Assembly (NCBI RefSeq): GCF_900114455.1
Contig: NZ_FOTC01000008.1
Span: forward strand, 1-64,000
Reading direction: 5' to 3'
DNA: 64,000 nt
Source of the DNA: Halogranum rubrum
GTDB lineage: Archaea > Halobacteriota > Halobacteria > Halobacteriales > Haloferacaceae
In this document: positions 1 through 64,000 of the stretch, piece by piece
How the letters are laid out: each line of letters opens with the position of its first letter
Position numbering within the stretch: the first letter of the stretch is position 1
The notes under the pieces: model-generated
The model's database searches: none
What the model was told of the DNA's origin: nothing
The model's input: only the letters and a program-made list of their open reading frames with translations
Position numbers and translations under genes: made by a program

Positions 1-24
1 GCGACAACTAGTTTAGCTTTCGCG

Positions 25-101
25 ACCGCATTACGGGTGAAGAGGCGGATCTCAGATACCACAGCAATCTGCCTCTTCGTATTCTACGGCAATAATGCGG
101 T
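25..101. repeat. Nested imperfect inverted repeat at window edge
   Basis: Two nested pairs of arms can be read. The inner arms are 39-50 and 67-78 (11 of 12 bases complementary, 16-base loop). The outer arms are ACCGCATTA at 25-33 and its complement at 93-101. The unit could be a folded RNA, a terminator between convergent genes or the end of a small non-autonomous element. No transposase or target duplication is visible, and the left side is cut by the window. Confidence 0.5.
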
Positions 102-196
102 TGTCGCGCTCCCGTCTAGCGAAGCTACAGAGCCACATATAGAGGGTGTATGTGGCGTTCTCGATTCGATTTGAATCGGCTATAATCGGTGCTACG

Positions 197-415
197 TTAT
201 CGTTCGTGTGGTGCTTTCGGCAAGAGCTGTTGAAACAGGGGAAGAAACGGCTTCAGGAGTACTATTGCCACGAGCAAGAAGAGATAGATCGATATCTCAT
301 TTGACACCCCTACCTCCCTTGCAACGAGGGAAACACCAGCTGCGAGACCAACGTAGAGCCAGAACGCCAGAACGACGGGGATGTACCCGTGTGTTGGAGA
401 AGGAGACTCGTACAT
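197..415 (-). CDS. Small two-helix membrane protein
   Basis: This 72-residue ORF has two strongly hydrophobic segments, about residues 12-32 and 42-60, and a basic C-terminus. The reverse strand has an AT-rich stretch (around CTAAATATG) at the start codon, which would suit a leaderless transcript. It lies downstream of the DUF58 operon on the same strand but 250 bases away, so co-transcription is uncertain. I do not recognise the family. No competing ORF at this place looks more protein-like. Confidence 0.5.
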   Translation of the reverse strand: MYESPSPTHGYIPVVLAFWLYVGLAAGVSLVAREVGVSNEISIYLFLLVAIVLLKPFLPLFQQLLPKAPHER

Positions 416-665
416 ATTTAGACATATGGGCAGAATAGTATAATACTACCGGCTAGTACACCATTTTTGGGCTTTCTGCACCAAATTTATTTATTTTTGC
501 CGGATGTCGCTGTCTTGGCATTGTCGGTGCCGTATAGATACGCCCTATTCAGCACGACCACAGAAAGCTCTCCAACAACTGCCACAAGTGGCGTACTCTA
601 TACAGGTGGTACACATCTAACCGGTTCCGCCATCACGTCTCTACTACAGCCACGTTGCAACCCCG

Positions 666-1376
666 TCAGTTGTACAACCCGACGAGCAACAGCACCGCCG
701 CCCCGAACAGCGCGAACAGGCCCACGAGGGGAACGCCCGTCACGTCCAAGTCGTGGAAGCCGACGGCGGCGGCGACGGCGACACAACCGTAGACAGCAGT
801 CGCCCCCGAGTGGCCCACCTCGACGGGCCACGTCCGCGCCTCGTTGCCGAGTTGCTCGCCGAGGTTGATTGCCTGCTCGCCGGCGTCCCACGCGACGACC
901 GTCGCCGCGAACGCGCCCAACAGCGGGAGCATCTCGGCCCCGCGGACGAGTCCCGAGAGACAGATAGTGAGGACGACGAACGCCGCACCAAGCGAGACGA
1001 ACGTCCGCGAGAACCGCTTCCAGACCGGCACGACGCCGCAGGCGACGAGCAGTGGTCCGAGGAGCCCCGGCGCGATTTCGACGCGCTGGCTCACCGTCTC
1101 GGCTCGGACGACGACGACGCCGACAGAGGCGAGCGAGAGGCCGACCCCCGCCAGTGCGACGAGGCCGCCGACGACGCGGTGACCGCGGTGCCACGCCGCC
1201 CCGCCGAGGGCGAGGACGGCGATACCGGCGACGTCGACGCCGAGTGCGAGTCGCTGGGCGCTCGTCGTCCCGAGGAGCGCGATGGCGAGAACGGCGGCAC
1301 AGACGGCGACGAGACTGCTGACGCGCGTCGGGTGGCGCGTGATTCCGTCGACTCCGCTGATTCCGTCGCCGCTCAT
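666..1376 (-). CDS. DUF7519-like multi-spanning membrane protein
   Basis: The 236-residue protein is almost entirely hydrophobic, with roughly seven membrane segments after a short polar N-terminus. Its start overlaps the DUF58 gene stop by four bases (ATGA), so it is the last gene of a four-gene operon. From memory it resembles the family listed as DUF7519, which travels with DUF58 proteins in haloarchaea. Its function is unknown. It probably forms the membrane part of the DUF58-associated complex. Confidence 0.75.
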   Translation of the reverse strand: MSGDGISGVDGITRHPTRVSSLVAVCAAVLAIALLGTTSAQRLALGVDVAGIAVLALGGAAWHRGHRVVGGLVALAGVGLSLASVGVVVVRAETVSQRVEIAPGLLGPLLVACGVVPVWKRFSRTFVSLGAAFVVLTICLSGLVRGAEMLPLLGAFAATVVAWDAGEQAINLGEQLGNEARTWPVEVGHSGATAVYGCVAVAAAVGFHDLDVTGVPLVGLFALFGAAVLLLVGLYN

Positions 1377-2674
1377 GCGACTCCCTCCTGTGCCCGCAGC
1401 AGTTCCGTTCCGAGGCGGTCCGTCTCGGGGTTCCAGTCGACCACCGGGATGCGGGATTCGCGTAACGTTCGCATCCGATTCTCGCGCTCAGTCGCCGCGA
1501 GTCGGCCACCGACCGTCTCCTCGTTCGTCACGTCCGGACTCACCACGGTGACTCGCGTCCCGTTGGCCTCCAACCCGAGCGCCATCGTCAGCACGTCGGG
1601 CGAAGTCAGCGGCGTGAGCAACACCACCTGCGCGTTGCTCCCGAGGCGACGCTGCAACTCGGCGTGTTGACTCTGGACGTCCCACTCCTCGTTCTCTCCG
1701 TTCTTCCCACTCCCACTCTCTCTCTCGCTCTCACTCGGCGGAATCGTCGAGAACGTCGGACTCGTCGCGAGCAGCGTCGACGCGGCGTCGCCGTGCTCCG
1801 GTCCGGTCCCCGGGGCTAACCACGCGAACTCCCGACCGATGCCGGCGAGACCGACGAAGTTCCGCGTGTTCGACAGCGCCGTGAGCATCTGCTCTGCGCC
1901 CGCGAGACTGTGCGCCACCGCGTTCTGCTCGTCGGCCCGCCGGGCGCGGTAGGCATCGGCGGTAGCGTCGACCAGCAGGACGACCGACGCGGTTCGCTCC
2001 TCGCGGAACTCGATGGTCGTCAACTCGCCCGTCTTGGCGTGGCGCTTCCAGTCGATTCGGCTCATCGGGTCGCCGTGGCGGTACTCGCGGGTCTGGTGGA
2101 ACTCGATGCCGCTCCCACCCTCGTCGGTGATGACTCGGCCGCTCTGCTGCTCGGTCTGTTGCCGCAACGGGACTTCGGGGACGGTTCCCGTACAGGCCAA
2201 CTCTGTCTCGGTGTCGACGGTGGTCTCTACCTCGCGCGTCCCCGCGACGTCGCGGGCGACGACCGTCGCCGGTTCGAAGCGATGGCGACCACGTGCTGCG
2301 CCCACTGTGTACTCGAACTCGGTCGTCTTTCCGGGACGGAGCACCGCGGCGTGCCGCGGCGACCCGTCGCTCACCGTGAGCATCGGTGGGACGCCGTCGA
2401 CGATTCGGAGGTCCGTCAGCGTGCTGTCGCCCGTGTTCTGGACGCGGACGGTCACCACCACGTCGTCGCCGTCGTCGGGACTGTCGTCGCCGAATCGACG
2501 CTCGATGTCCAGACGCACCTCGGGCGTCGCCGTGAGATGCGGGTAGGCCGCGAACGCCGCGCCGACGACGCCGAGGAGGAGCACGAGCGGACGGGCGGCG
2601 ACGACGCCGACGCCGCCCACGAAGAGCGCGACGGCGACGATGCCGCGCCACCGTCGGGTTCGACGGACGGTCAT
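1373..2674 (-). CDS. DUF58 domain protein (VWA-like)
   Basis: This is a 433-residue protein. Two N-terminal membrane segments (about residues 8-45) are followed by a beta-rich region containing NTGDSTLTDLRI. The DUF58 core is marked by SRIDWKRHAKTGELTTIEF near residues 205-225 and a VVLLVDA strand that resembles a von Willebrand A domain. DUF58 proteins usually work with a MoxR-type AAA ATPase in chaperone-like or metal-insertion roles at the membrane. Here the operon contains DUF4129, DUF7269 and DUF7519 genes, but no MoxR gene is inside the window. Starts and stops of the neighbours overlap by four bases on both sides. Confidence 0.9.
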   Translation of the reverse strand: MTVRRTRRWRGIVAVALFVGGVGVVAARPLVLLLGVVGAAFAAYPHLTATPEVRLDIERRFGDDSPDDGDDVVVTVRVQNTGDSTLTDLRIVDGVPPMLTVSDGSPRHAAVLRPGKTTEFEYTVGAARGRHRFEPATVVARDVAGTREVETTVDTETELACTGTVPEVPLRQQTEQQSGRVITDEGGSGIEFHQTREYRHGDPMSRIDWKRHAKTGELTTIEFREERTASVVLLVDATADAYRARRADEQNAVAHSLAGAEQMLTALSNTRNFVGLAGIGREFAWLAPGTGPEHGDAASTLLATSPTFSTIPPSESERESGSGKNGENEEWDVQSQHAELQRRLGSNAQVVLLTPLTSPDVLTMALGLEANGTRVTVVSPDVTNEETVGGRLAATERENRMRTLRESRIPVVDWNPETDRLGTELLRAQEGVA

Positions 2675-3300
2675 CGGTCGTCCTCCGTCCGTCGGCCACC
2701 GTCGGTGACGCGCCGGTCACTCGTACCGACTATCTCTTCCGCTGCCCGGCGTGCACCGTGCTGGAACCACGACCGACCCCGGAGTGCGGCCGTGACCCGC
2801 GAGGAGACGGGCGGACTCGGCCCCCTCTCGCCGCCGACGAAGGCGGCCGCATCTCTGTCGTCGGTCCACGTCCCGTTCTCGACGCGTTCGCGTGCCGTCT
2901 CGCGGCCGCAGTTCTCGCGGCGCATCACGGTCTGGGTCGCCGTCTCCCGAAGTCGACCCCGAACGCGTTCGCGCTCGTCGCCGAACAGCTGTTCGCGGAG
3001 GCCGACGCCGCCGCCGACGACGCTGTCGAACTCGGCTCCCGGGGCGGGTGCGGTTCGGACGTGCTCCGGGTCTGGCGGCGTCGCCTGCGCCTGTCCGCCG
3101 ACCGCGCGGAGGCCGACCACGACGAGGACGAGGAGGAGGGCGACTGCACCGAAGACGACGAACAGTTTGTAGTCGCTCCCCGCCGCGTCGACGGCGTCGG
3201 CGACGGGAATCGCCCCGCCGAGGCCCGGCGTCAGGAGGACGCCGAGGGCGAGTGCGAAGACGGCGACGCCGAGGACGACGACGGGCGTTCGCGCCCTCAT
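2671..3300 (-). CDS. DUF7269-like membrane protein
   Basis: The 209-residue protein has two membrane segments (about 5-25 and 45-65) followed by a soluble, Arg/Glu-rich domain. In the soluble part, RENCGRETARERVENGTW is conserved in character with proteins found beside DUF58 genes. From memory it fits the family listed as DUF7269. It overlaps both operon neighbours by four bases. No catalytic motif is visible, so it is probably a scaffold subunit of the DUF58 system. Confidence 0.75.
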   Translation of the reverse strand: MRARTPVVVLGVAVFALALGVLLTPGLGGAIPVADAVDAAGSDYKLFVVFGAVALLLVLVVVGLRAVGGQAQATPPDPEHVRTAPAPGAEFDSVVGGGVGLREQLFGDERERVRGRLRETATQTVMRRENCGRETARERVENGTWTDDRDAAAFVGGERGPSPPVSSRVTAALRGRSWFQHGARRAAEEIVGTSDRRVTDGGRRTEDDR

Positions 3301-4070
3301 CGCTTCCCTCCGAGACCGAGTTGGCGGCGACTCCGCGAGACGCGTTCGAGATGTGCGTCGGTCGGTGACTGCTCACCGTAGCGCACTTCCTCGAACGCTC
3401 GCCGGAGGCTGTGGACCGGTTCGGGGTCGTAGCCCGCGGCGACGGCGTCTTCAGCGCACTCGGCGGGTGTCTTGGCGTGCGGCCGGTCGACACCGGCCGA
3501 CTGTAGTAGGTCCAGCCACGCCCGCTCGACGTCGTCTCGTGGTTGCCACTCGACCCGCCTCGCGTCGTCGTTCGTGTCCCGGTTTTCGCCACTCGCCAGC
3601 AACGCCAGCAACGGGGCGGCCAGTCGTCGTCGGTAGCGATAGGCGAGACCGACGACGGTCGACACGACGAACGCACCGACGAGATACGGCAGTAGTGCTT
3701 CGAGGAGAGCGATGAGCGTGTCGAGTAGACTCTGCTCGTCGGTTGTCTGGTCGGCGCTGGCGCTCGACGAGCTAGAACTCGAACTCGATGACGACGAACT
3801 CGCACTCGACAACTGCGACTGCGATTGGGATTGAGATTGAGACTGAGACTGCGACTGCGACTGCGACTGTGATTGACTCTCTTCGGACTGCTGGACGTCC
3901 TGTTTCACCTCTTCGGCTTGCTCTCGGCCGATAGGGAGCGTGTCGTAGTCGAGTTCGATGGCGTCGTCGGGGTTCGACGCCAACGACGATTCGAGCGTCG
4001 TCGACGCCACTCCCAGTGAGGCGACGCAGGCTAACGCGATAACGACGGAGACGACTCGCTCTGTGTTCAT
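3297..4070 (-). CDS. DUF4129 domain protein with Ser/Gln repeat
   Basis: I start the gene at the ATG at 4070, which gives 257 residues and places a hydrophobic export segment immediately at the N-terminus. An upstream in-frame ATG at 4115 would add a polar extension. After the export segment comes an extracellular stretch of alternating Ser-Gln and then poly-Ser, one membrane helix, and a C-terminal DUF4129 domain (AWLDLLQSAGV to LRRAFEEVRYGE). DUF4129 domains usually accompany transglutaminase or DUF58 systems. It is the first gene of the operon. Confidence 0.85.
   Translation of the reverse strand: MNTERVVSVVIALACVASLGVASTTLESSLASNPDDAIELDYDTLPIGREQAEEVKQDVQQSEESQSQSQSQSQSQSQSQSQSQSQLSSASSSSSSSSSSSSSASADQTTDEQSLLDTLIALLEALLPYLVGAFVVSTVVGLAYRYRRRLAAPLLALLASGENRDTNDDARRVEWQPRDDVERAWLDLLQSAGVDRPHAKTPAECAEDAVAAGYDPEPVHSLRRAFEEVRYGEQSPTDAHLERVSRSRRQLGLGGKR
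3798..3890 (-). repeat. Hexanucleotide tandem repeat encoding Ser-Gln
   Basis: Repeats of GACTGC, GACTGA and GATTGA on the plus strand encode alternating Ser-Gln on the minus strand inside the DUF4129 gene. Unit changes would be in frame and would alter the length of an extracytoplasmic linker. Confidence 0.8.
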
Positions 4071-4276
4071 GCGCGCGGTGGTAACTCCTTGTGTCCACTC
4101 TACCGGGTTCCTCAATAGTTATTCAGCGGCTAATCTCACACTCCCCGAAACCCACGATTCTCCTCTGTTCGAAGCCTCTCGAGGCGCTCTTGCTGTCGAG
4201 ACGTGTGGCACGTTGTCCTCGACTGACGACGTCCGCACTCGTTCGGTTCCGTAGCGGCCGCTGTCAAGCAGACGAA

Positions 4277-4295
4277 CTTACGACGGGTATAATGA
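4277..4295 (+). promoter_or_regulatory. CTTA-N8-ATAATAA promoter before glmM
   Basis: CTTA at 4277-4280, eight bases, then ATAATGA at 4289-4295. The glmM start lies 34 bases after the first A of the second box, consistent with a short leader. Confidence 0.65.
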
Positions 4296-4322
4296 AGGGC
4301 CGCCCCCCCGTGCATCGAACTA

Positions 4323-5672
4323 ATGAGCCTGTTCGGCACGAGCGGAATCAGAGGACCAGTCGGTGACGAAGTGACGGCGGACCTCGCTTTGGCGGTGGGG
4401 CGAGCGGTCGTCTCCGAGGGCGCAGGGACCGTCGTCGTCGGCCGCGACCCACGTGGGAGCGGCGAGATTCTGGCCGACGCCGCGAAGGCGGGCGTCCGCG
4501 AGTGTGGTGGTGACGTCGTCGACCTCGGGATGGTCTCGACGCCGACGCTCGCACGGAGTATCGAGCGACACGACGCCGACGCAGGCATCGTCGTCACCGC
4601 CTCGCACAACCCCGCTCCCGACAACGGCCTGAAGCTCTGGAACCCCTCCGGACAGGCGTTCGACACGGCCCAGCGCGAAGCTATCGAGTCGCGCATCCTC
4701 GACGAGGAGTTCGACCTCCAAGCGTGGGACGGAATCGGCGAGGAGTCGACCGACGTCGACGGAACCGACCACCACATCGCCGACCTCGTCGCGTCGATGC
4801 GCGAGGAGTTCGACGGCGAGGAGACGCCGTTCGACGGTCTCTCCGTCGCCGTCGACGTCGGTAACGGCGCGGGCGGCGAGACGGCCGACGCGCTGACCGA
4901 ACTCGGCGCGCACGTCCACACCCTCAACGCCCAACCGGACGGCCGGTTCCCCGCCCGACCCAGCGAACCGACCGCCGAGAACTGCCGCGCGCTCTCGGCG
5001 TTCGTCGCCGAGTCCGACGCCGACCTCGGCATCGCCCACGACGGCGACGCCGACCGGATGCGCGGCGCCACCGAATCCGGCGCGTTCATCTCTGGCGACA
5101 CCCTCTTGGCGCTCTTCGCGCGCGCCGTCGTCTCCGAGGGCGACCGCGTCGCCGCGCCGCTCAACGTCAGTCTCGCCGTCGACGACGAACTCGAAGCCCG
5201 GGGTGCGTCCCTCACGCGCACGCGCGTAGGAGACGTATACGTCGCCGAACGTGCGACCGAGTCGGACGTCGTCTTCGGCGGCGAGTCCAGCGGTGCGTGG
5301 ATTTGGCCCGACGAGACGCTCTGTCCCGACGGCCCGCTGGCGGCGTGCAAACTCGCGGCTATCGTCGCCCGCGACGGGTCGCTCGACGCACTCGTCGACG
5401 AGATTGCGACCTACCCCCTGCTCCGCGACAACCGCGAACTCGACGACAAGTACGACGTGATGGCTCGCGTCGAGGAGGCGGTCACGGCCGCCTACGACGA
5501 CGACCAGGTCTCGACCATCGACGGCGTCCACGTCGAGACCGAAGACGGATGGTTCCTCGTCCGCGCGAGCGGGACACAGCCACTCGTTCGCGTGACGGCG
5601 CAGGCACGCTCCGAAGGCGAGGCCGAAGACCTGCTGGCGACGGCGCTCGACTTCCTCGACGACGCACAGTAG
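4323..5672 (+). CDS. glmM: Phosphoglucosamine mutase
   Basis: The 449-residue alpha-phosphohexomutase interconverts glucosamine-6-phosphate and glucosamine-1-phosphate in the cytoplasm, on the way to UDP-GlcNAc. All four family signatures are visible: the phosphoserine loop VTASHNPAPDNG near residue 92, the metal loop HDGDADR near 240, the sugar loop GGESSGAW near 319 and the phosphate loop RASGTQPLVRV near 417. Its length is normal. Pairing with glmS and a GlmU-like gene in the same window favours glucosamine over mannose or glucose as substrate. It has its own CTTA-N8-ATAATGA promoter. Confidence 0.92.
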   Translation: MSLFGTSGIRGPVGDEVTADLALAVGRAVVSEGAGTVVVGRDPRGSGEILADAAKAGVRECGGDVVDLGMVSTPTLARSIERHDADAGIVVTASHNPAPDNGLKLWNPSGQAFDTAQREAIESRILDEEFDLQAWDGIGEESTDVDGTDHHIADLVASMREEFDGEETPFDGLSVAVDVGNGAGGETADALTELGAHVHTLNAQPDGRFPARPSEPTAENCRALSAFVAESDADLGIAHDGDADRMRGATESGAFISGDTLLALFARAVVSEGDRVAAPLNVSLAVDDELEARGASLTRTRVGDVYVAERATESDVVFGGESSGAWIWPDETLCPDGPLAACKLAAIVARDGSLDALVDEIATYPLLRDNRELDDKYDVMARVEEAVTAAYDDDQVSTIDGVHVETEDGWFLVRASGTQPLVRVTAQARSEGEAEDLLATALDFLDDAQ

Positions 5673-5787
5673 CGCAGACCGCCTACACTCTCTATCTCTC
5701 ATCTTAGCGCGTGAGACGTTCTAATTCGCTCCCGAGTCTCTCGACTCGACAGCGACTGCGACTCAAAAGAAGTGTTCGACTGTCGGG

Positions 5788-7209
5788 CTAACAGTCGTCG
5801 TCGACGTCGGGACCGTCCGAACCGTTCTTGCTGTCGTCACCCGTGTCTCCGTCGGAGTCATCGCCAGCACCGTCGTCGCTGTCGTCTCCGGAGTTGCCGT
5901 CGTCATCAGAGCCGTCACCGGCACCGTTTTCGCCGTCACCGGAGCCATCGGCGTCGTTGCCACCGTCTCCCCCCTTTTCTCCGTCACCATCCTCTGACTC
6001 GTCTTCGCCAAGTGTGACTTTCGCGAGGACGCCGAAGGAGCCAGACCCGTCGTGCGCACTGGAACTCCCGGCGAGGATGGCACTGTTCTCTCCGACTGCG
6101 AATCCCTCGTCGAGTCCTTCGTCCGTTTCGTTTTCGTCGGCGACGACGTGCCACTCGTACGAACCGTTCGTGTCGACCTTGAGGACGTACAGGTCGTCGT
6201 GCTCCGCCGAACTGGGAGTGTTCCCCGCGGTGAGATAGCCGTCGTCGTGTTCGACGATACGCCGACCGTAGCCAGTGAACTCGGCCTCGTACGTCTCGTA
6301 CCACTCCAGTTCGCCCTCCGCGTCGAGTTTCGCGAGTCCCGGTCGGTCGTCGGCTCGCTTGGTCTCTTCGCCGACCCACTGGACACCCGACATGGCGACC
6401 CCACCGTCGGCAGTCGCAGTGATGTCGACTACGATCCAGTCTTCGAGCGAGCGACTCCAGATTACTTCGCCGTTCTCGTCGAGTTCGTGCAGTCCGGTGG
6501 CGGTCTGCAGTAGATAGGTGCCGTCGACTGTCACCGACCCGCTCCAGACTTCGTGGGGCGTGTCGTTCCCGTAGTCTCCGAGGTTCCCCTGTCTCTCCCA
6601 CTCCATCTCGCCGTCAGCGTCGAGTTTCACGACCCAGACCGACCGGTCGTAGTCCTCTTCGCCGTCGTACTTCTGTCCGCAGAGGATGGCACCCCCGTCG
6701 GGCGTCGCGATTGCCTCCTCGAAACTGCGGTAGGCTGAACTGTCACCCTCGTCGTATCTCCGCTCCCACTGGGCCGTTCCCTCGGAGTCGACTTTCGTCA
6801 CGCCCGCGATTCGCCCGGGTATTTGTCCTCGCGGCGTGTCTCGGGAGGTATTCCCGCAGATGATGTAGCCACCGTCTGCCGTCTGCACGGTGTCTTGTTG
6901 CCCCATGTCGCCGTTGTACGTCTCGGTACGAACCTTCTCACCCGTCTCGTCGAACCACTGGAGAGTGAACCCGACAGTGCGGATTCCACAGACGTAGCCA
7001 CCGTCATCGAGCATCGAGACCGACAAGAAGGTGTGTCCCGACTCCGCAGGCTCTTCGTCGTAGCGTCGAAACCACTCCACTGCCGGCCCGCGTTCGTCGC
7101 CCTCGGTGTCGTCAGCCGCCACAGAGAGGCCGGTTCCGGTGGCACCGACGACGCCGGCAGCGCCGAGTAGCTTCAAGATACTGCGTCTAGAGGTTGGTTT
7201 GTCTACCAT
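5788..7209 (-). CDS. Tat-exported beta-propeller protein with acidic tail
   Basis: I use the ATG at 7209 because it starts a clean Tat signal (KPTSRRSILKLLGAAG). The remaining roughly 440 residues carry seven or so repeats with DGGYVCG, DGGYIICG, DGGAILCG and similar strands, typical of PQQ-like or delta-60 beta-propellers. The last 70 residues are a low-complexity Asp/Gly/Ser tail ending in Cys. No membrane anchor follows the tail. The ligand is unknown. A weaker copy of the glycan promoter motif lies upstream at 7239-7257. Confidence 0.85.
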   Translation of the reverse strand: MVDKPTSRRSILKLLGAAGVVGATGTGLSVAADDTEGDERGPAVEWFRRYDEEPAESGHTFLSVSMLDDGGYVCGIRTVGFTLQWFDETGEKVRTETYNGDMGQQDTVQTADGGYIICGNTSRDTPRGQIPGRIAGVTKVDSEGTAQWERRYDEGDSSAYRSFEEAIATPDGGAILCGQKYDGEEDYDRSVWVVKLDADGEMEWERQGNLGDYGNDTPHEVWSGSVTVDGTYLLQTATGLHELDENGEVIWSRSLEDWIVVDITATADGGVAMSGVQWVGEETKRADDRPGLAKLDAEGELEWYETYEAEFTGYGRRIVEHDDGYLTAGNTPSSAEHDDLYVLKVDTNGSYEWHVVADENETDEGLDEGFAVGENSAILAGSSSAHDGSGSFGVLAKVTLGEDESEDGDGEKGGDGGNDADGSGDGENGAGDGSDDDGNSGDDSDDGAGDDSDGDTGDDSKNGSDGPDVDDDC

Positions 7210-7238
7210 CGCGGTGATTGTTATTCTTAATAGACACT

Positions 7239-7257
7239 TCAATATAAATCGACTAAG
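7239..7257 (-). promoter_or_regulatory. Variant CTTA-N8-ATATTGA promoter
   Basis: CTTA and ATATTGA are separated by eight bases, 36 bases before the ATG of the propeller gene. A canonical TTTATAT box overlaps it, so this may be an ordinary promoter. Confidence 0.4.
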
Positions 7258-7444
7258 CTATCTAAGACGCTTTTACCAACTCACAAACTTGTCTATCGAT
7301 GATGAATCCCAGTCTCCTTTGTCGTGGCTTCTTACCCAAGGCAATACATTCGTATGCCATGCCGCCGAAGGACGATCAAGTCTCACCGACACTGTCCCCT
7401 ATGATTACGGCCGACGTTGACTTTCTCGACTTTCTCACCGACCG

Positions 7445-8482
7445 ATGACAGACGACGAACCGGGCAACACGATGCGTGAGCGAGTCGGTACTCGCCGCAC
7501 CCGTTTCCTGCTCTACGCGCAGTTGAACGTCAACCGCCTCGTGCTCACGCTGTGGGTGAGCCTCGCGTTCTTCGTCGCGCTCATCGTCCTGAGCACGTTC
7601 GACGGAACGCCCATCCGCGTCGTCATGCGGGCGTCGGACCCCGTCGAGACGTTGTTCCAAGGCTTTCTGACGGCCATCATCACGGGTGTCACGTTGGTCG
7701 TCACTATCTCGCAGTTGGTGCTCTCACAGGAACTCGGGCCGCTCGGCGACCAACGCGACCGGATGGAGGGGGCGATGTCGTTCCGTGACGAGGTCGAAGA
7801 CTTCTTCGACGCCGCGCCGCCGCCAGAGCCCTCGTCGTTCCTCCAGGCGCTCATCGACATGAGCGCGGAGAACGCCGAAGAGCTCAGAGAGACCGTCTCC
7901 GACGACCACGACGAGGAGTTTCTCGACAGACTCGACACGTTTCTCGACCAACTCGTCAGCAACGCCGAGGCCGTCTCTGCAGAACTCGAAGACGCTCAGT
8001 TCGGGCGGTATCAGGTCGTCAAGTCGGCGCTGGACTACAACTACTCGTGGAAGATCTATCAGGCGCGACGGCTCCAGCGCGACCACGCCGAGGACCTCTC
8101 GGCGGCGGAGCGGGCGGCCTTCAACGACCTGCTACAGGTGTTGCAGTTCTTCGGCCCCGCCCGCGAGCACTTCAAGACGCTCTACTTCGAGTGGGAACTC
8201 GTCGACCTCTCGCGGAAGATGCTCTACGTCTCGGTACCCGCGCTCCTCGTGGCGACGGCGATGCTCGTCATCGTCGACCCGTCGACGCTCCCCGGTATCT
8301 TCCTCGGCATCGACACGATGAACTGGATCGTCATCGCGTCGGCGACGGTGTGTTCGGTTCCGTTCTTCCTGCTCGGCGCGTACATGCTGCGACTCGGTAC
8401 CATCGCCCGTCGGACGCTCGCCATCGGCCCGTTCATCCTCCGGGAGTCGGGCCGTTCGGACACCATCGACTGGGAGTCCTGA
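7445..8482 (+). CDS. Conserved membrane protein, four helices with cytoplasmic domain
   Basis: The 345-residue protein has two membrane segments at about 32-52 and 72-95, a long acidic alpha-helical domain of about 140 residues, and two more membrane segments near 257-277 and 285-310. No enzymatic motif is visible. It is transcribed alone, away from the minus-strand gene at 7209. The topology suggests a sensor or channel-like protein, but I do not recognise a named family. Confidence 0.8.
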   Translation: MTDDEPGNTMRERVGTRRTRFLLYAQLNVNRLVLTLWVSLAFFVALIVLSTFDGTPIRVVMRASDPVETLFQGFLTAIITGVTLVVTISQLVLSQELGPLGDQRDRMEGAMSFRDEVEDFFDAAPPPEPSSFLQALIDMSAENAEELRETVSDDHDEEFLDRLDTFLDQLVSNAEAVSAELEDAQFGRYQVVKSALDYNYSWKIYQARRLQRDHAEDLSAAERAAFNDLLQVLQFFGPAREHFKTLYFEWELVDLSRKMLYVSVPALLVATAMLVIVDPSTLPGIFLGIDTMNWIVIASATVCSVPFFLLGAYMLRLGTIARRTLAIGPFILRESGRSDTIDWES

Positions 8483-8819
8483 GTGCTCCGTCTCGTCGGC
8501 CTTCACGGTGGCCGACACGAGCGCTCTCCCCCGGCTGCTGAGCGTCTTCTGGTCACGGTTTCTCTCTCGTCTCAACTGTCGGTGCTCGACGCGCCGTTTT
8601 GACTCGTTTCAACCTCCTAATCGTGCGCACCAGCACGTAGCGTCCGTGTTCTCTCCCGTAGCCAGTCGCTCGTCGAGTGAGGTGTGAGACACTGATTTAT
8701 ACACCGCTAATCGGCCACGAAGCCCGCCGTACTCCCTTCGAAACCGCTAATCTCTCCTCTCGACCGCTTAACCGGCTCATAATAATGGGCGCTTGGTGAG
8801 TAGACGTAGTCAACAAGAC
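8483..8819. other. Intergenic region with ACCGCTAA repeats
   Basis: The region holds no convincing ORF. It contains ACCGCTAATC at 8703-8712 and again at 8743-8752, then ACCGCTTA at 8763-8770, which is also the first box of the downstream promoter. A TTTATAC box at about 8696 could be a second promoter. Confidence 0.5.
8767..8785 (+). promoter_or_regulatory. CTTA-N8-ATAATAA promoter before GlmU-like gene
   Basis: CTTA at 8767-8770, eight bases, ATAATAA at 8779-8785. The start codon is 41 bases after the first A of the second box. Confidence 0.7.
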
Positions 8820-10007
8820 ATGCAGGCAGTCATCTTAGCCGCTGGCCAGGGAACGCGAATTCGCCCACTGTCGGAGACGACGCCGAAGCCGATGCTCCCG
8901 GTGGCGGACCGCCCCATCGTCGCTCACGTGGCAGACACCGCCGTCGAGGCAGGTGCCGACGAACTCGTGTTCGTCGTCGGCTACCTCGGTGAGCGCGTCC
9001 GCGAGTACTTCGGGGAGGAGTACCGCGGCGTCTCCGTCAACTACGTCGAGCAGGACGAGCAGGTCGGCACTGCCGACGCCGTCAACGAGGCACGCGAGTA
9101 TCTCGACGGTGACTTCGCCGTGATGAACGGTGACAACATCTTCGACGCCGAGTCGGTGTCGGAACTCTTCGACGCCGCCCCGAGCGTGGCCGCTTACACC
9201 GTCGAGGACCCGTCGAGTTACGGCGTGCTCTCGACGGACGACGGTGGGTCGGTCGTCACCGACATCGTCGAGAAACCCGACGACCCGCCGACGACGATGG
9301 CCAACGCGGGAGCGTACGTCTTCCCCGCGGAGGCACGCGAGTATCTCGAAGTCCCCGCGAGCGAACGCGGCGAACACGAGATTACGGACGTGCTCGAACG
9401 CGTCATCGACGAGTTCACCGTCACGCCCGTCGAAGTCGAGCGCTGGCTCGACGTCGGCCGGCCGTGGGAGCTACTCGAAGCGAACGAGATTCTGCTCTCG
9501 GACCTCGAACGCGACGTCCGCGGCGACGTCGCCGAGGGCGCAGACCTCCGCGGCGACGTCGTCGTCGAGGAGGGCGCGACGGTCGAACCGGGCGTCGTCG
9601 TGAAGGGCCCGGCACTCATCCGCGAGGGCGCGAAGGTCGGTCCGAACGCTTACATCCGGGGGGCGACGCTCGTCGGCAAGGACGCTCGCGTCGGCCACAG
9701 CGTCGAGATAAAGAACAGCGTCCTCATGGAGGACGCTCACGTCTCGCATCTCTCGTACGTCGGCGACAGCGTGCTCGGACCGCACGTCAACTTCGGTGCC
9801 GGCACGAACGTCGCCAACCTGCGCCACGACGACGAGGACGTCCACCTGATGGTCAAAGGCGAGTACACGTCGACGGGTCGCCGCAAGTTCGGCGTCGTCG
9901 CCGGACCACGCGCCAAGACGGCCATCAACACCAGCCTCAACCCGGGCACGAAGCTCTCGCTCGACGCGACGACGAAGCCCGGCGAGTCGGTCATGAAGGA
10001 CCGATAG
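8820..10007 (+). CDS. glmU: Bifunctional sugar-1-phosphate nucleotidylyltransferase/acetyltransferase (GlmU-like)
   Basis: The ATG at 8820 places the nucleotidyltransferase signature (VILAAGQGTRIRPLSETTPK) directly at the N-terminus; a TTG at 8793 would add nine residues and is less likely. Residues 1-230 form the nucleotide-binding domain. Residues about 245-395 form a left-handed beta-helix of hexapeptide repeats, as in acetyltransferases. Archaeal proteins of this shape convert glucosamine-1-phosphate to UDP-GlcNAc. Nearby glmM and glmS support that role, but other sugars are possible. The flippase gene follows after 62 bases and may be co-transcribed. Confidence 0.88.
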   Translation: MQAVILAAGQGTRIRPLSETTPKPMLPVADRPIVAHVADTAVEAGADELVFVVGYLGERVREYFGEEYRGVSVNYVEQDEQVGTADAVNEAREYLDGDFAVMNGDNIFDAESVSELFDAAPSVAAYTVEDPSSYGVLSTDDGGSVVTDIVEKPDDPPTTMANAGAYVFPAEAREYLEVPASERGEHEITDVLERVIDEFTVTPVEVERWLDVGRPWELLEANEILLSDLERDVRGDVAEGADLRGDVVVEEGATVEPGVVVKGPALIREGAKVGPNAYIRGATLVGKDARVGHSVEIKNSVLMEDAHVSHLSYVGDSVLGPHVNFGAGTNVANLRHDDEDVHLMVKGEYTSTGRRKFGVVAGPRAKTAINTSLNPGTKLSLDATTKPGESVMKDR

Positions 10008-10069
10008 CACGATAGCACGATAGAACCGCTCACGAACACCCCGCTACCCACCACTACAAACTACTTCCC

Positions 10070-12451
10070 GTGTCACGGAGTCTCGTCACCGCGTTCGCCT
10101 CGATTGCCGGGTCGCGTATACTCGTCATCATCGCCTCGGCCGTCATCTCACCAGCGCTGGTCTTCTTCCTCACGACCGACCAGTTCGGCGAGTACGGCTC
10201 CGTCATGGCCGTCTTCAGCCTGTTGATGATCCTCGTCAGCTCGGGTATCAACAGCGGCGTCCGCAAGTACATCTCCGAGGAGCGCGACGAGGCCCACTGG
10301 CAGGACCACGTCTTCGCGTACTACTTCCGCCTCGCAACCGGTCTCGCCGTCGTCGCGGCGGGTGTGTTGGCCGTCGGCGCGTACACCGGCGCACTGTCGA
10401 ACCTGCTGAACTCCGACGGTGGCGACCTCACGACGTACTTCTACCTGCTCGCGCTGCTCGTCGTCGCCTCGCAGTTCCGCGAGTACGTCCGCCGGGCGCT
10501 CATGGGGCTGAAGTTCGAACACATCGGCGAGCCACTTCGCGTACTGGAGAAGATCTCCTTCGGTGTCGTTGCCGTCGTACTCGCCGCACTCGGCTACGGC
10601 GTCGTCGGCGTCCTGTTCGGCCTCATCACCGCGAGTCTGCTCGTGTTCACGGTCGGCCTGTTCTTCATCGCCAAAGAGGTCCGACTCTCCTACGTCCTGA
10701 AGCCGCTGCCGGACAACTTCCCCCGTAAAGAGCTGTTCCACTTCAACCACCTCACCATCGTCTACGTCTTCTTGCTCACGTCGATGTACCACATCGACCT
10801 CATCTTCGTGAAGGCGTTCATCGGGTCGACGGAGGCTGGACTGTACAAGATGGCGCTGGTGTTGGTGCAGTTCCTCTGGGTCATCCCGCGCTCCATCCAG
10901 TCGGTGATGATTCAGTCCACCTCGAATCTCTGGGCCGAGGGGAAGATAGACCAGATTCAGGACATCGCGGCGCAGTCGACGCGGTACGCGTTGCTCATCA
11001 CGACGCTACTCGCGCTCGGTCTCGGTGCGCTCGCGAGCGACTTCGTCCCGCTCTATTACCCCAGCGTCGAGAGCCCCGAGACGGTCGTCACCGCGATTCT
11101 CCTGCTCCTGCCGGGGACGCTCGGGTTCGCGATGGCGCGACCGCTGCTCTCTATCAACCACGCGAAGGGTGACATGAAGTCGCTCATCGCCGCGACGGGT
11201 GCAGCGGCCGTCATCAACCTCGTGTTGAACGTCATCCTCATCCGTGGTGTCGGCCCGATCGACCCGATGGGGACGCAGGGGGCGGCCATCGCGACCAGTA
11301 TCGGCTACGGGTCGCTGCCGCTGTTTCAGGTGTGGGTCGGTCGTCGCTTCGGCTACGACCCGTTCGCGGACGTTCGGTTCTTCCGCATCGTCGCCACGGG
11401 CATCATCGCCGCTATCCCCATCTTCGGCCTCCCGTACTTCGTCGTCGACAACGCGCTGCTCTCGCTGTTCCTCGTCCCGCCGCTCGGGTTCGCGGTGTTC
11501 ATGGCAGCGGCTATCGGGACGGGAGCGGTACGGACGGGCGAAGTGCTGAAACTCCTCGGGTCGTTACCCGAGCCAATCGCCTCGAAGGCACGCGGGGTCG
11601 AACGATGGCTCGACGGCGGGAACGACGGACCGCTCGGCGGTGGTGGCTCCCGGACGCTGTTCAGCGTCGCACTCCCCATCGCGGGCATCGCGTTCTTCGC
11701 GGTCGGCATCGGCTTCGTCGCCGGCATGCCAGGACTCGGCCTCGGCGGCGGTAACGACTCCAACACGACGCCGATGGCCGACAACGCCACGCCGACACCC
11801 ACGCAGAACGGGTCGTTGACGAACAACACCACTGCGACGCCGACGGCGTCGCCGACGACGGCCGCTGACGACACCGGGGCGACCCCGACGCCGACGGCGT
11901 CACCGACCACCACGGACGACGGCGGTGGACTGTTCGGTGGCGGCGACGACGACGACGACGGCCTCTTCGGAGGAGACGACGACAGTGGAAGCGGTAGTGG
12001 CGGCGACGACGCTGGGAGCGGTGGGAGCAGTGGAAGTGACGACGACGACGACAACGGTGACAGTAGCGACGACGATGACCCGACAGACACGCCGACACCA
12101 GAGTCGACGACTTCCACGACGACGACCGAGACCACGACCGAACCGACCGAGACGACGACAACAGCGACCACGACGACTACGACGACCACCGAGACGACAT
12201 CGGAACCAACTGAGACGACGACAACGACGGAGTCGACGCCCACGCAGACGGCGACGGACACAGCGACGTCGACTCCGGAGCAAACGACGGAGCCGACGGC
12301 CACCGAGACGTCGACGGCAACGGCAACCGAGACGACGGCCGAATCGACCAGCGGGACGAGCGAGTCGAGCAGTACGAGCGACACGAGTGGTACGCCATCG
12401 ACGTCTGACACCTCGGCTACTCAGTCAGACGACACGTCGACGACCTCGTAG
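10070..12451 (+). CDS. Polysaccharide flippase with long Thr-rich tail
   Basis: The gene starts with GTG and encodes 793 residues. About 500 residues form a Wzx/MATE-type transporter core with roughly 14 helices, likely moving lipid-linked glycans across the membrane. A further helix lies at about 525-552. The remaining 240 residues are a low-complexity tail, first Gly/Asp-rich and then dominated by Thr, Ser, Glu and Pro. Such tails in haloarchaeal surface proteins are potential O-glycosylation sites, which would place it outside the cell. The tail is unusual for a flippase. Confidence 0.88.
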   Translation: MSRSLVTAFASIAGSRILVIIASAVISPALVFFLTTDQFGEYGSVMAVFSLLMILVSSGINSGVRKYISEERDEAHWQDHVFAYYFRLATGLAVVAAGVLAVGAYTGALSNLLNSDGGDLTTYFYLLALLVVASQFREYVRRALMGLKFEHIGEPLRVLEKISFGVVAVVLAALGYGVVGVLFGLITASLLVFTVGLFFIAKEVRLSYVLKPLPDNFPRKELFHFNHLTIVYVFLLTSMYHIDLIFVKAFIGSTEAGLYKMALVLVQFLWVIPRSIQSVMIQSTSNLWAEGKIDQIQDIAAQSTRYALLITTLLALGLGALASDFVPLYYPSVESPETVVTAILLLLPGTLGFAMARPLLSINHAKGDMKSLIAATGAAAVINLVLNVILIRGVGPIDPMGTQGAAIATSIGYGSLPLFQVWVGRRFGYDPFADVRFFRIVATGIIAAIPIFGLPYFVVDNALLSLFLVPPLGFAVFMAAAIGTGAVRTGEVLKLLGSLPEPIASKARGVERWLDGGNDGPLGGGGSRTLFSVALPIAGIAFFAVGIGFVAGMPGLGLGGGNDSNTTPMADNATPTPTQNGSLTNNTTATPTASPTTAADDTGATPTPTASPTTTDDGGGLFGGGDDDDDGLFGGDDDSGSGSGGDDAGSGGSSGSDDDDDNGDSSDDDDPTDTPTPESTTSTTTTETTTEPTETTTTATTTTTTTTETTSEPTETTTTTESTPTQTATDTATSTPEQTTEPTATETSTATATETTAESTSGTSESSSTSDTSGTPSTSDTSATQSDDTSTTS

Positions 12452-12545
12452 CTACACTCACACACGGCTCGTGTGAACGCGCCGCAAAATATTCTACTAT
12501 TCCGTAGTATTCGGACGGTATACCCCCCTCTACATCCTGTTTAAA

Positions 12546-12621
12546 CAGTTCGAAACTGATTTCGTCGGACGAGTGTCAGACGCTCAGCCGCCGAAAATCG
12601 CTCGTTGCAACGATTTGCAAC
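12546..12621. promoter_or_regulatory. Two palindromes upstream of DUF7344-type gene
   Basis: CAGTTCGAAACTG (12546-12558) and GTTGCAACGATTTGCAAC (12604-12621) are inverted repeats ahead of a TTTATTAT box at 12642-12649. They are placed where operators would be expected. Confidence 0.45.
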
Positions 12622-12675
12622 AGTCGGGAGTGTCGACCCAGTTTATTATCGCCCCGTTATTTCGCTTGACCAGCG

Positions 12676-13311
12676 ATGAACGCAACGCAGTCGACCCGTG
12701 CATCACCCACGTCCGCCGAGGCAAGCGGCGACGACGTGGCGCAGTTCGAACCGCTCTCGAAGGATAAGCTCTTCCACATCCTACAGAACCAGCGGCGACG
12801 GTACGCACTTCGGTACTTGCAAGGGACCGAAGAAGTCGTAGACATGCGCGATGTCGCCGAACAGGTGGCCGCGTGGGAACACGACACCACCGTCCAGCAG
12901 CTCACGTCCAATCAGCGCCAGCGAGCGTACATCTCGCTCTACCAGTGTCACCTGCCGAAGCTCGATGAAGAAGGGATCATCGACTACAACCAGCAGCGTG
13001 GCTTCGTCGAGCGAACGCCGTTGGCGGATCAACTCGACCCGTACCTCGAAGCGACCGGGTCGACGGAGAAGGACGCCGAAGAGTCCGAAGACGACACCGA
13101 GCTGTCGGCACGGGAGGGTCGACAGATGGGTGTCTCCGAGTGGATGACGATCGGCGGTGTCGCAGTCGCGGCACTGTTGTCGGCGCTGACCGCCCTCGAC
13201 GTCTCGGTCTTCGCCGGAATTCCGGACCTCGCAGTGGCTGGCGTAGTCCTCTGTCTCTGCTCGTTCCTGACTCTGAAGCTTCCCCGCTCGCTGACGCAGT
13301 CCGTTCGGTAG
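12676..13311 (+). CDS. DUF7344-type winged-helix protein with two membrane helices
   Basis: The 211-residue protein has an N-terminal winged-helix domain of the haloarchaeal DUF7344 type (KDKLFHILQNQRRRYALRYL, then DMRDVAEQVAAWEH). Two hydrophobic helices follow at about 158-176 and 182-200. It is a paralogue of the gene at 21419-22084, with nearly identical text through the LPKLDEEGIIDYN segment. It is probably a membrane-tethered transcription regulator. A TATA-like box 34 bases upstream suggests a leaderless message. Confidence 0.85.
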   Translation: MNATQSTRASPTSAEASGDDVAQFEPLSKDKLFHILQNQRRRYALRYLQGTEEVVDMRDVAEQVAAWEHDTTVQQLTSNQRQRAYISLYQCHLPKLDEEGIIDYNQQRGFVERTPLADQLDPYLEATGSTEKDAEESEDDTELSAREGRQMGVSEWMTIGGVAVAALLSALTALDVSVFAGIPDLAVAGVVLCLCSFLTLKLPRSLTQSVR

Positions 13312-13445
13312 TTTCTCAGACACTCTGCAGGCGGCTTGGTAGCACGACTCGCGCCCGACAGCCCAACCGTGACACCTACGTGTGAGGGGATAGTGCTGTC
13401 GAACACGAGTAGCGGACCAGCCGTTCACCCGCCCCGTCACGACCC

Positions 13446-14954
13446 ATGCAAACCCGTACACGCGCCGCGGTAGTCGCCGCGCTCGTCCTTACTGTCAGCC
13501 TCGTTGCGATTCCCGTCGGTGCCGTCACCGCGCAGCTCGGTGCCGTCACCGTTGAGGGCGACGCCGTCGTCCAAACGGATGCCAACGAGACCTATCTCTG
13601 GCAGTCAGAATCGTTCACAGTCAACACTTCGTTCGCAACCGACACTGGTGGCGTGTACCAGTTCTGTCTCGAGGGGAACAACGACGGGAACAAGTCACAA
13701 CGACTCACCTGCCAGTCCCAGACTATCAAGAACAACACGACCACGTCGATATCGTTCCGCGTGAAGAACGCCTCCGGACTCAACGGAGAGGTGTCGCTGA
13801 GCGTCTTGGCCACCGAATCGTTCAACAGCAACAGCATGCCCGTCAACCGGTCGAAAACTGTCTACGTCATCCAGAAACAGGGTGACTTCGATGGCGACCG
13901 ACTGAGTAATCAGGCGGAAGTCCGCGCCGGAACCGATATCAACGGCACCGACACCGACGGAGACACGCTTCGGGACGGTGACGAGGTCCAAATATACAAT
14001 ACGAGTCCGACGAAGTCGGACACCGACGGCGACGGTCTCTCCGACAGTACCGAGGTGGGGTCGTCCGCACGGTCGAACGCGACTGTCGCCGACACCGACG
14101 GCGACGGCCTCCTCGACGGTAAGGAGGTCGAACTCGGCACCAACCCCGCCGTGGCCGACACCGACGGCGACGGTCTCTCCGACGGCGAAGAGGTCCACAC
14201 CTACGACACCGACCCGACCGAGGTAGACACCGACGGCGACGGGATTCCCGACGACGAGGAGATCATGGTGGGAACGACCCCGAACGACGGCGAGGCCGAC
14301 AGCGACAACGACGGCGTTCCCGACAACGAAGAGGCCGAAGCCGGCACCAACGCTTCCTTGGCAGACAGCGACGGCGACTTCCTCTCCGACAAGACGGAGT
14401 TAGAGCTCGGCACCGACCCGACAGACGGGACGACACTGCTCGTCTTGCTCGCCGGTATCGGTTTCCTCGTCATCGGTCTCGTGGGCTGTATCCGTCTCTT
14501 CGGCCCCGACGACCCCGCTGACCTCTCCGCGTGGCTCCCGTCCGGCGGGGCTGCGAGTGGTTCGTCCACGCCGTCCGACGTCGCCACCAACGGTGGGTCG
14601 GCTATGACGACGGACTCGACGTCGCCCGCCGACTCGGCGGATACCCCCACGCCCGTCGGTGAGGAGACGGGCGACCCCGACGACCCGATGCACAACCTTC
14701 CGTTCGACCTCTCGGACCCACTCACCGACGAAGACGAGGTGTTGAAACTGCTCTACGAGTCCGAGGGCCGACTTCGGCAGAGCGAAATCAACAACGCCAC
14801 CGACTGGTCGAAGTCGAAGGTCAGTCGTCTCCTCTCCAGTATGGAGGAAGACGGCAAGATTCGGAAGATAACTATCGGCCGCGAGAACCTCGTCACACTC
14901 GCCGACCGCGTCCCCGAGAGCGCCGAATCGCCGTTCGAAGACGAAGCGAAGTAG
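13446..14954 (+). CDS. Membrane-spanning regulator: TSP3-type calcium repeats outside, winged helix inside
   Basis: A Sec signal (residues 1-30) leads into a beta-rich domain (about 35-135). Next come about eight repeats with D-x-D-x-D-G-L/I spacing (about 138-325), typical of thrombospondin type 3 calcium-binding repeats. One membrane helix lies at about 329-351, then a Ser/Pro-rich linker. The C-terminal winged-helix domain (about 425-485) contains QSEINNATDWSKSKVSRLL. The order implies an extracellular calcium-stabilised stalk joined to a cytoplasmic DNA-binding domain. The signal it responds to is unknown. Confidence 0.85.
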   Translation: MQTRTRAAVVAALVLTVSLVAIPVGAVTAQLGAVTVEGDAVVQTDANETYLWQSESFTVNTSFATDTGGVYQFCLEGNNDGNKSQRLTCQSQTIKNNTTTSISFRVKNASGLNGEVSLSVLATESFNSNSMPVNRSKTVYVIQKQGDFDGDRLSNQAEVRAGTDINGTDTDGDTLRDGDEVQIYNTSPTKSDTDGDGLSDSTEVGSSARSNATVADTDGDGLLDGKEVELGTNPAVADTDGDGLSDGEEVHTYDTDPTEVDTDGDGIPDDEEIMVGTTPNDGEADSDNDGVPDNEEAEAGTNASLADSDGDFLSDKTELELGTDPTDGTTLLVLLAGIGFLVIGLVGCIRLFGPDDPADLSAWLPSGGAASGSSTPSDVATNGGSAMTTDSTSPADSADTPTPVGEETGDPDDPMHNLPFDLSDPLTDEDEVLKLLYESEGRLRQSEINNATDWSKSKVSRLLSSMEEDGKIRKITIGRENLVTLADRVPESAESPFEDEAK

Positions 14955-15044
14955 CGCGACTTCGAAACGACGCTCGGTGACGCGTTCGTCGAAAGCGATA
15001 CGTGTAGTTAAATAGTGTCGTCGAAAATACGTCTCTGTCCCGTC

Positions 15045-15251
15045 ATGAGTGGTCTCCTCCCCCGGTGGTTCACCGCGAAACCGTTCGCCGTACAGATCCT
15101 CCTCCTCGCACTCGCCCTCGACCCGATTGGGTTCGTCTCCGGCTATCTCCTCGCGCCCTCTTTCGGCGTCGAACCGCTCATCGGGGGCGTCTACGGCCTC
15201 GTCGCCGCGAGTTTCCCGATGTCGTGGCACGTGATGAGCCACGCTGCCTGA
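15045..15251 (+). CDS. Small two-helix membrane protein
   Basis: The ATG at 15045 gives 68 residues with two hydrophobic helices (about 10-32 and 42-62). An upstream ATG at 15015 is less likely. It is 90 bases downstream of the TSP3 regulator gene and on the same strand. No family is recognised. Confidence 0.55.
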   Translation: MSGLLPRWFTAKPFAVQILLLALALDPIGFVSGYLLAPSFGVEPLIGGVYGLVAASFPMSWHVMSHAA

Positions 15252-15305
15252 CCGAATCGGTCCCTACTTCGTCGCTCCGACTCAGCGAAGAGAGCGAACC
15301 GTCAC

Positions 15306-16643
15306 TTACCGAAACCGACCGAGTACCGCTCGCACGACTCGCTCTCTCGACGTCGGCAGGTCGTACAGCTGTTGGTCTTCGGTCCACGAGAGTAACTCCC
15401 GGACGTCGCGCCGTATCTCGGGTGTCCGGCGGTCACGGATATCACCGGTCTGTACCGCCAGTGCCGTCTCGATGGCGTCGCGGTGGGACTCGTTTCTGAC
15501 GACGTTCAACAGCGTGAGCAGTTCGGTTCGCCTGTCGTCGGCGTCCCACACGTCGTCGCCGAGCGACGCCTTCGGGTCTTTCAGGAGTTGGAGCGGCCCC
15601 GACGCGGTTCCCGCCCGAAGCCAGTTTCTGTATCGCTGCTCGAACAGGCGGACGGCAATCTCCTGCCAGTAGGCCCGGAGTCGCTCGCGGTCCGCCGTAA
15701 TCTCGGAGACGCGATGGAGATAGTCGAGATGTTCTCCCACTTCTCGTTCGCGACCCATCTCGCCGACGACGCCGTCGACGAGTTCCGTCGGAATCAGGTC
15801 GATACCGGTCAGCGTGTCACCCTGCAGCGTGAGTTCGACACAGAGGCCCCACTTCGTACTCGGGCGGTTCGTCTGGTCGAACAGGAAGTTCCCGAGGCTG
15901 TAACAGATGGGGACGTCGTCGTAGACTTCCCACCCCTGGGCGACGTGGGGGTGGTGGCCGACGACTGCATCCGCCCCGGCGTCGACGAACCCGCGGAGTT
16001 GCGCCTGTCGCTGCTGCGGTGGGAGCGGCGTGAACTCCACGCCGCCGTGGGCGACGACGAGGACGAAATCGTTCGCCGCCGCCGCCTCGGCGATTCGGCG
16101 TTCGGTACTTCGATGAGAGGCCCACGCGGTCCCCGGCGTGTCGTGTTCGGCGACGCCGAACTCGCGTTCACAGACGTTCACCACTGCCAGCGATGTCTCG
16201 CCGACGGTGAGTTCGAGCGGGTCGAGTGCGGCCTGTTGGTTCTCGCCCGCGCCGACGGTCTGCAGACCGGCAGCGTCGCAGGCGTCGAACGTCGCGTCCA
16301 ACCCGTCCTCGCCGTAGTCCATGATGTGGTTGTTGGCGAGACAGGCGACGTCGAACCCGGCGTCGGTGAGGAGTTCGGCCGCCCTCGGGTCCGACGCCTT
16401 CGCCGGTCCCGACTTGGTGATGGGTTCCCCGTCGCCCGGGACGGGTGCTTCGAGGTTGACCAGTGCGTGGTCGGCCGCCGTGATGCGTTCTGCGAGGGAG
16501 TCGGCGATGGGGTCGGCCGCGAGGCCACCCTGATAGATACAGTCGCCGGCGAGGAAGACGCGCCGAGTCGGTCGGTCACTGTCGTCGGTGCTCTCGGGTC
16601 GGTCGCCAGCGAGGACGAGTCTGTCGGTGTGAGTGGTCGTCAT
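15306..16643 (-). CDS. CapA-family (PGA_cap) metallophosphatase-like protein
   Basis: The 445-residue protein has the full CapA motif series: LAGDCIYQGG near 30, VNLEAPVPG near 60, LANNHIMDYG near 105, VVAHGGVEF near 200 and VVGHHPHV near 230. CapA proteins belong to the calcineurin-like metallophosphatase superfamily and are tied to capsule or poly-gamma-glutamate assembly. No signal peptide is visible. It sits downstream of glmS and the asparagine-synthase-like gene on the same strand, 77 bases after the latter, so a glycan role is likelier than poly-glutamate synthesis. Confidence 0.85.
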   Translation of the reverse strand: MTTTHTDRLVLAGDRPESTDDSDRPTRRVFLAGDCIYQGGLAADPIADSLAERITAADHALVNLEAPVPGDGEPITKSGPAKASDPRAAELLTDAGFDVACLANNHIMDYGEDGLDATFDACDAAGLQTVGAGENQQAALDPLELTVGETSLAVVNVCEREFGVAEHDTPGTAWASHRSTERRIAEAAAANDFVLVVAHGGVEFTPLPPQQRQAQLRGFVDAGADAVVGHHPHVAQGWEVYDDVPICYSLGNFLFDQTNRPSTKWGLCVELTLQGDTLTGIDLIPTELVDGVVGEMGREREVGEHLDYLHRVSEITADRERLRAYWQEIAVRLFEQRYRNWLRAGTASGPLQLLKDPKASLGDDVWDADDRRTELLTLLNVVRNESHRDAIETALAVQTGDIRDRRTPEIRRDVRELLSWTEDQQLYDLPTSRERVVRAVLGRFR

Positions 16644-16720
16644 AGATGAGTCGGAAGGTGTAGTCAGCAGTCGGCCGGGAGGTGTTTAGCTACGGTGGTC
16701 CGGTGGGTTCGGTTTCTGTC

Positions 16721-18415
16721 TCACGTCGAGAGCGACGGCGGGCGGAGGAGTTCGTCCGGTGTGCACTGTGATTCGCCCGTCGCGAACTCGATCCACGTCG
16801 TGAGGTCGTTCATGCGGAGTTTCACGCGTGGGGGGAGACCGTGAACTTCCTCGTAGCCAGGGAAGAGCTTCTGGTCGAGGTTGTTTCGGTCGTACAGTTC
16901 CTGGCGGTCCGGCCACGGGTTCTCGAAGGCTTTGACGCCGGGGAGTTTCTCTCGGAGGAACTTCTCTATCTGGTTCATCCGGAAGGAGTGGTGTGGTCTG
17001 TCCGGTGGCTGGTGACGGAGAATATCGGGGTCGAGTTTCTCCAGTGCCTGCAGGAACGTCCGCGTGTTGCGGTGTTCCGGCGGTGTCTTCAGATGCCACT
17101 CCAACAACTCGCGGTCGACGGCGACGAAGCTCTCGACGTAGTGGTCTGCGAGGTGGCCGCGGAACGGAAGCGTCGGCTTCTGCTTCACCCCGAGGAGGTC
17201 GATGGCGTTGTGCGGGTCGTCCGCTCTGTCGAAACACGCCTCGTAGCGCGGTTGAATCACGTCGCGAGCGAACTCGTCCGCCGAACGTTCGTCGAGGCCA
17301 TCGTAGTCGGCACCCGAGCCCTCGCTGCCAAGAAATCCCAGTTTCTTGGCGAAGTGCTGGGGCACGTCCGGGTCGGGTTCCAACCCCTGCAGCGGGAAGG
17401 TCCGGTCGAACATCTCGAGTCCCTTGCCCGGGAGGAAGAAGCCGCGGAAGAGCGTGTCGAACAGCATCCCGTGGTAGACGGTGTCGACCTCTATCTCGTC
17501 GTTGTTGCCGCGGTGGTGGATGTGCAGCGACTCGCGAATCCCTTGGGAGTACTGGATGACCTCCGGTCGGACGTCGAGATAGCGCTCCGTCACTTCCAGC
17601 GTCTCGTGGTCGATGCCGTACTGTGCGGCGAGTTTCTTGGCGACTTTCACCTCGGCGGCCTCGGGCGTCCCGAGCGTGTAGCCGACGTCGAGGTCCGGAT
17701 GTTGCGAGAGGATGGCCCGCGAGTCGTAGCCCGCACTGAGGAGCATCCCCTTTCGGCCGGGAAGTTCGATACGCCGCTCGATGGCTCGCTCTAGTCGCTC
17801 GGCTAGCTCGGTGGCGTAGTCGAACTCCGACGGTGGCTGTGGGTCGTAGACGAACCGCGAGAGTTCGCCCGCCGACTCGGGGGTGAGATAGCCGTCGAAC
17901 GGCACCCGCTCCAACTCGTCGAACACCGTCGCTTCGTCGAAGGCGACGCCGAAGTGCGTCACTTCCGCGAGCGCCTGTTCGTCGAGCGAGGCGTTCGTCA
18001 CCGCTTGCGCGACGTTCGCCGCGTCGGTGCCGAACACGCGGACCTCCGGTGCGTCGGTGTAGTAGCACTCCCACGACCGAATCGCGTCGGTGACGAGTTG
18101 CGCGTCGCCGCCGTGTTCGACGTAGGCGAGATACGACCCGTTCAGCAGGTCGAAGGCGTCGTCGCCGACTTCGGCGTAGCGACCCAGGAGCTCTTTGGCT
18201 GGCGAGGCTCCCGTCTCGGAGACGACCTCACCCCAGACGACACAGGTTCCCGTCTCGTCGTCGTGGGCGACGGTTCGCCCCGGAAGGCCGTAGCCAACGT
18301 CACGGACGCCGATGGTGGCTTGGTCGGTCTCGACGACCGTGTTGAAACGTGCTGGGTTACAGAACCGTTCGAAATCGGCTCTGCTCCCGAAGACGCCGAA
18401 CAGTTCGTTCTGCAT
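16721..18415 (-). CDS. Asparagine-synthase-like protein lacking the glutaminase cysteine
   Basis: From the ATG at 18415 the protein has 564 residues; a GTG at 18430 adds five. The first residues (MQNELFGVFG) align in place with the MCGIFG start of class II amidotransferases, but no Cys follows the initiator. An ATP-pyrophosphatase loop is present as LLSAGYDSRAI near 243. It therefore keeps the adenylating domain and has lost glutamine hydrolysis. In bacterial O-antigen clusters, homologues such as WbpS amidate uronic acids. Here it follows glmS by 43 bases, so a similar role on a nucleotide sugar or glycan is plausible. Confidence 0.8.
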   Translation of the reverse strand: MQNELFGVFGSRADFERFCNPARFNTVVETDQATIGVRDVGYGLPGRTVAHDDETGTCVVWGEVVSETGASPAKELLGRYAEVGDDAFDLLNGSYLAYVEHGGDAQLVTDAIRSWECYYTDAPEVRVFGTDAANVAQAVTNASLDEQALAEVTHFGVAFDEATVFDELERVPFDGYLTPESAGELSRFVYDPQPPSEFDYATELAERLERAIERRIELPGRKGMLLSAGYDSRAILSQHPDLDVGYTLGTPEAAEVKVAKKLAAQYGIDHETLEVTERYLDVRPEVIQYSQGIRESLHIHHRGNNDEIEVDTVYHGMLFDTLFRGFFLPGKGLEMFDRTFPLQGLEPDPDVPQHFAKKLGFLGSEGSGADYDGLDERSADEFARDVIQPRYEACFDRADDPHNAIDLLGVKQKPTLPFRGHLADHYVESFVAVDRELLEWHLKTPPEHRNTRTFLQALEKLDPDILRHQPPDRPHHSFRMNQIEKFLREKLPGVKAFENPWPDRQELYDRNNLDQKLFPGYEEVHGLPPRVKLRMNDLTTWIEFATGESQCTPDELLRPPSLST

Positions 18416-18458
18416 CGTCGATGAGTTCACGAGATGTGGTGTAGCAGCTTTTCGGTGG

Positions 18459-20273
18459 TTACTCGACCGTCACGCTCTTCGCGAGGTTTCGCGGCTTGTC
18501 GATCTCGCGGTCGAGCATGTCGGCGGTGTAGTAGGAGACGAGCTGAAGCTGGACGTTCGCGAGGAGTCCCGCGATGTCGGGATGCGTCTCCGGGATGTGT
18601 AGGACGGTGTCGGCGAACTCGTGGACACTCTCGGCGTCGTCGGTGATGGCGACGATGTCGGCACCGCGGGTGTGCGCCTCTTCGGCGTTCTTCCGCGTCT
18701 TCTCGCCGTTCTCGCCCGTAAAGAGCGAGAAGACGACCGACTTCGGCGTCACGAGCGCGAGCGGTCCGTGTTTGAGTTCGCCCGACGCGAACCCTTCGGC
18801 GTGCTCGTAGGTGATCTCCTTGAACTTCAGGGCACCTTCGAGCGCGACCGGGTACTCGTTGTCCCGGCCGATGAAGAAGTACGACTCCTTGTCGAGGTAC
18901 TTCTCGCCGACTGCCTCTGCCGTCGACGTCGCCAGCACTTCGTTGATGTACTCCGGCAGTTTCTCGAGTTCGCTGAAGAACTCCTCGTTGTCCTCGCGGG
19001 CCGTCCCCTGTTCGAGGTCCTGCGAGAGTCGGTGTGCGAGGAGCGTCAACGTCGCGACCTGCGAGGAGAACGTCTTCGTCGCGGCGACCCCGATTTCGGG
19101 GCCAGCGCGGATGTAGAGCGCGTGGTCGGCCTCGCGTGCGGCGCTCGACCCGACGACGTTCGTGACGGCGACGGTCTCTGCACCCGCGTCCTGTGCGGCG
19201 CGAAGTGCGGAGATGGTGTCTGCCGTCTCACCGCTCTGCGTGACGGCGATGGTGAGAGTGTTCTCCGTCACCGTCGACGTGTCGTACTCGCTGGCGATGG
19301 TCGCCGTCGCACGAACCCCACTGCGCTGGAGCTGCTGTGCCCCGTAGAGCGCGGCGTGGTAGGACGTCCCGCAGGCGATGAACTCGACGTGGTCGACGTC
19401 GTTGAACGTTCCCTGTGGGAACTCTTCGAGGCTGACGTCGCCGTCGTCGGTGATACGCCCACCGAGCGTGTTCGAGAGGGAGTCGGCCTGCTCGTTGATC
19501 TCTTTGAGCATGTAGTGGTCGTACTGACCCTTACCGGTCTCCTCGGCGTTCCACTCGACCTCTTCGACGTCGCGCTCGACGACGTTGCCCTCACGGTCCG
19601 TGAGGACGAGGTTGCCGGGGGTGACCTCGGCGAAGTCGCCGTCTTCGATGTAGATGACTTCGTCGGTGAAGTCGAGGAAGGCAGGAACGTCACTCGCGAG
19701 ATAGAAGCGACCAGCCTCGTCGTCGACGCCGACGACGAGCGGTGAGTCCTGACGGGCGGCGTAGACTTTGTCTTCGCCGTCGACCATCAGTGCGACTGCG
19801 TAGCTACCGTCGAGTTCGTCGACGGCGGTCTTGAACGCCTGCTCGACGTCCATCCCCTTGTCGAGGTGGTGCTCGACGAGGTGGGGGATGACCTCGGTGT
19901 CCGTCTCGCTCTTGAACTCGTAACCCTCGGCCTCCAGCTGGCGGCGGATGGACTCGTAGTTCTCGATGATGCCGTTGTGGACGACGACGACGCGGTCGGT
20001 CTGACTCGTGTGCGGGTGTGCGTTGGCGTCCGTCGGTGGGCCGTGTGTACTCCAACGCGTGTGACCGATGCCGACGCTCCCGTTCGGGACGTCGCTGGCG
20101 ATGGTCTCTTTGAGCTCACTGATCTTACCGGCCTTCTTTCGAACGGCGATGTTGTTGCCGTTCTGGACGGCGATGCCGGCCGAATCGTAGCCGCGATACT
20201 CTAAGTTCTCGAGGCCAGTGAGTAGCTCACCGACCGCGTCGTCCGAACCTACGCATGCGATGATTCCGCACAT
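18459..20273 (-). CDS. glmS: Glutamine-fructose-6-phosphate aminotransferase
   Basis: The 604-residue enzyme makes glucosamine-6-phosphate from fructose-6-phosphate and glutamine. The catalytic Cys2 is in MCGIIACVG, and the glutaminase domain continues to about residue 220. Two sugar-isomerase (SIS) domains follow, with FIACGTSYHAA near 294 and a C-terminal end in KSVTVE. Length is normal. It has a Shine-Dalgarno-like GGAGGAG at 20282-20288 and its ATG overlaps the stop of a 28-residue leader ORF (TAATG). It heads a unit with the asparagine-synthase-like and CapA genes. Confidence 0.96.
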   Translation of the reverse strand: MCGIIACVGSDDAVGELLTGLENLEYRGYDSAGIAVQNGNNIAVRKKAGKISELKETIASDVPNGSVGIGHTRWSTHGPPTDANAHPHTSQTDRVVVVHNGIIENYESIRRQLEAEGYEFKSETDTEVIPHLVEHHLDKGMDVEQAFKTAVDELDGSYAVALMVDGEDKVYAARQDSPLVVGVDDEAGRFYLASDVPAFLDFTDEVIYIEDGDFAEVTPGNLVLTDREGNVVERDVEEVEWNAEETGKGQYDHYMLKEINEQADSLSNTLGGRITDDGDVSLEEFPQGTFNDVDHVEFIACGTSYHAALYGAQQLQRSGVRATATIASEYDTSTVTENTLTIAVTQSGETADTISALRAAQDAGAETVAVTNVVGSSAAREADHALYIRAGPEIGVAATKTFSSQVATLTLLAHRLSQDLEQGTAREDNEEFFSELEKLPEYINEVLATSTAEAVGEKYLDKESYFFIGRDNEYPVALEGALKFKEITYEHAEGFASGELKHGPLALVTPKSVVFSLFTGENGEKTRKNAEEAHTRGADIVAITDDAESVHEFADTVLHIPETHPDIAGLLANVQLQLVSYYTADMLDREIDKPRNLAKSVTVE

Positions 20274-20359
20274 TAGTGTGACTCCTCCGTACTGCTTCGA
20301 TTACTTGTCTGCGCGGTCCAACCGCCGTGTGTCCGGTCGAACGTGCCCGGTCGGTTCAT
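20273..20359 (-). CDS. Putative 28-aa leader ORF coupled to glmS
   Basis: An ATG at 20359 opens 28 codons that end in TAATG, sharing one base with the glmS start. A GGAGGAG lies at 20371-20377, 11 bases upstream. The peptide begins MNRPGTFDR and has no recognisable motif. Its position suggests translational coupling to glmS. Whether it is translated cannot be seen. Confidence 0.45.
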   Translation of the reverse strand: MNRPGTFDRTHGGWTAQTSNRSSTEESH

Positions 20360-20385
20360 GATGTGTGTGTCTCCTCCCGCGCAGC

Positions 20386-20400
20386 CTTCCTCCGAGGAAG
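20386..20400. promoter_or_regulatory. Perfect palindrome in glmS leader
   Basis: CTTCCTCCGAGGAAG has seven-base arms around one base. It lies in the 5' leader, nine bases before the Shine-Dalgarno of the leader ORF, and could form a hairpin or bind a protein. Confidence 0.5.
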
Positions 20401-20441
20401 ATGACGCGGCTGTGTACTTCTCGCTTCGTCTGAAAGGCCCA

Positions 20442-20460
20442 TTATTATACGTGGGCTAAC
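20442..20460 (-). promoter_or_regulatory. GTTA-N8-ATAATAA promoter before glmS
   Basis: The first box is GTTA rather than CTTA (20460-20457), then eight bases and ATAATAA at 20448-20442. The leader ORF starts 89 bases downstream, so this transcript has a real 5' leader. Confidence 0.6.
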
Positions 20461-20809
20461 GTTCTGACGCCTCGATTCGCCGGTTTTCGGCACCTCGTTT
20501 AGGCGCTACTGAGTCGCTGAGCCGACGAACACGGCCTCGTCACCACGACGTACTGACACCCCCGAGTTCGGGCGATAACGCGCTTAGGAGAGGGGTAAAC
20601 CGCCTCGAAAGCCCGAATTCGGCTCGCCGACCATCCGGCGGAACTCCCCCCATCTCTCGTCTGACGACCTGTCGAATCGGCGGTTCGTGTCTAACGAGCG
20701 TCAGGTGTCTCACTATTCTGTCGTGATTCTGACGCGAGCGCACGCTCACAGTCGGATACCGAGCGAGTCGCTCGGTGATTCTGTGGCGAACAGTGTGGAA
20801 AACGAGAAC

Positions 20810-21037
20810 TTAGGGCGGTCGTGCCGCCACGTCGACGCCAGTCGTTGGGTAGGTGGCGCGCTTGTGCCCCGTCTGGGGGTGGTTCGACTCGCGTAAGTGG
20901 CGTGCTCGTCGACAACTGAGACAGCCGTTGACTTCGTCGTCGTTGTTGCCGAAGCCACGAGCGAACTGTGCTGTGATGAACTCACCACAGCGTCCACAGG
21001 TGCGCTGTGATCGAGTTTCCGACTGCTGTGAACGCAA
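20810..21037 (-). CDS. Cys-rich zinc-finger miniprotein (DUF7563-like)
   Basis: A TTG at 21037 would give 75 residues. The core CGRCGEFITAQFARGF, followed by a second pair in CLSCRR, has the C-x2-C...C-x2-C plan of the small haloarchaeal zinc-ribbon proteins, like the gene at 54412. The C-terminus is longer and looks unconserved. An ATG at 21154 would add a poor-looking extension. A CTTA-N8-ATAATAG promoter stands 39 bases before the TTG, which favours that start. It could also be a decaying gene. Confidence 0.45.
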   Translation of the reverse strand: MRSQQSETRSQRTCGRCGEFITAQFARGFGNNDDEVNGCLSCRRARHLRESNHPQTGHKRATYPTTGVDVAARPP

Positions 21038-21418
21038 GCGTTCACTCCACTCTTCTCGACGACTTAGAGCTATTATCGAGCTGGTAAGTCTGTTTAGTCC
21101 GAGATTATGCCGTTTTCGTGACGCACGACAACAGTTCTCCCACGTCGTAGACACTGGTTCGGGTGGTCGGGACCCGGAGGCTATCCGGTGCGATGGTGTC
21201 TCCGGTATTCGAGACGTTGGTGTCTCCGGTATTTGGGACGATACTGCCTCGACGACTCGATGCGACGACCACCTCAGGTACTCCGTGGGTAGCGTCTCGG
21301 CTAGTCAGTCTGTGTGTCGCTCGGACACCTGCGGCGTGCCGTCGCTACTCGATGTACTGGAGAGGAAAGAAACGAGGTGAACGGCGACGTGTGGTCGCCG
21401 AGTACGGCCTGGTGAGTG
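21038..21418. other. Intergenic stretch with short tandem repeat
   Basis: No convincing gene is seen. A 24-base unit is repeated twice in tandem at 21195-21218 and 21219-21242, with 20 of 24 bases or more matching. The promoter of the zinc-finger gene lies at its left end. Confidence 0.5.
21070..21088 (-). promoter_or_regulatory. CTTA-N8-ATAATAG promoter before zinc-finger gene
   Basis: CTTA at 21088-21085, eight bases, ATAATAG at 21076-21070. The spacing matches the glycan promoters exactly. Confidence 0.55.
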
Positions 21419-22084
21419 TTAGCGACGGTTCTGGTAGGCGACGCCCACCGTGACGAACAGGAACATGCCGGTGATGAACGTGGCGAGATAACTCGACAGC
21501 GCCGTCGGCGCGACGCCGACCCACGACATCGCGGTCAGAGCGAGACCGAGCGCAGTCGCACCACTGTAGTAGCGCGCCGAGTCCGTCGTCGTCGCCGAAG
21601 CGGTGTCGTCCGTCTCTGCGGACGTCGTCTCGGTGTCGGCGTCGGCGTCTGCATCGGACGCTCCCTCGCGCACTTCGTCTTCGCTGGCGGCGAGGTAGTG
21701 TTCGAACTGGTTCGCCAGCGGCGTCCGCTCGACGAACCCGCGGCTCTGGTTGTAGTCGATGATGCCTTTTTCGTCGAGTTTCGGCAGATGCGACTGATAG
21801 AGCGCGATGTAGACGCGCTGACGCTCGTCGGAGGTGAGTTGCTGGAGCGTCGTGTCGTGTTCCCACGCGGCCACCTGTTCGGCGATGTCGCGCATGTCGA
21901 CTCGTTCGTCGTCGTCGACGTCCTGTAGGAACGTCAGCACGCGGCGGCGGCGCTGATTCTGCAGGATGTGAAAGAGGTCGTCTTTCGAGAGTTCCGCCTG
22001 CTCTACCGTTTCGTCTGCCGTCTGCGATTCGGTCGTAGTCTCCGCACGTTGCTGCGTCGCTTCGACTGCTTTGGCCGTACTCAT
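21419..22084 (-). CDS. DUF7344-type winged-helix protein with two membrane helices
   Basis: The 221-residue paralogue of the gene at 12676 carries an N-terminal winged-helix domain (SKDDLFHILQNQRRRRVL, DMRDIAEQVAAWEHDTTL), an acidic Ala/Thr-rich linker, and two membrane helices near 175-193 and 198-216. It ends in AYQNRR. It is probably a membrane-tethered regulator. A perfect palindrome, CCCAAACAGTTTGGG, lies at 22135-22149 upstream, placed for autoregulation. A GTTTACAG box near 22107 could be its TATA element. Confidence 0.85.
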   Translation of the reverse strand: MSTAKAVEATQQRAETTTESQTADETVEQAELSKDDLFHILQNQRRRRVLTFLQDVDDDERVDMRDIAEQVAAWEHDTTLQQLTSDERQRVYIALYQSHLPKLDEKGIIDYNQSRGFVERTPLANQFEHYLAASEDEVREGASDADADADTETTSAETDDTASATTTDSARYYSGATALGLALTAMSWVGVAPTALSSYLATFITGMFLFVTVGVAYQNRR

Positions 22085-22134
22085 TGTTTCGTCACTCAGT
22101 ACTGTAAACTCCCGTTTCCTGCATTAGCATCGTT

Positions 22135-22149
22135 CCCAAACAGTTTGGG
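22135..22149. promoter_or_regulatory. CCCAAAC-A-GTTTGGG palindrome
   Basis: The perfect 15-base palindrome lies 51 bases before a DUF7344-type gene. A near copy (CCCAAA-CGA-TTTGGG) lies before another DUF7344-type gene at 50515-50529, which suggests a shared operator. Confidence 0.55.
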
Positions 22150-22251
22150 TAACGAAAAAATCGGTATCGGCTAGGTAACCGGGTAGACTCTCGAAACCCC
22201 CGAATACGGTCGATTCAGCGAACGTGTCGAGAGTGCAGAGAGTCTGGGGGT

Positions 22252-23226
22252 TTATACGTCGAGTGAGCGGTATACCTCGAGTAACCGCTCACCCATCTCG
22301 TCGAGCGACAGTCCGTCGACGACTTCCCGCCCGTCCGACCGGGCGTCGCCAGCGGCGATTTCGGCCAGTCCAGCAGCCAACTCGTCGTCGTCGTCGGCGA
22401 CGACGGAGTTCGACACACCGTCGAGCACGTCGGGCGCGAACCCGACCGGGGTCGTCACGACGGGCACGTTACACGCGGCCGCTTCGCGCACGGCCATCGG
22501 GCCGCTCTCGTACTTCGAGGTGACGAGCAGCGCGTCGGCGGCGTTGAAGTAGTACGGCATCTCCTCGTAGTCGACACCCGACACCGTCCGTAGGTCGACG
22601 CCTGCCTCCTCGGCGACGCGCTCTGCACGCGGGAAATCCTTGACGTCACGCTCGGTATCGTAGGGGAACAGCGCGATGTCGCCCTCGACCGGCCACCCGA
22701 CGCGCTCGCGCGCCTCGGTTCGGTCGATGGGCCGAAAGAGGTCGGTGTCGACGCCGTACGGAATCTGGTGGTGCGGCACCGACAGTTCGCGAGAGAGCGG
22801 TTCCGACGGCGAGATGACGGCGTCGAAGCGTTCGGCGCATATCTCCGAGAGCGCCGCGAGCCACGACGGGCCGAGCACGTCTGACCCCCACAGCGAGAGG
22901 ACGATTGGTCGCACTGGCTGAGCCAGCGCCATCGGCGCGGTCAACCCGTAGTTCGCGTGGACGATGTCGAACTCCTCCAGACTCTTGCCGAGCGTCTGGA
23001 GGTAGAAGGAGAGATACTCTCGTGGCCCGCGACCTTCGCCCGCACGCGGGACGACGACCGTCTCGCACTCGACGCCGCGCTCCTCCAGCACCTCCACTTG
23101 CTTCCGGAAGAACGACCGCTCGGACGTCGTGATGTGGAGGACCCGGAGGTCCAGGTCGGTCTCTGTCTCGGCATCGACGTCTCTCTCCTCTTCGGCGCCG
23201 ACGCTCGTCTCGCCTGCTTCACTCAT
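22252..23226 (-). CDS. GT4 family glycosyltransferase
   Basis: The 324-residue protein has a GT-B fold. An acidic N-terminal extension of 25 residues precedes LRVLHITTSERSF. The C-terminal donor domain carries the family E-x7-E type segment in TSKYESGPMAVREAAACNVPVV near 240-262. It is the last gene of the operon that begins at 27700, and overlaps the DUF354 gene by four bases. It should add a sugar from a nucleotide donor to the lipid-linked glycan on the cytoplasmic face. Donor and acceptor are unknown. Confidence 0.88.
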   Translation of the reverse strand: MSEAGETSVGAEEERDVDAETETDLDLRVLHITTSERSFFRKQVEVLEERGVECETVVVPRAGEGRGPREYLSFYLQTLGKSLEEFDIVHANYGLTAPMALAQPVRPIVLSLWGSDVLGPSWLAALSEICAERFDAVISPSEPLSRELSVPHHQIPYGVDTDLFRPIDRTEARERVGWPVEGDIALFPYDTERDVKDFPRAERVAEEAGVDLRTVSGVDYEEMPYYFNAADALLVTSKYESGPMAVREAAACNVPVVTTPVGFAPDVLDGVSNSVVADDDDELAAGLAEIAAGDARSDGREVVDGLSLDEMGERLLEVYRSLDV

Positions 23227-24254
23227 TGCCGGAGTGCCCGCAACACCGTCTCGGTGGTGTCACCTTTCTCGGAGAGCAGACGCTCGCGGCGGGCGTCCCA
23301 GTCGTCGCCCTCTTCGCCACTGAGGATGGCGACGGCGGTGTCGAGCGCGTTGGCGTGGCGGTAGGCTCCCTGGCAGTTGTACAGGAGCCCGTACCGTGCC
23401 TCTATCTCGTCGGTGTAGCCCATCCGGAGCGTGTTGACGTAGACGGCTGGCGTACCGAGGACGGCGCTCTCGACGGCCATCGTCGCACCCTCGCCGACGA
23501 ACAGGTCGGCGTAGGCCAGCACGTCGTGGATGCGGTGTGGTTCGACGGTGGCGCGGCGGTCTTCCAACTCGTCTGGGAGCGGTGCTTCGGAGGTGATGAT
23601 GACCTGCGCGCCCGTCGCTTCCAACCGCTCGACGACGTCTGCGATGTCGTCGAACCCGGCCTCGCCGACGTCGTGGGAGGCGTCCCACGACACGAGACGG
23701 AGGACGACCAGTTTCTTCTCGGGGTCGACGCCGAGGTCTTCGAGCACGCTCGGGTCCGGGTCAAAGCGATTAGGATGGAGATACGCCAGTTCGTGGTACC
23801 CGGCGTACTCCTCTTGCTTGCTCCCGGCGTCGTCGTGGAAGCACTCGGGCGTCCACACCTCGTCGGCGACGGGGAAGGTAATCTTGTTCGCCGGAGCGTG
23901 TTCGGTGTCGGTGAAGACGACGCTGCGCGCGCCGACGAGCGCGGCGACGTGTGCCACGGCGGTGCCGCCGATGGCGGTCATCACGTCGGGGCGAATCTCG
24001 CGCGCTCGCTTCAGCAGTTTGTACTCGTACTGCACCTGCGACGCCGCCATGCCGCCGACTCCGGCGAGGAGGCCGTCGCCCTGCCCGTCGAGGAGCACTT
24101 CGTGGTCGATGTCGTAGGCGTCGAGCAGGTCGACGGCGACTTCCTTGTCCCGGGCGAACACGTGGACCTCGTGGCCCTCCGCTTCCAACTCGCGGATGGC
24201 GTGCTTGAAGAAGTGCACGTGCGCCGGATGTTGGATGGTGACGACGTATTTCAT
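23223..24254 (-). CDS. DUF354 family protein (GT-B/epimerase-like)
   Basis: The 343-residue protein begins MKYVVTIQHPAHVHFFK and contains FTDTEHAPANKITFPVADEV and GEGATMAVESAVLGTPAVY, as in DUF354 proteins. These share a fold with UDP-GlcNAc 2-epimerases and GT-B glycosyltransferases. In this operon it follows two UDP-sugar dehydrogenases. It may be a 2-epimerase giving the manno sugar, like WbpI, or a transferase; sequence alone does not decide. It ends inside the GT4 gene by a four-base overlap. Confidence 0.85.
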   Translation of the reverse strand: MKYVVTIQHPAHVHFFKHAIRELEAEGHEVHVFARDKEVAVDLLDAYDIDHEVLLDGQGDGLLAGVGGMAASQVQYEYKLLKRAREIRPDVMTAIGGTAVAHVAALVGARSVVFTDTEHAPANKITFPVADEVWTPECFHDDAGSKQEEYAGYHELAYLHPNRFDPDPSVLEDLGVDPEKKLVVLRLVSWDASHDVGEAGFDDIADVVERLEATGAQVIITSEAPLPDELEDRRATVEPHRIHDVLAYADLFVGEGATMAVESAVLGTPAVYVNTLRMGYTDEIEARYGLLYNCQGAYRHANALDTAVAILSGEEGDDWDARRERLLSEKGDTTETVLRALRQ

Positions 24255-24258
24255 CGTG

Positions 24259-25573
<1,315 letters not shown>

Positions 25574-25581
<8 letters not shown>

Positions 25582-26962
25582 TGATACCAACTCCTCGGTA
25601 GTGAACGGCGTCGTGGCCACGGAGTTCTGTCAGCGACTGACGGCCGTCCACGACGACCAACCGTCCGCCCTGCGGTGCGAGACTCGTGAGGTCGAGGTCC
25701 TCGAAGGCCTCCTGCGGCGTCACGAGGACGACCGAGTCGTACGCGTCGGCGATGTCGTCGAGGTCGACCAGGTTCGCCCCGGCCGCCTCGAACGCGTCGG
25801 TGTGCGTGTTCACCGGGTCGACGGCGTCGACGTCGACGCCCGCCTCGACCAGTCGCTCGACAATGGGGAGCGACGGCGTGGCGCGAATCTCGTCGACGCC
25901 GGGTCGGTAGGTCAACCCGAGGACGAGCGTCGTCGCCTCGCTCGGGTCGACGCCTTCGGCGTGCAGGCCGTCGAGGACGTGCTCTGCGGTGTAGGTCGGC
26001 ATCTCGTCGTTCGTACTCCGGGCCGCTTGCATCACGGGCGTCTCCGTGTCGAACTCCTTCATGATGAACTGCGGGTAGTACGGGATGCAGTGGCCGCCGA
26101 CGCCCGCACCCGGCGTGTGAATCTCACAGAACGGTTGGGTGTTGGCCGCCTCGATGGCCTCCGTCACGTCGATGTCGAACGCTTCGGTGTGTTTCGCCAG
26201 TTCGTTCGCGAGACCGATGTTGACGTCGCGGTAGACGCCCTCGAACACCTTGACCGCCTCAGCCGTCGTCGTATCGGAGACGCTGAGGACGTCGTTCGAG
26301 TTGATGTGACCGTAGATGAGTTCGGCCACGCGGGTACTCTCCTCGTCCGCGCCGCCGACGATTTTCGGGTACGCGCCACGGATGTCCTCCAGTGCGCGTC
26401 CGCTCGCGGTTCGCTCCGGACAGAAGGCGAGACCGAACTCGCCCAGTTCGAGTCCGGACTCTTCTTCCAAGATGGGAAGCAGGCGGTCGACGCAGGAACG
26501 CGGCGGGAGCGTCGACTCGGCGATGACCATGTCGCCTTCCTTCAGATTGCTGCCGATGTCGCGCATCACCGACTCCATGATGGAGAGGTCGGGTGCGCCG
26601 TCCTCGTCGATGAGCGTCGGGACGATGGCGACGTGGACACGAGCGTCCTTCGCGGCTTCTGCGGGGTCCGAGACAGCGCGGAATGCGTCTCGCGAGACGA
26701 GTTCCGAGACGAGTTCGTCGAGGCCCGGTTCGCCAGCGATGTGGTTCTCGCCCGCGTTGATGCCGGCGACCACGTCGGGGTCGACGTCCGCACCGGTGAC
26801 GTTGCCCGTGACGTCGGCGTAGACGCTCGCCAGCGGGAGGCCCATCTTCCCGAGGCCGTAGACGGCGACGGGTACGTCACCGTTCGTGAAGGCTGCGTGT
26901 TGGTCGTCTTCCGATTCCGTGCTGCCGTACAGGGCGGTCCCTGTTGTGAGTGCTTCGCTCAT
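25574..26962 (-). CDS. UDP-N-acetyl-mannosamine dehydrogenase-like (WecC type)
   Basis: The 462-residue protein is a second member of the same dehydrogenase family. Its NAD loop is VAVYGLGKMGLPLASVYAD, about 30 residues in. The catalytic Cys is in GAGVGGHCIPYYPQF, and LGLTYRPGVDEIRATPS marks the C-terminal domain. The HCIPYYP motif and general character are closer to WecC, which makes UDP-ManNAcA. It overlaps both neighbours, four bases with the acyltransferase and eight with the other dehydrogenase. Two non-identical dehydrogenases imply two uronic acids. Confidence 0.87.
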
Positions 26963-27543
26963 GCGAGTTTGTTTTCGGTGTCGAGTTCGTCCGGAAGCGG
27001 TCGGTGCTCTGCGGGACTGCCGACGGCGAGCGTCTCCGGTGGGACGTCTTCGGTGACAGTCGACCCAGCGGCGACGAACGCGCCCTCGCCGATGGTGACA
27101 CCGGGGAGGATGGTCGCGTTCGCGCCGATGGAGACGCCGTCTTCGATGGTCGGCCCCTGCATCTCGACGTCCTGCCGGACGGGGTAGGGGTCGTTCGTCA
27201 GCGTCGCCTTCGGCCCGATGAAGACGTTCGACCCGATGGTCGTGTGCGTCGGGATGTAGACGCCCGTCTGCAGGCTGACGTTCGAGCCGATGTCGCAGGT
27301 TCCGTCGATGACCGTCTCGGTTCCCACCACGACTTCGTCGCCGATGGTGGTGTCCTCGCGGACGAGGGCGTTGTGCCCAGTGATGAAGTCCGCGCCGATG
27401 GTGACGTCGGCGTAGATTATCGTCCCCTGTCGGATTCGCGCTCGGTCGCCCAGTGTCGCTGGCGACACGTCGTCGCCGTGCATGTAGCCGACCGTCGCAC
27501 CGTCGTCGATGTCACAGCTGTCACCGGCGTGATACCAGCCCAT
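26959..27543 (-). CDS. Hexapeptide N-acetyltransferase (WbpD-like)
   Basis: The 194-residue protein is a left-handed beta-helix of hexapeptide repeats from about 14 to 175. Its last coils (IGSNVFIGPKATLTND, GANATILPGVTIGEGAFVAA, then AVGSPA) match the UDP-2-acetamido-3-amino-glucuronate N-acetyltransferase family, which is close to 190 residues in bacteria. It would acetylate the 3-amino group made by the aminotransferase at 29495. The ATG is one base after the stop of the 51-residue ORF upstream. Confidence 0.85.
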   Translation of the reverse strand: MGWYHAGDSCDIDDGATVGYMHGDDVSPATLGDRARIRQGTIIYADVTIGADFITGHNALVREDTTIGDEVVVGTETVIDGTCDIGSNVSLQTGVYIPTHTTIGSNVFIGPKATLTNDPYPVRQDVEMQGPTIEDGVSIGANATILPGVTIGEGAFVAAGSTVTEDVPPETLAVGSPAEHRPLPDELDTENKLA

Positions 27544-27544
27544 C

Positions 27545-27700
27545 TCAGGTCTCCACGTCGATGGTCACTGTCTCGGAGTCGATTCGCTCGGTCGTCTCGT
27601 GCCCACCGTCTGCTGGTGCAGCGACCCGGCGAGCGACGACGCCGAGCGTCGCGAGGGTGATACCGAGGACTGCCAGCCCGATGAGGAGTTTGCGGGTCAT
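27545..27700 (-). CDS. 51-aa single-helix membrane miniprotein at operon head
   Basis: The ORF has 51 codons plus TGA and ends one base before the acyltransferase ATG. It encodes a basic start (MTRKLL), one hydrophobic helix to about residue 23, two Arg and an acidic tail. The glycan promoter lies 47 bases upstream, leaving only a short leader, so this is the first translated ORF of the operon. It could anchor or regulate the enzymes or act as a leader peptide. The family is unknown. Confidence 0.7.
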   Translation of the reverse strand: MTRKLLIGLAVLGITLATLGVVARRVAAPADGGHETTERIDSETVTIDVET

Positions 27701-27740
27701 CTCTGGGTTGCTCTCGTACTGTGTGTGGTCTCAAAGGCGT

Positions 27741-27759
27741 TTTATTATGGGCGGAGTAA
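27741..27759 (-). promoter_or_regulatory. CTTA-N8-ATAATAA promoter of the six-gene glycan operon
   Basis: CTTA at 27759-27756, eight bases, ATAATAA at 27747-27741. The first ORF starts 47 bases downstream. Confidence 0.72.
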
Positions 27760-27885
27760 GCGACTTCTTAGGCGTGCGTTAGGCTGCACAACATCCAGGA
27801 AAACCAGAACTATGCCCGCTCGCCCGCTCTCCGTGCCGCTCGGTGACACGTCTCTCGAAACCGTCCCAGTGTGACACGCTCGCCC

Positions 27886-28278
27886 TCACTCGTCTAACAC
27901 ACAGAGACAGTCGTCCATCAGCGGGTTCTTCGAGATGAACACGGACGGTTCCAACGACACCGCGATTCCCCGCCGGTCGTCGAGAAAGAAGAACACCTCG
28001 GTGACACTCTCGAAGTTCTTCACGACGAAGTTCAGCGTGTCGTGCGTTCCGTGTTGGGTCCGTATCGTTCGCCCGAGCGACTCCATTCCGGTCGCGTCCA
28101 TCACCGTCTCCAACTCGGTCTGTTCTTTCGGGATGTCTGCCTCCGACCGAACGTAGACGAGTTCGTACGTCCCCGAGTCCTGAAATAGTTCTGAATCCGT
28201 CGTGTAGTCGACGACTGCACGCAACCCGTCACCAACCTCTGCCCGGAGGAACGTCGCCAACTGTCGTGACTGCTTCAT
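27886..28278 (-). CDS. Haloarchaeal conserved protein of unknown function
   Basis: The 130-residue soluble protein has alternating helices and strands, including YELVYVRSEADI near 40 and VTEVFFFLDDRRGIAVSLEP near 92-112. I recall similar small proteins in many haloarchaea (probably DUF7522), without known function. It has no link to the adjacent glycan genes by overlap and seems transcribed alone. Confidence 0.75.
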   Translation of the reverse strand: MKQSRQLATFLRAEVGDGLRAVVDYTTDSELFQDSGTYELVYVRSEADIPKEQTELETVMDATGMESLGRTIRTQHGTHDTLNFVVKNFESVTEVFFFLDDRRGIAVSLEPSVFISKNPLMDDCLCVLDE

Positions 28279-28500
28279 CGTCTTCGAGCCAAACGGACGA
28301 GTCTGTCGATGTTAGGTGTTTGCTTGTCGGAACTGCCGTCGACCACTGTCTACTGTCGTTCGTACTATCCGTCTCTCCACCGAGATGGCGAATTCGACGG
28401 CGTCCTTAAAACCGTAAAAATCGGCGGCGACTGCGAGAAAGAGCGTCGGTGACTGGGATGTCTGGGTTGTCTGGGATGACAGGTATCGAGGACGACTGGG

Positions 28501-29502
28501 TTAGTCGTCTTGGGTGAGCGGAGAGCGTCCGGTCTTGGTCTCCGGTTCGGTCGCCGCGAGTTCGTCGAGTTGACGGGTGACCTCCAGCGCGCGGAGGCCG
28601 TCCTCGCCGGAGACGACGGGGTCGGACCCGGTGCGAACGGCGTCGGTGAAGGCAGTCAGTTCCTTCTTCAGCGGTTCGCCCTGGTCGACGGTGAGTTTCT
28701 CGACGACGTTCTCGTGCCGGTAGCGAACGTCGCCGTCCTCGACGTACTCGGGTGCGGACTGGCGGTGAATCTCGATGCTCTGGTCGATGTAGTCGACTTT
28801 CACACGCGCCTCGGCCGCGGAGATGGTAAGCTGTCGCACCTTCTCCTGTGTGACTCGACTCGCCGTCAGTTCGGCCACCGTGCCGTCCTCGAACTGGAGG
28901 TTGGCGGCACCGTACGCGCCTTCCTGCGTTCCGACGGCGTTGACCGAGTGGACGTCTTCGCCGACGAGCGCCAACACGATGTCGATGTCGTGAATCATCA
29001 GGTCCATCACGGCGCTGTCGTCGATTTCGCGGTCCAGCGGCGGGCCAAGTCGTTCGGCGGTCACCGCGATGACGTCGAGGTCGTCGACGATGTCCATCAG
29101 CGTGCGGACCGCGGGGTTGAAGCGTTCGACGTGACCGACTTGGAGCACGACACCGCGCTCTTCGGCGAAGTCGATGAGCGTCTGCCCGTTCTTCGGGTCC
29201 TCGACGAACGGCTTCTCGACGAGTACGCTGACACCGGCGTCGATACACTCGCGTGCGGCGTCGAAGTGGTACTGCGTCGGGACGGCGATGGAGACGGCGT
29301 CGGCCTGCTCCAGCAGTTCGTCCATCGTGAGCGCTCGCGTGCCGAAGTCGGCGGCGACCTCTTTTGCGCGCTCCATGGCGGCGTCGTAGAGGCCGACGAG
29401 TTCGACACCCGGCAGGTCACGGTAGATTCGGACGTGGTTCTGCCCCATACTTCCGACGCCGATAACACCGACTTTGACCGTCTCCGAGTTTCTCTTAGAC
29501 AT
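28501..29502 (-). CDS. Gfo/Idh/MocA oxidoreductase (WbpB-like)
   Basis: The ATG at 29502 overlaps the aminotransferase by eight bases and gives 333 residues. The NAD loop is VGVIGVGSMGQNH, the catalytic region has VLVEKPF near 98, and MIHDIDIV lies near 163. In the Wbp route this class oxidises C3 of UDP-GlcNAcA to the 3-keto sugar, which the aminotransferase then aminates. Two-gene pairing with a DegT enzyme is typical of that route. Other 3-keto or inositol substrates cannot be excluded. Confidence 0.87.
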   Translation of the reverse strand: MSKRNSETVKVGVIGVGSMGQNHVRIYRDLPGVELVGLYDAAMERAKEVAADFGTRALTMDELLEQADAVSIAVPTQYHFDAARECIDAGVSVLVEKPFVEDPKNGQTLIDFAEERGVVLQVGHVERFNPAVRTLMDIVDDLDVIAVTAERLGPPLDREIDDSAVMDLMIHDIDIVLALVGEDVHSVNAVGTQEGAYGAANLQFEDGTVAELTASRVTQEKVRQLTISAAEARVKVDYIDQSIEIHRQSAPEYVEDGDVRYRHENVVEKLTVDQGEPLKKELTAFTDAVRTGSDPVVSGEDGLRALEVTRQLDELAATEPETKTGRSPLTQDD

Positions 29503-30628
29503 TGGGTACCTCCGTCGTCGCAACTGGGTCGACTGGTTCGACGTCAACCTCGTGCATGACGTCGACGATTGTTTCGAGGTCTGCCTGCGTCAGGTTCGGA
29601 TGGACAGGCAGCGAGAGTGCCTGCTGTGCGACCGTCTCGGCGACGTCGAGGTCCGTCGGTCCGGTGTAGTCCTCGTACGCTTCGAGTTCGTGAATCGGGT
29701 TCGGGTAGTAGATACCCGACCCGACGCCGTGGTCGTCGAGTTGTTCGATGAGCTCCTCGCGGTTGCCCACGCGAACTGTGTACTGGTGGTAGACGTGGCG
29801 CAGTCCCTCGGGTTCGGTCGGGGTCACCGCGTCGGTGTCCGCCAGTCCCTCGGTGAGGAACGCCGCGTTCTCGCGGCGCGCCTCGTTGAACCCGCGGATG
29901 CGGTCCATCTGTGCGACGCCGATTGCGGCACAGAGGTTCGTCATCCGGAAGTTGTGGCCGACCTCGACGTGTTCGTAGCCGGACTGACTCCGGCCGTGGT
30001 TGACGAAGCGCCGTGCGGCGTTCGCAACCTCCTCGTCGTTGGTCGTGATCATGCCACCCTCGCCGGTGGTCATGTTCTTCGTCGGGTAGAAGGAGAAACA
30101 CGCCGCGTCGCCCATCGACCCGGCCGTCTCGTCGTGATAGCCCGCACCGTGCGCCTGCGCGGCGTCCTCGACGAGCGGAACGTCGTACTTCTCTGCGATT
30201 TCGCGCAGGTGGTCCATCTCCGCGGAGAGTCCGTAGAGGTGGACGGGCATGATGCCGTCGACGTCGCCGTCTCGGTCGCGGACGACCTGTTCGACCGCGT
30301 GCGGGTCGAGGTTGAACGTCTCGGGGTCGACGTCCGCGAAGACGGGTTCTGCGCCCGCAAAGCGGATGGTGTTCGCCGTGGCGACGAACGAGAACGGCGT
30401 CGTAACCACCGTGTCGCCCTGTTCGACGCCGACTGCGGTCAGCGCCGTGTGGAGCGCGGTGGTACCGTTCGTGGTGGCGACCGCGTGTTCCGCCCCGCAG
30501 TAGTCTGCGAAGCGCGCTTCGAACTCGCTGACCGCCTCGCCTGCAGCGAGCTGTCCCGATTCGAGGACGTCGACGACACCTTTCAGTTCGGCGTCACCTA
30601 CTTCCGGGTCTGCGATTGGAATGCTCAT
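29495..30628 (-). CDS. DegT/DnrJ/EryC1 sugar aminotransferase (WbpE-like)
   Basis: The 377-residue PLP enzyme has ATTNGTTALHTAL near 50, the Asp loop VEDAAQAHGA near 152 and the Schiff-base Lys in SFYPTKNMTTGEGGM near 180. The family transfers an amino group to keto nucleotide sugars. With the oxidoreductase downstream it probably makes the 3-amino derivative of UDP-GlcNAcA. Its ATG shares bases with the TGA of a 35-residue ORF (ATGA). Confidence 0.9.
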   Translation of the reverse strand: MSIPIADPEVGDAELKGVVDVLESGQLAAGEAVSEFEARFADYCGAEHAVATTNGTTALHTALTAVGVEQGDTVVTTPFSFVATANTIRFAGAEPVFADVDPETFNLDPHAVEQVVRDRDGDVDGIMPVHLYGLSAEMDHLREIAEKYDVPLVEDAAQAHGAGYHDETAGSMGDAACFSFYPTKNMTTGEGGMITTNDEEVANAARRFVNHGRSQSGYEHVEVGHNFRMTNLCAAIGVAQMDRIRGFNEARRENAAFLTEGLADTDAVTPTEPEGLRHVYHQYTVRVGNREELIEQLDDHGVGSGIYYPNPIHELEAYEDYTGPTDLDVAETVAQQALSLPVHPNLTQADLETIVDVMHEVDVEPVDPVATTEVPNV

Positions 30629-30732
30629 TTGTCTCCCTCTGTTTGTCTGCTCCGATGGACGAGTCGCGCCCTGCCCAGCGTCTCAGCCGGACCGATTGTC
30701 GGAGCACCCGTATAGCCCAGTCGTCGCATCAT
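30625..30732 (-). CDS. Putative 35-aa leader ORF coupled to aminotransferase
   Basis: Two consecutive ATG codons at 30732 and 30729 open an ORF of 35 codons whose TGA overlaps the aminotransferase ATG. The first ATG is 31 bases after the start of the ATAATAA box, where a leaderless transcript would begin. The peptide is basic (MMRRLGYTG start) with no known motif. Confidence 0.5.
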   Translation of the reverse strand: MMRRLGYTGAPTIGPAETLGRARLVHRSRQTEGDK

Positions 30733-30756
30733 CTGAACACAGAATAGACAGTGGCT

Positions 30757-30775
30757 TTATTATCGGCCGACTAAG
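30757..30775 (-). promoter_or_regulatory. CTTA-N8-ATAATAA promoter before leader ORF and aminotransferase
   Basis: ACCGCTTA at 30779-30772, eight bases after CTTA, ATAATAA at 30763-30757. It is close to the consensus. Confidence 0.72.
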
Positions 30776-30954
30776 CGGTGTGACGGGCTGGTTCTAGTGA
30801 TTCCTATGTCAGACTACGACCCGCGTAAACGTTGCAACCGTCGTATTCTTCTGGAGTGTCATATGGCCTTAGGCACCGTCTATGACCGAGAATTCGCCGG
30901 TTTTAACGTGAACAGTCTCTACTCTTTTTAGTTGCGGAGCCAGTAGTGCCAGTA

Positions 30955-31944
30955 ATGACAGCCGTGTACGAGTGGGTCGCCGACCTCTTCGTCGTCACCC
31001 TCCTGGCGCTGGCGGCAGCCGGGGCAGTTTTCGTTGGACTGACAGGTCCTGCCCGAATCGTCGTCCTCATGCCGATGGTCTTGTTTCTGCCCGGATACGC
31101 GATGGTCTCGGCGCTCTTTCCCGAGGGAACTCCTCGCTCGCGCTCGCTTCGGACGCTCAACCGCGCCCAACTCGACGACCCGACCGGTGCCGGCTACCGC
31201 CGCATCGGCCCCACCGAACGACTGGTGCTCGCTGTCGCCCTCAGCCTCGCCATCCTCCCGCTGACGGCGTACGCGCTCAACTTCACCCCGTTCCGTATCG
31301 CGACGCTCCCGCTCGTGGCGATTCTCACGGGATGGACGCTCCTGTTCGTCGTCCTCGCGGCCGTTCGCCGTGGGTTCGTCGCCGCCGACGAGCGCTTCTC
31401 GGCCGGGAGTCTCGTCCCGAGCGGCGTGTTCGGAAGCTTCGGTGGCAGCACCTACAGCCTCCTCTTCGTCGGTAGCCTCCTCGTCCTCGCGGCGAGTGCC
31501 GGCGTCGCCGGGTTCGCTTCGCCCGCACAGGACCAGTTCACCGAGACGTATCTCGTCACCGAACAGGGCGGAAACGTCACGACCGAGAACGTCGGTGAGA
31601 CGGCACGTAACGGCGGGACGATACAACTCGCCATCACGAACCAAGAGGGTGAGCAAGTCGAGTACACCACCGTCGTCCAAGTCGAACAGGTACAGAACGG
31701 CGGGGTGTCGAGCGCGGAGACGGTAGACACGTTCACGACTACCGTCGCCGACGGTGAGACGGAACGGTCGCCGTATCAGGTCCAGCAGTCCGGCGGTAGC
31801 AACACCCGACTCGCGTTCCTCGTCTACGAGGGTGAACCACCGTCGAACCCGTCTCGCGACAACGCGTACCGCGTGGTCCACGTCTGGCTCTCCGCGCCGA
31901 ACGGCCAGCAGTCGCTCGCCGCGCCGTCCGCGGAGGCCGTTTAG
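30955..31944 (+). CDS. DUF1616 membrane protein
   Basis: The ATG at 30955 gives 329 residues. The first 175 hold four or five membrane helices with VLMPMVLFLPGYAMVSALFP and GPTERLVLAVALSLAI, as in DUF1616. The rest is an extracytoplasmic beta-domain with Asn-rich strands (LAITNQEGEQVEYT). DUF1616 proteins often lie in archaeal surface-glycan regions; the function is unknown. A TATA-like CTTTTTAG about 30 bases upstream suggests a leaderless message. The next gene starts at the base after its stop. Confidence 0.87.
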   Translation: MTAVYEWVADLFVVTLLALAAAGAVFVGLTGPARIVVLMPMVLFLPGYAMVSALFPEGTPRSRSLRTLNRAQLDDPTGAGYRRIGPTERLVLAVALSLAILPLTAYALNFTPFRIATLPLVAILTGWTLLFVVLAAVRRGFVAADERFSAGSLVPSGVFGSFGGSTYSLLFVGSLLVLAASAGVAGFASPAQDQFTETYLVTEQGGNVTTENVGETARNGGTIQLAITNQEGEQVEYTTVVQVEQVQNGGVSSAETVDTFTTTVADGETERSPYQVQQSGGSNTRLAFLVYEGEPPSNPSRDNAYRVVHVWLSAPNGQQSLAAPSAEAV

Positions 31945-32520
31945 ATGTGGCCGTGGGGACACGCCGCCTTCGGTTACGTCCTCGTCTCTCTCGGTTCGCG
32001 GGTGGTTCGGGGGAAACCACCGAGCGGTGCGGCCGTCTTCGCACTCCTCTTTGCGACACAACTGCCTGACCTCGTCGACAAACCACTGTCCTGGGTCTTC
32101 CATCTCTTCCCGCAAGGAGTGTCCGTCGCCCACTCGGTGTTCGTCGCCGTCCCCCTCGGTCTGCTCGTCGTCGTCGCCGCGTACCGCTTCCAGCGACTGG
32201 AGGTCGGTGCGGCGTTCACCGTCGGTTGGTGGTCACATCTCGTCGGCGACGTCGGAACGGCACTCCTCTACGGCTTCGGCCCGGAGTTCGCACTCAAACG
32301 GGTGCTCTGGCCAGTCGCGACGTTTCCGCCGTACGACGACCAGCAACTCGCACTCGAACGCATCGCCGAGTACCTCGGTGAGTTCCTGGCGACACTCTCG
32401 ACGGGCCAACAACTCGGCCTCCTCGCCGTCTACTTCGGCCCGTTCTTCGTCGCCTTCCTGCTGTGGCTGGTCGACGGTGCACCGGGGGTACGCGAACTTC
32501 GAGACATAGCCAACGGTTAA
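31945..32520 (+). CDS. Membrane-bound metal-dependent hydrolase (YdjM-like)
   Basis: The 191-residue protein has about four membrane helices with MWPWGHAAFGYV at the start, FATQLPDLVDKP, VAHSVF and WSHLVGDV. The spaced His and Asp residues are those expected for the YdjM/DUF457 family. The reaction is unknown. It follows the DUF1616 stop directly, so the two form an operon. Confidence 0.85.
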   Translation: MWPWGHAAFGYVLVSLGSRVVRGKPPSGAAVFALLFATQLPDLVDKPLSWVFHLFPQGVSVAHSVFVAVPLGLLVVVAAYRFQRLEVGAAFTVGWWSHLVGDVGTALLYGFGPEFALKRVLWPVATFPPYDDQQLALERIAEYLGEFLATLSTGQQLGLLAVYFGPFFVAFLLWLVDGAPGVRELRDIANG

Positions 32521-32657
32521 TCTAGGCGAATTCAGATAGTATGGATATTTTATTTATTCAAATTCAGTACGTTAGTTTTGACTATTTGTCTCTTGTGGCC
32601 GATTTATACTTCTGTTTCACAATGCTTTTCAACTAATCTGATTGTGAGCAAACTGTA

Positions 32658-34127
32658 ATGCCTGAGACCCCACGACAGTTCAGTCGTCGTTCCATCCTTG
32701 GCACGGTTGGCGCGGCGGCAGTCGGTACTGCGGCTTTCTCCGGACAGGCCGCAGCGCAACCCAGTAAGTACGAGACTATCAACATCGTCGACGCCGGCGC
32801 GGACAACACCGGTAGCGAGTCGATCTCTTCCGTCTTGGAGGACGTCATCGGCGACCGCAGACGAATCTACTTCCCGCCGGGCGAGTACTACGTCGACGAA
32901 GGTGTTCGGTTCACCGACTTCGACCGCCTCTGGCTCTTCGGCGACGACGCGACCATCGTCCCAGCCCCCGCCGACGAGTTCGCTGGCGAGGACCACATCT
33001 TCAAACTCGGGACGCACTACGCCCCCGGTGACTGGCTCCACATCGGCGACCTGACGTTCGATTTCCGTGCGGACAACACCGGCCTCCGTGCCATCCAAGC
33101 ACAGGTCAACGACTGTTACATCCACGACATCGACTTCGTCGGGCAACACGACGCCGGCACTCACGGCCCGATGCTCGTCGACGTCGTCGACGAAGACAGC
33201 ATCGCCGCAGTCGACCGGGTTCGGATGCCCGACGGCGGCGCGTGGACGAAGAACACCGGGAGAGACGGCGACCCCGTCGTCGAATGGGGCCCGACCGGCT
33301 TCATCGTCAGCCCGCACCACGAGGGGACGCTTTGGGTCCGTGACTGTGTCGTCGGTGGCTTCCCGGACAACGGCCTCTACGACTCCGGCGCCGGCGGGAC
33401 CGTCGTCGTCCGTGGTGGTCGCTTCGAGAACAGCGGGACGGCGAGTATCCGCCTCGACGGCGACGGAAGCGTCGTCGACGGGGCGACCATCGTCGTCGAC
33501 GAACCGCAGAACGGCGTCGCCCAGCAGGGGATTCGTCTCGACGGCGGCAGTGGCTGTGTCGTCAACGACACCGAAATCGTCCTCGAACGACCGACGGCAA
33601 ACGCAATCACCGTCCGTAACGCGGTCGACTCCGCGAAGATTTCGGACACGACCGTCCGCGTCCTCGACGACGGCGTCGACGGCGCGATTACGGTCGCAGA
33701 GGGTGCCGGGTCGACGCTCATCGAAGACACCACCGTCGAACTGGACGCCTCCGGACAGGCTATCGAAATCGAACCCGGAAACGGCGACGTCGTCGTCGCC
33801 GACTGTACCGTCATCGGTAACGGCTCCGGTGCGAGCGGTGGTCGTGAAGCCATCGTCTGCGCCCGAGACGACACGGTGTTCCGTTCGAACGTCGTCGAAC
33901 AACCCGGTGACGACTACCGTCGTGCACTCGGTATCCGTGCCGACAACGTCACCGTCTCCGGTGGGCGATACGAGGCGACGCACCACCCAATCATCGTCGA
34001 CGGCGACGGTGTGACCATCACCGACGTGACCGCCGAATCCTACGACGGCTACGAAGCGGTCAAAATCGTCTCGGGAAGTGGCACTCGACTCGTCGACAAC
34101 GCACTCGCTGGCGGCTACACGAGGTAA
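32658..34127 (+). CDS. Tat-exported right-handed beta-helix protein
   Basis: The Tat signal (FSRRSILGTVGAAAVG) is followed by about 450 residues beginning YETINIVDAGADNTGS and carrying repeated short strands with Asp/Gly turns (VRGGRFENSG, VDGATIVVD, ISDTTVRVLDD). This is the pectate-lyase type parallel beta-helix. It probably binds or cuts polysaccharide at the cell surface, though no catalytic set can be assigned. It is a close paralogue of the next gene. A TTTATAC box lies at about 32602. Confidence 0.88.
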   Translation: MPETPRQFSRRSILGTVGAAAVGTAAFSGQAAAQPSKYETINIVDAGADNTGSESISSVLEDVIGDRRRIYFPPGEYYVDEGVRFTDFDRLWLFGDDATIVPAPADEFAGEDHIFKLGTHYAPGDWLHIGDLTFDFRADNTGLRAIQAQVNDCYIHDIDFVGQHDAGTHGPMLVDVVDEDSIAAVDRVRMPDGGAWTKNTGRDGDPVVEWGPTGFIVSPHHEGTLWVRDCVVGGFPDNGLYDSGAGGTVVVRGGRFENSGTASIRLDGDGSVVDGATIVVDEPQNGVAQQGIRLDGGSGCVVNDTEIVLERPTANAITVRNAVDSAKISDTTVRVLDDGVDGAITVAEGAGSTLIEDTTVELDASGQAIEIEPGNGDVVVADCTVIGNGSGASGGREAIVCARDDTVFRSNVVEQPGDDYRRALGIRADNVTVSGGRYEATHHPIIVDGDGVTITDVTAESYDGYEAVKIVSGSGTRLVDNALAGGYTR

Positions 34128-34169
34128 GCGAGCGTCGTCGACTGGTCCGGACCGTCTAAACAGCTGTGT

Positions 34170-34200
34170 GAGTCCGCGCGAGGACTCGCTATTTTCTGTT
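34170..34200. terminator. Hairpin followed by T-rich run
   Basis: GAGTCC (34170-34175) pairs with GGACTC (34182-34187) around six bases and is followed by ATTTTCTGTTT. It stands 43 bases after the first beta-helix gene. Confidence 0.4.
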
Positions 34201-34384
34201 TCGGCTACAGATAGCTTCGCGAGCACCGCTGTATTGTTTTTAACTAGTAGATATGATACTAAAAGGGGACTCGCTTTCCCATTCTGGTATAGTTCTTTTG
34301 GCCGCTTTATTTATATTTTATGGCTATTCTGGAATTCGGTTTCAAAAGACTTATCAACAGAAGATACTGTCCACGAACTGCGTT

Positions 34385-35905
34385 ATGCCTGAGACCCCAA
34401 ATCAGACCCCCACCAGAACGCTTGGTCGTCGTTCCTTCCTTGGCACGGTTGGTGCGGCGGCAGTCGGTTCTGCAGCCTTCTCCGGACAGGCTTCGGCCGG
34501 CTCTAGCTACGAGACTATCAACATCGTCGACGCCGGCGCGGACAACACCGGCGGCGAGTCGATTACACCCGTCTTAGAGGACGTGATCGGTGATCGGCGG
34601 AAGATCTACTTCCCACCTGGCGAGTACTACATCGACGAAGGTATCCGATTCACCGGCTTCGACAAACTCTGGCTCATCGGCGACGATGCGACCATCGTCC
34701 CGGCCCCCGCCGACGAGTTCGACGGTTCCCACCGAATCTTCAAGTTCGGCACCTACTACTCGCCCGGCGATTGGCTCCGCATCGGTAATCTCACGTTCGA
34801 CTTCCGCGCGGACAACACCGGACTGCGCTGCATCCAAGCGCAGGTCAACGACTGTTACATCCACGACATCGACTTCGTCGGCGAGCACGACGCCGGCACA
34901 CACGGCCCGATGCTCGTCGACATCGTCGACGAAGACAGTATCGGTGCGGTCGACCGGGTTCGGATGCCCGACGGCGGCGCGTGGACGAAGAACACCGACC
35001 GCGACGGCAACCCCGACGTTCGCTGGGGCCCGACTGGCTTCATCGTCAGCCCGTATCACTCGGGGAAGCTCTGGGTCCGCGACTGCGTCATCGACGGTTT
35101 CCCGGACAACGGCCTCTACGACTCCGGCTCCGCCGGACGCGTCGTCGTCCGCGGCGGCCGGTTCTCGAACTGCAACACGTCGAACATCCGCCTCGACGGC
35201 GACGAGAGTACCATCCAGAACGCGACTATCGTCGTCGACGACGCGAGAGGAGCCGACAACAACCAGCGCGGTATCCGCCTCGACGGCGGCGAGAACTGCT
35301 GGGTCACGGACTGCGAAATCGTCCTCGACCAGCCGAACGGTCACGCCATCACCGTGATGCCCGACATCACCTCGGCGAAGATTCAGGACACGAACATCAG
35401 ACTCGCCCCCGGCGACGAATCGAACGACGCCGCCGTCATGGTCTCGGAAGGCTCCGGCGACGTCACTCTCGACAACGTCTCCATCGACATGAACTGCCCC
35501 GGACAGGCCATCGAAATTGAACCCGGAAACGGTGACGTGCTCGTCGAAGAGTGTACCGTCACCGGCGAGGCGTCCGGTTCTGAAGGCGGCCGAAACGCCA
35601 TTCGCTGTGAACGCGACGGCTCGCGGTTCTACAGTAACGTCGTCGAACAACCCGGTCCGGGCTACCGTCGTGCGCTCTGTCTGGAAGCCGACGACTGTAT
35701 CGTCTCCAAAGGTTCCTACGAGTCGACGCACCACCCGGTCATCAACCACGGCTCTGGAAACGTCATCACCCAGATAACCGCCAGTTCGTACGACGACTAC
35801 GAGGGAATCAAAGTCAGCGACGGTTCTCTCGACCTCTACTGGAGCACCGTCTACGAAGGTGTCTCCGGCGACGTCGGCGGTTACGGGAACGAGTATCCGA
35901 GCTAA
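34385..35905 (+). CDS. Tat-exported right-handed beta-helix protein, paralogue
   Basis: The ATG at 34385 gives 506 residues with a Tat signal (LGRRSFLGTVGAAAVG). The mature region aligns without interruption to the preceding gene over most of its length, with long identical blocks near KIYFPPGEYY and CYIHDIDFVGEHDAGTHGP. It has a slightly longer C-terminus (YWSTVYEGV). The pair arose by duplication. An AT-rich promoter region with TTTATTTATA lies at about 34304. Confidence 0.88.
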   Translation: MPETPNQTPTRTLGRRSFLGTVGAAAVGSAAFSGQASAGSSYETINIVDAGADNTGGESITPVLEDVIGDRRKIYFPPGEYYIDEGIRFTGFDKLWLIGDDATIVPAPADEFDGSHRIFKFGTYYSPGDWLRIGNLTFDFRADNTGLRCIQAQVNDCYIHDIDFVGEHDAGTHGPMLVDIVDEDSIGAVDRVRMPDGGAWTKNTDRDGNPDVRWGPTGFIVSPYHSGKLWVRDCVIDGFPDNGLYDSGSAGRVVVRGGRFSNCNTSNIRLDGDESTIQNATIVVDDARGADNNQRGIRLDGGENCWVTDCEIVLDQPNGHAITVMPDITSAKIQDTNIRLAPGDESNDAAVMVSEGSGDVTLDNVSIDMNCPGQAIEIEPGNGDVLVEECTVTGEASGSEGGRNAIRCERDGSRFYSNVVEQPGPGYRRALCLEADDCIVSKGSYESTHHPVINHGSGNVITQITASSYDDYEGIKVSDGSLDLYWSTVYEGVSGDVGGYGNEYPS

Positions 35906-35920
35906 CTGAACACCGTTCAG
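35906..35920. terminator. Short hairpin after beta-helix gene
   Basis: CTGAAC and GTTCAG are separated by ACC directly after the stop codon. No clear T-run follows. Confidence 0.3.
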
Positions 35921-36093
35921 TTCGACTCGATAGATTCGGTTTCGTTCGACCCCCTCGAACTCGGGAGACGGCTCACACCTAGACCACTCTCCGACTCCTC
36001 TCGCTGACCGCCATCGGTCTCTCCGTTACGTTCACTTTCACTCTCCACGCGTGGCTGAGCTATATCGCTCCATTCGGCGTCGTAACGGGTGCG

Positions 36094-36510
36094 ATGTTCA
36101 CCGACCTCACCCACGTGACGATTCTGGTCGACGACCAGGACGAGGCGCTCGACTACTACACGAACACACTCGGGTTCGAAACACACGACGACGTGGCGTT
36201 CGGCGACGGGATGCGCTGGGTCACCGTCGCGCCATCGAACAGCGACCGACAACTCGCGCTCGTCGCCGCCGATACACCGGAGAAGTCAGACCGAGTCGGG
36301 TCGCAGGCCGCCGACCACGTCGCCGTCGTCCTCGAAACGGACGACTGCGTCGGAGACTACGAACGACTGCGCGAGAAGGGCGTGGTGTTCCACGGCGAAC
36401 CTGCCGAAGAGCCGTGGGGTATCTCCGCCGTCTTCGAGGACCTGTTCGGGAACGTGTTCAACGTCGTCGAACCCGCCGATTTCGACGAATCCGACGAACT
36501 CAGCGCGTGA
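36094..36510 (+). CDS. VOC/glyoxalase family protein
   Basis: The 138-residue protein has the two beta-alpha-beta-beta-beta modules of the vicinal oxygen chelate fold: THVTILVDDQDEALDYYTNTLGF at the start and DHVAVVLETDD with DLFGNVFNVVEP at the end. His8 and Glu near 128 may be metal ligands. The substrate is unknown. Its 3' end overlaps the convergent GT4 gene by 11 bases. Confidence 0.87.
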   Translation: MFTDLTHVTILVDDQDEALDYYTNTLGFETHDDVAFGDGMRWVTVAPSNSDRQLALVAADTPEKSDRVGSQAADHVAVVLETDDCVGDYERLREKGVVFHGEPAEEPWGISAVFEDLFGNVFNVVEPADFDESDELSA

Positions 36511-37759
36511 CGACGCGCTTCGTCGCGGCGACTTCGCGATAGAGGTCGGAGTACTTTCCGATGACCGTCTCCGGCGCGAACCGCGGTAGTTCGTCGTCGA
36601 TGGCGGCGTAGTGGGCGTCGTAGTCGTCGACCAGTCGTTCGAAGGCGTCGGCGAGCGCCGACGGGTTGCCCGCCTCGAACGGTTCGCCCGCGTCGCCGAC
36701 GATGAAGTCCATACTTCCCACGTCGGAGACGAGAAGCGGGGTCCGCATCGACAGCGCTTCGAGCACCACGCGGCCGAACGGTTCGTCGATGAGGCCCGGG
36801 TAGACGAAGGCGTCGGCCTCGTCGTAGATATCGGGCAAGTCGCCGTGGTCGACGTAGCCGAGCCAATCGATGGCGTCGGCGACGCCTTCTTCGCTCGCTA
36901 ACTCTTTCAGTCGCGCTTCGTACGGTCCCGACCCGACGATTTCGAGTTCCACGTCGTGACCGCGCCGTCGCATCTCGGCGAGTCCGGGGATGAGGACGTG
37001 CAGGCCCTTGATGTCCTGCAGTGCGCCGACGTAGAGCAGGGTGACGGGGTCGCCGTCGTCGACGCCTGCCTCGGGGTCGGGGTCCTCGCGGTGGAACGCC
37101 TCGTCGTAGAAGTGCGGGATGACGGTCGTTCGCTCGCCCGGGAACCCCAGTGCGGCGTAATCCTCCTTCAGGTGCGGCGAGAGCGCGTGGTAGGCGTCGA
37201 TATCGTCGGCGTGTTTCATCGACTTCTGGACGAGGTCTATCTTCCCGAGCGAGGAGTAACTCGCGCGGAGTTCGCGTTCGACACCCTGTCGGCGCTTGAC
37301 GGCCGTCGTCGCGATACAACTCGCACACTTCACGGGCGACGGGCCGGAACATTTCCGCTCGCCGTGGTACATCATGTCGCCCTTCGGACAGACCGGGACG
37401 TAGGAGTTCAGCGTCGACAGCGTCGGTACCTCGAGGTCGGCGAGCACGGGGATGAACGCCGAGGAGTAGGAGTGGACGAGGTCGTGACGCTCCATCGCGG
37501 GCAGTTCCTCGCGCAGCGCCTCGTGTTTCGCGGCGATTGGGTGGGGAAGCTTCGAGAGGTTGTCGTGCATCACGTACTCGACGCGGTCTTCCGCCGGCAG
37601 GTCGGCGTTCGCCGAGTCCATCTGACTCGACACGTAGACCGTCAGGTCGTGGCGCTCGGACAGTCGCTCGATGAGGAGCGTCGACGTCTCCACGGCCCCC
37701 GACCCCGGTGCACCGGGGCACTCTGCCGGGACGAAGCCGACGTCGAGTCGCTCGCTCAC
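36500..37759 (-). CDS. GT4 family glycosyltransferase with cysteine cluster
   Basis: The gene starts with GTG and encodes 419 residues. The donor domain has IVGSGPYEARLKELA, then DEADAFVYPGLIDEPFGRVVLEAL with the GT4 Glu residues near 335. A cysteine-rich insertion near 125-155 (CPKGDMMY, CSGPSPVKCASC) may bind metal and is known in a GT4 subgroup. The GTG overlaps the stop of a 13-codon leader ORF (GTGA). It likely adds a sugar to the surface glycan. Confidence 0.88.
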   Translation of the reverse strand: MSERLDVGFVPAECPGAPGSGAVETSTLLIERLSERHDLTVYVSSQMDSANADLPAEDRVEYVMHDNLSKLPHPIAAKHEALREELPAMERHDLVHSYSSAFIPVLADLEVPTLSTLNSYVPVCPKGDMMYHGERKCSGPSPVKCASCIATTAVKRRQGVERELRASYSSLGKIDLVQKSMKHADDIDAYHALSPHLKEDYAALGFPGERTTVIPHFYDEAFHREDPDPEAGVDDGDPVTLLYVGALQDIKGLHVLIPGLAEMRRRGHDVELEIVGSGPYEARLKELASEEGVADAIDWLGYVDHGDLPDIYDEADAFVYPGLIDEPFGRVVLEALSMRTPLLVSDVGSMDFIVGDAGEPFEAGNPSALADAFERLVDDYDAHYAAIDDELPRFAPETVIGKYSDLYREVAATKRVVTR

Positions 37760-37797
37760 GTGACTCCCTCCACGGGTTGGCGTACTCGCAGGTTCAT
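37756..37797 (-). CDS. Putative 13-aa leader ORF coupled to GT4
   Basis: The ATG at 37797 is 33 bases after the ATAATAA box and opens 13 codons whose TGA overlaps the GT4 GTG. It mirrors the arrangement at 30625-30732. Confidence 0.45.
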   Translation of the reverse strand: MNLRVRQPVEGVT

Positions 37798-37823
37798 GGT
37801 GTCACCTTGTGGAGCGGGCGGCT

Positions 37824-37842
37824 TTATTATCGCCCGCGTAAA
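37824..37842 (-). promoter_or_regulatory. TTTA-N8-ATAATAA promoter before GT4
   Basis: ACCGCTTTA precedes eight bases and ATAATAA at 37830-37824. Aligned on TTTA, the spacing equals the other sites. Confidence 0.68.
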
Positions 37843-37856
37843 GCGGTTCGACTCAC

Positions 37857-38969
37857 TCATCCGAGTCTGTCGAGTGTGACGTGGAACACCGACCCCTCCG
37901 GGTCGTTGTCTTCGACCCACACGTCGCCACCGTACTGCGCGACGAGTTGGTTGACGAGATAGAGACCGATGCCCGTCCCACTGCTCTCGGGCCCCTGTTC
38001 GCCCTCGCCGAATATCGTCTCCTTTCGCCGGTCGGGGATGCCCGGCCCGTTGTCGGCGACAGAGACGGTCACCTCGTCGTCGTCCGTTTCGACCCACAGC
38101 GTCACGCGCGGCGTCTCCTTGTCGTTGTACAGGATAGCGTTCGAAAAGAGGTTCGCGAACACCGACGACAGGAGGTCGTTCGCCCGAACGTCGACGGGTG
38201 GAATCTCACCGCGTATCTCGATGCTCCCGCCGTCGTAGAGCCGTCTGACACTCTCGACTTCCGACTCCAGCACCGACTTCAGGGCGACGGGACTCAGGTC
38301 GTCCGCTTCCGTCCGGGTGACGGTACTGACGATGTCGCCGATGCTGCGGGTCAACTGCAGGATGTGGTTGCTCGTCCGAATGATCTCGTCGAGTTGTGAT
38401 TCGCCGTGGTAGTCGACGTGCTCTGCCAACTCGCGTGCCCGGCCGACGACGAGCGTCATCTCGTTGCGGATGTCGTGGCGCGTCAGTTGGTTGAGGATGC
38501 GCAACTCTTCGGTCTGGCGGCGCAGCTTTTCTTCTGTCTTCTTCCGCTCGATGGCGTACCGGATGGCGCGTAAGAGCACCTCCGGGGTCACTTCGTCTTT
38601 GACGAGGTAGTCCTGTGCACCGTGCGAGACGGCGTCGATACCGAGTCGCTCCTCGGGGACGCCCGTCAGGACGATGATGGGCGTCGTCGACGTTCGGTCG
38701 CGAACGTAGTCGACCGTCTCCAGTCCGTGACTGCCGGGCAGGTTCAAATCGAGGAGGATGATGTCGAAGTCGACGTCCGCCAACCGCTGGTCGACTGTCG
38801 AGATACGGTCACAGTGATAGAGGGTGACGCCGTCTCCCGACGGCGCTTCGGTCGTCTCGTCGTCGACGACGGTCACGGCGTGTTCTGCGTCGCGGAAGTG
38901 CTCCTGGAGGAGACGTGCGTCTCCAGGGTTGTCCTCGACGAGCAGAACGGTGAGTTCGTCAGGAATCAT
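37857..38969 (-). CDS. Receiver-histidine kinase hybrid
   Basis: The ATG at 38969 gives 370 residues. A receiver domain (about 5-125, acceptor Asp in IILLDLNLPG) precedes a phosphoacceptor helix with LTRHDIRNEMTLVVGRAREL and an ATPase domain ending in NGPGIPDRRKETIFGEGEQG and GIGLYLVNQLV. The RHDIRNE box is typical of haloarchaeal kinases. It overlaps the upstream response regulator by 11 bases, so the two are coupled. It lacks membrane segments and is cytoplasmic. Confidence 0.9.
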   Translation of the reverse strand: MIPDELTVLLVEDNPGDARLLQEHFRDAEHAVTVVDDETTEAPSGDGVTLYHCDRISTVDQRLADVDFDIILLDLNLPGSHGLETVDYVRDRTSTTPIIVLTGVPEERLGIDAVSHGAQDYLVKDEVTPEVLLRAIRYAIERKKTEEKLRRQTEELRILNQLTRHDIRNEMTLVVGRARELAEHVDYHGESQLDEIIRTSNHILQLTRSIGDIVSTVTRTEADDLSPVALKSVLESEVESVRRLYDGGSIEIRGEIPPVDVRANDLLSSVFANLFSNAILYNDKETPRVTLWVETDDDEVTVSVADNGPGIPDRRKETIFGEGEQGPESSGTGIGLYLVNQLVAQYGGDVWVEDNDPEGSVFHVTLDRLG

Positions 38970-39387
38970 TGGTGACTGGGGGTAGTGTCGCAGCGCGAAC
39001 CCAAAACGACTCGATACGGTCGACGGCTTCGTCGAATCCGTCGGGGTCTGCGGGGCGCTCGACGTGGGCGTTCGCTTGTTCGTCGTACGACTGTTCGCAG
39101 GCAGTCGGCGAGTCACTGATGGTGATGACGGGGATGCGTCGTAGCTGTTCGTCGGCTTTCACCGTCTGAAGCAACTCCACTCCTTCACCGTCGCCTTCGA
39201 ACTCCATCAGGAGCAACTGCGGTGGTGGAACCTCGCCGCTTCGCATCCGGTCGAGAGCCGTCTCTGCGTCGTTGACGACGGTCAGGTCGAACCGTTCGGC
39301 CCGGTCGAAGGCTTCGGTGAGCGCTTCGTCACCGCTTGCGGCGAACAACAGGACCTCTACTGTTTCGTCTCCATCTTCGTGTAACAT
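38959..39387 (-). CDS. Degenerate response regulator receiver
   Basis: The 142-residue protein is a lone receiver fold. The strand that should carry the phosphoacceptor reads PQLLLMEFEG, with Glu where Asp is expected. The later Lys is also not obvious (AHVERPADP). It may therefore be constitutively active-like or a binding partner only. It overlaps the receiver-kinase gene. Confidence 0.8.
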   Translation of the reverse strand: MLHEDGDETVEVLLFAASGDEALTEAFDRAERFDLTVVNDAETALDRMRSGEVPPPQLLLMEFEGDGEGVELLQTVKADEQLRRIPVITISDSPTACEQSYDEQANAHVERPADPDGFDEAVDRIESFWVRAATLPPVTNDS

Positions 39388-39426
39388 CGGTTGCTGAATG
39401 CGTCTCTCCGTTCTGTGTGTCTTCGC

Positions 39427-40332
39427 TCAGGTTCTGTTCAATAGTGCCTGCACGTCGCGTGCCGTCGACTCCTCGTCGTCGGCGTCGACGCGCGACTCCA
39501 GTTCTTTCAGTCGAGTCTCGAGTCGCTGGTAGCGGTCGTCACGTTTGAGCGTCTCGTCGGTCTTCTCCGCGCGGAGGACCGCCCGCTTCGCACTCAACGC
39601 GAGGTACTCCTGCACCTCGGTGTCGTAGGCGGTTCGAGCGAGGACGTCGGCGATGACCTCCTTCAGTTCCTCTTTCGTTCCCGGTTTGACGATGTAGGCG
39701 TCGAACCCCATCTGGAGGATGTCGAAGTCCGGTTCGACCGCACTGAGCATGATGACCTGAGACGACAGTCGAAGGTCTCGAATCCGGTCGAGTACCTCCT
39801 CACCCGACAGGCCGGGCATCCGCCGGTCGAGGAGGACGACGTCTATCTCGTCGGTGAGCTTTCTGAGCGCCTCCTCGCCGTCGTAGGCGCGCTCTATCTG
39901 GTACTCCTCTTCCAGCCAACTCGCGTGCATCGTCACCAGCCGTGGGTCGTTGTCGACCACGAGGACGACGGGTCGGGTGTCCTCGCCGAGATGTTGCTCT
40001 CCCCAGTCGGCGAGTGCGTCGATGACCGACTGCATATCTCGTCCGTGTCGGGTGAGGTTGTACTCGACGCGGCGTGGCGATTCACTGACCTCGATTCGGT
40101 CGATGAGGTCGTTCTCGACGAGGTCGTCGAGACTGTCTGTGAGGACCTTCGCCGAGATGTCGAGACGATTCTTTAGCTCGCTGAAGCGCAGCGGACCGTC
40201 TCGAAGAAGTGCCTGGATGATGACCGGGTGCCACTTCTTCGAGATGAGGTTCACTGCCGCGACCATCGTCTCGACGTCGGCGTCGTTCCTGTTGTTCCGC
40301 CTCGACACGTGTGATACTCTCCTTATGTTCAC
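39427..40332 (-). CDS. HxlR-REC-HalX fusion regulator
   Basis: The GTG at 40332 gives 301 residues; a GTG at 40308 is also possible. Residues about 20-115 are an HxlR-type winged helix (ISKKWHPVIIQALLRDGPLRFSEL, RRVEYNLTRHG). Residues 120-238 are a receiver with the acceptor Asp in VVLLDRRMPGLSGEEV. Residues 238-290 are a HalX helix. HalX usually follows receivers alone; an added DNA-binding domain makes a one-protein response regulator. Its own promoter is of the glycan type, so it is a candidate regulator of the regulon. Confidence 0.88.
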   Translation of the reverse strand: MNIRRVSHVSRRNNRNDADVETMVAAVNLISKKWHPVIIQALLRDGPLRFSELKNRLDISAKVLTDSLDDLVENDLIDRIEVSESPRRVEYNLTRHGRDMQSVIDALADWGEQHLGEDTRPVVLVVDNDPRLVTMHASWLEEEYQIERAYDGEEALRKLTDEIDVVLLDRRMPGLSGEEVLDRIRDLRLSSQVIMLSAVEPDFDILQMGFDAYIVKPGTKEELKEVIADVLARTAYDTEVQEYLALSAKRAVLRAEKTDETLKRDDRYQRLETRLKELESRVDADDEESTARDVQALLNRT

Positions 40333-40350
40333 AGACAGTCTGTAGTAATA

Positions 40351-40369
40351 TTGTTATAGGCCTGATAAG
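40351..40369 (-). promoter_or_regulatory. CTTA-N8-ATAACAA promoter before HxlR-REC-HalX
   Basis: CTTA at 40369-40366, eight bases, ATAACAA at 40357-40351. A degenerate second copy (CTTA-N8-ATAAGCC) lies a few tens of bases further upstream on the same strand. Confidence 0.6.
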
Positions 40370-40506
40370 GTCGTTTCCTGGCCGAATCTCGGCGTGCTCG
40401 GCGGCTTATCAGGCACCTAAGCCGGTTACCTGCGCGTAATCTCGTGACTCACCCGCCCGTTAGTTCCTATTGATACGCTGACAAAAGTTGGTAAGGCTGA
40501 GTAGTT

Positions 40507-41820
40507 ATGACGGATACACAGTCTCCGGATGGGGGTCAAATCGACCGACGAACGTTCCTCGGTGCGGCAGGTGCGGCGGCCTTGTTGGGTTCCTTCACGG
40601 GTCGGGCGAGAGCGACCCCCGACGCTACGACGGCGCTCGGCGACGGCGACGTCGTCGAGTCGTTCGCGGGAATCGCTAACTTCGGCGGCAAACTCGTCGT
40701 CGGGCGTGGCGGCTACCGCACGATTCAAGAAGCGTGGGACGACGCCGAGAGCGGCGACGTCGTCTACGTCCACTCGTCGTACGACGCACAAGAGGTGGGC
40801 GAGGAGTTTCCAATCGTCCTCGACTACGAGGAGAAAGAGGTCACGCTGACCGGTGGCCACCCCTCCGGGTCGGTCATCGACGCCGGTGACGTCGACGAGA
40901 ACGTCGTCGAAGTCCTCGGGCGAGGGATGAACGACTATCGCAACAACCCGCTCGTTCAGAACCTCAAACTCGTCGGCGGCAACATCGGTCTCCGGATTCG
41001 GGCCGCCCCGTACTCGACGTACAAGGATATCGTCGTCTACCAGACGAAGTCGCACGGAATCTCCGTCGAACCGTACACCGACGAACGCGGCGACTTCAAG
41101 GGGACGTTCGGCGTCACCTTCCGCAACGTCGTCGTCTGGGGCTGTGGCGGAACCGGGTTCCGACTCGACACCGACGCGCGACCCCACAGCACCTCCTTTT
41201 TCGGGTGTGACTCGCTTCTCAACGGCGGATACGGCGTCCAACTGCGCGGCTACTCGTGCCGATGGGTCGGCGGCACGATTCAGAACAACGGCGACTGCGG
41301 TGTCGACGCCCGAAGCGGCTGTGGACAGTTGGTCAGCGGCGTCTACCTCGAAGGGAACGGGACCGCGATGGCTTCTCCCATCGAGATCTACGTCGCGGAG
41401 TCGGGACCGGGGTTCACCTGTGACACCTGCTACTTCCAAGGACACTACGCGCGGAACTTCGACAACGGCCTCGACGACGGCGTGTTCGGTATCTTCGTCG
41501 ACGGCGCGCCGCACGCGTCCATCTCGAACTGCACCTACCGCAACTTCGACGAGTACTTCCTCTTCGTGCGCGATGCGCGAGACGTCGACGTCCACGCACC
41601 GTCGCACTGTCCGCTCGACGGGACGACGTTCCTCGGCGAAGACGACTGTGAACGCCTCCGAAGCGACGGCGTCGTCCAGGAGAGTGACCTCCGATACGTC
41701 GAGGGCGTCTTCCGCGGCGACATGGGTATCCACGACGGCGAGGGCGGATTCCTCTGGGGGCCGGCCATCTGGAACGGCCGTGAGTGGCTCAGCGTGATGC
41801 GGCCGGAAGTCATCGCCTGA
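40507..41820 (+). CDS. Tat-exported right-handed beta-helix protein
   Basis: The 437-residue protein has a Tat signal (DRRTFLGAAGAAALLG) and then strands typical of a parallel beta-helix (TIQEAWDDAESGDVVYVHSS, VRNLKLVGGN-like segments, VVVWGCGGTGF). It is related in fold to the pair at 32658 and 34385 but not a close copy. It carries several Cys residues in the second half. It may bind or process surface glycan. It lies directly before the GT2 operon but has its own upstream region. Confidence 0.85.
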   Translation: MTDTQSPDGGQIDRRTFLGAAGAAALLGSFTGRARATPDATTALGDGDVVESFAGIANFGGKLVVGRGGYRTIQEAWDDAESGDVVYVHSSYDAQEVGEEFPIVLDYEEKEVTLTGGHPSGSVIDAGDVDENVVEVLGRGMNDYRNNPLVQNLKLVGGNIGLRIRAAPYSTYKDIVVYQTKSHGISVEPYTDERGDFKGTFGVTFRNVVVWGCGGTGFRLDTDARPHSTSFFGCDSLLNGGYGVQLRGYSCRWVGGTIQNNGDCGVDARSGCGQLVSGVYLEGNGTAMASPIEIYVAESGPGFTCDTCYFQGHYARNFDNGLDDGVFGIFVDGAPHASISNCTYRNFDEYFLFVRDARDVDVHAPSHCPLDGTTFLGEDDCERLRSDGVVQESDLRYVEGVFRGDMGIHDGEGGFLWGPAIWNGREWLSVMRPEVIA

Positions 41821-41924
41821 GAGTGACCGACGACCCTCTCGTCACCTCGTTCTCTGTCACCAGTTCACACGGACTATACAACGGTTTGACGGCACTATGG
41901 GGTTCTTATTGGGCGATTTCGGTG

Positions 41925-41943
41925 CTTAGGCGGTGTATTATAA
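41925..41943 (+). promoter_or_regulatory. CTTA-N8-ATTATAA promoter before GT2 operon
   Basis: CTTA at 41925-41928, eight bases, ATTATAA at 41937-41943. The GT2 start is 52 bases after the second box begins. Confidence 0.65.
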
Positions 41944-41988
41944 AGCACGTAGGGAGACCAGTAAGAAGTACGAGAGCTACGCACCATC

Positions 41989-43068
41989 ATGTACCGAGAA
42001 CACACCATCGGCATCGTCGTCCCGGCGTACAACGAGGAAGGCTACGTCGGCAACGTCATCGACACGTTCCCCGACTTCGTCGACCGCGCGTACGTCATCG
42101 ACGACGCGTCGACCGACGACACGTGGACGGAGATTCAGGAACACGCAGCAGCGTACAACGAGACACACACGTCCGGAGCGGTCGGCTTCGACGACGTCGT
42201 CGTTCCCATCCAACACGAGGAGAACCGCGGTGTCGGCGGCGGCATCAAGACGGGCTACCTCGCAGCGCTCGACGAGGATATCGACGTCGTCACCGTCATG
42301 GGCGGCGACGGACAGATGGACCCGAACGTGCTGACGAAGTTCATCGACCCCATCATCGACGACGTGGCCGACTACACGAAGGGCAACCGCTTCATGCGCA
42401 CCGAGGACCTCGACGCGATGCCGCAGTTCCGCCTCGTCGGCAACTCTGTCCTCTCTCTCTTGACGAAGATTGCGAGCGGCTACTGGAAGATTGCGGACCC
42501 ACAGAACGGCTACACCGCCATCTCGAAGGCGGCGCTCCAGCAGGCCCCCATCGAGGACATGTACGAGTACTACGGCTACTGTAACGACCTCCTGGTCAAA
42601 CTCAACGCCGAGAACCTCCGCGTCGCCGACATCGCTCACTCCGCCGACAGCGTCTACGACGACGAAGACTGGAAGAGCCACATCGAGTACGACGAGTACA
42701 TCCCGCGCGTCTCGTTCATGCTCCTGCGGAACTTCATCTGGCGGCTGAACCGCAAGTACCTCCTGACGGACTTCAACCCCGTCGCCCTCCTCTACTACTT
42801 CGGCGCCGGCGTCTCTGCGGTCTCTCTCGGCGGCATCCTCGCGTCGCTGCGGAACCGCAAGGAATCGTCCGGCAGTTGGACGCTGTCGCTGTTCCTCGGT
42901 ATCGCGCTTCTCCTCTTTGCGATGGTCTTCGACATGGAGGCGAACAGCGACAAAGAGGTCCTCATCGACGACCAAGCCGTGGCGGGAGATATGACGACGG
43001 ACAGTGTCGGCGTCGACGCTTCTGCGGAGTCGGGCGTCTCGGACACCGCGACGGCGGACGATGACTGA
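41989..43068 (+). CDS. GT2 glycosyltransferase with two C-terminal membrane helices
   Basis: The 359-residue protein starts IGIVVPAYNEEGYVGNVIDTFP and has the GT2 metal motif as GGDGQMDP near 105, with DPQNGYTA further on. Two membrane helices lie near 265-285 and 300-318. This plan fits dolichyl-phosphate sugar synthases or transferases working on lipid carriers. The GT-C protein follows after 29 bases. The sugar is unknown. The C-terminus is acidic. Confidence 0.9.
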   Translation: MYREHTIGIVVPAYNEEGYVGNVIDTFPDFVDRAYVIDDASTDDTWTEIQEHAAAYNETHTSGAVGFDDVVVPIQHEENRGVGGGIKTGYLAALDEDIDVVTVMGGDGQMDPNVLTKFIDPIIDDVADYTKGNRFMRTEDLDAMPQFRLVGNSVLSLLTKIASGYWKIADPQNGYTAISKAALQQAPIEDMYEYYGYCNDLLVKLNAENLRVADIAHSADSVYDDEDWKSHIEYDEYIPRVSFMLLRNFIWRLNRKYLLTDFNPVALLYYFGAGVSAVSLGGILASLRNRKESSGSWTLSLFLGIALLLFAMVFDMEANSDKEVLIDDQAVAGDMTTDSVGVDASAESGVSDTATADDD

Positions 43069-43097
43069 GTCGGTTTACCGCTGACCACCCTCTCACA

Positions 43098-45083
43098 ATG
43101 AGTCACAAGACACCGAACTCGCTGGTGGGGATGCTGAAGAGCGGCCGCCTCGACATCATCGGTGCCGTCCTCGGTCTGGTCGGCGCGCTGTTGATGCTCC
43201 CGCTTCAGCTCCTCGCTTCGCAGGTCTACATCCAGACGCTCCCGCTCGTCCTCGGCGTCGCGTCGCTACTGTATCTCCTCGCGTCTCGAACCCAAAGCGA
43301 GAGCACGATTGCCACGTTGTCACCGCAAGCTGCGCGGCTCTTACCGTCGGTCTCCGTGGTCTGTATGGCCGCCCTCGTCGGACTGGCGACGTTCCAAGGC
43401 AGCCGGACGCTCCTCTACTACGACATCGCGGCGATGACTGGGATGCTCCTCGTCGCACAGGTGTTTTTCACCGACGACAGCGAGTTCTCCCCCGCGCTCA
43501 TCCTCACACAGGTCGTGTTGCTCGGACTCGTCGTCCGTCTCACGGCCCTCATGACTTCGCCGGGCTACATCGGTATCGACGTGTGGACACACATGTCGAA
43601 CTGGACGGCCGCCATCTACGAGTCGCAGTCGCTCCAGCCTATCGCCGACCGGAAGTACTTCGCGTCGCCGCTGTTCCACCTCCTCGTCGCCGGGGCGGCA
43701 CTGCTGTTCGACATCGGCGTCAGAGAGGCGCTGTTCCTCTCGCTGGGCGTCGCCATGCCAATCTCCGTCCTGTTCGTCTACGCGACGACTCGACTCCTCG
43801 TGGGCGTCCGCTGGGCCGTCTTCGCGGCGACTGCGTACGCCATGGTCGGTCACGTCGTCGAGTGGGGAATTCACCTCATCCCGACGAGTCTCGGACTCAT
43901 CTTCTTCCTCGCCATCCTCTACAGCCTCACGCGCGTCCTCCACCTCGACTACAAACTGCGAGACTTCGTCCTCGTGGTGTTCTTCAGCATCGCCGTCATC
44001 CTGACGCACCAGATTTCGGCGTTCATCATGCTGGTGTTCACCGGGGCCGGGTTGCTCGCTCAGTTCGTGTTGAGCTTCGGACTGTTCAACCCGCGACTGT
44101 CGAACGTCCTCGACTTCAGCCCACAGGACACGGTGAACCTCACCGGACTGCTCGCGTTCGACCTCGGGCTCATCACGTTCATGTGGTCGCTGACGCCGTA
44201 TCAGGGCGGGACGTTCCTCGCGACTATCTTTAGCTACCTCGAGAACACCGTCAGAGAGGGTGCCGGCTTCCTCGCACTCGCCAACCCGCAGTCGAGCGGC
44301 GAGGCGACGGCCAGCGAAGCCGTCCAGCAGGTGCCGACGCTCATGGACACGGTGGTGAAGTATCTCGACGTCTCCGGGTTCCTCCTCTTGCTCCTCTTGA
44401 CCATCGTCGGGAGCATGTACGTCCTTCGCCGCGAGAACGCCTCGCACGCGACGTTCACGGGCGTCGTCGCCACCATCGCCATGCTGGTGTTCGTCTTCGG
44501 CTTCCCGCTGTTCGGCATCCGGACGTTCGTCCCCGGCCGCTGGTTCGCCTTCCTCGCCGCGCCGATGGCGGTCATCGCCGCTCTCGGCGTCGCGTTCCTC
44601 GTGAAGAACCTCACTCCGCGGACGGCCGTGGTGATGCTCTTGCTGTTCACCGTGGCCTTCCCCACGATGACGGCACTGGCGAGCCACGGGACGCTCGACT
44701 CGCCGCCGTTCGCCGACACGCAGACGCGCTACAGCTACACCGACGGCGAACTCGCTGCGGCGAGTACCATCGCGGACATCTCGCCCGACAACCGAGAGCA
44801 GCCGTTGCACACCGACCATCCCTACCAAACTATCTTCGACCGGCGTGAACAACAACCCGTGAAGGCGATGACTGTCGCCAATGGGACGGCGTCGACGGCC
44901 AACGAGACCATCGTCTATCGGACCTATCAGCGGGACGGCGCCGCGTACGTCCGCGACAGTGCGGGCTTCGCGTACCAACCGTCGCTCTCGGAACGACAGG
45001 TCTGTAGCGGAGCACGCGACGTCACCTACAGTAACGGTGAAGTCACGCTCTGTACGGTCGCGGGGTCCGGTGGTGACGCCTAA
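43098..45083 (+). CDS. GT-C type membrane glycosyltransferase-like protein
   Basis: The 661-residue protein has about 12-13 membrane helices followed by an extracytoplasmic domain of roughly 120 residues. In the first outer loop TSPGYIGIDVWTHMSNW supplies acidic residues as in PMT/ArnT and oligosaccharyltransferase-like enzymes. It likely uses a polyprenyl-linked sugar supplied by the preceding GT2. Its TAA overlaps the next ORF (TAATG). Confidence 0.82.
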   Translation: MSHKTPNSLVGMLKSGRLDIIGAVLGLVGALLMLPLQLLASQVYIQTLPLVLGVASLLYLLASRTQSESTIATLSPQAARLLPSVSVVCMAALVGLATFQGSRTLLYYDIAAMTGMLLVAQVFFTDDSEFSPALILTQVVLLGLVVRLTALMTSPGYIGIDVWTHMSNWTAAIYESQSLQPIADRKYFASPLFHLLVAGAALLFDIGVREALFLSLGVAMPISVLFVYATTRLLVGVRWAVFAATAYAMVGHVVEWGIHLIPTSLGLIFFLAILYSLTRVLHLDYKLRDFVLVVFFSIAVILTHQISAFIMLVFTGAGLLAQFVLSFGLFNPRLSNVLDFSPQDTVNLTGLLAFDLGLITFMWSLTPYQGGTFLATIFSYLENTVREGAGFLALANPQSSGEATASEAVQQVPTLMDTVVKYLDVSGFLLLLLLTIVGSMYVLRRENASHATFTGVVATIAMLVFVFGFPLFGIRTFVPGRWFAFLAAPMAVIAALGVAFLVKNLTPRTAVVMLLLFTVAFPTMTALASHGTLDSPPFADTQTRYSYTDGELAAASTIADISPDNREQPLHTDHPYQTIFDRREQQPVKAMTVANGTASTANETIVYRTYQRDGAAYVRDSAGFAYQPSLSERQVCSGARDVTYSNGEVTLCTVAGSGGDA

Positions 45084-45295
45084 TGTCACGACGAGAACCC
45101 GTCCGTCACGCCGCACATCGACGAGCACTGTTCGACGAGCGATTGGATTTCACTTATCCAGGCCATAACCAAATGACTGACACCCGAACCACTGATACGA
45201 TGATAGCGGAGGGGACGCTTACGGCGCGGCAGTACACATTCGCTGGCGTCGGGCTGCAGCATCGAGCGACGACCGAAGGAGGTGACCGTCGATGA
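45083..45295 (+). CDS. Small coupling ORF between GT-C and phosphodiesterase genes
   Basis: The 70-residue ORF is joined to both neighbours by overlapping codons: TAATG with the GT-C stop and ATGA with the next start. Its first 30 residues are basic and poorly conserved-looking. A CTTA-N8-ATAACCA promoter lies inside it, and an internal ATG at 45200 sits 35 bases after the second box, giving a 31-residue peptide. The shorter form resembles the other leader ORFs in the window. Confidence 0.5.
   Translation: MSRREPVRHAAHRRALFDERLDFTYPGHNQMTDTRTTDTMIAEGTLTARQYTFAGVGLQHRATTEGGDRR
45153..45171 (+). promoter_or_regulatory. CTTA-N8-ATAACCA internal promoter
   Basis: CTTA at 45153-45156, TCCAGGCC, then ATAACCA at 45165-45171. 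It resembles the HxlR-REC-HalX promoter most closely. Confidence 0.55.
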
Positions 45296-47013
45296 GCGAC
45301 AGTGAAGTAGACACTACTGAGACCGCTGAAACCGCTGAGACCGCTGAAACCGCTGAGACCACTGAAACCGCTGAGACCACTGAAACCGCTGACGACGACC
45401 GGATGGACGCCCTCCTCATCGGCATCGACGCCGGCTGTCTGCCGGTGTTCGAACGCCTGTACGACGAGGAGGCGATTCCGAACATCCGCGAACTCTGTGA
45501 GTCCGGTGCGACCGGCCCGCTAGAGTCGCAGATTCCGCCGTGGACGCCGAGTGCGTGGCCGTCGATGTACACCGGGGCCAACCCCGGCAAACACGGCGTC
45601 TACGGGTTCGTCGACTACGACGGCTACGACTGGCGCGTCGTCGGCGGCGACGACGTCAAGGAACACTCCATCTGGTCGCTGCTCGACCAACACGGGAAAT
45701 CCAGCGTCGTCGTCAACGTCCCGGTGACACACCCGCCAGAAGAGATAGACGGCGCTGTCGTTCCGGGCTTCATCGGTCCCGAGGACCCGCGTTGTCACCC
45801 CGAGGGGACTCTCGACGAACTCCGTGAGGAACTCGGCGAGTACCGCGTCTATCCGAAGTACGCTCGCGGCGACGACTCGCTGACAGATAGTCAGAAGATG
45901 GACGAGTACGAGACACTCGTCCGGATGCGGGGTCGCGCGTTCCGCTACCTCGCGGACAAACACAAACCCGACTTCGGCTTCGTCCAGTTCCAGAAGACCG
46001 ACACGGTCTTCCACGAGTTCGAGGGCGACGAAGAGAAAGTCGAACGCGTCTACCGCGCCACCGACGAGGAGATCGGCGAGATCATCGACGAGTTCGACCC
46101 GAAACAGGTCTTCATCGCCAGCGACCACGGGATGGGACCGTACGAGAAGTACGAGTTCCGCATCAACGAGTATCTCCGCGACAAGGGATTCGTGAAGACG
46201 ACGAAGGGCGGCAAGGGGATGCCGTCGTGGAACCCCATCCGTAACCAACTGCGCGAAGGTGAAGACGAGGACACGTGGGAACCGACGACGGCCGAGCGCA
46301 TCGCCGCAGGCGCGGCCAAGTTCGGTCTCACCGCCGACCGAGTCGGTAACGGCCTCCGAAAGGTCGGTCTCGACTCCATCGTCAAGCAGTACGCACCGGA
46401 GAACATCACGCGAACGGCGTCCGAACAGGTCGACTTCCCGAACTCGAAGGCGTACATGCGCGCCCGTACCGAACTCGGCGTCCGCATCAACCTCGAAGGC
46501 CGCGAACCGAACGGCGTCGTGAGCGAGGCGGAGTACGACCAGGTTCGCGCGAACCTCATCGAGATGCTCCGCGGCGTCTCGACGCCCGACGGCGACCCGA
46601 TGTTCGAGAACGTCGCCCCGCGTGAGGAGTTCTTCCACGGTCCCTACGAGGACAAGGCCGTCGACATCGTGCTCGTCCCGAACAACTTCGAGCAGTTCCT
46701 CTCGGCGCACGTCCTCGGCGGCTACTTCGCACCGCCGACCGAGACGTGGAACCACAAACTCGCCGGCGTCTTCGCTGCGGCGGGTGAGGGTATCGACGCG
46801 ACGGCCGACGTCTCGGACTCGCATCTGTTCGACGTCGCGCCGACCATCATGGCCGCGATGGGTATCCCCTACAGCGACCGCATGGACGGCCGCGTCCTCC
46901 CCGTCGTCGACGACATCGGGGCGGACACCTACCCCGAGTACGAGGGCACTGACGCCGCCGCACTCGACGACGAAGATGTCGAGGACCGACTCGCCGACCT
47001 CGGCTATCTGTAG
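45292..47013 (+). CDS. Alkaline-phosphatase superfamily phosphodiesterase
   Basis: The 573-residue protein belongs to the type I phosphodiesterase/nucleotide pyrophosphatase family. The metal Asp is in LLIGIDAG near 45, the nucleophile region is PPWTPSAWPSMYTGANPGKHG near 83-103 and FIASDHGMG lies near 277. A Thr-Glu-Ala repeat of about 28 residues precedes the fold. It may handle a phospho-sugar or lipid-linked intermediate; the substrate is unknown. No signal peptide is present. Confidence 0.87.
   Translation: MSDSEVDTTETAETAETAETAETTETAETTETADDDRMDALLIGIDAGCLPVFERLYDEEAIPNIRELCESGATGPLESQIPPWTPSAWPSMYTGANPGKHGVYGFVDYDGYDWRVVGGDDVKEHSIWSLLDQHGKSSVVVNVPVTHPPEEIDGAVVPGFIGPEDPRCHPEGTLDELREELGEYRVYPKYARGDDSLTDSQKMDEYETLVRMRGRAFRYLADKHKPDFGFVQFQKTDTVFHEFEGDEEKVERVYRATDEEIGEIIDEFDPKQVFIASDHGMGPYEKYEFRINEYLRDKGFVKTTKGGKGMPSWNPIRNQLREGEDEDTWEPTTAERIAAGAAKFGLTADRVGNGLRKVGLDSIVKQYAPENITRTASEQVDFPNSKAYMRARTELGVRINLEGREPNGVVSEAEYDQVRANLIEMLRGVSTPDGDPMFENVAPREEFFHGPYEDKAVDIVLVPNNFEQFLSAHVLGGYFAPPTETWNHKLAGVFAAAGEGIDATADVSDSHLFDVAPTIMAAMGIPYSDRMDGRVLPVVDDIGADTYPEYEGTDAAALDDEDVEDRLADLGYL
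45310..45390 (+). repeat. Nine-base tandem repeat encoding Thr-Ala/Thr-Glu
   Basis: Units GAGACCGCT, GAAACCGCT and GAGACCACT repeat about nine times inside the phosphodiesterase N-terminus. Copy-number changes stay in frame. Confidence 0.85.
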
Positions 47014-47118
47014 TTCTCGGTCGCTGTAACCGCCGCGAACGCTTCTCGCCGGTGTCGAACGCGCGACGGTGCCGTCGCTCTAACGCTGCTGTTGTACGCT
47101 TCTCGCAGACTGCCCGGT

Positions 47119-48624
47119 CTACAGTGTTCCTTCGTCTCCTGACTGGCCGGTGTCCGGAATCGTGAAGTGGAACGTCGTTCCCGAATCGCCGTCGGACTCG
47201 ACCCAGATACGACCGCCGTGGTGGTCGACGATCTTCTCACAGATGGCGAGACCGATGCCGCTCCCGCTCTGACCGCCCTCTCCAGAGAATATCTCGAAGA
47301 TGCTGTCTTGGCGGTGCTTGGGGATGCCGATGCCGTCGTCCGAGACGGTGAACGTCCACTCGTCGCCCTCGCGAGCGGCCGAGATGGTGATGCGCGGACG
47401 CCCATCGTCGGTGTACTTGATGGCGTTGGCGACGAGATTCTGAAAGAGTTGGGTGAGTTGTCCCGGGTCGCCGTGGACGGTCGGGAGTTCTCCGGCCTCG
47501 ACGACGGCACCGCTCTCCTCGATGGCGATGCGCAGGTTCGACTGCGCGGTGTCGAGGACGTCGCCGACGTCGATGCGCTCGAAGTCGCGCGTCTGTCGGC
47601 CGACGCGCGAGTAGGCCAAGAGCCCGTTTATCATCTCGCGCATCCGCTCTGACCCTTCGACGGCGAAGTCGATGAACTCCTGTGCGTCCCCGTCGAGTTG
47701 GTCGCCGTAGCGACGTTCGAGGAGTTCGAGATAACTCGACACCATCCGCAGTGGCTCTTTCATGTCGTGGGAAGCCACGTAGGCGAACTGTTCGAGTTCC
47801 GTGTTCGACTCTTCGAGTTCTTCGACGGCCTCGTCGAGTTGCTGCTCCGCCTCCCGTCGCTCGGTGATGTCGCGGCCGACGCCACAGATGTACTGCTCGC
47901 CGCCGCAGTCGACGAGCGACGCCGTGAGTTCGTACGGGATGACCGACCCGTCGCGCGTCACGAGGTCTGCGGTGAACCGGATATCCGTGTCGTCTCGCAT
48001 CTCGGTGACTTTCTCCCGAACGTCGAGACCGTCTTGGAAGAACTCACTTGGCGTACTCGACCGTATCTCGCTGTCGGTGTATCCGGTGACTGCGTTCAGG
48101 CGGTCGTTCCAGCGCAGCAGGTTCCCGTCGAGGTCGGCGAGGAAGAGCACGTCGGGTAACCCTCTGACGACGGCGTTGGCGAACGTTCTGTTGCCGACGC
48201 CCTCGGCGAACGATGAGGTTCCGACGTTGTGTGTCGAGACGCCGCCGTCGCCGAGTGAGATACGGCTGTCATCTCGAGTAGTGGCTGGGGACGTGGCGTC
48301 CGACACGAGCGCGTCGACGATGTCCGTGAGTTGGTCGACGGCCGCTGGCGGGACGGCCTCGTCGTACACTCCGGCTGGGAGGGTGGTCGCCGACTCCGTC
48401 TCGACGACGATGGGAAGGGAAGAGGGATCGGTGTCGACTTTCGACAGGAAGGTGGTGATGTCACTGACGGTGTCGCTCACGACGAGCGCGTCGAACGGGG
48501 CGACTGCGAGTCGGTTGAGTGCGTCGTCGGGCGTCTTGACGACACACACGCTGACGTCGGCCGTCGACACGAGTTTCTCGATCGTCTCACAGTTGTCCCC
48601 GACGTAGAGGAGTTCTAGAGTCAC
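47119..48624 (-). CDS. PAS-sensor histidine kinase with receiver-like N-terminus
   Basis: The 501-residue protein starts with a receiver-like fold (about 1-115), whose acceptor position is not clear. A PAS domain follows (about 145-265, VLFLADLDGNLLRWNDRLNAV). A coiled coil leads to the phosphoacceptor helix YVASHDMKEPLRMVSSYLELL near 285-305. The ATPase domain has NAIKYT, DDGIGIPKHRQDSIF and GSGIGLAICEKIV. It is cytoplasmic. No adjacent cognate regulator is in the same operon. Confidence 0.9.
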   Translation of the reverse strand: MTLELLYVGDNCETIEKLVSTADVSVCVVKTPDDALNRLAVAPFDALVVSDTVSDITTFLSKVDTDPSSLPIVVETESATTLPAGVYDEAVPPAAVDQLTDIVDALVSDATSPATTRDDSRISLGDGGVSTHNVGTSSFAEGVGNRTFANAVVRGLPDVLFLADLDGNLLRWNDRLNAVTGYTDSEIRSSTPSEFFQDGLDVREKVTEMRDDTDIRFTADLVTRDGSVIPYELTASLVDCGGEQYICGVGRDITERREAEQQLDEAVEELEESNTELEQFAYVASHDMKEPLRMVSSYLELLERRYGDQLDGDAQEFIDFAVEGSERMREMINGLLAYSRVGRQTRDFERIDVGDVLDTAQSNLRIAIEESGAVVEAGELPTVHGDPGQLTQLFQNLVANAIKYTDDGRPRITISAAREGDEWTFTVSDDGIGIPKHRQDSIFEIFSGEGGQSGSGIGLAICEKIVDHHGGRIWVESDGDSGTTFHFTIPDTGQSGDEGTL

Positions 48625-48925
48625 GGTGGCCCTATCCTCCCTATTGTCACTCGGTTGTCTGGACGGCTCTTCGATTTTGACCGTCCATTAGTTGGTTGTT
48701 TCGTCCCTGGCCCTTCCATAGTTCTTTTACGTGAATCCGGCAAGAAATATGTTACTCAATGTGATGTTGTGACATGCGAGATTCTCTGTGGCCGCTGACA
48801 TTCTGTAAGCGGTCGTCAAACCGCTGAAATCGGTAGTTACCGACCGGTAAGGTCGATGGCTCACGTATCTGTTATATTAAGTATATATCCCACCGTGGTG
48901 TAGCGGGGTGGTAGAACCGACCGTG
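48625..48925. other. Intergenic region with inverted repeats
   Basis: No protein gene is seen. AGCGGT and ACCGCT form an inverted repeat around 48808-48826, and TTACC/GGTAA pairs follow at about 48835-48850. A TATATAT box is at about 48882-48888. A GTGGTGTAGC string at 48895 looks tRNA-like but no T-arm follows. Confidence 0.5.
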
Positions 48926-48991
48926 ATGGAAACCGGACCTACTGCCCTCCTCGATGTGACGTCGACCGGACGAGGAGACGGTATTCAATGA
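48926..48991 (+). CDS. Putative 21-aa leader ORF
   Basis: The ATG at 48926 (or an in-frame GTG at 48908) opens an ORF whose TGA overlaps the ATG of the next gene. The TATATAT box is about 40 bases upstream. It has the coupled form of the glycan leader ORFs but lacks the CTTA box. Confidence 0.35.
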   Translation: METGPTALLDVTSTGRGDGIQ

Positions 48992-49191
48992 GTGTCGACG
49001 AACGGACAGAACAGATGACAGATGACTGGCCACGCTACACCGTCAAGTACGCTTTTGGCTGTCAAGTTCCAGGTATCGACGCCGTATTCGACGCCGACGA
49101 GGTGGTCTTGTTCGACCCGACCCGGACTGGAAGCTCTCACTGGATCTCTGCGAAGAAGGGGGCGTACGTCCCACTCGAAGAGACGCGTTGA
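48988..49191 (+). CDS. Small acidic haloarchaeal protein
   Basis: The 67-residue protein (or 58 from the second ATG) has a short beta segment, VVLFDPTRTGSSHWISAKKG, ending in VPLEETR. This recalls the small DUF7331-type haloarchaeal proteins, but the match is from memory and weak. No function can be given. Confidence 0.6.
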   Translation: MSVDERTEQMTDDWPRYTVKYAFGCQVPGIDAVFDADEVVLFDPTRTGSSHWISAKKGAYVPLEETR

Positions 49192-49194
49192 CCG

Positions 49195-49506
49195 TCACTT
49201 CGACTCGCATCCGATGGCCTTCGCCGTCACCCCACCGTCACCGTGTATCGTCACGTGATAGCCTTCGAACGCGAACGCGACGTGACCGCTCGTCCGGTCT
49301 GTCTCGATAGTCGTCGGGGCGAACAGTCTGTCGAGCGCACCCGGGTCGATGGTACTGTGGAGCGGTTCGAGTTCTACCGGGTGGACGTCCTCGACGTCGG
49401 CGATGAGCGAGACCACGACACTGCTCGGCGGCCGTTCGGCGCTCCAGTCGACCTGTGACGTGTACGTCGGCGAGTCGTAGTCGGCGTCGTGCGTGGTATC
49501 TTCCAT
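49195..49506 (-). CDS. HalOD1 output-domain protein
   Basis: The 103-residue protein contains the HalOD1 signature, VVVSLIADVEDVHPVELEPLHSTIDPGALDRLF, from about 30. HalOD1 is a haloarchaeal domain thought to act as an output module of two-component systems. It is convergent with the small gene at 48988, only three bases away. Confidence 0.88.
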   Translation of the reverse strand: MEDTTHDADYDSPTYTSQVDWSAERPPSSVVVSLIADVEDVHPVELEPLHSTIDPGALDRLFAPTTIETDRTSGHVAFAFEGYHVTIHGDGGVTAKAIGCESK

Positions 49507-49626
49507 CTCTAGTTACCTCGGATATTCTATTTCTGAAGACTGATTCGTCTACATACATAAATAATGACCGCTCCACGCAACAGCCTGTGGTCGTCTCGTC
49601 CGTCGGTTACTGGTGCTGCGATGCTG

Positions 49627-50082
49627 TTACTGCGGTTGCCGGACGGCGGTGAGCCAGAAGTCGTTGATGTCTTCGACTACCGTGAGGATGTCCGGGAAGT
49701 GACCGGGTTTCGTGACGTACGCGTTCGCACCGAGTGTGTACGCGTCGTCGACATCTTGTTCGGCCGTCGAGTCGCTGAAGACGACGACGGGGATGTGGCT
49801 GAGCGTGGCCGTCTCTTTGAGTTCCTTGAGAACGGACTTCCCGTTCTTTCGCGGTAGGCCGAGATCGAGGAGGACGAGATTCGGCTTCGGTGCTGAGGCG
49901 TGGTTACCGCGTTGGTAGAGGAAGTCGAGTGCGTCGACACCGTCTTGGGTGACGTGCAGACTCGTCATCTCGTTGACTTCTGCGAACGCTTCTTCGACGA
50001 GGCGGCTCGTCGCCAGGTCGTCTTCGACGAGCAGCACTTCCGGCTGTTCTCGGGTCGACTGGGAAGGTGTGGTTGTTGACAT
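49627..50082 (-). CDS. Rcp1-like response regulator
   Basis: The 151-residue single receiver has the acidic pair in VLLVEDDLATSRLV, the acceptor Asp in LVLLDLGLPRKNG near 70 and Lys in YVTKPGHF near 120. It has no output domain, so it works by protein contact, as haloarchaeal kinases of the 47119 type would need. The DUF7344 gene ends eight bases upstream and is probably co-transcribed. Confidence 0.92.
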   Translation of the reverse strand: MSTTTPSQSTREQPEVLLVEDDLATSRLVEEAFAEVNEMTSLHVTQDGVDALDFLYQRGNHASAPKPNLVLLDLGLPRKNGKSVLKELKETATLSHIPVVVFSDSTAEQDVDDAYTLGANAYVTKPGHFPDILTVVEDINDFWLTAVRQPQ

Positions 50083-50090
50083 CGGTCTCT

Positions 50091-50474
50091 CTACAGCGTG
50101 TTCTCCAGCAACGAGGTGCGAACCGTGTCGAACTTCCGCCCCGTCTCGGTGACGGTTGTCAGATTCGCGTCGGTGTCGTAGCTGATCAGTCCTTCGTCGG
50201 CAAGTTTCGGTAGATGGCGGTGGTGGAGGTCGATGGCGACCTGCTGTTGGGCGTCGGTCGACGTCGACGATTCGCCGGCCTCTGCTGTCGCGACGGCCGC
50301 GGCGAGTTTCGAGAGCGGAACAGTTGCGTCCGTCTCGACGAGATACTGCAGCGTGTGCCGTCGTCGGTCGGCCGAGAGCACGTCGAACATCGTGTCGAGG
50401 GCGTCCGCGGAGATGTCGTCTCGGGTGAGGTCGGATGCGTCGTCCCCGTGCCCGGTCTGGAACGCACTATTCAT
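50091..50474 (-). CDS. DUF7344-type winged-helix regulator
   Basis: The ATG at 50474 gives 127 residues. It has the same plan as the two membrane paralogues (TMFDVLSADRRRHTLQYL, AIDLHHRHLPKLADEGLISYD) but no membrane helices. A CTTTTAG box about 30 bases upstream suggests a leaderless message. The palindrome CCCAAA-CGA-TTTGGG lies 41 bases before the start. It likely regulates itself and the response regulator gene downstream. Confidence 0.85.
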   Translation of the reverse strand: MNSAFQTGHGDDASDLTRDDISADALDTMFDVLSADRRRHTLQYLVETDATVPLSKLAAAVATAEAGESSTSTDAQQQVAIDLHHRHLPKLADEGLISYDTDANLTTVTETGRKFDTVRTSLLENTL

Positions 50475-50514
50475 TCTGTCCAAACAGACACTGGGAACTA
50501 CTAAAAGAAAAATG

Positions 50515-50529
50515 CCCAAACGATTTGGG
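50515..50529. promoter_or_regulatory. CCCAAA-CGA-TTTGGG palindrome
   Basis: A near copy of the palindrome at 22135-22149, located just upstream of the TATA-like box of the DUF7344-type gene. Confidence 0.55.
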
Positions 50530-50534
50530 TCGGC

Positions 50535-52505
50535 TCACTCGGTGAGGAGAATCGAGAGTAGTTTTCGCTGTGCCGTCCGGAGATGTTCGTGGAACGTCGC
50601 CGGAGAGATTCCCAGCGACTCGGCGACTTCTTCACCCGTACTCGCTCGCGGCCAGTCGAAGAACCCGGCGTAGAACGCGGTCTGGAGCGCACTCCACTGT
50701 CGCTCGGTCAGACTCTCGCGGAACGTCGCCCACAACTCCTGTCGTGACTCTAGTTCTCGTTCGGTCTCGCGCTGCGCGAGGAGGTCGACGTGCTCGTACG
50801 TCGCGTCGAGCGACTCGACGATGGTGTGGATGTCCGTGTTGTACGGGAACTCCACCGTCACCATGTGGACACCGTTCTCGACGACCATCCGTTGCACTTT
50901 CCCCCCGAGTTTGCCGAAGATACGGACGATGAGGTCGTGGGTGAAGATGAACTCGAAGAGCGCCTCGTCGTCGTGTTCACCGACGAGACGGACGTGCTCG
51001 ACGTGGTCCGAGGCGGTCGCCATCGCGAGGATTCCGTCGGTGTCCTCACACTGCGTCGAGAAGTATTCGAGGTACGACCCGCCCGGTTCGGAGACCATGC
51101 CCTCGAAGGTGAACGTACAGCCCAGTCGCTTCGAGACGTCTCCGAGGAAGGGGTCGGAGTCCTCGATGTGGAAGTCGAGTTCGTTCAAGCGGTCTGTCAA
51201 CAGTGCCCGCTTGCTCTCGGCGGCGTTGATGGCGTGACCGATGGTCTCGCCCAGTTCGGTCAACACCGCCTGTTCGTCGGCGTCGAAGGCGTAGGACTCA
51301 CTCGCGTAGATGTTCAACGCACCGTAGGTCGTCTCCCCGTACACCAAGGGGACCGCGATAGAGGACCGATAGCCGCGTTCGAGTGCCGCCTCGCGCCACG
51401 GTTCGAACCGTGGGTCGGCCTCGATGTCCTGGACCACCTGTGGCTCGCGGGTCGCGAGCGCCTTTCCTGACGGTCCCTCGCCGGTCGTCCCGCCGCCGAC
51501 CGTTATCTTGACGCTGTCGAGGTACTCCTCGACGTTCCCCGCCGACGCACGCGGTGTCACCTCTCGACTCGTCGCTTGGTCGTTTCCGATCCACGCGGAG
51601 ACGTAGCGGTCTGCGACGACGAGACGGTCACACACCGTCCGCTCGATCTCCTCGCGACTCGACGCCTTCACCAGCGCCTGGTCGATATCACGGATGACGG
51701 CGTTGAGTCGGTCGAGTTTCTCCAGTTGGTCGCGCTGACGCTCGACTTCTTTCTCGCGTCGGCGACGGTCCGTGACGTCGCGGATAACGAGTTGGACAGC
51801 AGGTTTCTGTTCGTAGGTGATGGGTGCAGCCCCCACCTCGATGTAGCGGACGTCGCCGTTGGTGAGGAACCGTCCCTCCATGAACCCCGCTTGCTCTTGG
51901 GCGGTGTCGACGCCGGCGACCATCGTCTCCAGCGAGTCGCGGTCCTCGTCGTGAATGTACTCGAACAGCGACTGGCCGTAGACCTCGTCGGGCGTGTCGA
52001 CGTGGAACAGTTCGGCACCACGACTGTTCAGGTAGGCGATCTCTCCCTCTTTGCTCACCGTCGCGATGGTCTCGGGTGCGACTTCCAAGAGCCGTCGATA
52101 CTGCTCGCGTTGTTCGCGGAGTTGCACCGAGAGGTTACGGGAACCGAGCAGGTTCGTCAGTCGTCCCTCTAACTCCGCTTTCTTGATGGGCGTCGTGATG
52201 AGTTCGTCGACGCGGTCACGGACGACGCCGTCCATCTGTTCCCAGACGTTCGAGCCGTACCGTTCGAGTTGTCGCTCGGGGATTACGAGGAGATACGGCA
52301 GCAAGACGGGACGCTCCTTTCGCTTGCGCTGCATCAACTCGTCGTCGTAGTGCTCCATGGCCGCCCGGTCCATGAGACAGAGGTCGAACTCTTGGTCGAG
52401 GTCGGCGGGCCGGCGTCCTTCGACGACGTCGTACTCCGTTGCTAACCACTCTGCGAGGAGTCGCCGGTTTTCGGCCTGTTCGATGAACAGGAGGATGCGA
52501 CTCAT
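50535..52505 (-). CDS. bat-type regulator (receiver-like, PAS, GAF, HTH_10)
   Basis: The ATG at 52505 gives 656 residues. A receiver-like domain (about 1-120) lacks a clear phosphoacceptor. A PAS domain (about 135-250), a GAF domain (about 285-430), a bacterio-opsin activator domain (about 445-590) and an HTH_10 helix-turn-helix end (LTERQWSALQTAFYAGFFDWP, SPATFHEHLRTAQRKLL) follow. Such proteins link redox or light signals to transcription in haloarchaea. It is cytoplasmic. Confidence 0.92.
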   Translation of the reverse strand: MSRILLFIEQAENRRLLAEWLATEYDVVEGRRPADLDQEFDLCLMDRAAMEHYDDELMQRKRKERPVLLPYLLVIPERQLERYGSNVWEQMDGVVRDRVDELITTPIKKAELEGRLTNLLGSRNLSVQLREQREQYRRLLEVAPETIATVSKEGEIAYLNSRGAELFHVDTPDEVYGQSLFEYIHDEDRDSLETMVAGVDTAQEQAGFMEGRFLTNGDVRYIEVGAAPITYEQKPAVQLVIRDVTDRRRREKEVERQRDQLEKLDRLNAVIRDIDQALVKASSREEIERTVCDRLVVADRYVSAWIGNDQATSREVTPRASAGNVEEYLDSVKITVGGGTTGEGPSGKALATREPQVVQDIEADPRFEPWREAALERGYRSSIAVPLVYGETTYGALNIYASESYAFDADEQAVLTELGETIGHAINAAESKRALLTDRLNELDFHIEDSDPFLGDVSKRLGCTFTFEGMVSEPGGSYLEYFSTQCEDTDGILAMATASDHVEHVRLVGEHDDEALFEFIFTHDLIVRIFGKLGGKVQRMVVENGVHMVTVEFPYNTDIHTIVESLDATYEHVDLLAQRETERELESRQELWATFRESLTERQWSALQTAFYAGFFDWPRASTGEEVAESLGISPATFHEHLRTAQRKLLSILLTE

Positions 52506-52640
52506 CCACCCTCCGATGCGTTCGGCTGTGACGGTTCCCACCGCCACGCCGTCTCCCGCTCCGAACGGGAGGTGCCCACACGCGCGTCACCATCGCTTCC
52601 GCTTTCGACCGCGTCCTGTGCCCGGATGTCGGTCATGGTG

Positions 52641-54212
52641 TTACTCGGAGTTCCAGCCGTCGCGCCGTGACTCTGGCGTGTGTGTGTGTGGAGTTCCGAA
52701 CGGTGACCGACGGTTCAGTCCGCCTTGTCGCTCGCTGCCCTGACGCTGTGCAGTGCCTCGGTCTTCGAGGTCGACCCACGTCGGGTTCCCACTGAGAATC
52801 CCCGTCAGTCCGAGAAGTGGTTCGCCAATCTGCAACCCGTACTCGGTGATACGGAACTCGCGGACGTGTCGCTCGAAGTCGCTCGTGCGCTTCTTCAACA
52901 CGCCGATGACCTTCCGCATCTCCGACTCCATCTCGATGTGTTGGATGAAGACGATGTTGTCCGAGAGATAGCTGAGTCCCTCCTGTGTGAGTTGGAACTC
53001 GCCGACGATGGTCTGCATCTCGTTCATCAGGATGACCGTCACACCCATGTTCTTGAGATAGCGACACAGCGAGTGCAGTTCGTTGATGATGTCTTCGTCT
53101 TGGTCGCGGAGGGCGAGTCGGTACCCCTCGACGCCGTCTATCATCACGATACGAGTGTCGTTCTCCTCGACTTCCTCGCGGACGCGGTGGGCGAACTCCG
53201 TCGCCGAGAGTTGGAGCGCTTCGACTTCCTGGATGGACAACGTCCCCTTCTCCGACATCTCGCTGACGGGCATGTTGATCGACTCACACCGGTGGACGAG
53301 CGTGTTCTTCGCCTCCTCGAACGAGTAGACGACGGAACGCTCGCCACGGCCGGCAGCCTCCTTCATGAACTGGACACCGGTCGTCGTCTTTCCGACGCCG
53401 GGTGACCCGGAGATGATGGTGACCGTCCCGCGTTCGAGACCACCGTTGAGGAGTTTGTCGAGTTCGGGAACCCCAGAAGAGACGGACTCGTTGGCGAACT
53501 CCTTGTCGTGCATCTCGGGGAGGAGTTTGGGATAGACGGTGATACCGCCCTCGCTGATTCGGAGCGAATGTCTCCCGTCTTTGATGCTCGACCCGCGGAA
53601 CTTCGGTACGGAGATAATTCGGCCCTGTTCGGCGCGTTGCAGGTGGACGATACCGTCGCTCATGAACTGGAGGTCGTCGTCCGGGGCCGACGGCGTGTCT
53701 TGGGAGGTGAACAACACCGTCGCACCCTGCTCTTTCAGGAACTGCATGAACGACAGCACTTCTTTCCGGAACTGATACTCGTCGGGTGACAGATACCGAA
53801 GCTGTGTGATCGGGTCGACGAAGATTCGGTCCGGGTCGACGTCCTGCACCTGCTCGGAGATACGGCTCGTGAGCGACTCGTCTTCGACTTCGTCGGGTGC
53901 GAAGATGTCGTACGAGAGGTTCTCGACGAAGAACTCCGAATCCGGACTCAAATCGAGGAAGTCGACGTCGGACACGTCGATTCCGAGCGACTTGGCGTTC
54001 TGCTCGATCTCTTCGGTTGGCTCTTCGAGGTTGACGTACAGCGCGTTCTCACCGTTCTCGATGCCGGCGGTGAGAAAGTGCATCCCAAGGATACTCTTCC
54101 CTGCACCTGGCTCACCACGGATCATATAGGTCCGATTGGGCACCAGACCGCTGTCGAGCACCTCGTCGAGGCCTGCAACGCCGGTTGAGACTCGGTTCTG
54201 TTCCCGACTCAT
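52641..54212 (-). CDS. KaiC-like double-RecA ATPase
   Basis: The 523-residue protein has two RecA/KaiC domains. Walker A loops are GEPGAGKS near 33 and GSPGVGKTT near 270. Catalytic Glu pairs lie in NLEEPTEE and YSFEEAKN, and Walker B-like strands are RIFVDPITQL and RIVMIDGVEGY. The C-terminal 60 residues are polar and disordered. Archaeal KaiC-like proteins without KaiA/KaiB act in signalling. Its neighbours are two bat regulators. Confidence 0.92.
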   Translation of the reverse strand: MSREQNRVSTGVAGLDEVLDSGLVPNRTYMIRGEPGAGKSILGMHFLTAGIENGENALYVNLEEPTEEIEQNAKSLGIDVSDVDFLDLSPDSEFFVENLSYDIFAPDEVEDESLTSRISEQVQDVDPDRIFVDPITQLRYLSPDEYQFRKEVLSFMQFLKEQGATVLFTSQDTPSAPDDDLQFMSDGIVHLQRAEQGRIISVPKFRGSSIKDGRHSLRISEGGITVYPKLLPEMHDKEFANESVSSGVPELDKLLNGGLERGTVTIISGSPGVGKTTTGVQFMKEAAGRGERSVVYSFEEAKNTLVHRCESINMPVSEMSEKGTLSIQEVEALQLSATEFAHRVREEVEENDTRIVMIDGVEGYRLALRDQDEDIINELHSLCRYLKNMGVTVILMNEMQTIVGEFQLTQEGLSYLSDNIVFIQHIEMESEMRKVIGVLKKRTSDFERHVREFRITEYGLQIGEPLLGLTGILSGNPTWVDLEDRGTAQRQGSERQGGLNRRSPFGTPHTHTPESRRDGWNSE

Positions 54213-54411
54213 TGGGTTGATAAAGAATACGGTCCGTTATGTAGTTTATGTCCGCCACCGACGACGACCAAACTGCGAGTCGTCGCCGTAATTCCGACCT
54301 CTTCCTCTCTGATTTCTTACTACTAGCCAAAGTATTAAGGCTCGAAACGGCTGGGAGGAGGTGAAACGGTCACAACTCTTAACGTGTCACCTACGTAAGG
54401 GTGTATTCGCC

Positions 54412-54567
54412 ATGCCGGAATGCCAGAACTGTGGGTCCTTCGTGACCGAAAACTACGTCCGTGTGTTCGCACCGAACGGTGCCGAACACCCACGCGTCTG
54501 CCCGCACTGTGAAGACAAACTGCGAGACGGTGCCGAAATCAGAGAAGCACGAAGTCGACGACACTGA
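54412..54567 (+). CDS. Zinc-finger miniprotein (DUF7563-like)
   Basis: The ATG at 54412 gives 51 residues. CQNCGSFVTENYVRVFAP and CPHCEDKLRD supply two C-x2-C pairs for one zinc ion. The ending REARSRRH is basic. Such short CPxCG-type proteins are common in haloarchaea and may bind nucleic acid or regulate. It resembles the gene at 20810-21037. Confidence 0.85.
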   Translation: MPECQNCGSFVTENYVRVFAPNGAEHPRVCPHCEDKLRDGAEIREARSRRH

Positions 54568-54821
54568 CCGCCGCCGTCTTGGCGGCGTACTCGTCGTTCG
54601 ACGACTCTCGCTTCTTCTCTCTTGAATCTGCCAGTACAGCTATAGGTGTCTCTCTCGAACGTGGTCGTGCGGTTTGCATACACTGTGCAGACCGTAGCAT
54701 TCCGGCACGTTGGTCGTCCACGCGACCACAGGGACGTCCCACGCGGACGTCTTTTGCTGGCACTGCTCGGAGCGGTCTGGCGGAATCGTGTTATAGGATG
54801 GGCACCTCACCACGCGTAGGT

Positions 54822-57800
54822 ATGTCACTTTCGACCAGCGTCCTCTACGTCGCAGCAGACCGTTCGACGGCCACCGTCGACGTCCTCGCCGCAGAGTATC
54901 CGGCGCTGTCGGTCGAGGTCGCTACGTCTCTCGAAGCCACACGGGACCGACTCGACGACGGTGACTTCGACTGCGTCGTCGTCGACGACACGCTGGCAGG
55001 ACCGAGCGACGCCGAGGCTCTCGCGACACTCACGGACCACCCGACCATCTTCTACACGCGAGACGACTCGGCGGAGACTGTCCGAACGGTCCAGCGAGCG
55101 GGGGTCGACGTCGTGTTTCGCTCCGAGACGGGCGGGCCACACCGACTCGCCGCACGTCTCTCTTCGCTCGTCGCGTGTCACGAGACGTCCGACGACGAGA
55201 CACCGCATCTCTCCTCCGAGTCGATACTCGAAGCCGTCAACGACGGCGTCTACGTGTTGGACGGCGACGGTGTCTTCGTCGCCGTCAACGCTTCGTACGA
55301 GAAGCTGACTGGGTTCGACAGGGAGGAACTCCTCGGAGCACACGCGTCGACGGTGACAGGCGAGACTATCAACGCAGAAGCCGAGCGTCTGCAAGCCTCG
55401 CTCGAACAGGGCGACGAGGTGTCGATGTACCGGACCGACCTCCCCAGAGCCGACGGGACGACGGTGCCTATCGAGGCACATCTCTCCTTGTTCCCCCTCG
55501 GAAACGGTGAGCACGGCCGTATCGGGGTCGTCCGCGACGTGAGCGAGCGAGAGCAGTTGAAGTCGGAACTCGACCAGTTCACCGACCGCGTGACGGACCT
55601 CCTCATCTCGCTCGACACCGACTGGCGCTACACCTACATCGACGGGGAGGCCGAGCGGTTCCTCGACGGGAGCGTCGAGGACCACCTCGGCGACGTCCTA
55701 TGGGAGCGGTACGAAGACCTGGTGAGTACCGTCACGGAGGAGCGCTACCGGGAGGCGATGGAGACCCAGAAACCGGTCTCCTTCGAGACACAGTCGAGTC
55801 TCGGCGACGAGTGGTTCCGCGTCAACGCGTACCCCTCCGAGACCGGACTCTCTATCTACTTTCAGGACATCTCCGACCGGAAACTCCGCGAACAGGAACT
55901 GAACACGCGCATTCGTCAACAGACGGTCACCGCGGAACTGAGCACACGAGCGCTCGAAGACGTCGACCTCGACGCACTGTTTCAGGAGGCCGTCGAGCGT
56001 GTCGCAGCGACGCTCGATGCGGACTACTGCAAGGTGCTCGACTTGCTCCCCGACGGCGAGGCGCTGAGCCTACGCGCCGGCGTCGGGTGGCGCGACGGCC
56101 TCGTTGGTGACGCGACTGTCGCCACTGACCACGGTTCGCAGGCCGGGTACACTCTCTTGTCGACGGAGCCAGTCGTCGTCGACGATTTGCAGACGGAGTC
56201 TCGCTTCTCCGGCCCGGAACTCCTGACCTCCCACGACGTCACGAGCGGCATCAGCACCATCATCGGTCCCCTCTCGAACCCGTGGGGCGTCTTGGGTGTC
56301 CACACCACCGCTCGACGGACCTTCTCCGACTCCGACGTCACGTTCTTCCAGAACGTCGCGAACATTCTCGCGACGGCTATCGACCGGACACATCGCCAAC
56401 ACGAACTGCGACGGTACGAGTCGATGTTCCAGACGGTGAAAGACGGCGTGTACGCACTCGACGCCGACGGCAACTTCCTCGCCGTCAACGACGCGTACGC
56501 CGACATCACCGGATTCTCGCGTGACGAACTCGTCGGCGCACACGGGTCGATTGTCTCGGAACGTGTCCACGAGATGGCGAACCAACAGCAGGCCTCGCTC
56601 GGCGACGACGGTGTCGCGACGGTTCGAAGCACGCTGGAGACGGCCGACGGCCGACGGGTTCCAATCGAAGTCCGGTTCGCTCCGTTCGAACTCGAAGACG
56701 GTTCTGCGGGCCGCGTCGGCGTCGTCCGCGACATCTCCGAGCGTGAGCGACTGCGGACGGAACTCGACGAGGTGCTCGAACGCGTCACGGACGCCTTCTT
56801 CGGACTCGACACCGACTGGAACATCACCTTCATCAACGAGCGAGCGAAGGAACTGCTCGCCCGGACGGGCGACGAACTCGCCGGGACCTCGATTTGGCAG
56901 CAGTTCCCCGACGCCGTCGGGACGACGTTCGAGACGGAGTACGAACGCGCCATGGAGACCCAGCAGTCGGTGAGTTTCGAGGAGTACTTCCCGCCGCTGG
57001 GGGCGTGGTTCCGGGTCCACGCGTACCCCTCCGAGACGGGACTGTCGGTGTACTTCCGCGACATCACCGAGCGCAAGGTACGCGAGGAGCGCCTCGCCTC
57101 GCTCAACCGCGCGATGCAGACGCTCTTGGACACGACGACCCAGGAGGAAGTCGTCGATATCGGCGTCGAGACGGCGTCCGAGACGCTCGGCGTCTCGGTT
57201 CCGGTACTTCTCTTGTACGACGAGTCGTCGGGACATCTCGTCTCGGCCGAACAGACGGCCGACGAGGCAGCGAGCGTCGACGAGATACTCGTCGTCGGCG
57301 ACGACTCCATCGCGTGGCAGGTGTTCGTCGAGAACGAACCCCGCGCGTACGACTCTCTCTCGGCAGAACTCGGCCACGAGACGGCAGTCGAGAGCGTCGT
57401 CCTCGTCCCGATGGGTCGTCACGGCGTCCTGCTGGTCGCCGACCCCGAACCGGACGCGTTCTCGGAGAGCGACCTCTCGCTCGTCGACATCGTCAGTGCC
57501 AGTATCCAGTCGGCGCTGGACCGCGCCGACCGCGAAGAGACGCTTCGAGAGCGAAGCGACACCCTCGAAACACAAAACGAGTCGCTCGACCGACTCCGCC
57601 GTATCAACGGCGTCATTCGACAGATCACCGGGACGCTCACACAGGCGTCGACGCGCGAGGAGATCGAGACGGCGGTCTGTAACCGACTCGCCTCGGCAGA
57701 TCCGTACCGTTTCGCGTGGATTGGAACCAGAGACGCCGTCAACGGTGATCTGCGACCACGCGTCTCTGCCGGCGGCGACCAAGGGTTCCTCTCGCTGGTG

Positions 57801-58775
57801 AGTGAAGCACCCCCCGAAGGCGGCGAAGACACGCGCCCGGCGCATCTTGCGGCGACGACACTCGAACCACAGGTGCAGAACACGCTCCACGGTGACCCGC
57901 CGTTCGAACCGTGGCGCGAGGCTGCCCTCAAACGCGGTTTCCGGTCGAGTATCGCCGTCCCCATCGTGCACCGAGAGACGCTCTACGGTGTGCTGTGTCT
58001 CTACGCGAGCGAACCGAACGTGTTCAACCGCATGGAACAGACGGTGCTCGCCGAACTCGGCGAAATCATCGGCCACGCACTGAACGCGCTCGAACGGAAG
58101 CGGGCGCTCGTCAGCGAGCAGTCGGTCGAACTCGACTTCGCGGTCGATGGCCCACTCGACCAACCGCTCCGATTTATCGCCGACCTGGACGCGACCTTCG
58201 AGTACCAGAGCCTCGTCCAGCGAAGTGACGGCTTTCTCCACCTCTTTTTCGTCGTCCGCGGCGTCGAACCCGAGGCGGTGCTCGACGCCGGTGAGACGGC
58301 CGTCGACGTCGACGACATCACGCTCATCGCCGACCGAGACGACGAACTGCTCTTCGAGTGTACCGTCGCGGATACGACGCTGTTCGCGAGTCTACTCGAC
58401 CGTGGCGCGATACCACAGGCTGTCTCACTGGAAGGACCGACGGGGAACCTCGTCATCCGCGTCCCACAGAACGTCGAACCGCGGTCGATGGTCGAACTCC
58501 TCGAACGGAACTTCACGGAGGCGACGCTGACCGCTCGCCGTGAACACGACGACCCTGTCTGGACCAAACAGGAGTTCCAGTCGGCGTTCGAAGACAACCT
58601 CACCGACCGGCAAGAGGAGGTGCTTCGGACGGCCTACTTCGCCGGATTCTTCGAGTGGCCACGAGAGAGTTCGGGTGAGGACGTCGCCGACATTCTCGGC
58701 GTCTCCCAACCGACGGTCCATCGCCACGTCCGAGCGGGAGAACGCAAGCTGTTCTCCCTTCTCTTCGATAGCTGA
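54822..58775 (+). CDS. Large bat-type sensor regulator (PAS x4, GAF x3, HTH_10)
   Basis: The ATG at 54822 gives 1317 residues and has a TTATAGG box about 30 bases upstream; an upstream start at 54579 adds a region without domain character. Domain order: receiver-like (1-115), PAS (133-245), PAS (252-365), GAF (371-525), PAS (533-645), PAS (649-750), GAF (756-900), GAF (925-1080), bat domain (1100-1240), HTH_10 (1255-1315, LTDRQEEVLRTAYFAGFFEWP). The two PAS-PAS blocks are clear duplicates. It should integrate several signals and regulate transcription. Confidence 0.92.
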   Translation: MSLSTSVLYVAADRSTATVDVLAAEYPALSVEVATSLEATRDRLDDGDFDCVVVDDTLAGPSDAEALATLTDHPTIFYTRDDSAETVRTVQRAGVDVVFRSETGGPHRLAARLSSLVACHETSDDETPHLSSESILEAVNDGVYVLDGDGVFVAVNASYEKLTGFDREELLGAHASTVTGETINAEAERLQASLEQGDEVSMYRTDLPRADGTTVPIEAHLSLFPLGNGEHGRIGVVRDVSEREQLKSELDQFTDRVTDLLISLDTDWRYTYIDGEAERFLDGSVEDHLGDVLWERYEDLVSTVTEERYREAMETQKPVSFETQSSLGDEWFRVNAYPSETGLSIYFQDISDRKLREQELNTRIRQQTVTAELSTRALEDVDLDALFQEAVERVAATLDADYCKVLDLLPDGEALSLRAGVGWRDGLVGDATVATDHGSQAGYTLLSTEPVVVDDLQTESRFSGPELLTSHDVTSGISTIIGPLSNPWGVLGVHTTARRTFSDSDVTFFQNVANILATAIDRTHRQHELRRYESMFQTVKDGVYALDADGNFLAVNDAYADITGFSRDELVGAHGSIVSERVHEMANQQQASLGDDGVATVRSTLETADGRRVPIEVRFAPFELEDGSAGRVGVVRDISERERLRTELDEVLERVTDAFFGLDTDWNITFINERAKELLARTGDELAGTSIWQQFPDAVGTTFETEYERAMETQQSVSFEEYFPPLGAWFRVHAYPSETGLSVYFRDITERKVREERLASLNRAMQTLLDTTTQEEVVDIGVETASETLGVSVPVLLLYDESSGHLVSAEQTADEAASVDEILVVGDDSIAWQVFVENEPRAYDSLSAELGHETAVESVVLVPMGRHGVLLVADPEPDAFSESDLSLVDIVSASIQSALDRADREETLRERSDTLETQNESLDRLRRINGVIRQITGTLTQASTREEIETAVCNRLASADPYRFAWIGTRDAVNGDLRPRVSAGGDQGFLSLVSEAPPEGGEDTRPAHLAATTLEPQVQNTLHGDPPFEPWREAALKRGFRSSIAVPIVHRETLYGVLCLYASEPNVFNRMEQTVLAELGEIIGHALNALERKRALVSEQSVELDFAVDGPLDQPLRFIADLDATFEYQSLVQRSDGFLHLFFVVRGVEPEAVLDAGETAVDVDDITLIADRDDELLFECTVADTTLFASLLDRGAIPQAVSLEGPTGNLVIRVPQNVEPRSMVELLERNFTEATLTARREHDDPVWTKQEFQSAFEDNLTDRQEEVLRTAYFAGFFEWPRESSGEDVADILGVSQPTVHRHVRAGERKLFSLLFDS

Positions 58776-59080
58776 GTGGGTGTATGGGGCCGATTTATAC
58801 TCTTACCCCCTGTGTTGCTTTGACAGGTGCCTGTATAACGTCAACCCCTATTGAGGTAGAGAGACGAAATATGGTACCATGGAGACACCGACCCCGACGC
58901 ACGGGACGGCACCGTCACGCTCACTGGCGACGGGCACCCTCTCGTCTCACGGTGGACTGCGTGCTCCACGGTACTACCACATCGCGGGTCGGCCGACCCC
59001 ACTACGACCGACGCACCGATGTGGCTTCGACCAGCAGACGAGTGACCCGGCGAAAAGAAGCGACTCTGTCGACACACCAC
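58776..59080. other. Intergenic region with possible leader ORF
   Basis: ACAGGTGCCTGT, a palindrome, lies at 58823-58834 next to a TATAACG box. An ORF from ATG 58879 to 59088 (69 codons) overlaps the start of the next gene by eight bases. Its composition is not protein-like, so it is only noted. Confidence 0.35.
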
Positions 59081-59278
59081 ATGAGTAAACACGAGACAAC
59101 AGCGGCGGACGCAGCGCACTACTCGAAGGAGTTCGGTTCCGATATGTGTGCGAGTTGCGGTCGTCGTATCGACACGACCCAGTGGCGACCCGCTTCGACC
59201 GGTCGAGACGACACCGGTCGGTACCAGATGTACGTCTTCTGTAACGAAGACTGCCGCGGCAACTGGGCGGATAGCTAA
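59081..59278 (+). CDS. Small zinc-finger protein (DUF7576-like)
   Basis: The ATG at 59081 gives 65 residues. CASCGRRIDTTQW and FCNEDCRGNW supply four Cys in two pairs for zinc binding. It matches, from memory, short haloarchaeal proteins listed as DUF7576. A longer in-frame start upstream lacks protein character. Confidence 0.78.
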   Translation: MSKHETTAADAAHYSKEFGSDMCASCGRRIDTTQWRPASTGRDDTGRYQMYVFCNEDCRGNWADS

Positions 59279-59940
59279 CGACACCCGAACATCGATTTCT
59301 GCCAGTGAGTCCGACAGCGTGCCGACTCCGTCTCTCACATGGCGTTACTCCACTCTTCTACGTCGACGTGCCGTGCTCTCACTTGGGCGAGATTCGACTA
59401 CTCATGCAGATGCTCGCCTCTGTCGAGTCTCGACGATGTCAAACGTGAAAGTATAAAATATTTAGATATTACCTAAAACTGTCAATTCAGGACATCCGTT
59501 GGTCGATATCCTCGACGGGACGTGTTCGGCGACATCGTCTCTCCGCTCACATCGACTCGCTTCCTCCTGTCTAACTATCGGATACATGTATTAGGAGCAC
59601 TTTCACTGCCTATCTGACGTTTGTCCTTGGACTATCTGTGCACATCCGTCCTCTGCAGCGTCGATTTTCTATATATGACTATATTGGGGAAAAAATACAG
59701 ATAACGGGCGTATCCACGTCAGATAGCTTCTCTATTTTTGTCTCTCTGCTCTATGTGTACGCATTTGCCTCGTTGTCGCTTGCAACCCACCAGATACGAC
59801 TACGAACGATGCGAGTTATCTCAACTATTCACTACATCTGCTTACAGATATACATTCTGTCACAAATAGTGGCGAGTAACAGTCGTCTCGGGAGAGACAG
59901 AGAAGAGAGCGATGCCGGAGGGAGGGCCGGCCGAAAGGCG
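59279..59940. other. AT-rich non-coding stretch
   Basis: The 662 bases are richer in A+T than their surroundings, with AAATATTTAGATATT near 59457 and TATATATGACTATAT near 59671. An ORF from 59638 reads through this region but has no family character. It may be old inserted DNA or a regulatory region. Confidence 0.5.
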
Positions 59941-60222
59941 TCAGACGGGAACCGAAGTGGCGTCGAGCGTGCCACCGTCAGCCATCACGGCGGGGACGAT
60001 GTGCCACGTCGTCGCGCCGGTGTAGGACCACCGTTCTATCTCTAGTTCGGTTACGGAGTCGCGCAGTTTGAACATCAGCGCGCCGATCTGCTTGGGCGTC
60101 ATGCCGACGTCGTCGGCGATGAACTTGCTCTTGAAGTAGAACTCGCCGTCGCGTGCTTTCTCTAAGAGGAACGCTTTGAGCTGTTCTTCGTTCGGGGCGT
60201 GTGCGGAGTCAGGGACACTCAT
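59941..60222 (-). CDS. DUF7123-like winged-helix protein
   Basis: The 93-residue protein has a compact helix-turn-helix plan: FLLEKARDGEFYFKSKFIAD, GMTPKQIGALMFKLRD, then a strand ending TWHIVPA. It fits the small haloarchaeal family I recall as DUF7123. A GCTATAAGC box is about 40 bases upstream. It is probably a transcription factor, target unknown. Confidence 0.82.
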   Translation of the reverse strand: MSVPDSAHAPNEEQLKAFLLEKARDGEFYFKSKFIADDVGMTPKQIGALMFKLRDSVTELEIERWSYTGATTWHIVPAVMADGGTLDATSVPV

Positions 60223-61015
60223 CTCTTCTACCTCTGACAGTCGTAACGCTCGCTGTCTGCTTATAGCGAAACGATGCTATAGGGTGGTTCGAGTAGTTTC
60301 GCATTGACACTCTCGGCGGGACGCGTTCTCGTAGCACGAAGATGCTTCTCGACGGCGACACTGGCTTTATTTCTTTCACGAACTGCTGTGTATATCTGGT
60401 GCGTGTCGTCCTCGCGTCGACGACACTCCCCACCACGAGACGGTGCGCGTAAAACGTCCATCTAGTCGTTACCGACACACAACAGGTCGTTCCCGTCTCT
60501 ACAACGAACGCTTGCTCCGTTCGAAACAGTTCTGACAGAGAGTCGTCTCTGACAGTCTCTCTATCGAGAACGGTGCGGTCCCTCGTTTTTCGTGGGCCTC
60601 TCGGTGGCACTTTCTCGACTCTCGATAGTTTTCACGACGACGCCGACAACGTTCCGTTCTCTCTATCTCTCGTCTCGACACGTCTCCCTATCGACACGGC
60701 GGATAGTCTCCACGACGAACACGACGCGGTGAAAGGTACAGTTCGTCGACAACTCTCTGTCGCGAACTTCCATACACGGACAGCTGTGACGAACCGAACG
60801 ACTCGTACCCGTCTCTGACGGTCGCTGACAGCTCTCCCGACTGTCTGTCGCTCCGTCAGACGAGTTTTTGCACGCGGGCGACCTTCTCCCTGTAACGAGA
60901 AGCATGGGCCCTCTTATGGTGACGAGTACAGGCCGTCACTCGTCGGACCGCATGACGGCGTGTGGCCGAATGGGCGACGGCTACACGAGTTACTATAGCG
61001 CCGCTTCCGACCCGT
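60223..61015. other. Long intergenic stretch without a supported gene
   Basis: Several ORFs of 60-130 codons cross this stretch, but all are Arg/Ser/Thr-rich and lack family features. A GGCTTTATTT stretch lies at about 60363, and TTACTATAGC at about 60990 serves the gene at 61016. Confidence 0.5.
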
Positions 61016-62650
61016 ATGAAACCCGTCCCCGCGCTCGTCACGCTGTGGGTAGTCCTCTCTGCCCTCGCGACGGCGATAGCCGTCCCAGTCGCCGCACAGT
61101 CAGATACCGTTCAGGTCATCGGTGAACCCGACCTCCAGGTGTTCAGTCCGACCTACCGCTTCACGCCCGGTCAAGAGGTGCAGTTCGACCTCTACGTCAC
61201 GAACGAGGGCGACGTCCGCAAGGGCGGCCCGGCAGAGTACGTCGAACGCGTCACCACTGCTCGCGCGGCCACGCTTCGTGTCCGCCCGGGCGACGTCCCC
61301 GTCGAAGTGACGAGTGGGCGCGTCCCCGTCGGCGACGTGACGACGGGAACCGCGGGCCCGTTCGGCGTCTCGCTCATCGTCGCCGACGACGCTCCGCCGG
61401 GTCGCTACCGTCTCCCCGTCGACGTGGAGTACATCTACACGCGCATCGTCACCGTCGACGAGGACGACGCCGACCCCTCGCCCCGCTATCTCGACATCGA
61501 AGTCGACGAGCGACAGTATCTGGAGTTCGTCGTCGAAGACACCGCTCGCTTCGACGTCGTCGGCGCCCAGACGGACGTGCTCGTCGGCGACCGCGGGACG
61601 TTCGACCTGACGCTCCGCAACGTCGGGACGGAACCCGCGAGCGACGTCCAACTGCTACTCACGTCGACGAGCGACGAACTCCGGTTCGGCGCGGGCGAGG
61701 CGACGGCCAGCGGATTCGTCACCAGCCTCGAAGCGGGCGAGACCGCCTCGCTCCGCTACACGGTCAGTCTCTCACCCAACGTCACCGAACGCGACTACCC
61801 CGTGAACGTCGCCGTCACCTACACCGACGTCGACGGCATCCGCCGCGAGGGACTACCACTCTCGGCCAGTGTCCGCCCGAACCCCGAACAGGCGTTCTCA
61901 CTCGGCGACGTCGACACGACGCTCACCGTCGGCCAGGAGGGAACCGTCTCCGGCACCGTCTCCAACGACGGTCCGGCGACGGTCTACACACCCGTCGTTC
62001 GCCTCGCCGTCGGCAGTCAGTATCTCGACGTTCCCGAGTCGGAGTTCGCCCTCCCTGACCTCGAACCGGGCGAATCGGCCCCGTTCACCTTCGACGTCGA
62101 CGTGAGCGACGCCGCGAGCGCCGGGTCCCGTGAGTTCACGTTCGACGTCCGCTATCAGACCGCCCGCGGCGACGTACGCACGAGCGACCCGCTACCTGCC
62201 CGCGTCGAAATCGGCCCCGAACGCCCGGTGTTCCTCGTCGAACCGCTCTCAGAACCCATCGCTGCTGGCGAGAGCGACACGCTCGTCTTCCGTGTCACCA
62301 ACAACGACGACGAACGCCTGACCGCTATCACGGCGAAGGCGTTCTTCGACGACCCACTCGACAGCGACGACGACGAAGCCTTCGTTCCCGCACTGGACCC
62401 CGGGGAGTCGACGAACGTCACCTTCAGCGTGAGCGTGGCGGGCGGGGTGGCGTCGAAGGCCTACCCCGTCTCCGTCGACTTCGAGTACGACACACCCGAC
62501 GGTGATACGGAGGTTTCGGAAGCCTACCGCGTCCCCGTCGAGGTGACCGAACGCGAGGGCGGCGGATTCGTCTCGACGACGTCGCTGCTCGGTGTCGGTC
62601 TCGTCGCCGCCGTCGTCGTCGCGGGGGCGTGGGTCTGGCGGCGACGCTGA
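61016..62650 (+). CDS. CARDB-type exported surface protein
   Basis: The ATG at 61016 gives 544 residues. A Sec signal (residues 1-26) is followed by three or four immunoglobulin-like repeats with FDLTLRNVGTEPASDV, GTVSGTVSNDGPATV and LVFRVTNNDDERL, as in CARDB/COG1361 S-layer-like proteins. One C-terminal membrane helix (about 520-540) and a short Arg-rich end anchor it. The next gene starts inside its stop (TGATG), so it probably works with that RND transporter. Confidence 0.88.
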   Translation: MKPVPALVTLWVVLSALATAIAVPVAAQSDTVQVIGEPDLQVFSPTYRFTPGQEVQFDLYVTNEGDVRKGGPAEYVERVTTARAATLRVRPGDVPVEVTSGRVPVGDVTTGTAGPFGVSLIVADDAPPGRYRLPVDVEYIYTRIVTVDEDDADPSPRYLDIEVDERQYLEFVVEDTARFDVVGAQTDVLVGDRGTFDLTLRNVGTEPASDVQLLLTSTSDELRFGAGEATASGFVTSLEAGETASLRYTVSLSPNVTERDYPVNVAVTYTDVDGIRREGLPLSASVRPNPEQAFSLGDVDTTLTVGQEGTVSGTVSNDGPATVYTPVVRLAVGSQYLDVPESEFALPDLEPGESAPFTFDVDVSDAASAGSREFTFDVRYQTARGDVRTSDPLPARVEIGPERPVFLVEPLSEPIAAGESDTLVFRVTNNDDERLTAITAKAFFDDPLDSDDDEAFVPALDPGESTNVTFSVSVAGGVASKAYPVSVDFEYDTPDGDTEVSEAYRVPVEVTEREGGGFVSTTSLLGVGLVAAVVVAGAWVWRRR

Positions 62651-64000
62651 TGCGCGCCGTCCTCCAACGAGCCATCGACCGGGCCGACGCGTGGATCGTC
62701 GACCGACCGGGCCGCGTCGTCGCCCTCTTCCTCGTTCTCACGCTCGTCTTCGGCGTCGGCCTGACGAACGTCTCGACCGACAGCGGCACCGAGTCGTTCT
62801 CCGAGGACATCCCCGAACAGCAGGCGCTCGACGCCGTCACCGAGCAGTTCGAAGACCCCTTCGACCCCGACCCGCAGACGACCCAACTCATCCAGTCCGG
62901 CGAGAACGTCGTCTCGAAACCGGGTCTGCTCCGCATGGCCGAGGCGCAGTATCGACTCGCCGAACGCGAGGACTTGCGAGTCGTCGAGACGAACAGCGCC
63001 GCCTCGATGGTCGCGATGCAGTTGGACCCCTCGGCGACGACGCTCGAAGCCCAACGTGACGTGCTCGAACGAACGCCCTCGGGCGCTATCCGGCAGGCAG
63101 TCCGAGAGACGGCCGCCGAGAACCCCGCGTTCGTTCGTCTGCTGAGTACGGACTTCAACCAACGGAGCGCGAGAGCGTCGGCCACCGTCGCCATCGTCGA
63201 ACACGACATCCCCGGCGACCCCGCCGAGGAAGGCCAAACGGGCGAACTCACCCGCATCCAACGGACGAGCGAACGCGTCGTCGCACCGCTCGGCGGCGAC
63301 ATCCGCGTGTTCGGTGCGGGCATCATCAACGACGAGTTCTCGACGGTCATCGGCGACTCACTGCTCGTCGTGATTCCGGCCGCCGTCGTCCTCCTCGTCG
63401 GGTTCCTGATTATTGCCTACCGTGACTTCGTGGACCTCCTGCTGGGGATGGTCGCACTCGGCACGACCATCGTCTGGACGCTCGGGTTCATGGGTCTCGT
63501 CGGCATCCCCTTCAGTCAGATTCTCATCGCGGTCCCGCCGCTTCTTCTGGCGGTCGGCATCGACTTCGGTATCCACGCCATCAACCGCTTCCGCGAGGAG
63601 AAGGCGGCGGGAGTCGACCGCGAGACGGCGATGCGTCGGACCACCGACCAACTACTCGTCGCCTTCTTCCTCGTCACAGCCACCAGCGTCGTCGGGTTCG
63701 CCTCCAACCTCGCGAGCGGTCTCCTCCCGATTCGGGAGTTCGGTGTCGTCGCGTCCGTCGGCATCGTCTTCGCCTTCCTCGTCTTCGGCGTCTACCTCCC
63801 CGCACTGAAGATGTACACCGACGACCTCAGAGACCGATATCCGCAGATTCCGACGTTCAGTCAAGCCCCCCTCGCCTCCGCGGAGTCTCGCGTCGGCAGC
63901 GTCCTCCAAGTCGGTGTCGTCGTCGCCGAACGCGCGCCACTCGTCCTCGTCGCCGTCGCACTCGTCGTGTCTACGGGTGCGGGCGTCTACGCCACCGGTG
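62650..64000 (+). CDS. RND/MMPL-type transporter, partial
   Basis: The reading frame is open from the ATG at 62650 to the window end (450 codons). A first helix lies at about 22-42, then a large outer domain, then a block of four or five helices starting near 238. The signature VGIDFGIHAINRFREE lies in this block, as in the MMPL/SSD branch. It likely exports a lipid or hydrophobic compound. The second half is outside the window. Confidence 0.9.
   Translation, partial: MRAVLQRAIDRADAWIVDRPGRVVALFLVLTLVFGVGLTNVSTDSGTESFSEDIPEQQALDAVTEQFEDPFDPDPQTTQLIQSGENVVSKPGLLRMAEAQYRLAEREDLRVVETNSAASMVAMQLDPSATTLEAQRDVLERTPSGAIRQAVRETAAENPAFVRLLSTDFNQRSARASATVAIVEHDIPGDPAEEGQTGELTRIQRTSERVVAPLGGDIRVFGAGIINDEFSTVIGDSLLVVIPAAVVLLVGFLIIAYRDFVDLLLGMVALGTTIVWTLGFMGLVGIPFSQILIAVPPLLLAVGIDFGIHAINRFREEKAAGVDRETAMRRTTDQLLVAFFLVTATSVVGFASNLASGLLPIREFGVVASVGIVFAFLVFGVYLPALKMYTDDLRDRYPQIPTFSQAPLASAESRVGSVLQVGVVVAERAPLVLVAVALVVSTGAGVYATG

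Follow-up and report, generated by a model that had tools for sequence, protein, structure and literature searches.

A local HxlR-REC-HalX response regulator, rather than a master regulator, is the probable output of a two-component cassette in a haloarchaeal surface-glycan locus

The response regulator gene described here lies in a 64,000-nucleotide stretch of Halogranum rubrum DNA (contig NZ_FOTC01000008.1, positions 1 to 64,000), which we call the window. The gene is accompanied by two further two-component genes, a glycosyltransferase gene and a promoter of the (C/T)TTA-N8-ATAATAA class (hereafter the class promoter), as follows.

22252..30628, minus strand: nucleotide-sugar and transfer genes, a WbpA/B/E/D-like set (Pfam)
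36500..37759, minus strand: GT4 glycosyltransferase, with which the probable regulator operon ends (Pfam, synteny)
37857..38969, minus strand: REC-histidine kinase without a sensor domain (Response_reg and HATPase_c in Pfam), adjoining the regulator in orthologous glycan loci
38959..39387, minus strand: degenerate receiver protein (Pfam REC match below cut-off; acceptor Asp replaced, Lys missing)
39427..40332, minus strand: HxlR-REC-HalX response regulator (Pfam matches above cut-off, 15-member alignment, AlphaFold model)
40351..40369, minus strand: class promoter of the regulator operon, CTTA-N8-ATAACAA, CTTATCAGGCCTATAACAA (pattern match; conserved in orthologues)
40405..40421, no strand assigned: CTTATCAGGCACCTAAG, a CTTA-N9-TAAG palindrome and candidate operator at the regulator's own promoter (conserved block)
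40507..41820, plus strand: divergently encoded beta-helix protein whose N-terminus is twin-arginine-like (sequence, Pfam)

The preliminary description had placed the regulator among glycan genes, and both the Pfam matches of the surrounding genes and the synteny in orthologues of several families confirm this location. The region 22252..30628 encodes glycosyltransferases, two UDP-sugar dehydrogenases, a hexapeptide acetyltransferase, a Gfo/Idh dehydrogenase and a DegT aminotransferase (Pfam).

The regulator is 301 amino acids long when counted from the GTG at 40332. The start is ambiguous, since the GTG at 40308, with AAGGAG about 10 nt upstream, is a likely alternative. The protein is composed of an HxlR winged helix (residues 29-117), a receiver (123-227) and a HalX domain (233-297), in that order, and all three matches exceed the curated Pfam cut-offs (HxlR PF01638, E-value 6e-24; Response_reg PF00072, 8e-19; HalX PF08663, 5e-14). 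To our knowledge, no function has been established for HalX. In a profile built from 15 relatives, the N-terminal domain matches YodB and HxlR, and the middle part matches many receivers. The 15-member alignment shows Lys216 and Asp127 as invariant and the phospho-acceptor Asp169 as almost so, whereas the second residue of the acidic pocket is Asn128 in the window regulator and Asp in nearly all of the relatives. Thus, the earlier claim of an HxlR-REC-HalX fusion with an intact Asp stands for the three domains, their order and the acceptor Asp169, which is accompanied by the Lys216 expected of a receiver, but not for the pocket. No cysteine occurs anywhere in the protein, and the N-terminal sensing cysteine of the YodB-type redox HxlR/DUF24 regulators is therefore missing; this rules out thiol sensing of the kind seen in certain HxlR/DUF24 proteins, with input via the receiver instead. 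The AlphaFold model (mean pLDDT 76) contains a long C-terminal helix, and its low pTM (0.49) means that it does not fix the arrangement of the domains.

The probable start of the REC-histidine kinase, ATG at 38969, overlaps the end of the receiver gene (38959..39387), and the regulator is probably co-transcribed with the glycosyltransferase from the class promoter. The receiver protein found at the same place in three other genomes (G057, G029 and G098) has an intact REC domain that retains both Asp and Lys. As judged from its degenerate counterpart in the window and from Asn128 of the regulator, this strain may have a weaker phosphorelay through the cassette.

Nine other genomes in a sample of 293 from the order encode an orthologue with 57-60% identity along almost the entire protein. 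The locus type is that of the window in all nine cases: a REC-histidine kinase and the GT4 glycosyltransferase known from the window lie close by and nucleotide-sugar genes further on, so that the regulator has the conserved kinase and the glycan-gene adjacency of a cluster-situated two-component regulator. A scan of named genomes yielded orthologues in Halogranum amylolyticum (86% identity) and Halobium salinum (76%), as well as in Halalkalicoccus, Haloarcula, Halorarius, Haloglomus and Halorubrum. The neighbourhoods agree for the named orthologues of Halogranum, Halobium, Halalkalicoccus, Haloarcula, Halorarius and Haloglomus, with some of the loci incomplete.

The window contains further copies of the class promoter.

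4277..4295, plus strand: class promoter ahead of a phosphosugar mutase-like gene (pattern match)
8767..8785, plus strand: class promoter ahead of a sugar nucleotidyltransferase gene (pattern match)
27742..27760, minus strand: class promoter copy inside the glycan cluster (pattern match)
30757..30775, minus strand: class promoter upstream of the aminotransferase operon, also kept in the Halogranum locus, G050 and G040
45153..45171, plus strand: class promoter copy ahead of a phosphodiesterase gene (pattern match)

CTTA-N8-ATAA is not enriched genome-wide (27 copies in 4.57 Mb, against 32 for the backward control), yet eight of the 27 copies fall within the window, which represents 1.4% of the genome and would be expected to hold 0.4. 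The more specific CTTA-N8-ATAAYNA has six matches in the window, as compared to 0.00 in 100 shuffles, and the window contig carries nine copies of CTTA-N8-ATAA and none with spacings of 5-7, 9 or 10. Because the motif was originally picked from the window for the preliminary description, the decisive test lies in other genomes, where homologous glycan clusters again contain dense groups of CTTA-N8-ATAA. A set of 18 haloarchaeal glycan clusters, the window included, was selected by CTTA at spacing 8, so that the selection favours this spacing. In this set, CTTA precedes ATAAYAA at spacing 8 in 87 cases, compared with a single case for the remaining spacings from 0 to 20 taken together. The same clusters contain 135 copies of ATAATAA, 81 with CTTA and 28 with another NTTA at the same place. 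The regulon was sampled by pattern searches, and the (C/T)TTA-N8-ATAATAA class is common to homologous glycan clusters of several haloarchaeal families (G239:C28:1-60000, G266:C2:395001-450000 and others, L073-L112). The claim that the regulator's own gene bears a regulon promoter is thus borne out by the site at 40351-40369 on the minus strand and by the rigid 8-bp spacing across the 18 clusters. Under a strict rule, a genome counts as enriched if it has five or more sites and its count is no lower than twice the control plus two; 18 genomes pass, a list that overlaps with that of the 18 clusters and is not identical to it.

A start codon 33-37 nt downstream of ATAA is common in the clusters, and many isolated copies share this feature. 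In haloarchaea, with their leaderless transcripts, the distance from the start codon locates the TATA box, and archaeal activators bind just upstream of BRE. Read in this light, the sequences suggest that ATAATAA is probably the TATA box and that CTTA lies directly upstream of BRE.

The exact class motif occurs at the own promoter of six orthologues, counting that of the window (the others being L148, L156, L154, L155 and G098), and with one mismatch in three more (L152, L153 and G014). In the Halalkalicoccus group, the motif is mostly missing from the own promoters or takes the form of an ACTA or TCTA variant. The DNA preceding the class promoter is poorly conserved except for the block CTTAGGTGNCTGRTAA, which the window shares with Halogranum and Halobium; a search of 183 loci found no occurrence beyond these three closest orthologues. 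In the window, the block forms a perfect CTTA-N9-TAAG palindrome at 40405-40421, which is the best candidate for binding of an HxlR dimer. Since the block itself reads as CTTA-N8-RTAA, one factor could recognize both the block and the class motif.

The best candidate reader of the class promoter itself is a DUF7344 winged-helix protein. Three copies of DUF7344 are encoded in the window, two of them as follows.

12676..13311, plus strand: winged-helix-like DUF7344 protein, a candidate for reading the class promoter (Pfam PF24035; occurs in promoter-rich clusters)
21419..22084, minus strand: second DUF7344 protein of the glycan cluster (Pfam)

At first pass, DUF7344 was found in 14 of the 18 promoter-rich clusters (DUF7343 domains in 16), and an extended search located it inside or adjoining most of the remaining ones. 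Several genomes have a class promoter divergent from their DUF7344 gene. A DUF7344 match of about 3e-38 or better occurs in every one of the 18 enriched genomes but also in about 70 others, and the protein is hence a companion of the class promoter and not a proven reader. A literature search on DUF7344 found no paper in the library consulted. RosR was considered as a reader; the published Halobacterium motif, TCGnCGACGAGnTCGnCGAC, is unlike the class promoter (PMC4287449), which counts against this candidate without finally dismissing it. The promoter elements in the SptA study differ from the class promoter as well (PMC6085418).

Several other regulatory genes were observed in these surroundings. 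The class promoter precedes RosR/PadR-like winged-helix genes in two families (G022 and G084; L134 and L141). In the window, the protein encoded at 13446-14954 has a hydrophobic segment in its N-terminal part, TSP3 repeats and, at the C-terminus, a DUF7343 winged helix, and is possibly a membrane-bound regulator. Genes of the kinase, HalOD1, receiver, DUF7344 and Bat-like regulator types lie beside the glycan cluster at 47119-52547, and this arrangement is partly shared by Halogranum (L148). In another genome, a protein with REC and HalX but no clear HxlR domain (G082:C4:15015-15599) shares a small contig with class promoters and DUF7344.

If another conserved winged-helix protein mostly reads the motif, the HxlR-REC-HalX regulator might compete with it or have replaced it in its own clades. 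The regulator and the motif do co-occur in most of the glycan-linked orthologous loci outside the Halalkalicoccus group, and the palindrome in the regulator's promoter resembles the class motif. However, DUF7344 persists in the window and in the orthologous loci with no sign of replacement, and we regard such shared reading as unlikely, albeit the best placed of the alternatives.

The preliminary description had proposed the protein as a master regulator reading CTTA-N8, which would imply that its HxlR domain recognizes CTTA-N8-ATAATAA at its own gene as well as throughout the locus. The class motif at the own promoter of several orthologues, its possible reading as a pseudo-palindrome (CTTA-N9-TAAY) suited to a winged-helix dimer and the synteny of the regulator with the glycan locus are in agreement with this proposal. 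However, a full-length orthologue is present in only two of the 18 enriched genomes, the window's own and G098, and the 16 without it led us to reject a master role on the basis of motif co-occurrence. In this search, scores were obtained for the best candidates of each genome only, but full-length orthologues score far above the matches in those 16. Likewise, among the 18 promoter-bearing clusters, the regulator was found only in the window and G098, while the other 16 have the identical promoter at the same fixed spacing. Conversely, the Halalkalicoccus-type genomes possess an orthologue while their genome-wide motif count is not above the control, although single copies do precede conserved glycan genes. 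The protein is therefore neither required for the promoter class nor a sign of it, and does not occur wherever the class exists, which leaves the master role unsupported and, in our estimate, improbable, even somewhat more so than shared reading. The class promoter is probably read by a factor other than the regulator. Autoregulation, also raised earlier, is possible, and is not implied by the mere presence of the class motif.

HxlR-REC-HalX relatives of at most 53% identity form separate, well-supported clades outside glycan loci and beside sensor kinases, and the class motif is absent from the 16-21 kb examined around each of them. These clades show that the family is not tied to glycans and would suit a passenger cassette controlling genes beyond the glycan locus, but the regulator, the REC-kinase and the glycosyltransferase stay together across families, often behind the class promoter, and we consider this the least probable explanation.

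We therefore favor, with a probability of roughly 0.6, the reading that the regulator is the local output regulator of a two-component cassette embedded in the locus, and itself a regulon member, rather than the factor that defines the class. The small cassette, lying inside a haloarchaeal surface-glycan locus, would consist of the HxlR-REC-HalX protein, the receiver protein and the REC-histidine kinase. A signal at the kinase would lead to phosphorylation of Asp169, either directly or via the receivers, and the resulting change in dimerization could place the HxlR winged helix on a palindrome, probably the one at 40405-40421. From there, the regulator may tune both the divergent gene and the operon to which it belongs, perhaps with effects on further parts of the locus. 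The operon would be driven by the locus's own promoter class, read most likely by a DUF7344 protein, with the HxlR-REC-HalX regulator acting as a local modulator.

More broadly, we give even odds to the view that (C/T)TTA-N8-ATAATAA is a dedicated, rigidly spaced promoter class of a surface-glycan regulon in several families, read by a winged-helix activator (probably DUF7344), and that the HxlR-REC-HalX cassette is a recurring module feeding a signal into this regulon. We know of only few archaeal response regulators with a recognizable DNA-binding domain whose targets are known. For the present one, the locus is defined, the kinase partner and the promoter are conserved and a candidate operator is at hand, so that its function is directly testable; the promoter class offers a means to predict haloarchaeal surface-glycan genes and to fish for the controlling factor.

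The domain order, which the preliminary description had called uncommon, is indeed so but is not novel, since Galperin's 2018 census of archaeal two-component systems lists the HxlR-REC-HalX architecture (PMC5847659). The regulators in the census are haloarchaeal and have the identical domain order; the census describes the architecture only, while the context, the promoter and the candidate operator come from the present analysis. The winged helix of YodB and HxlR, of the HxlR/DUF24 group (PDB 5hs7 and 7bzd), matches the N-terminus of the regulator over its whole length, but the regulator lacks their thiol-sensing cysteine and has a receiver and HalX fused to this domain. As in the LtrR-like archaeal HTH-REC regulators (PMC5847659), the DNA-binding domain precedes the receiver, whereas the additional C-terminal HalX and the glycan-locus context set the window regulator apart. 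Finally, CsmR of Haloferax volcanii (PMC13286277) is a different protein that acts on motility genes through a different motif, TATCA-N4-TGATA, but it resembles the present system in that its recognition element adjoins BRE/TATA in a co-regulated set of promoters.
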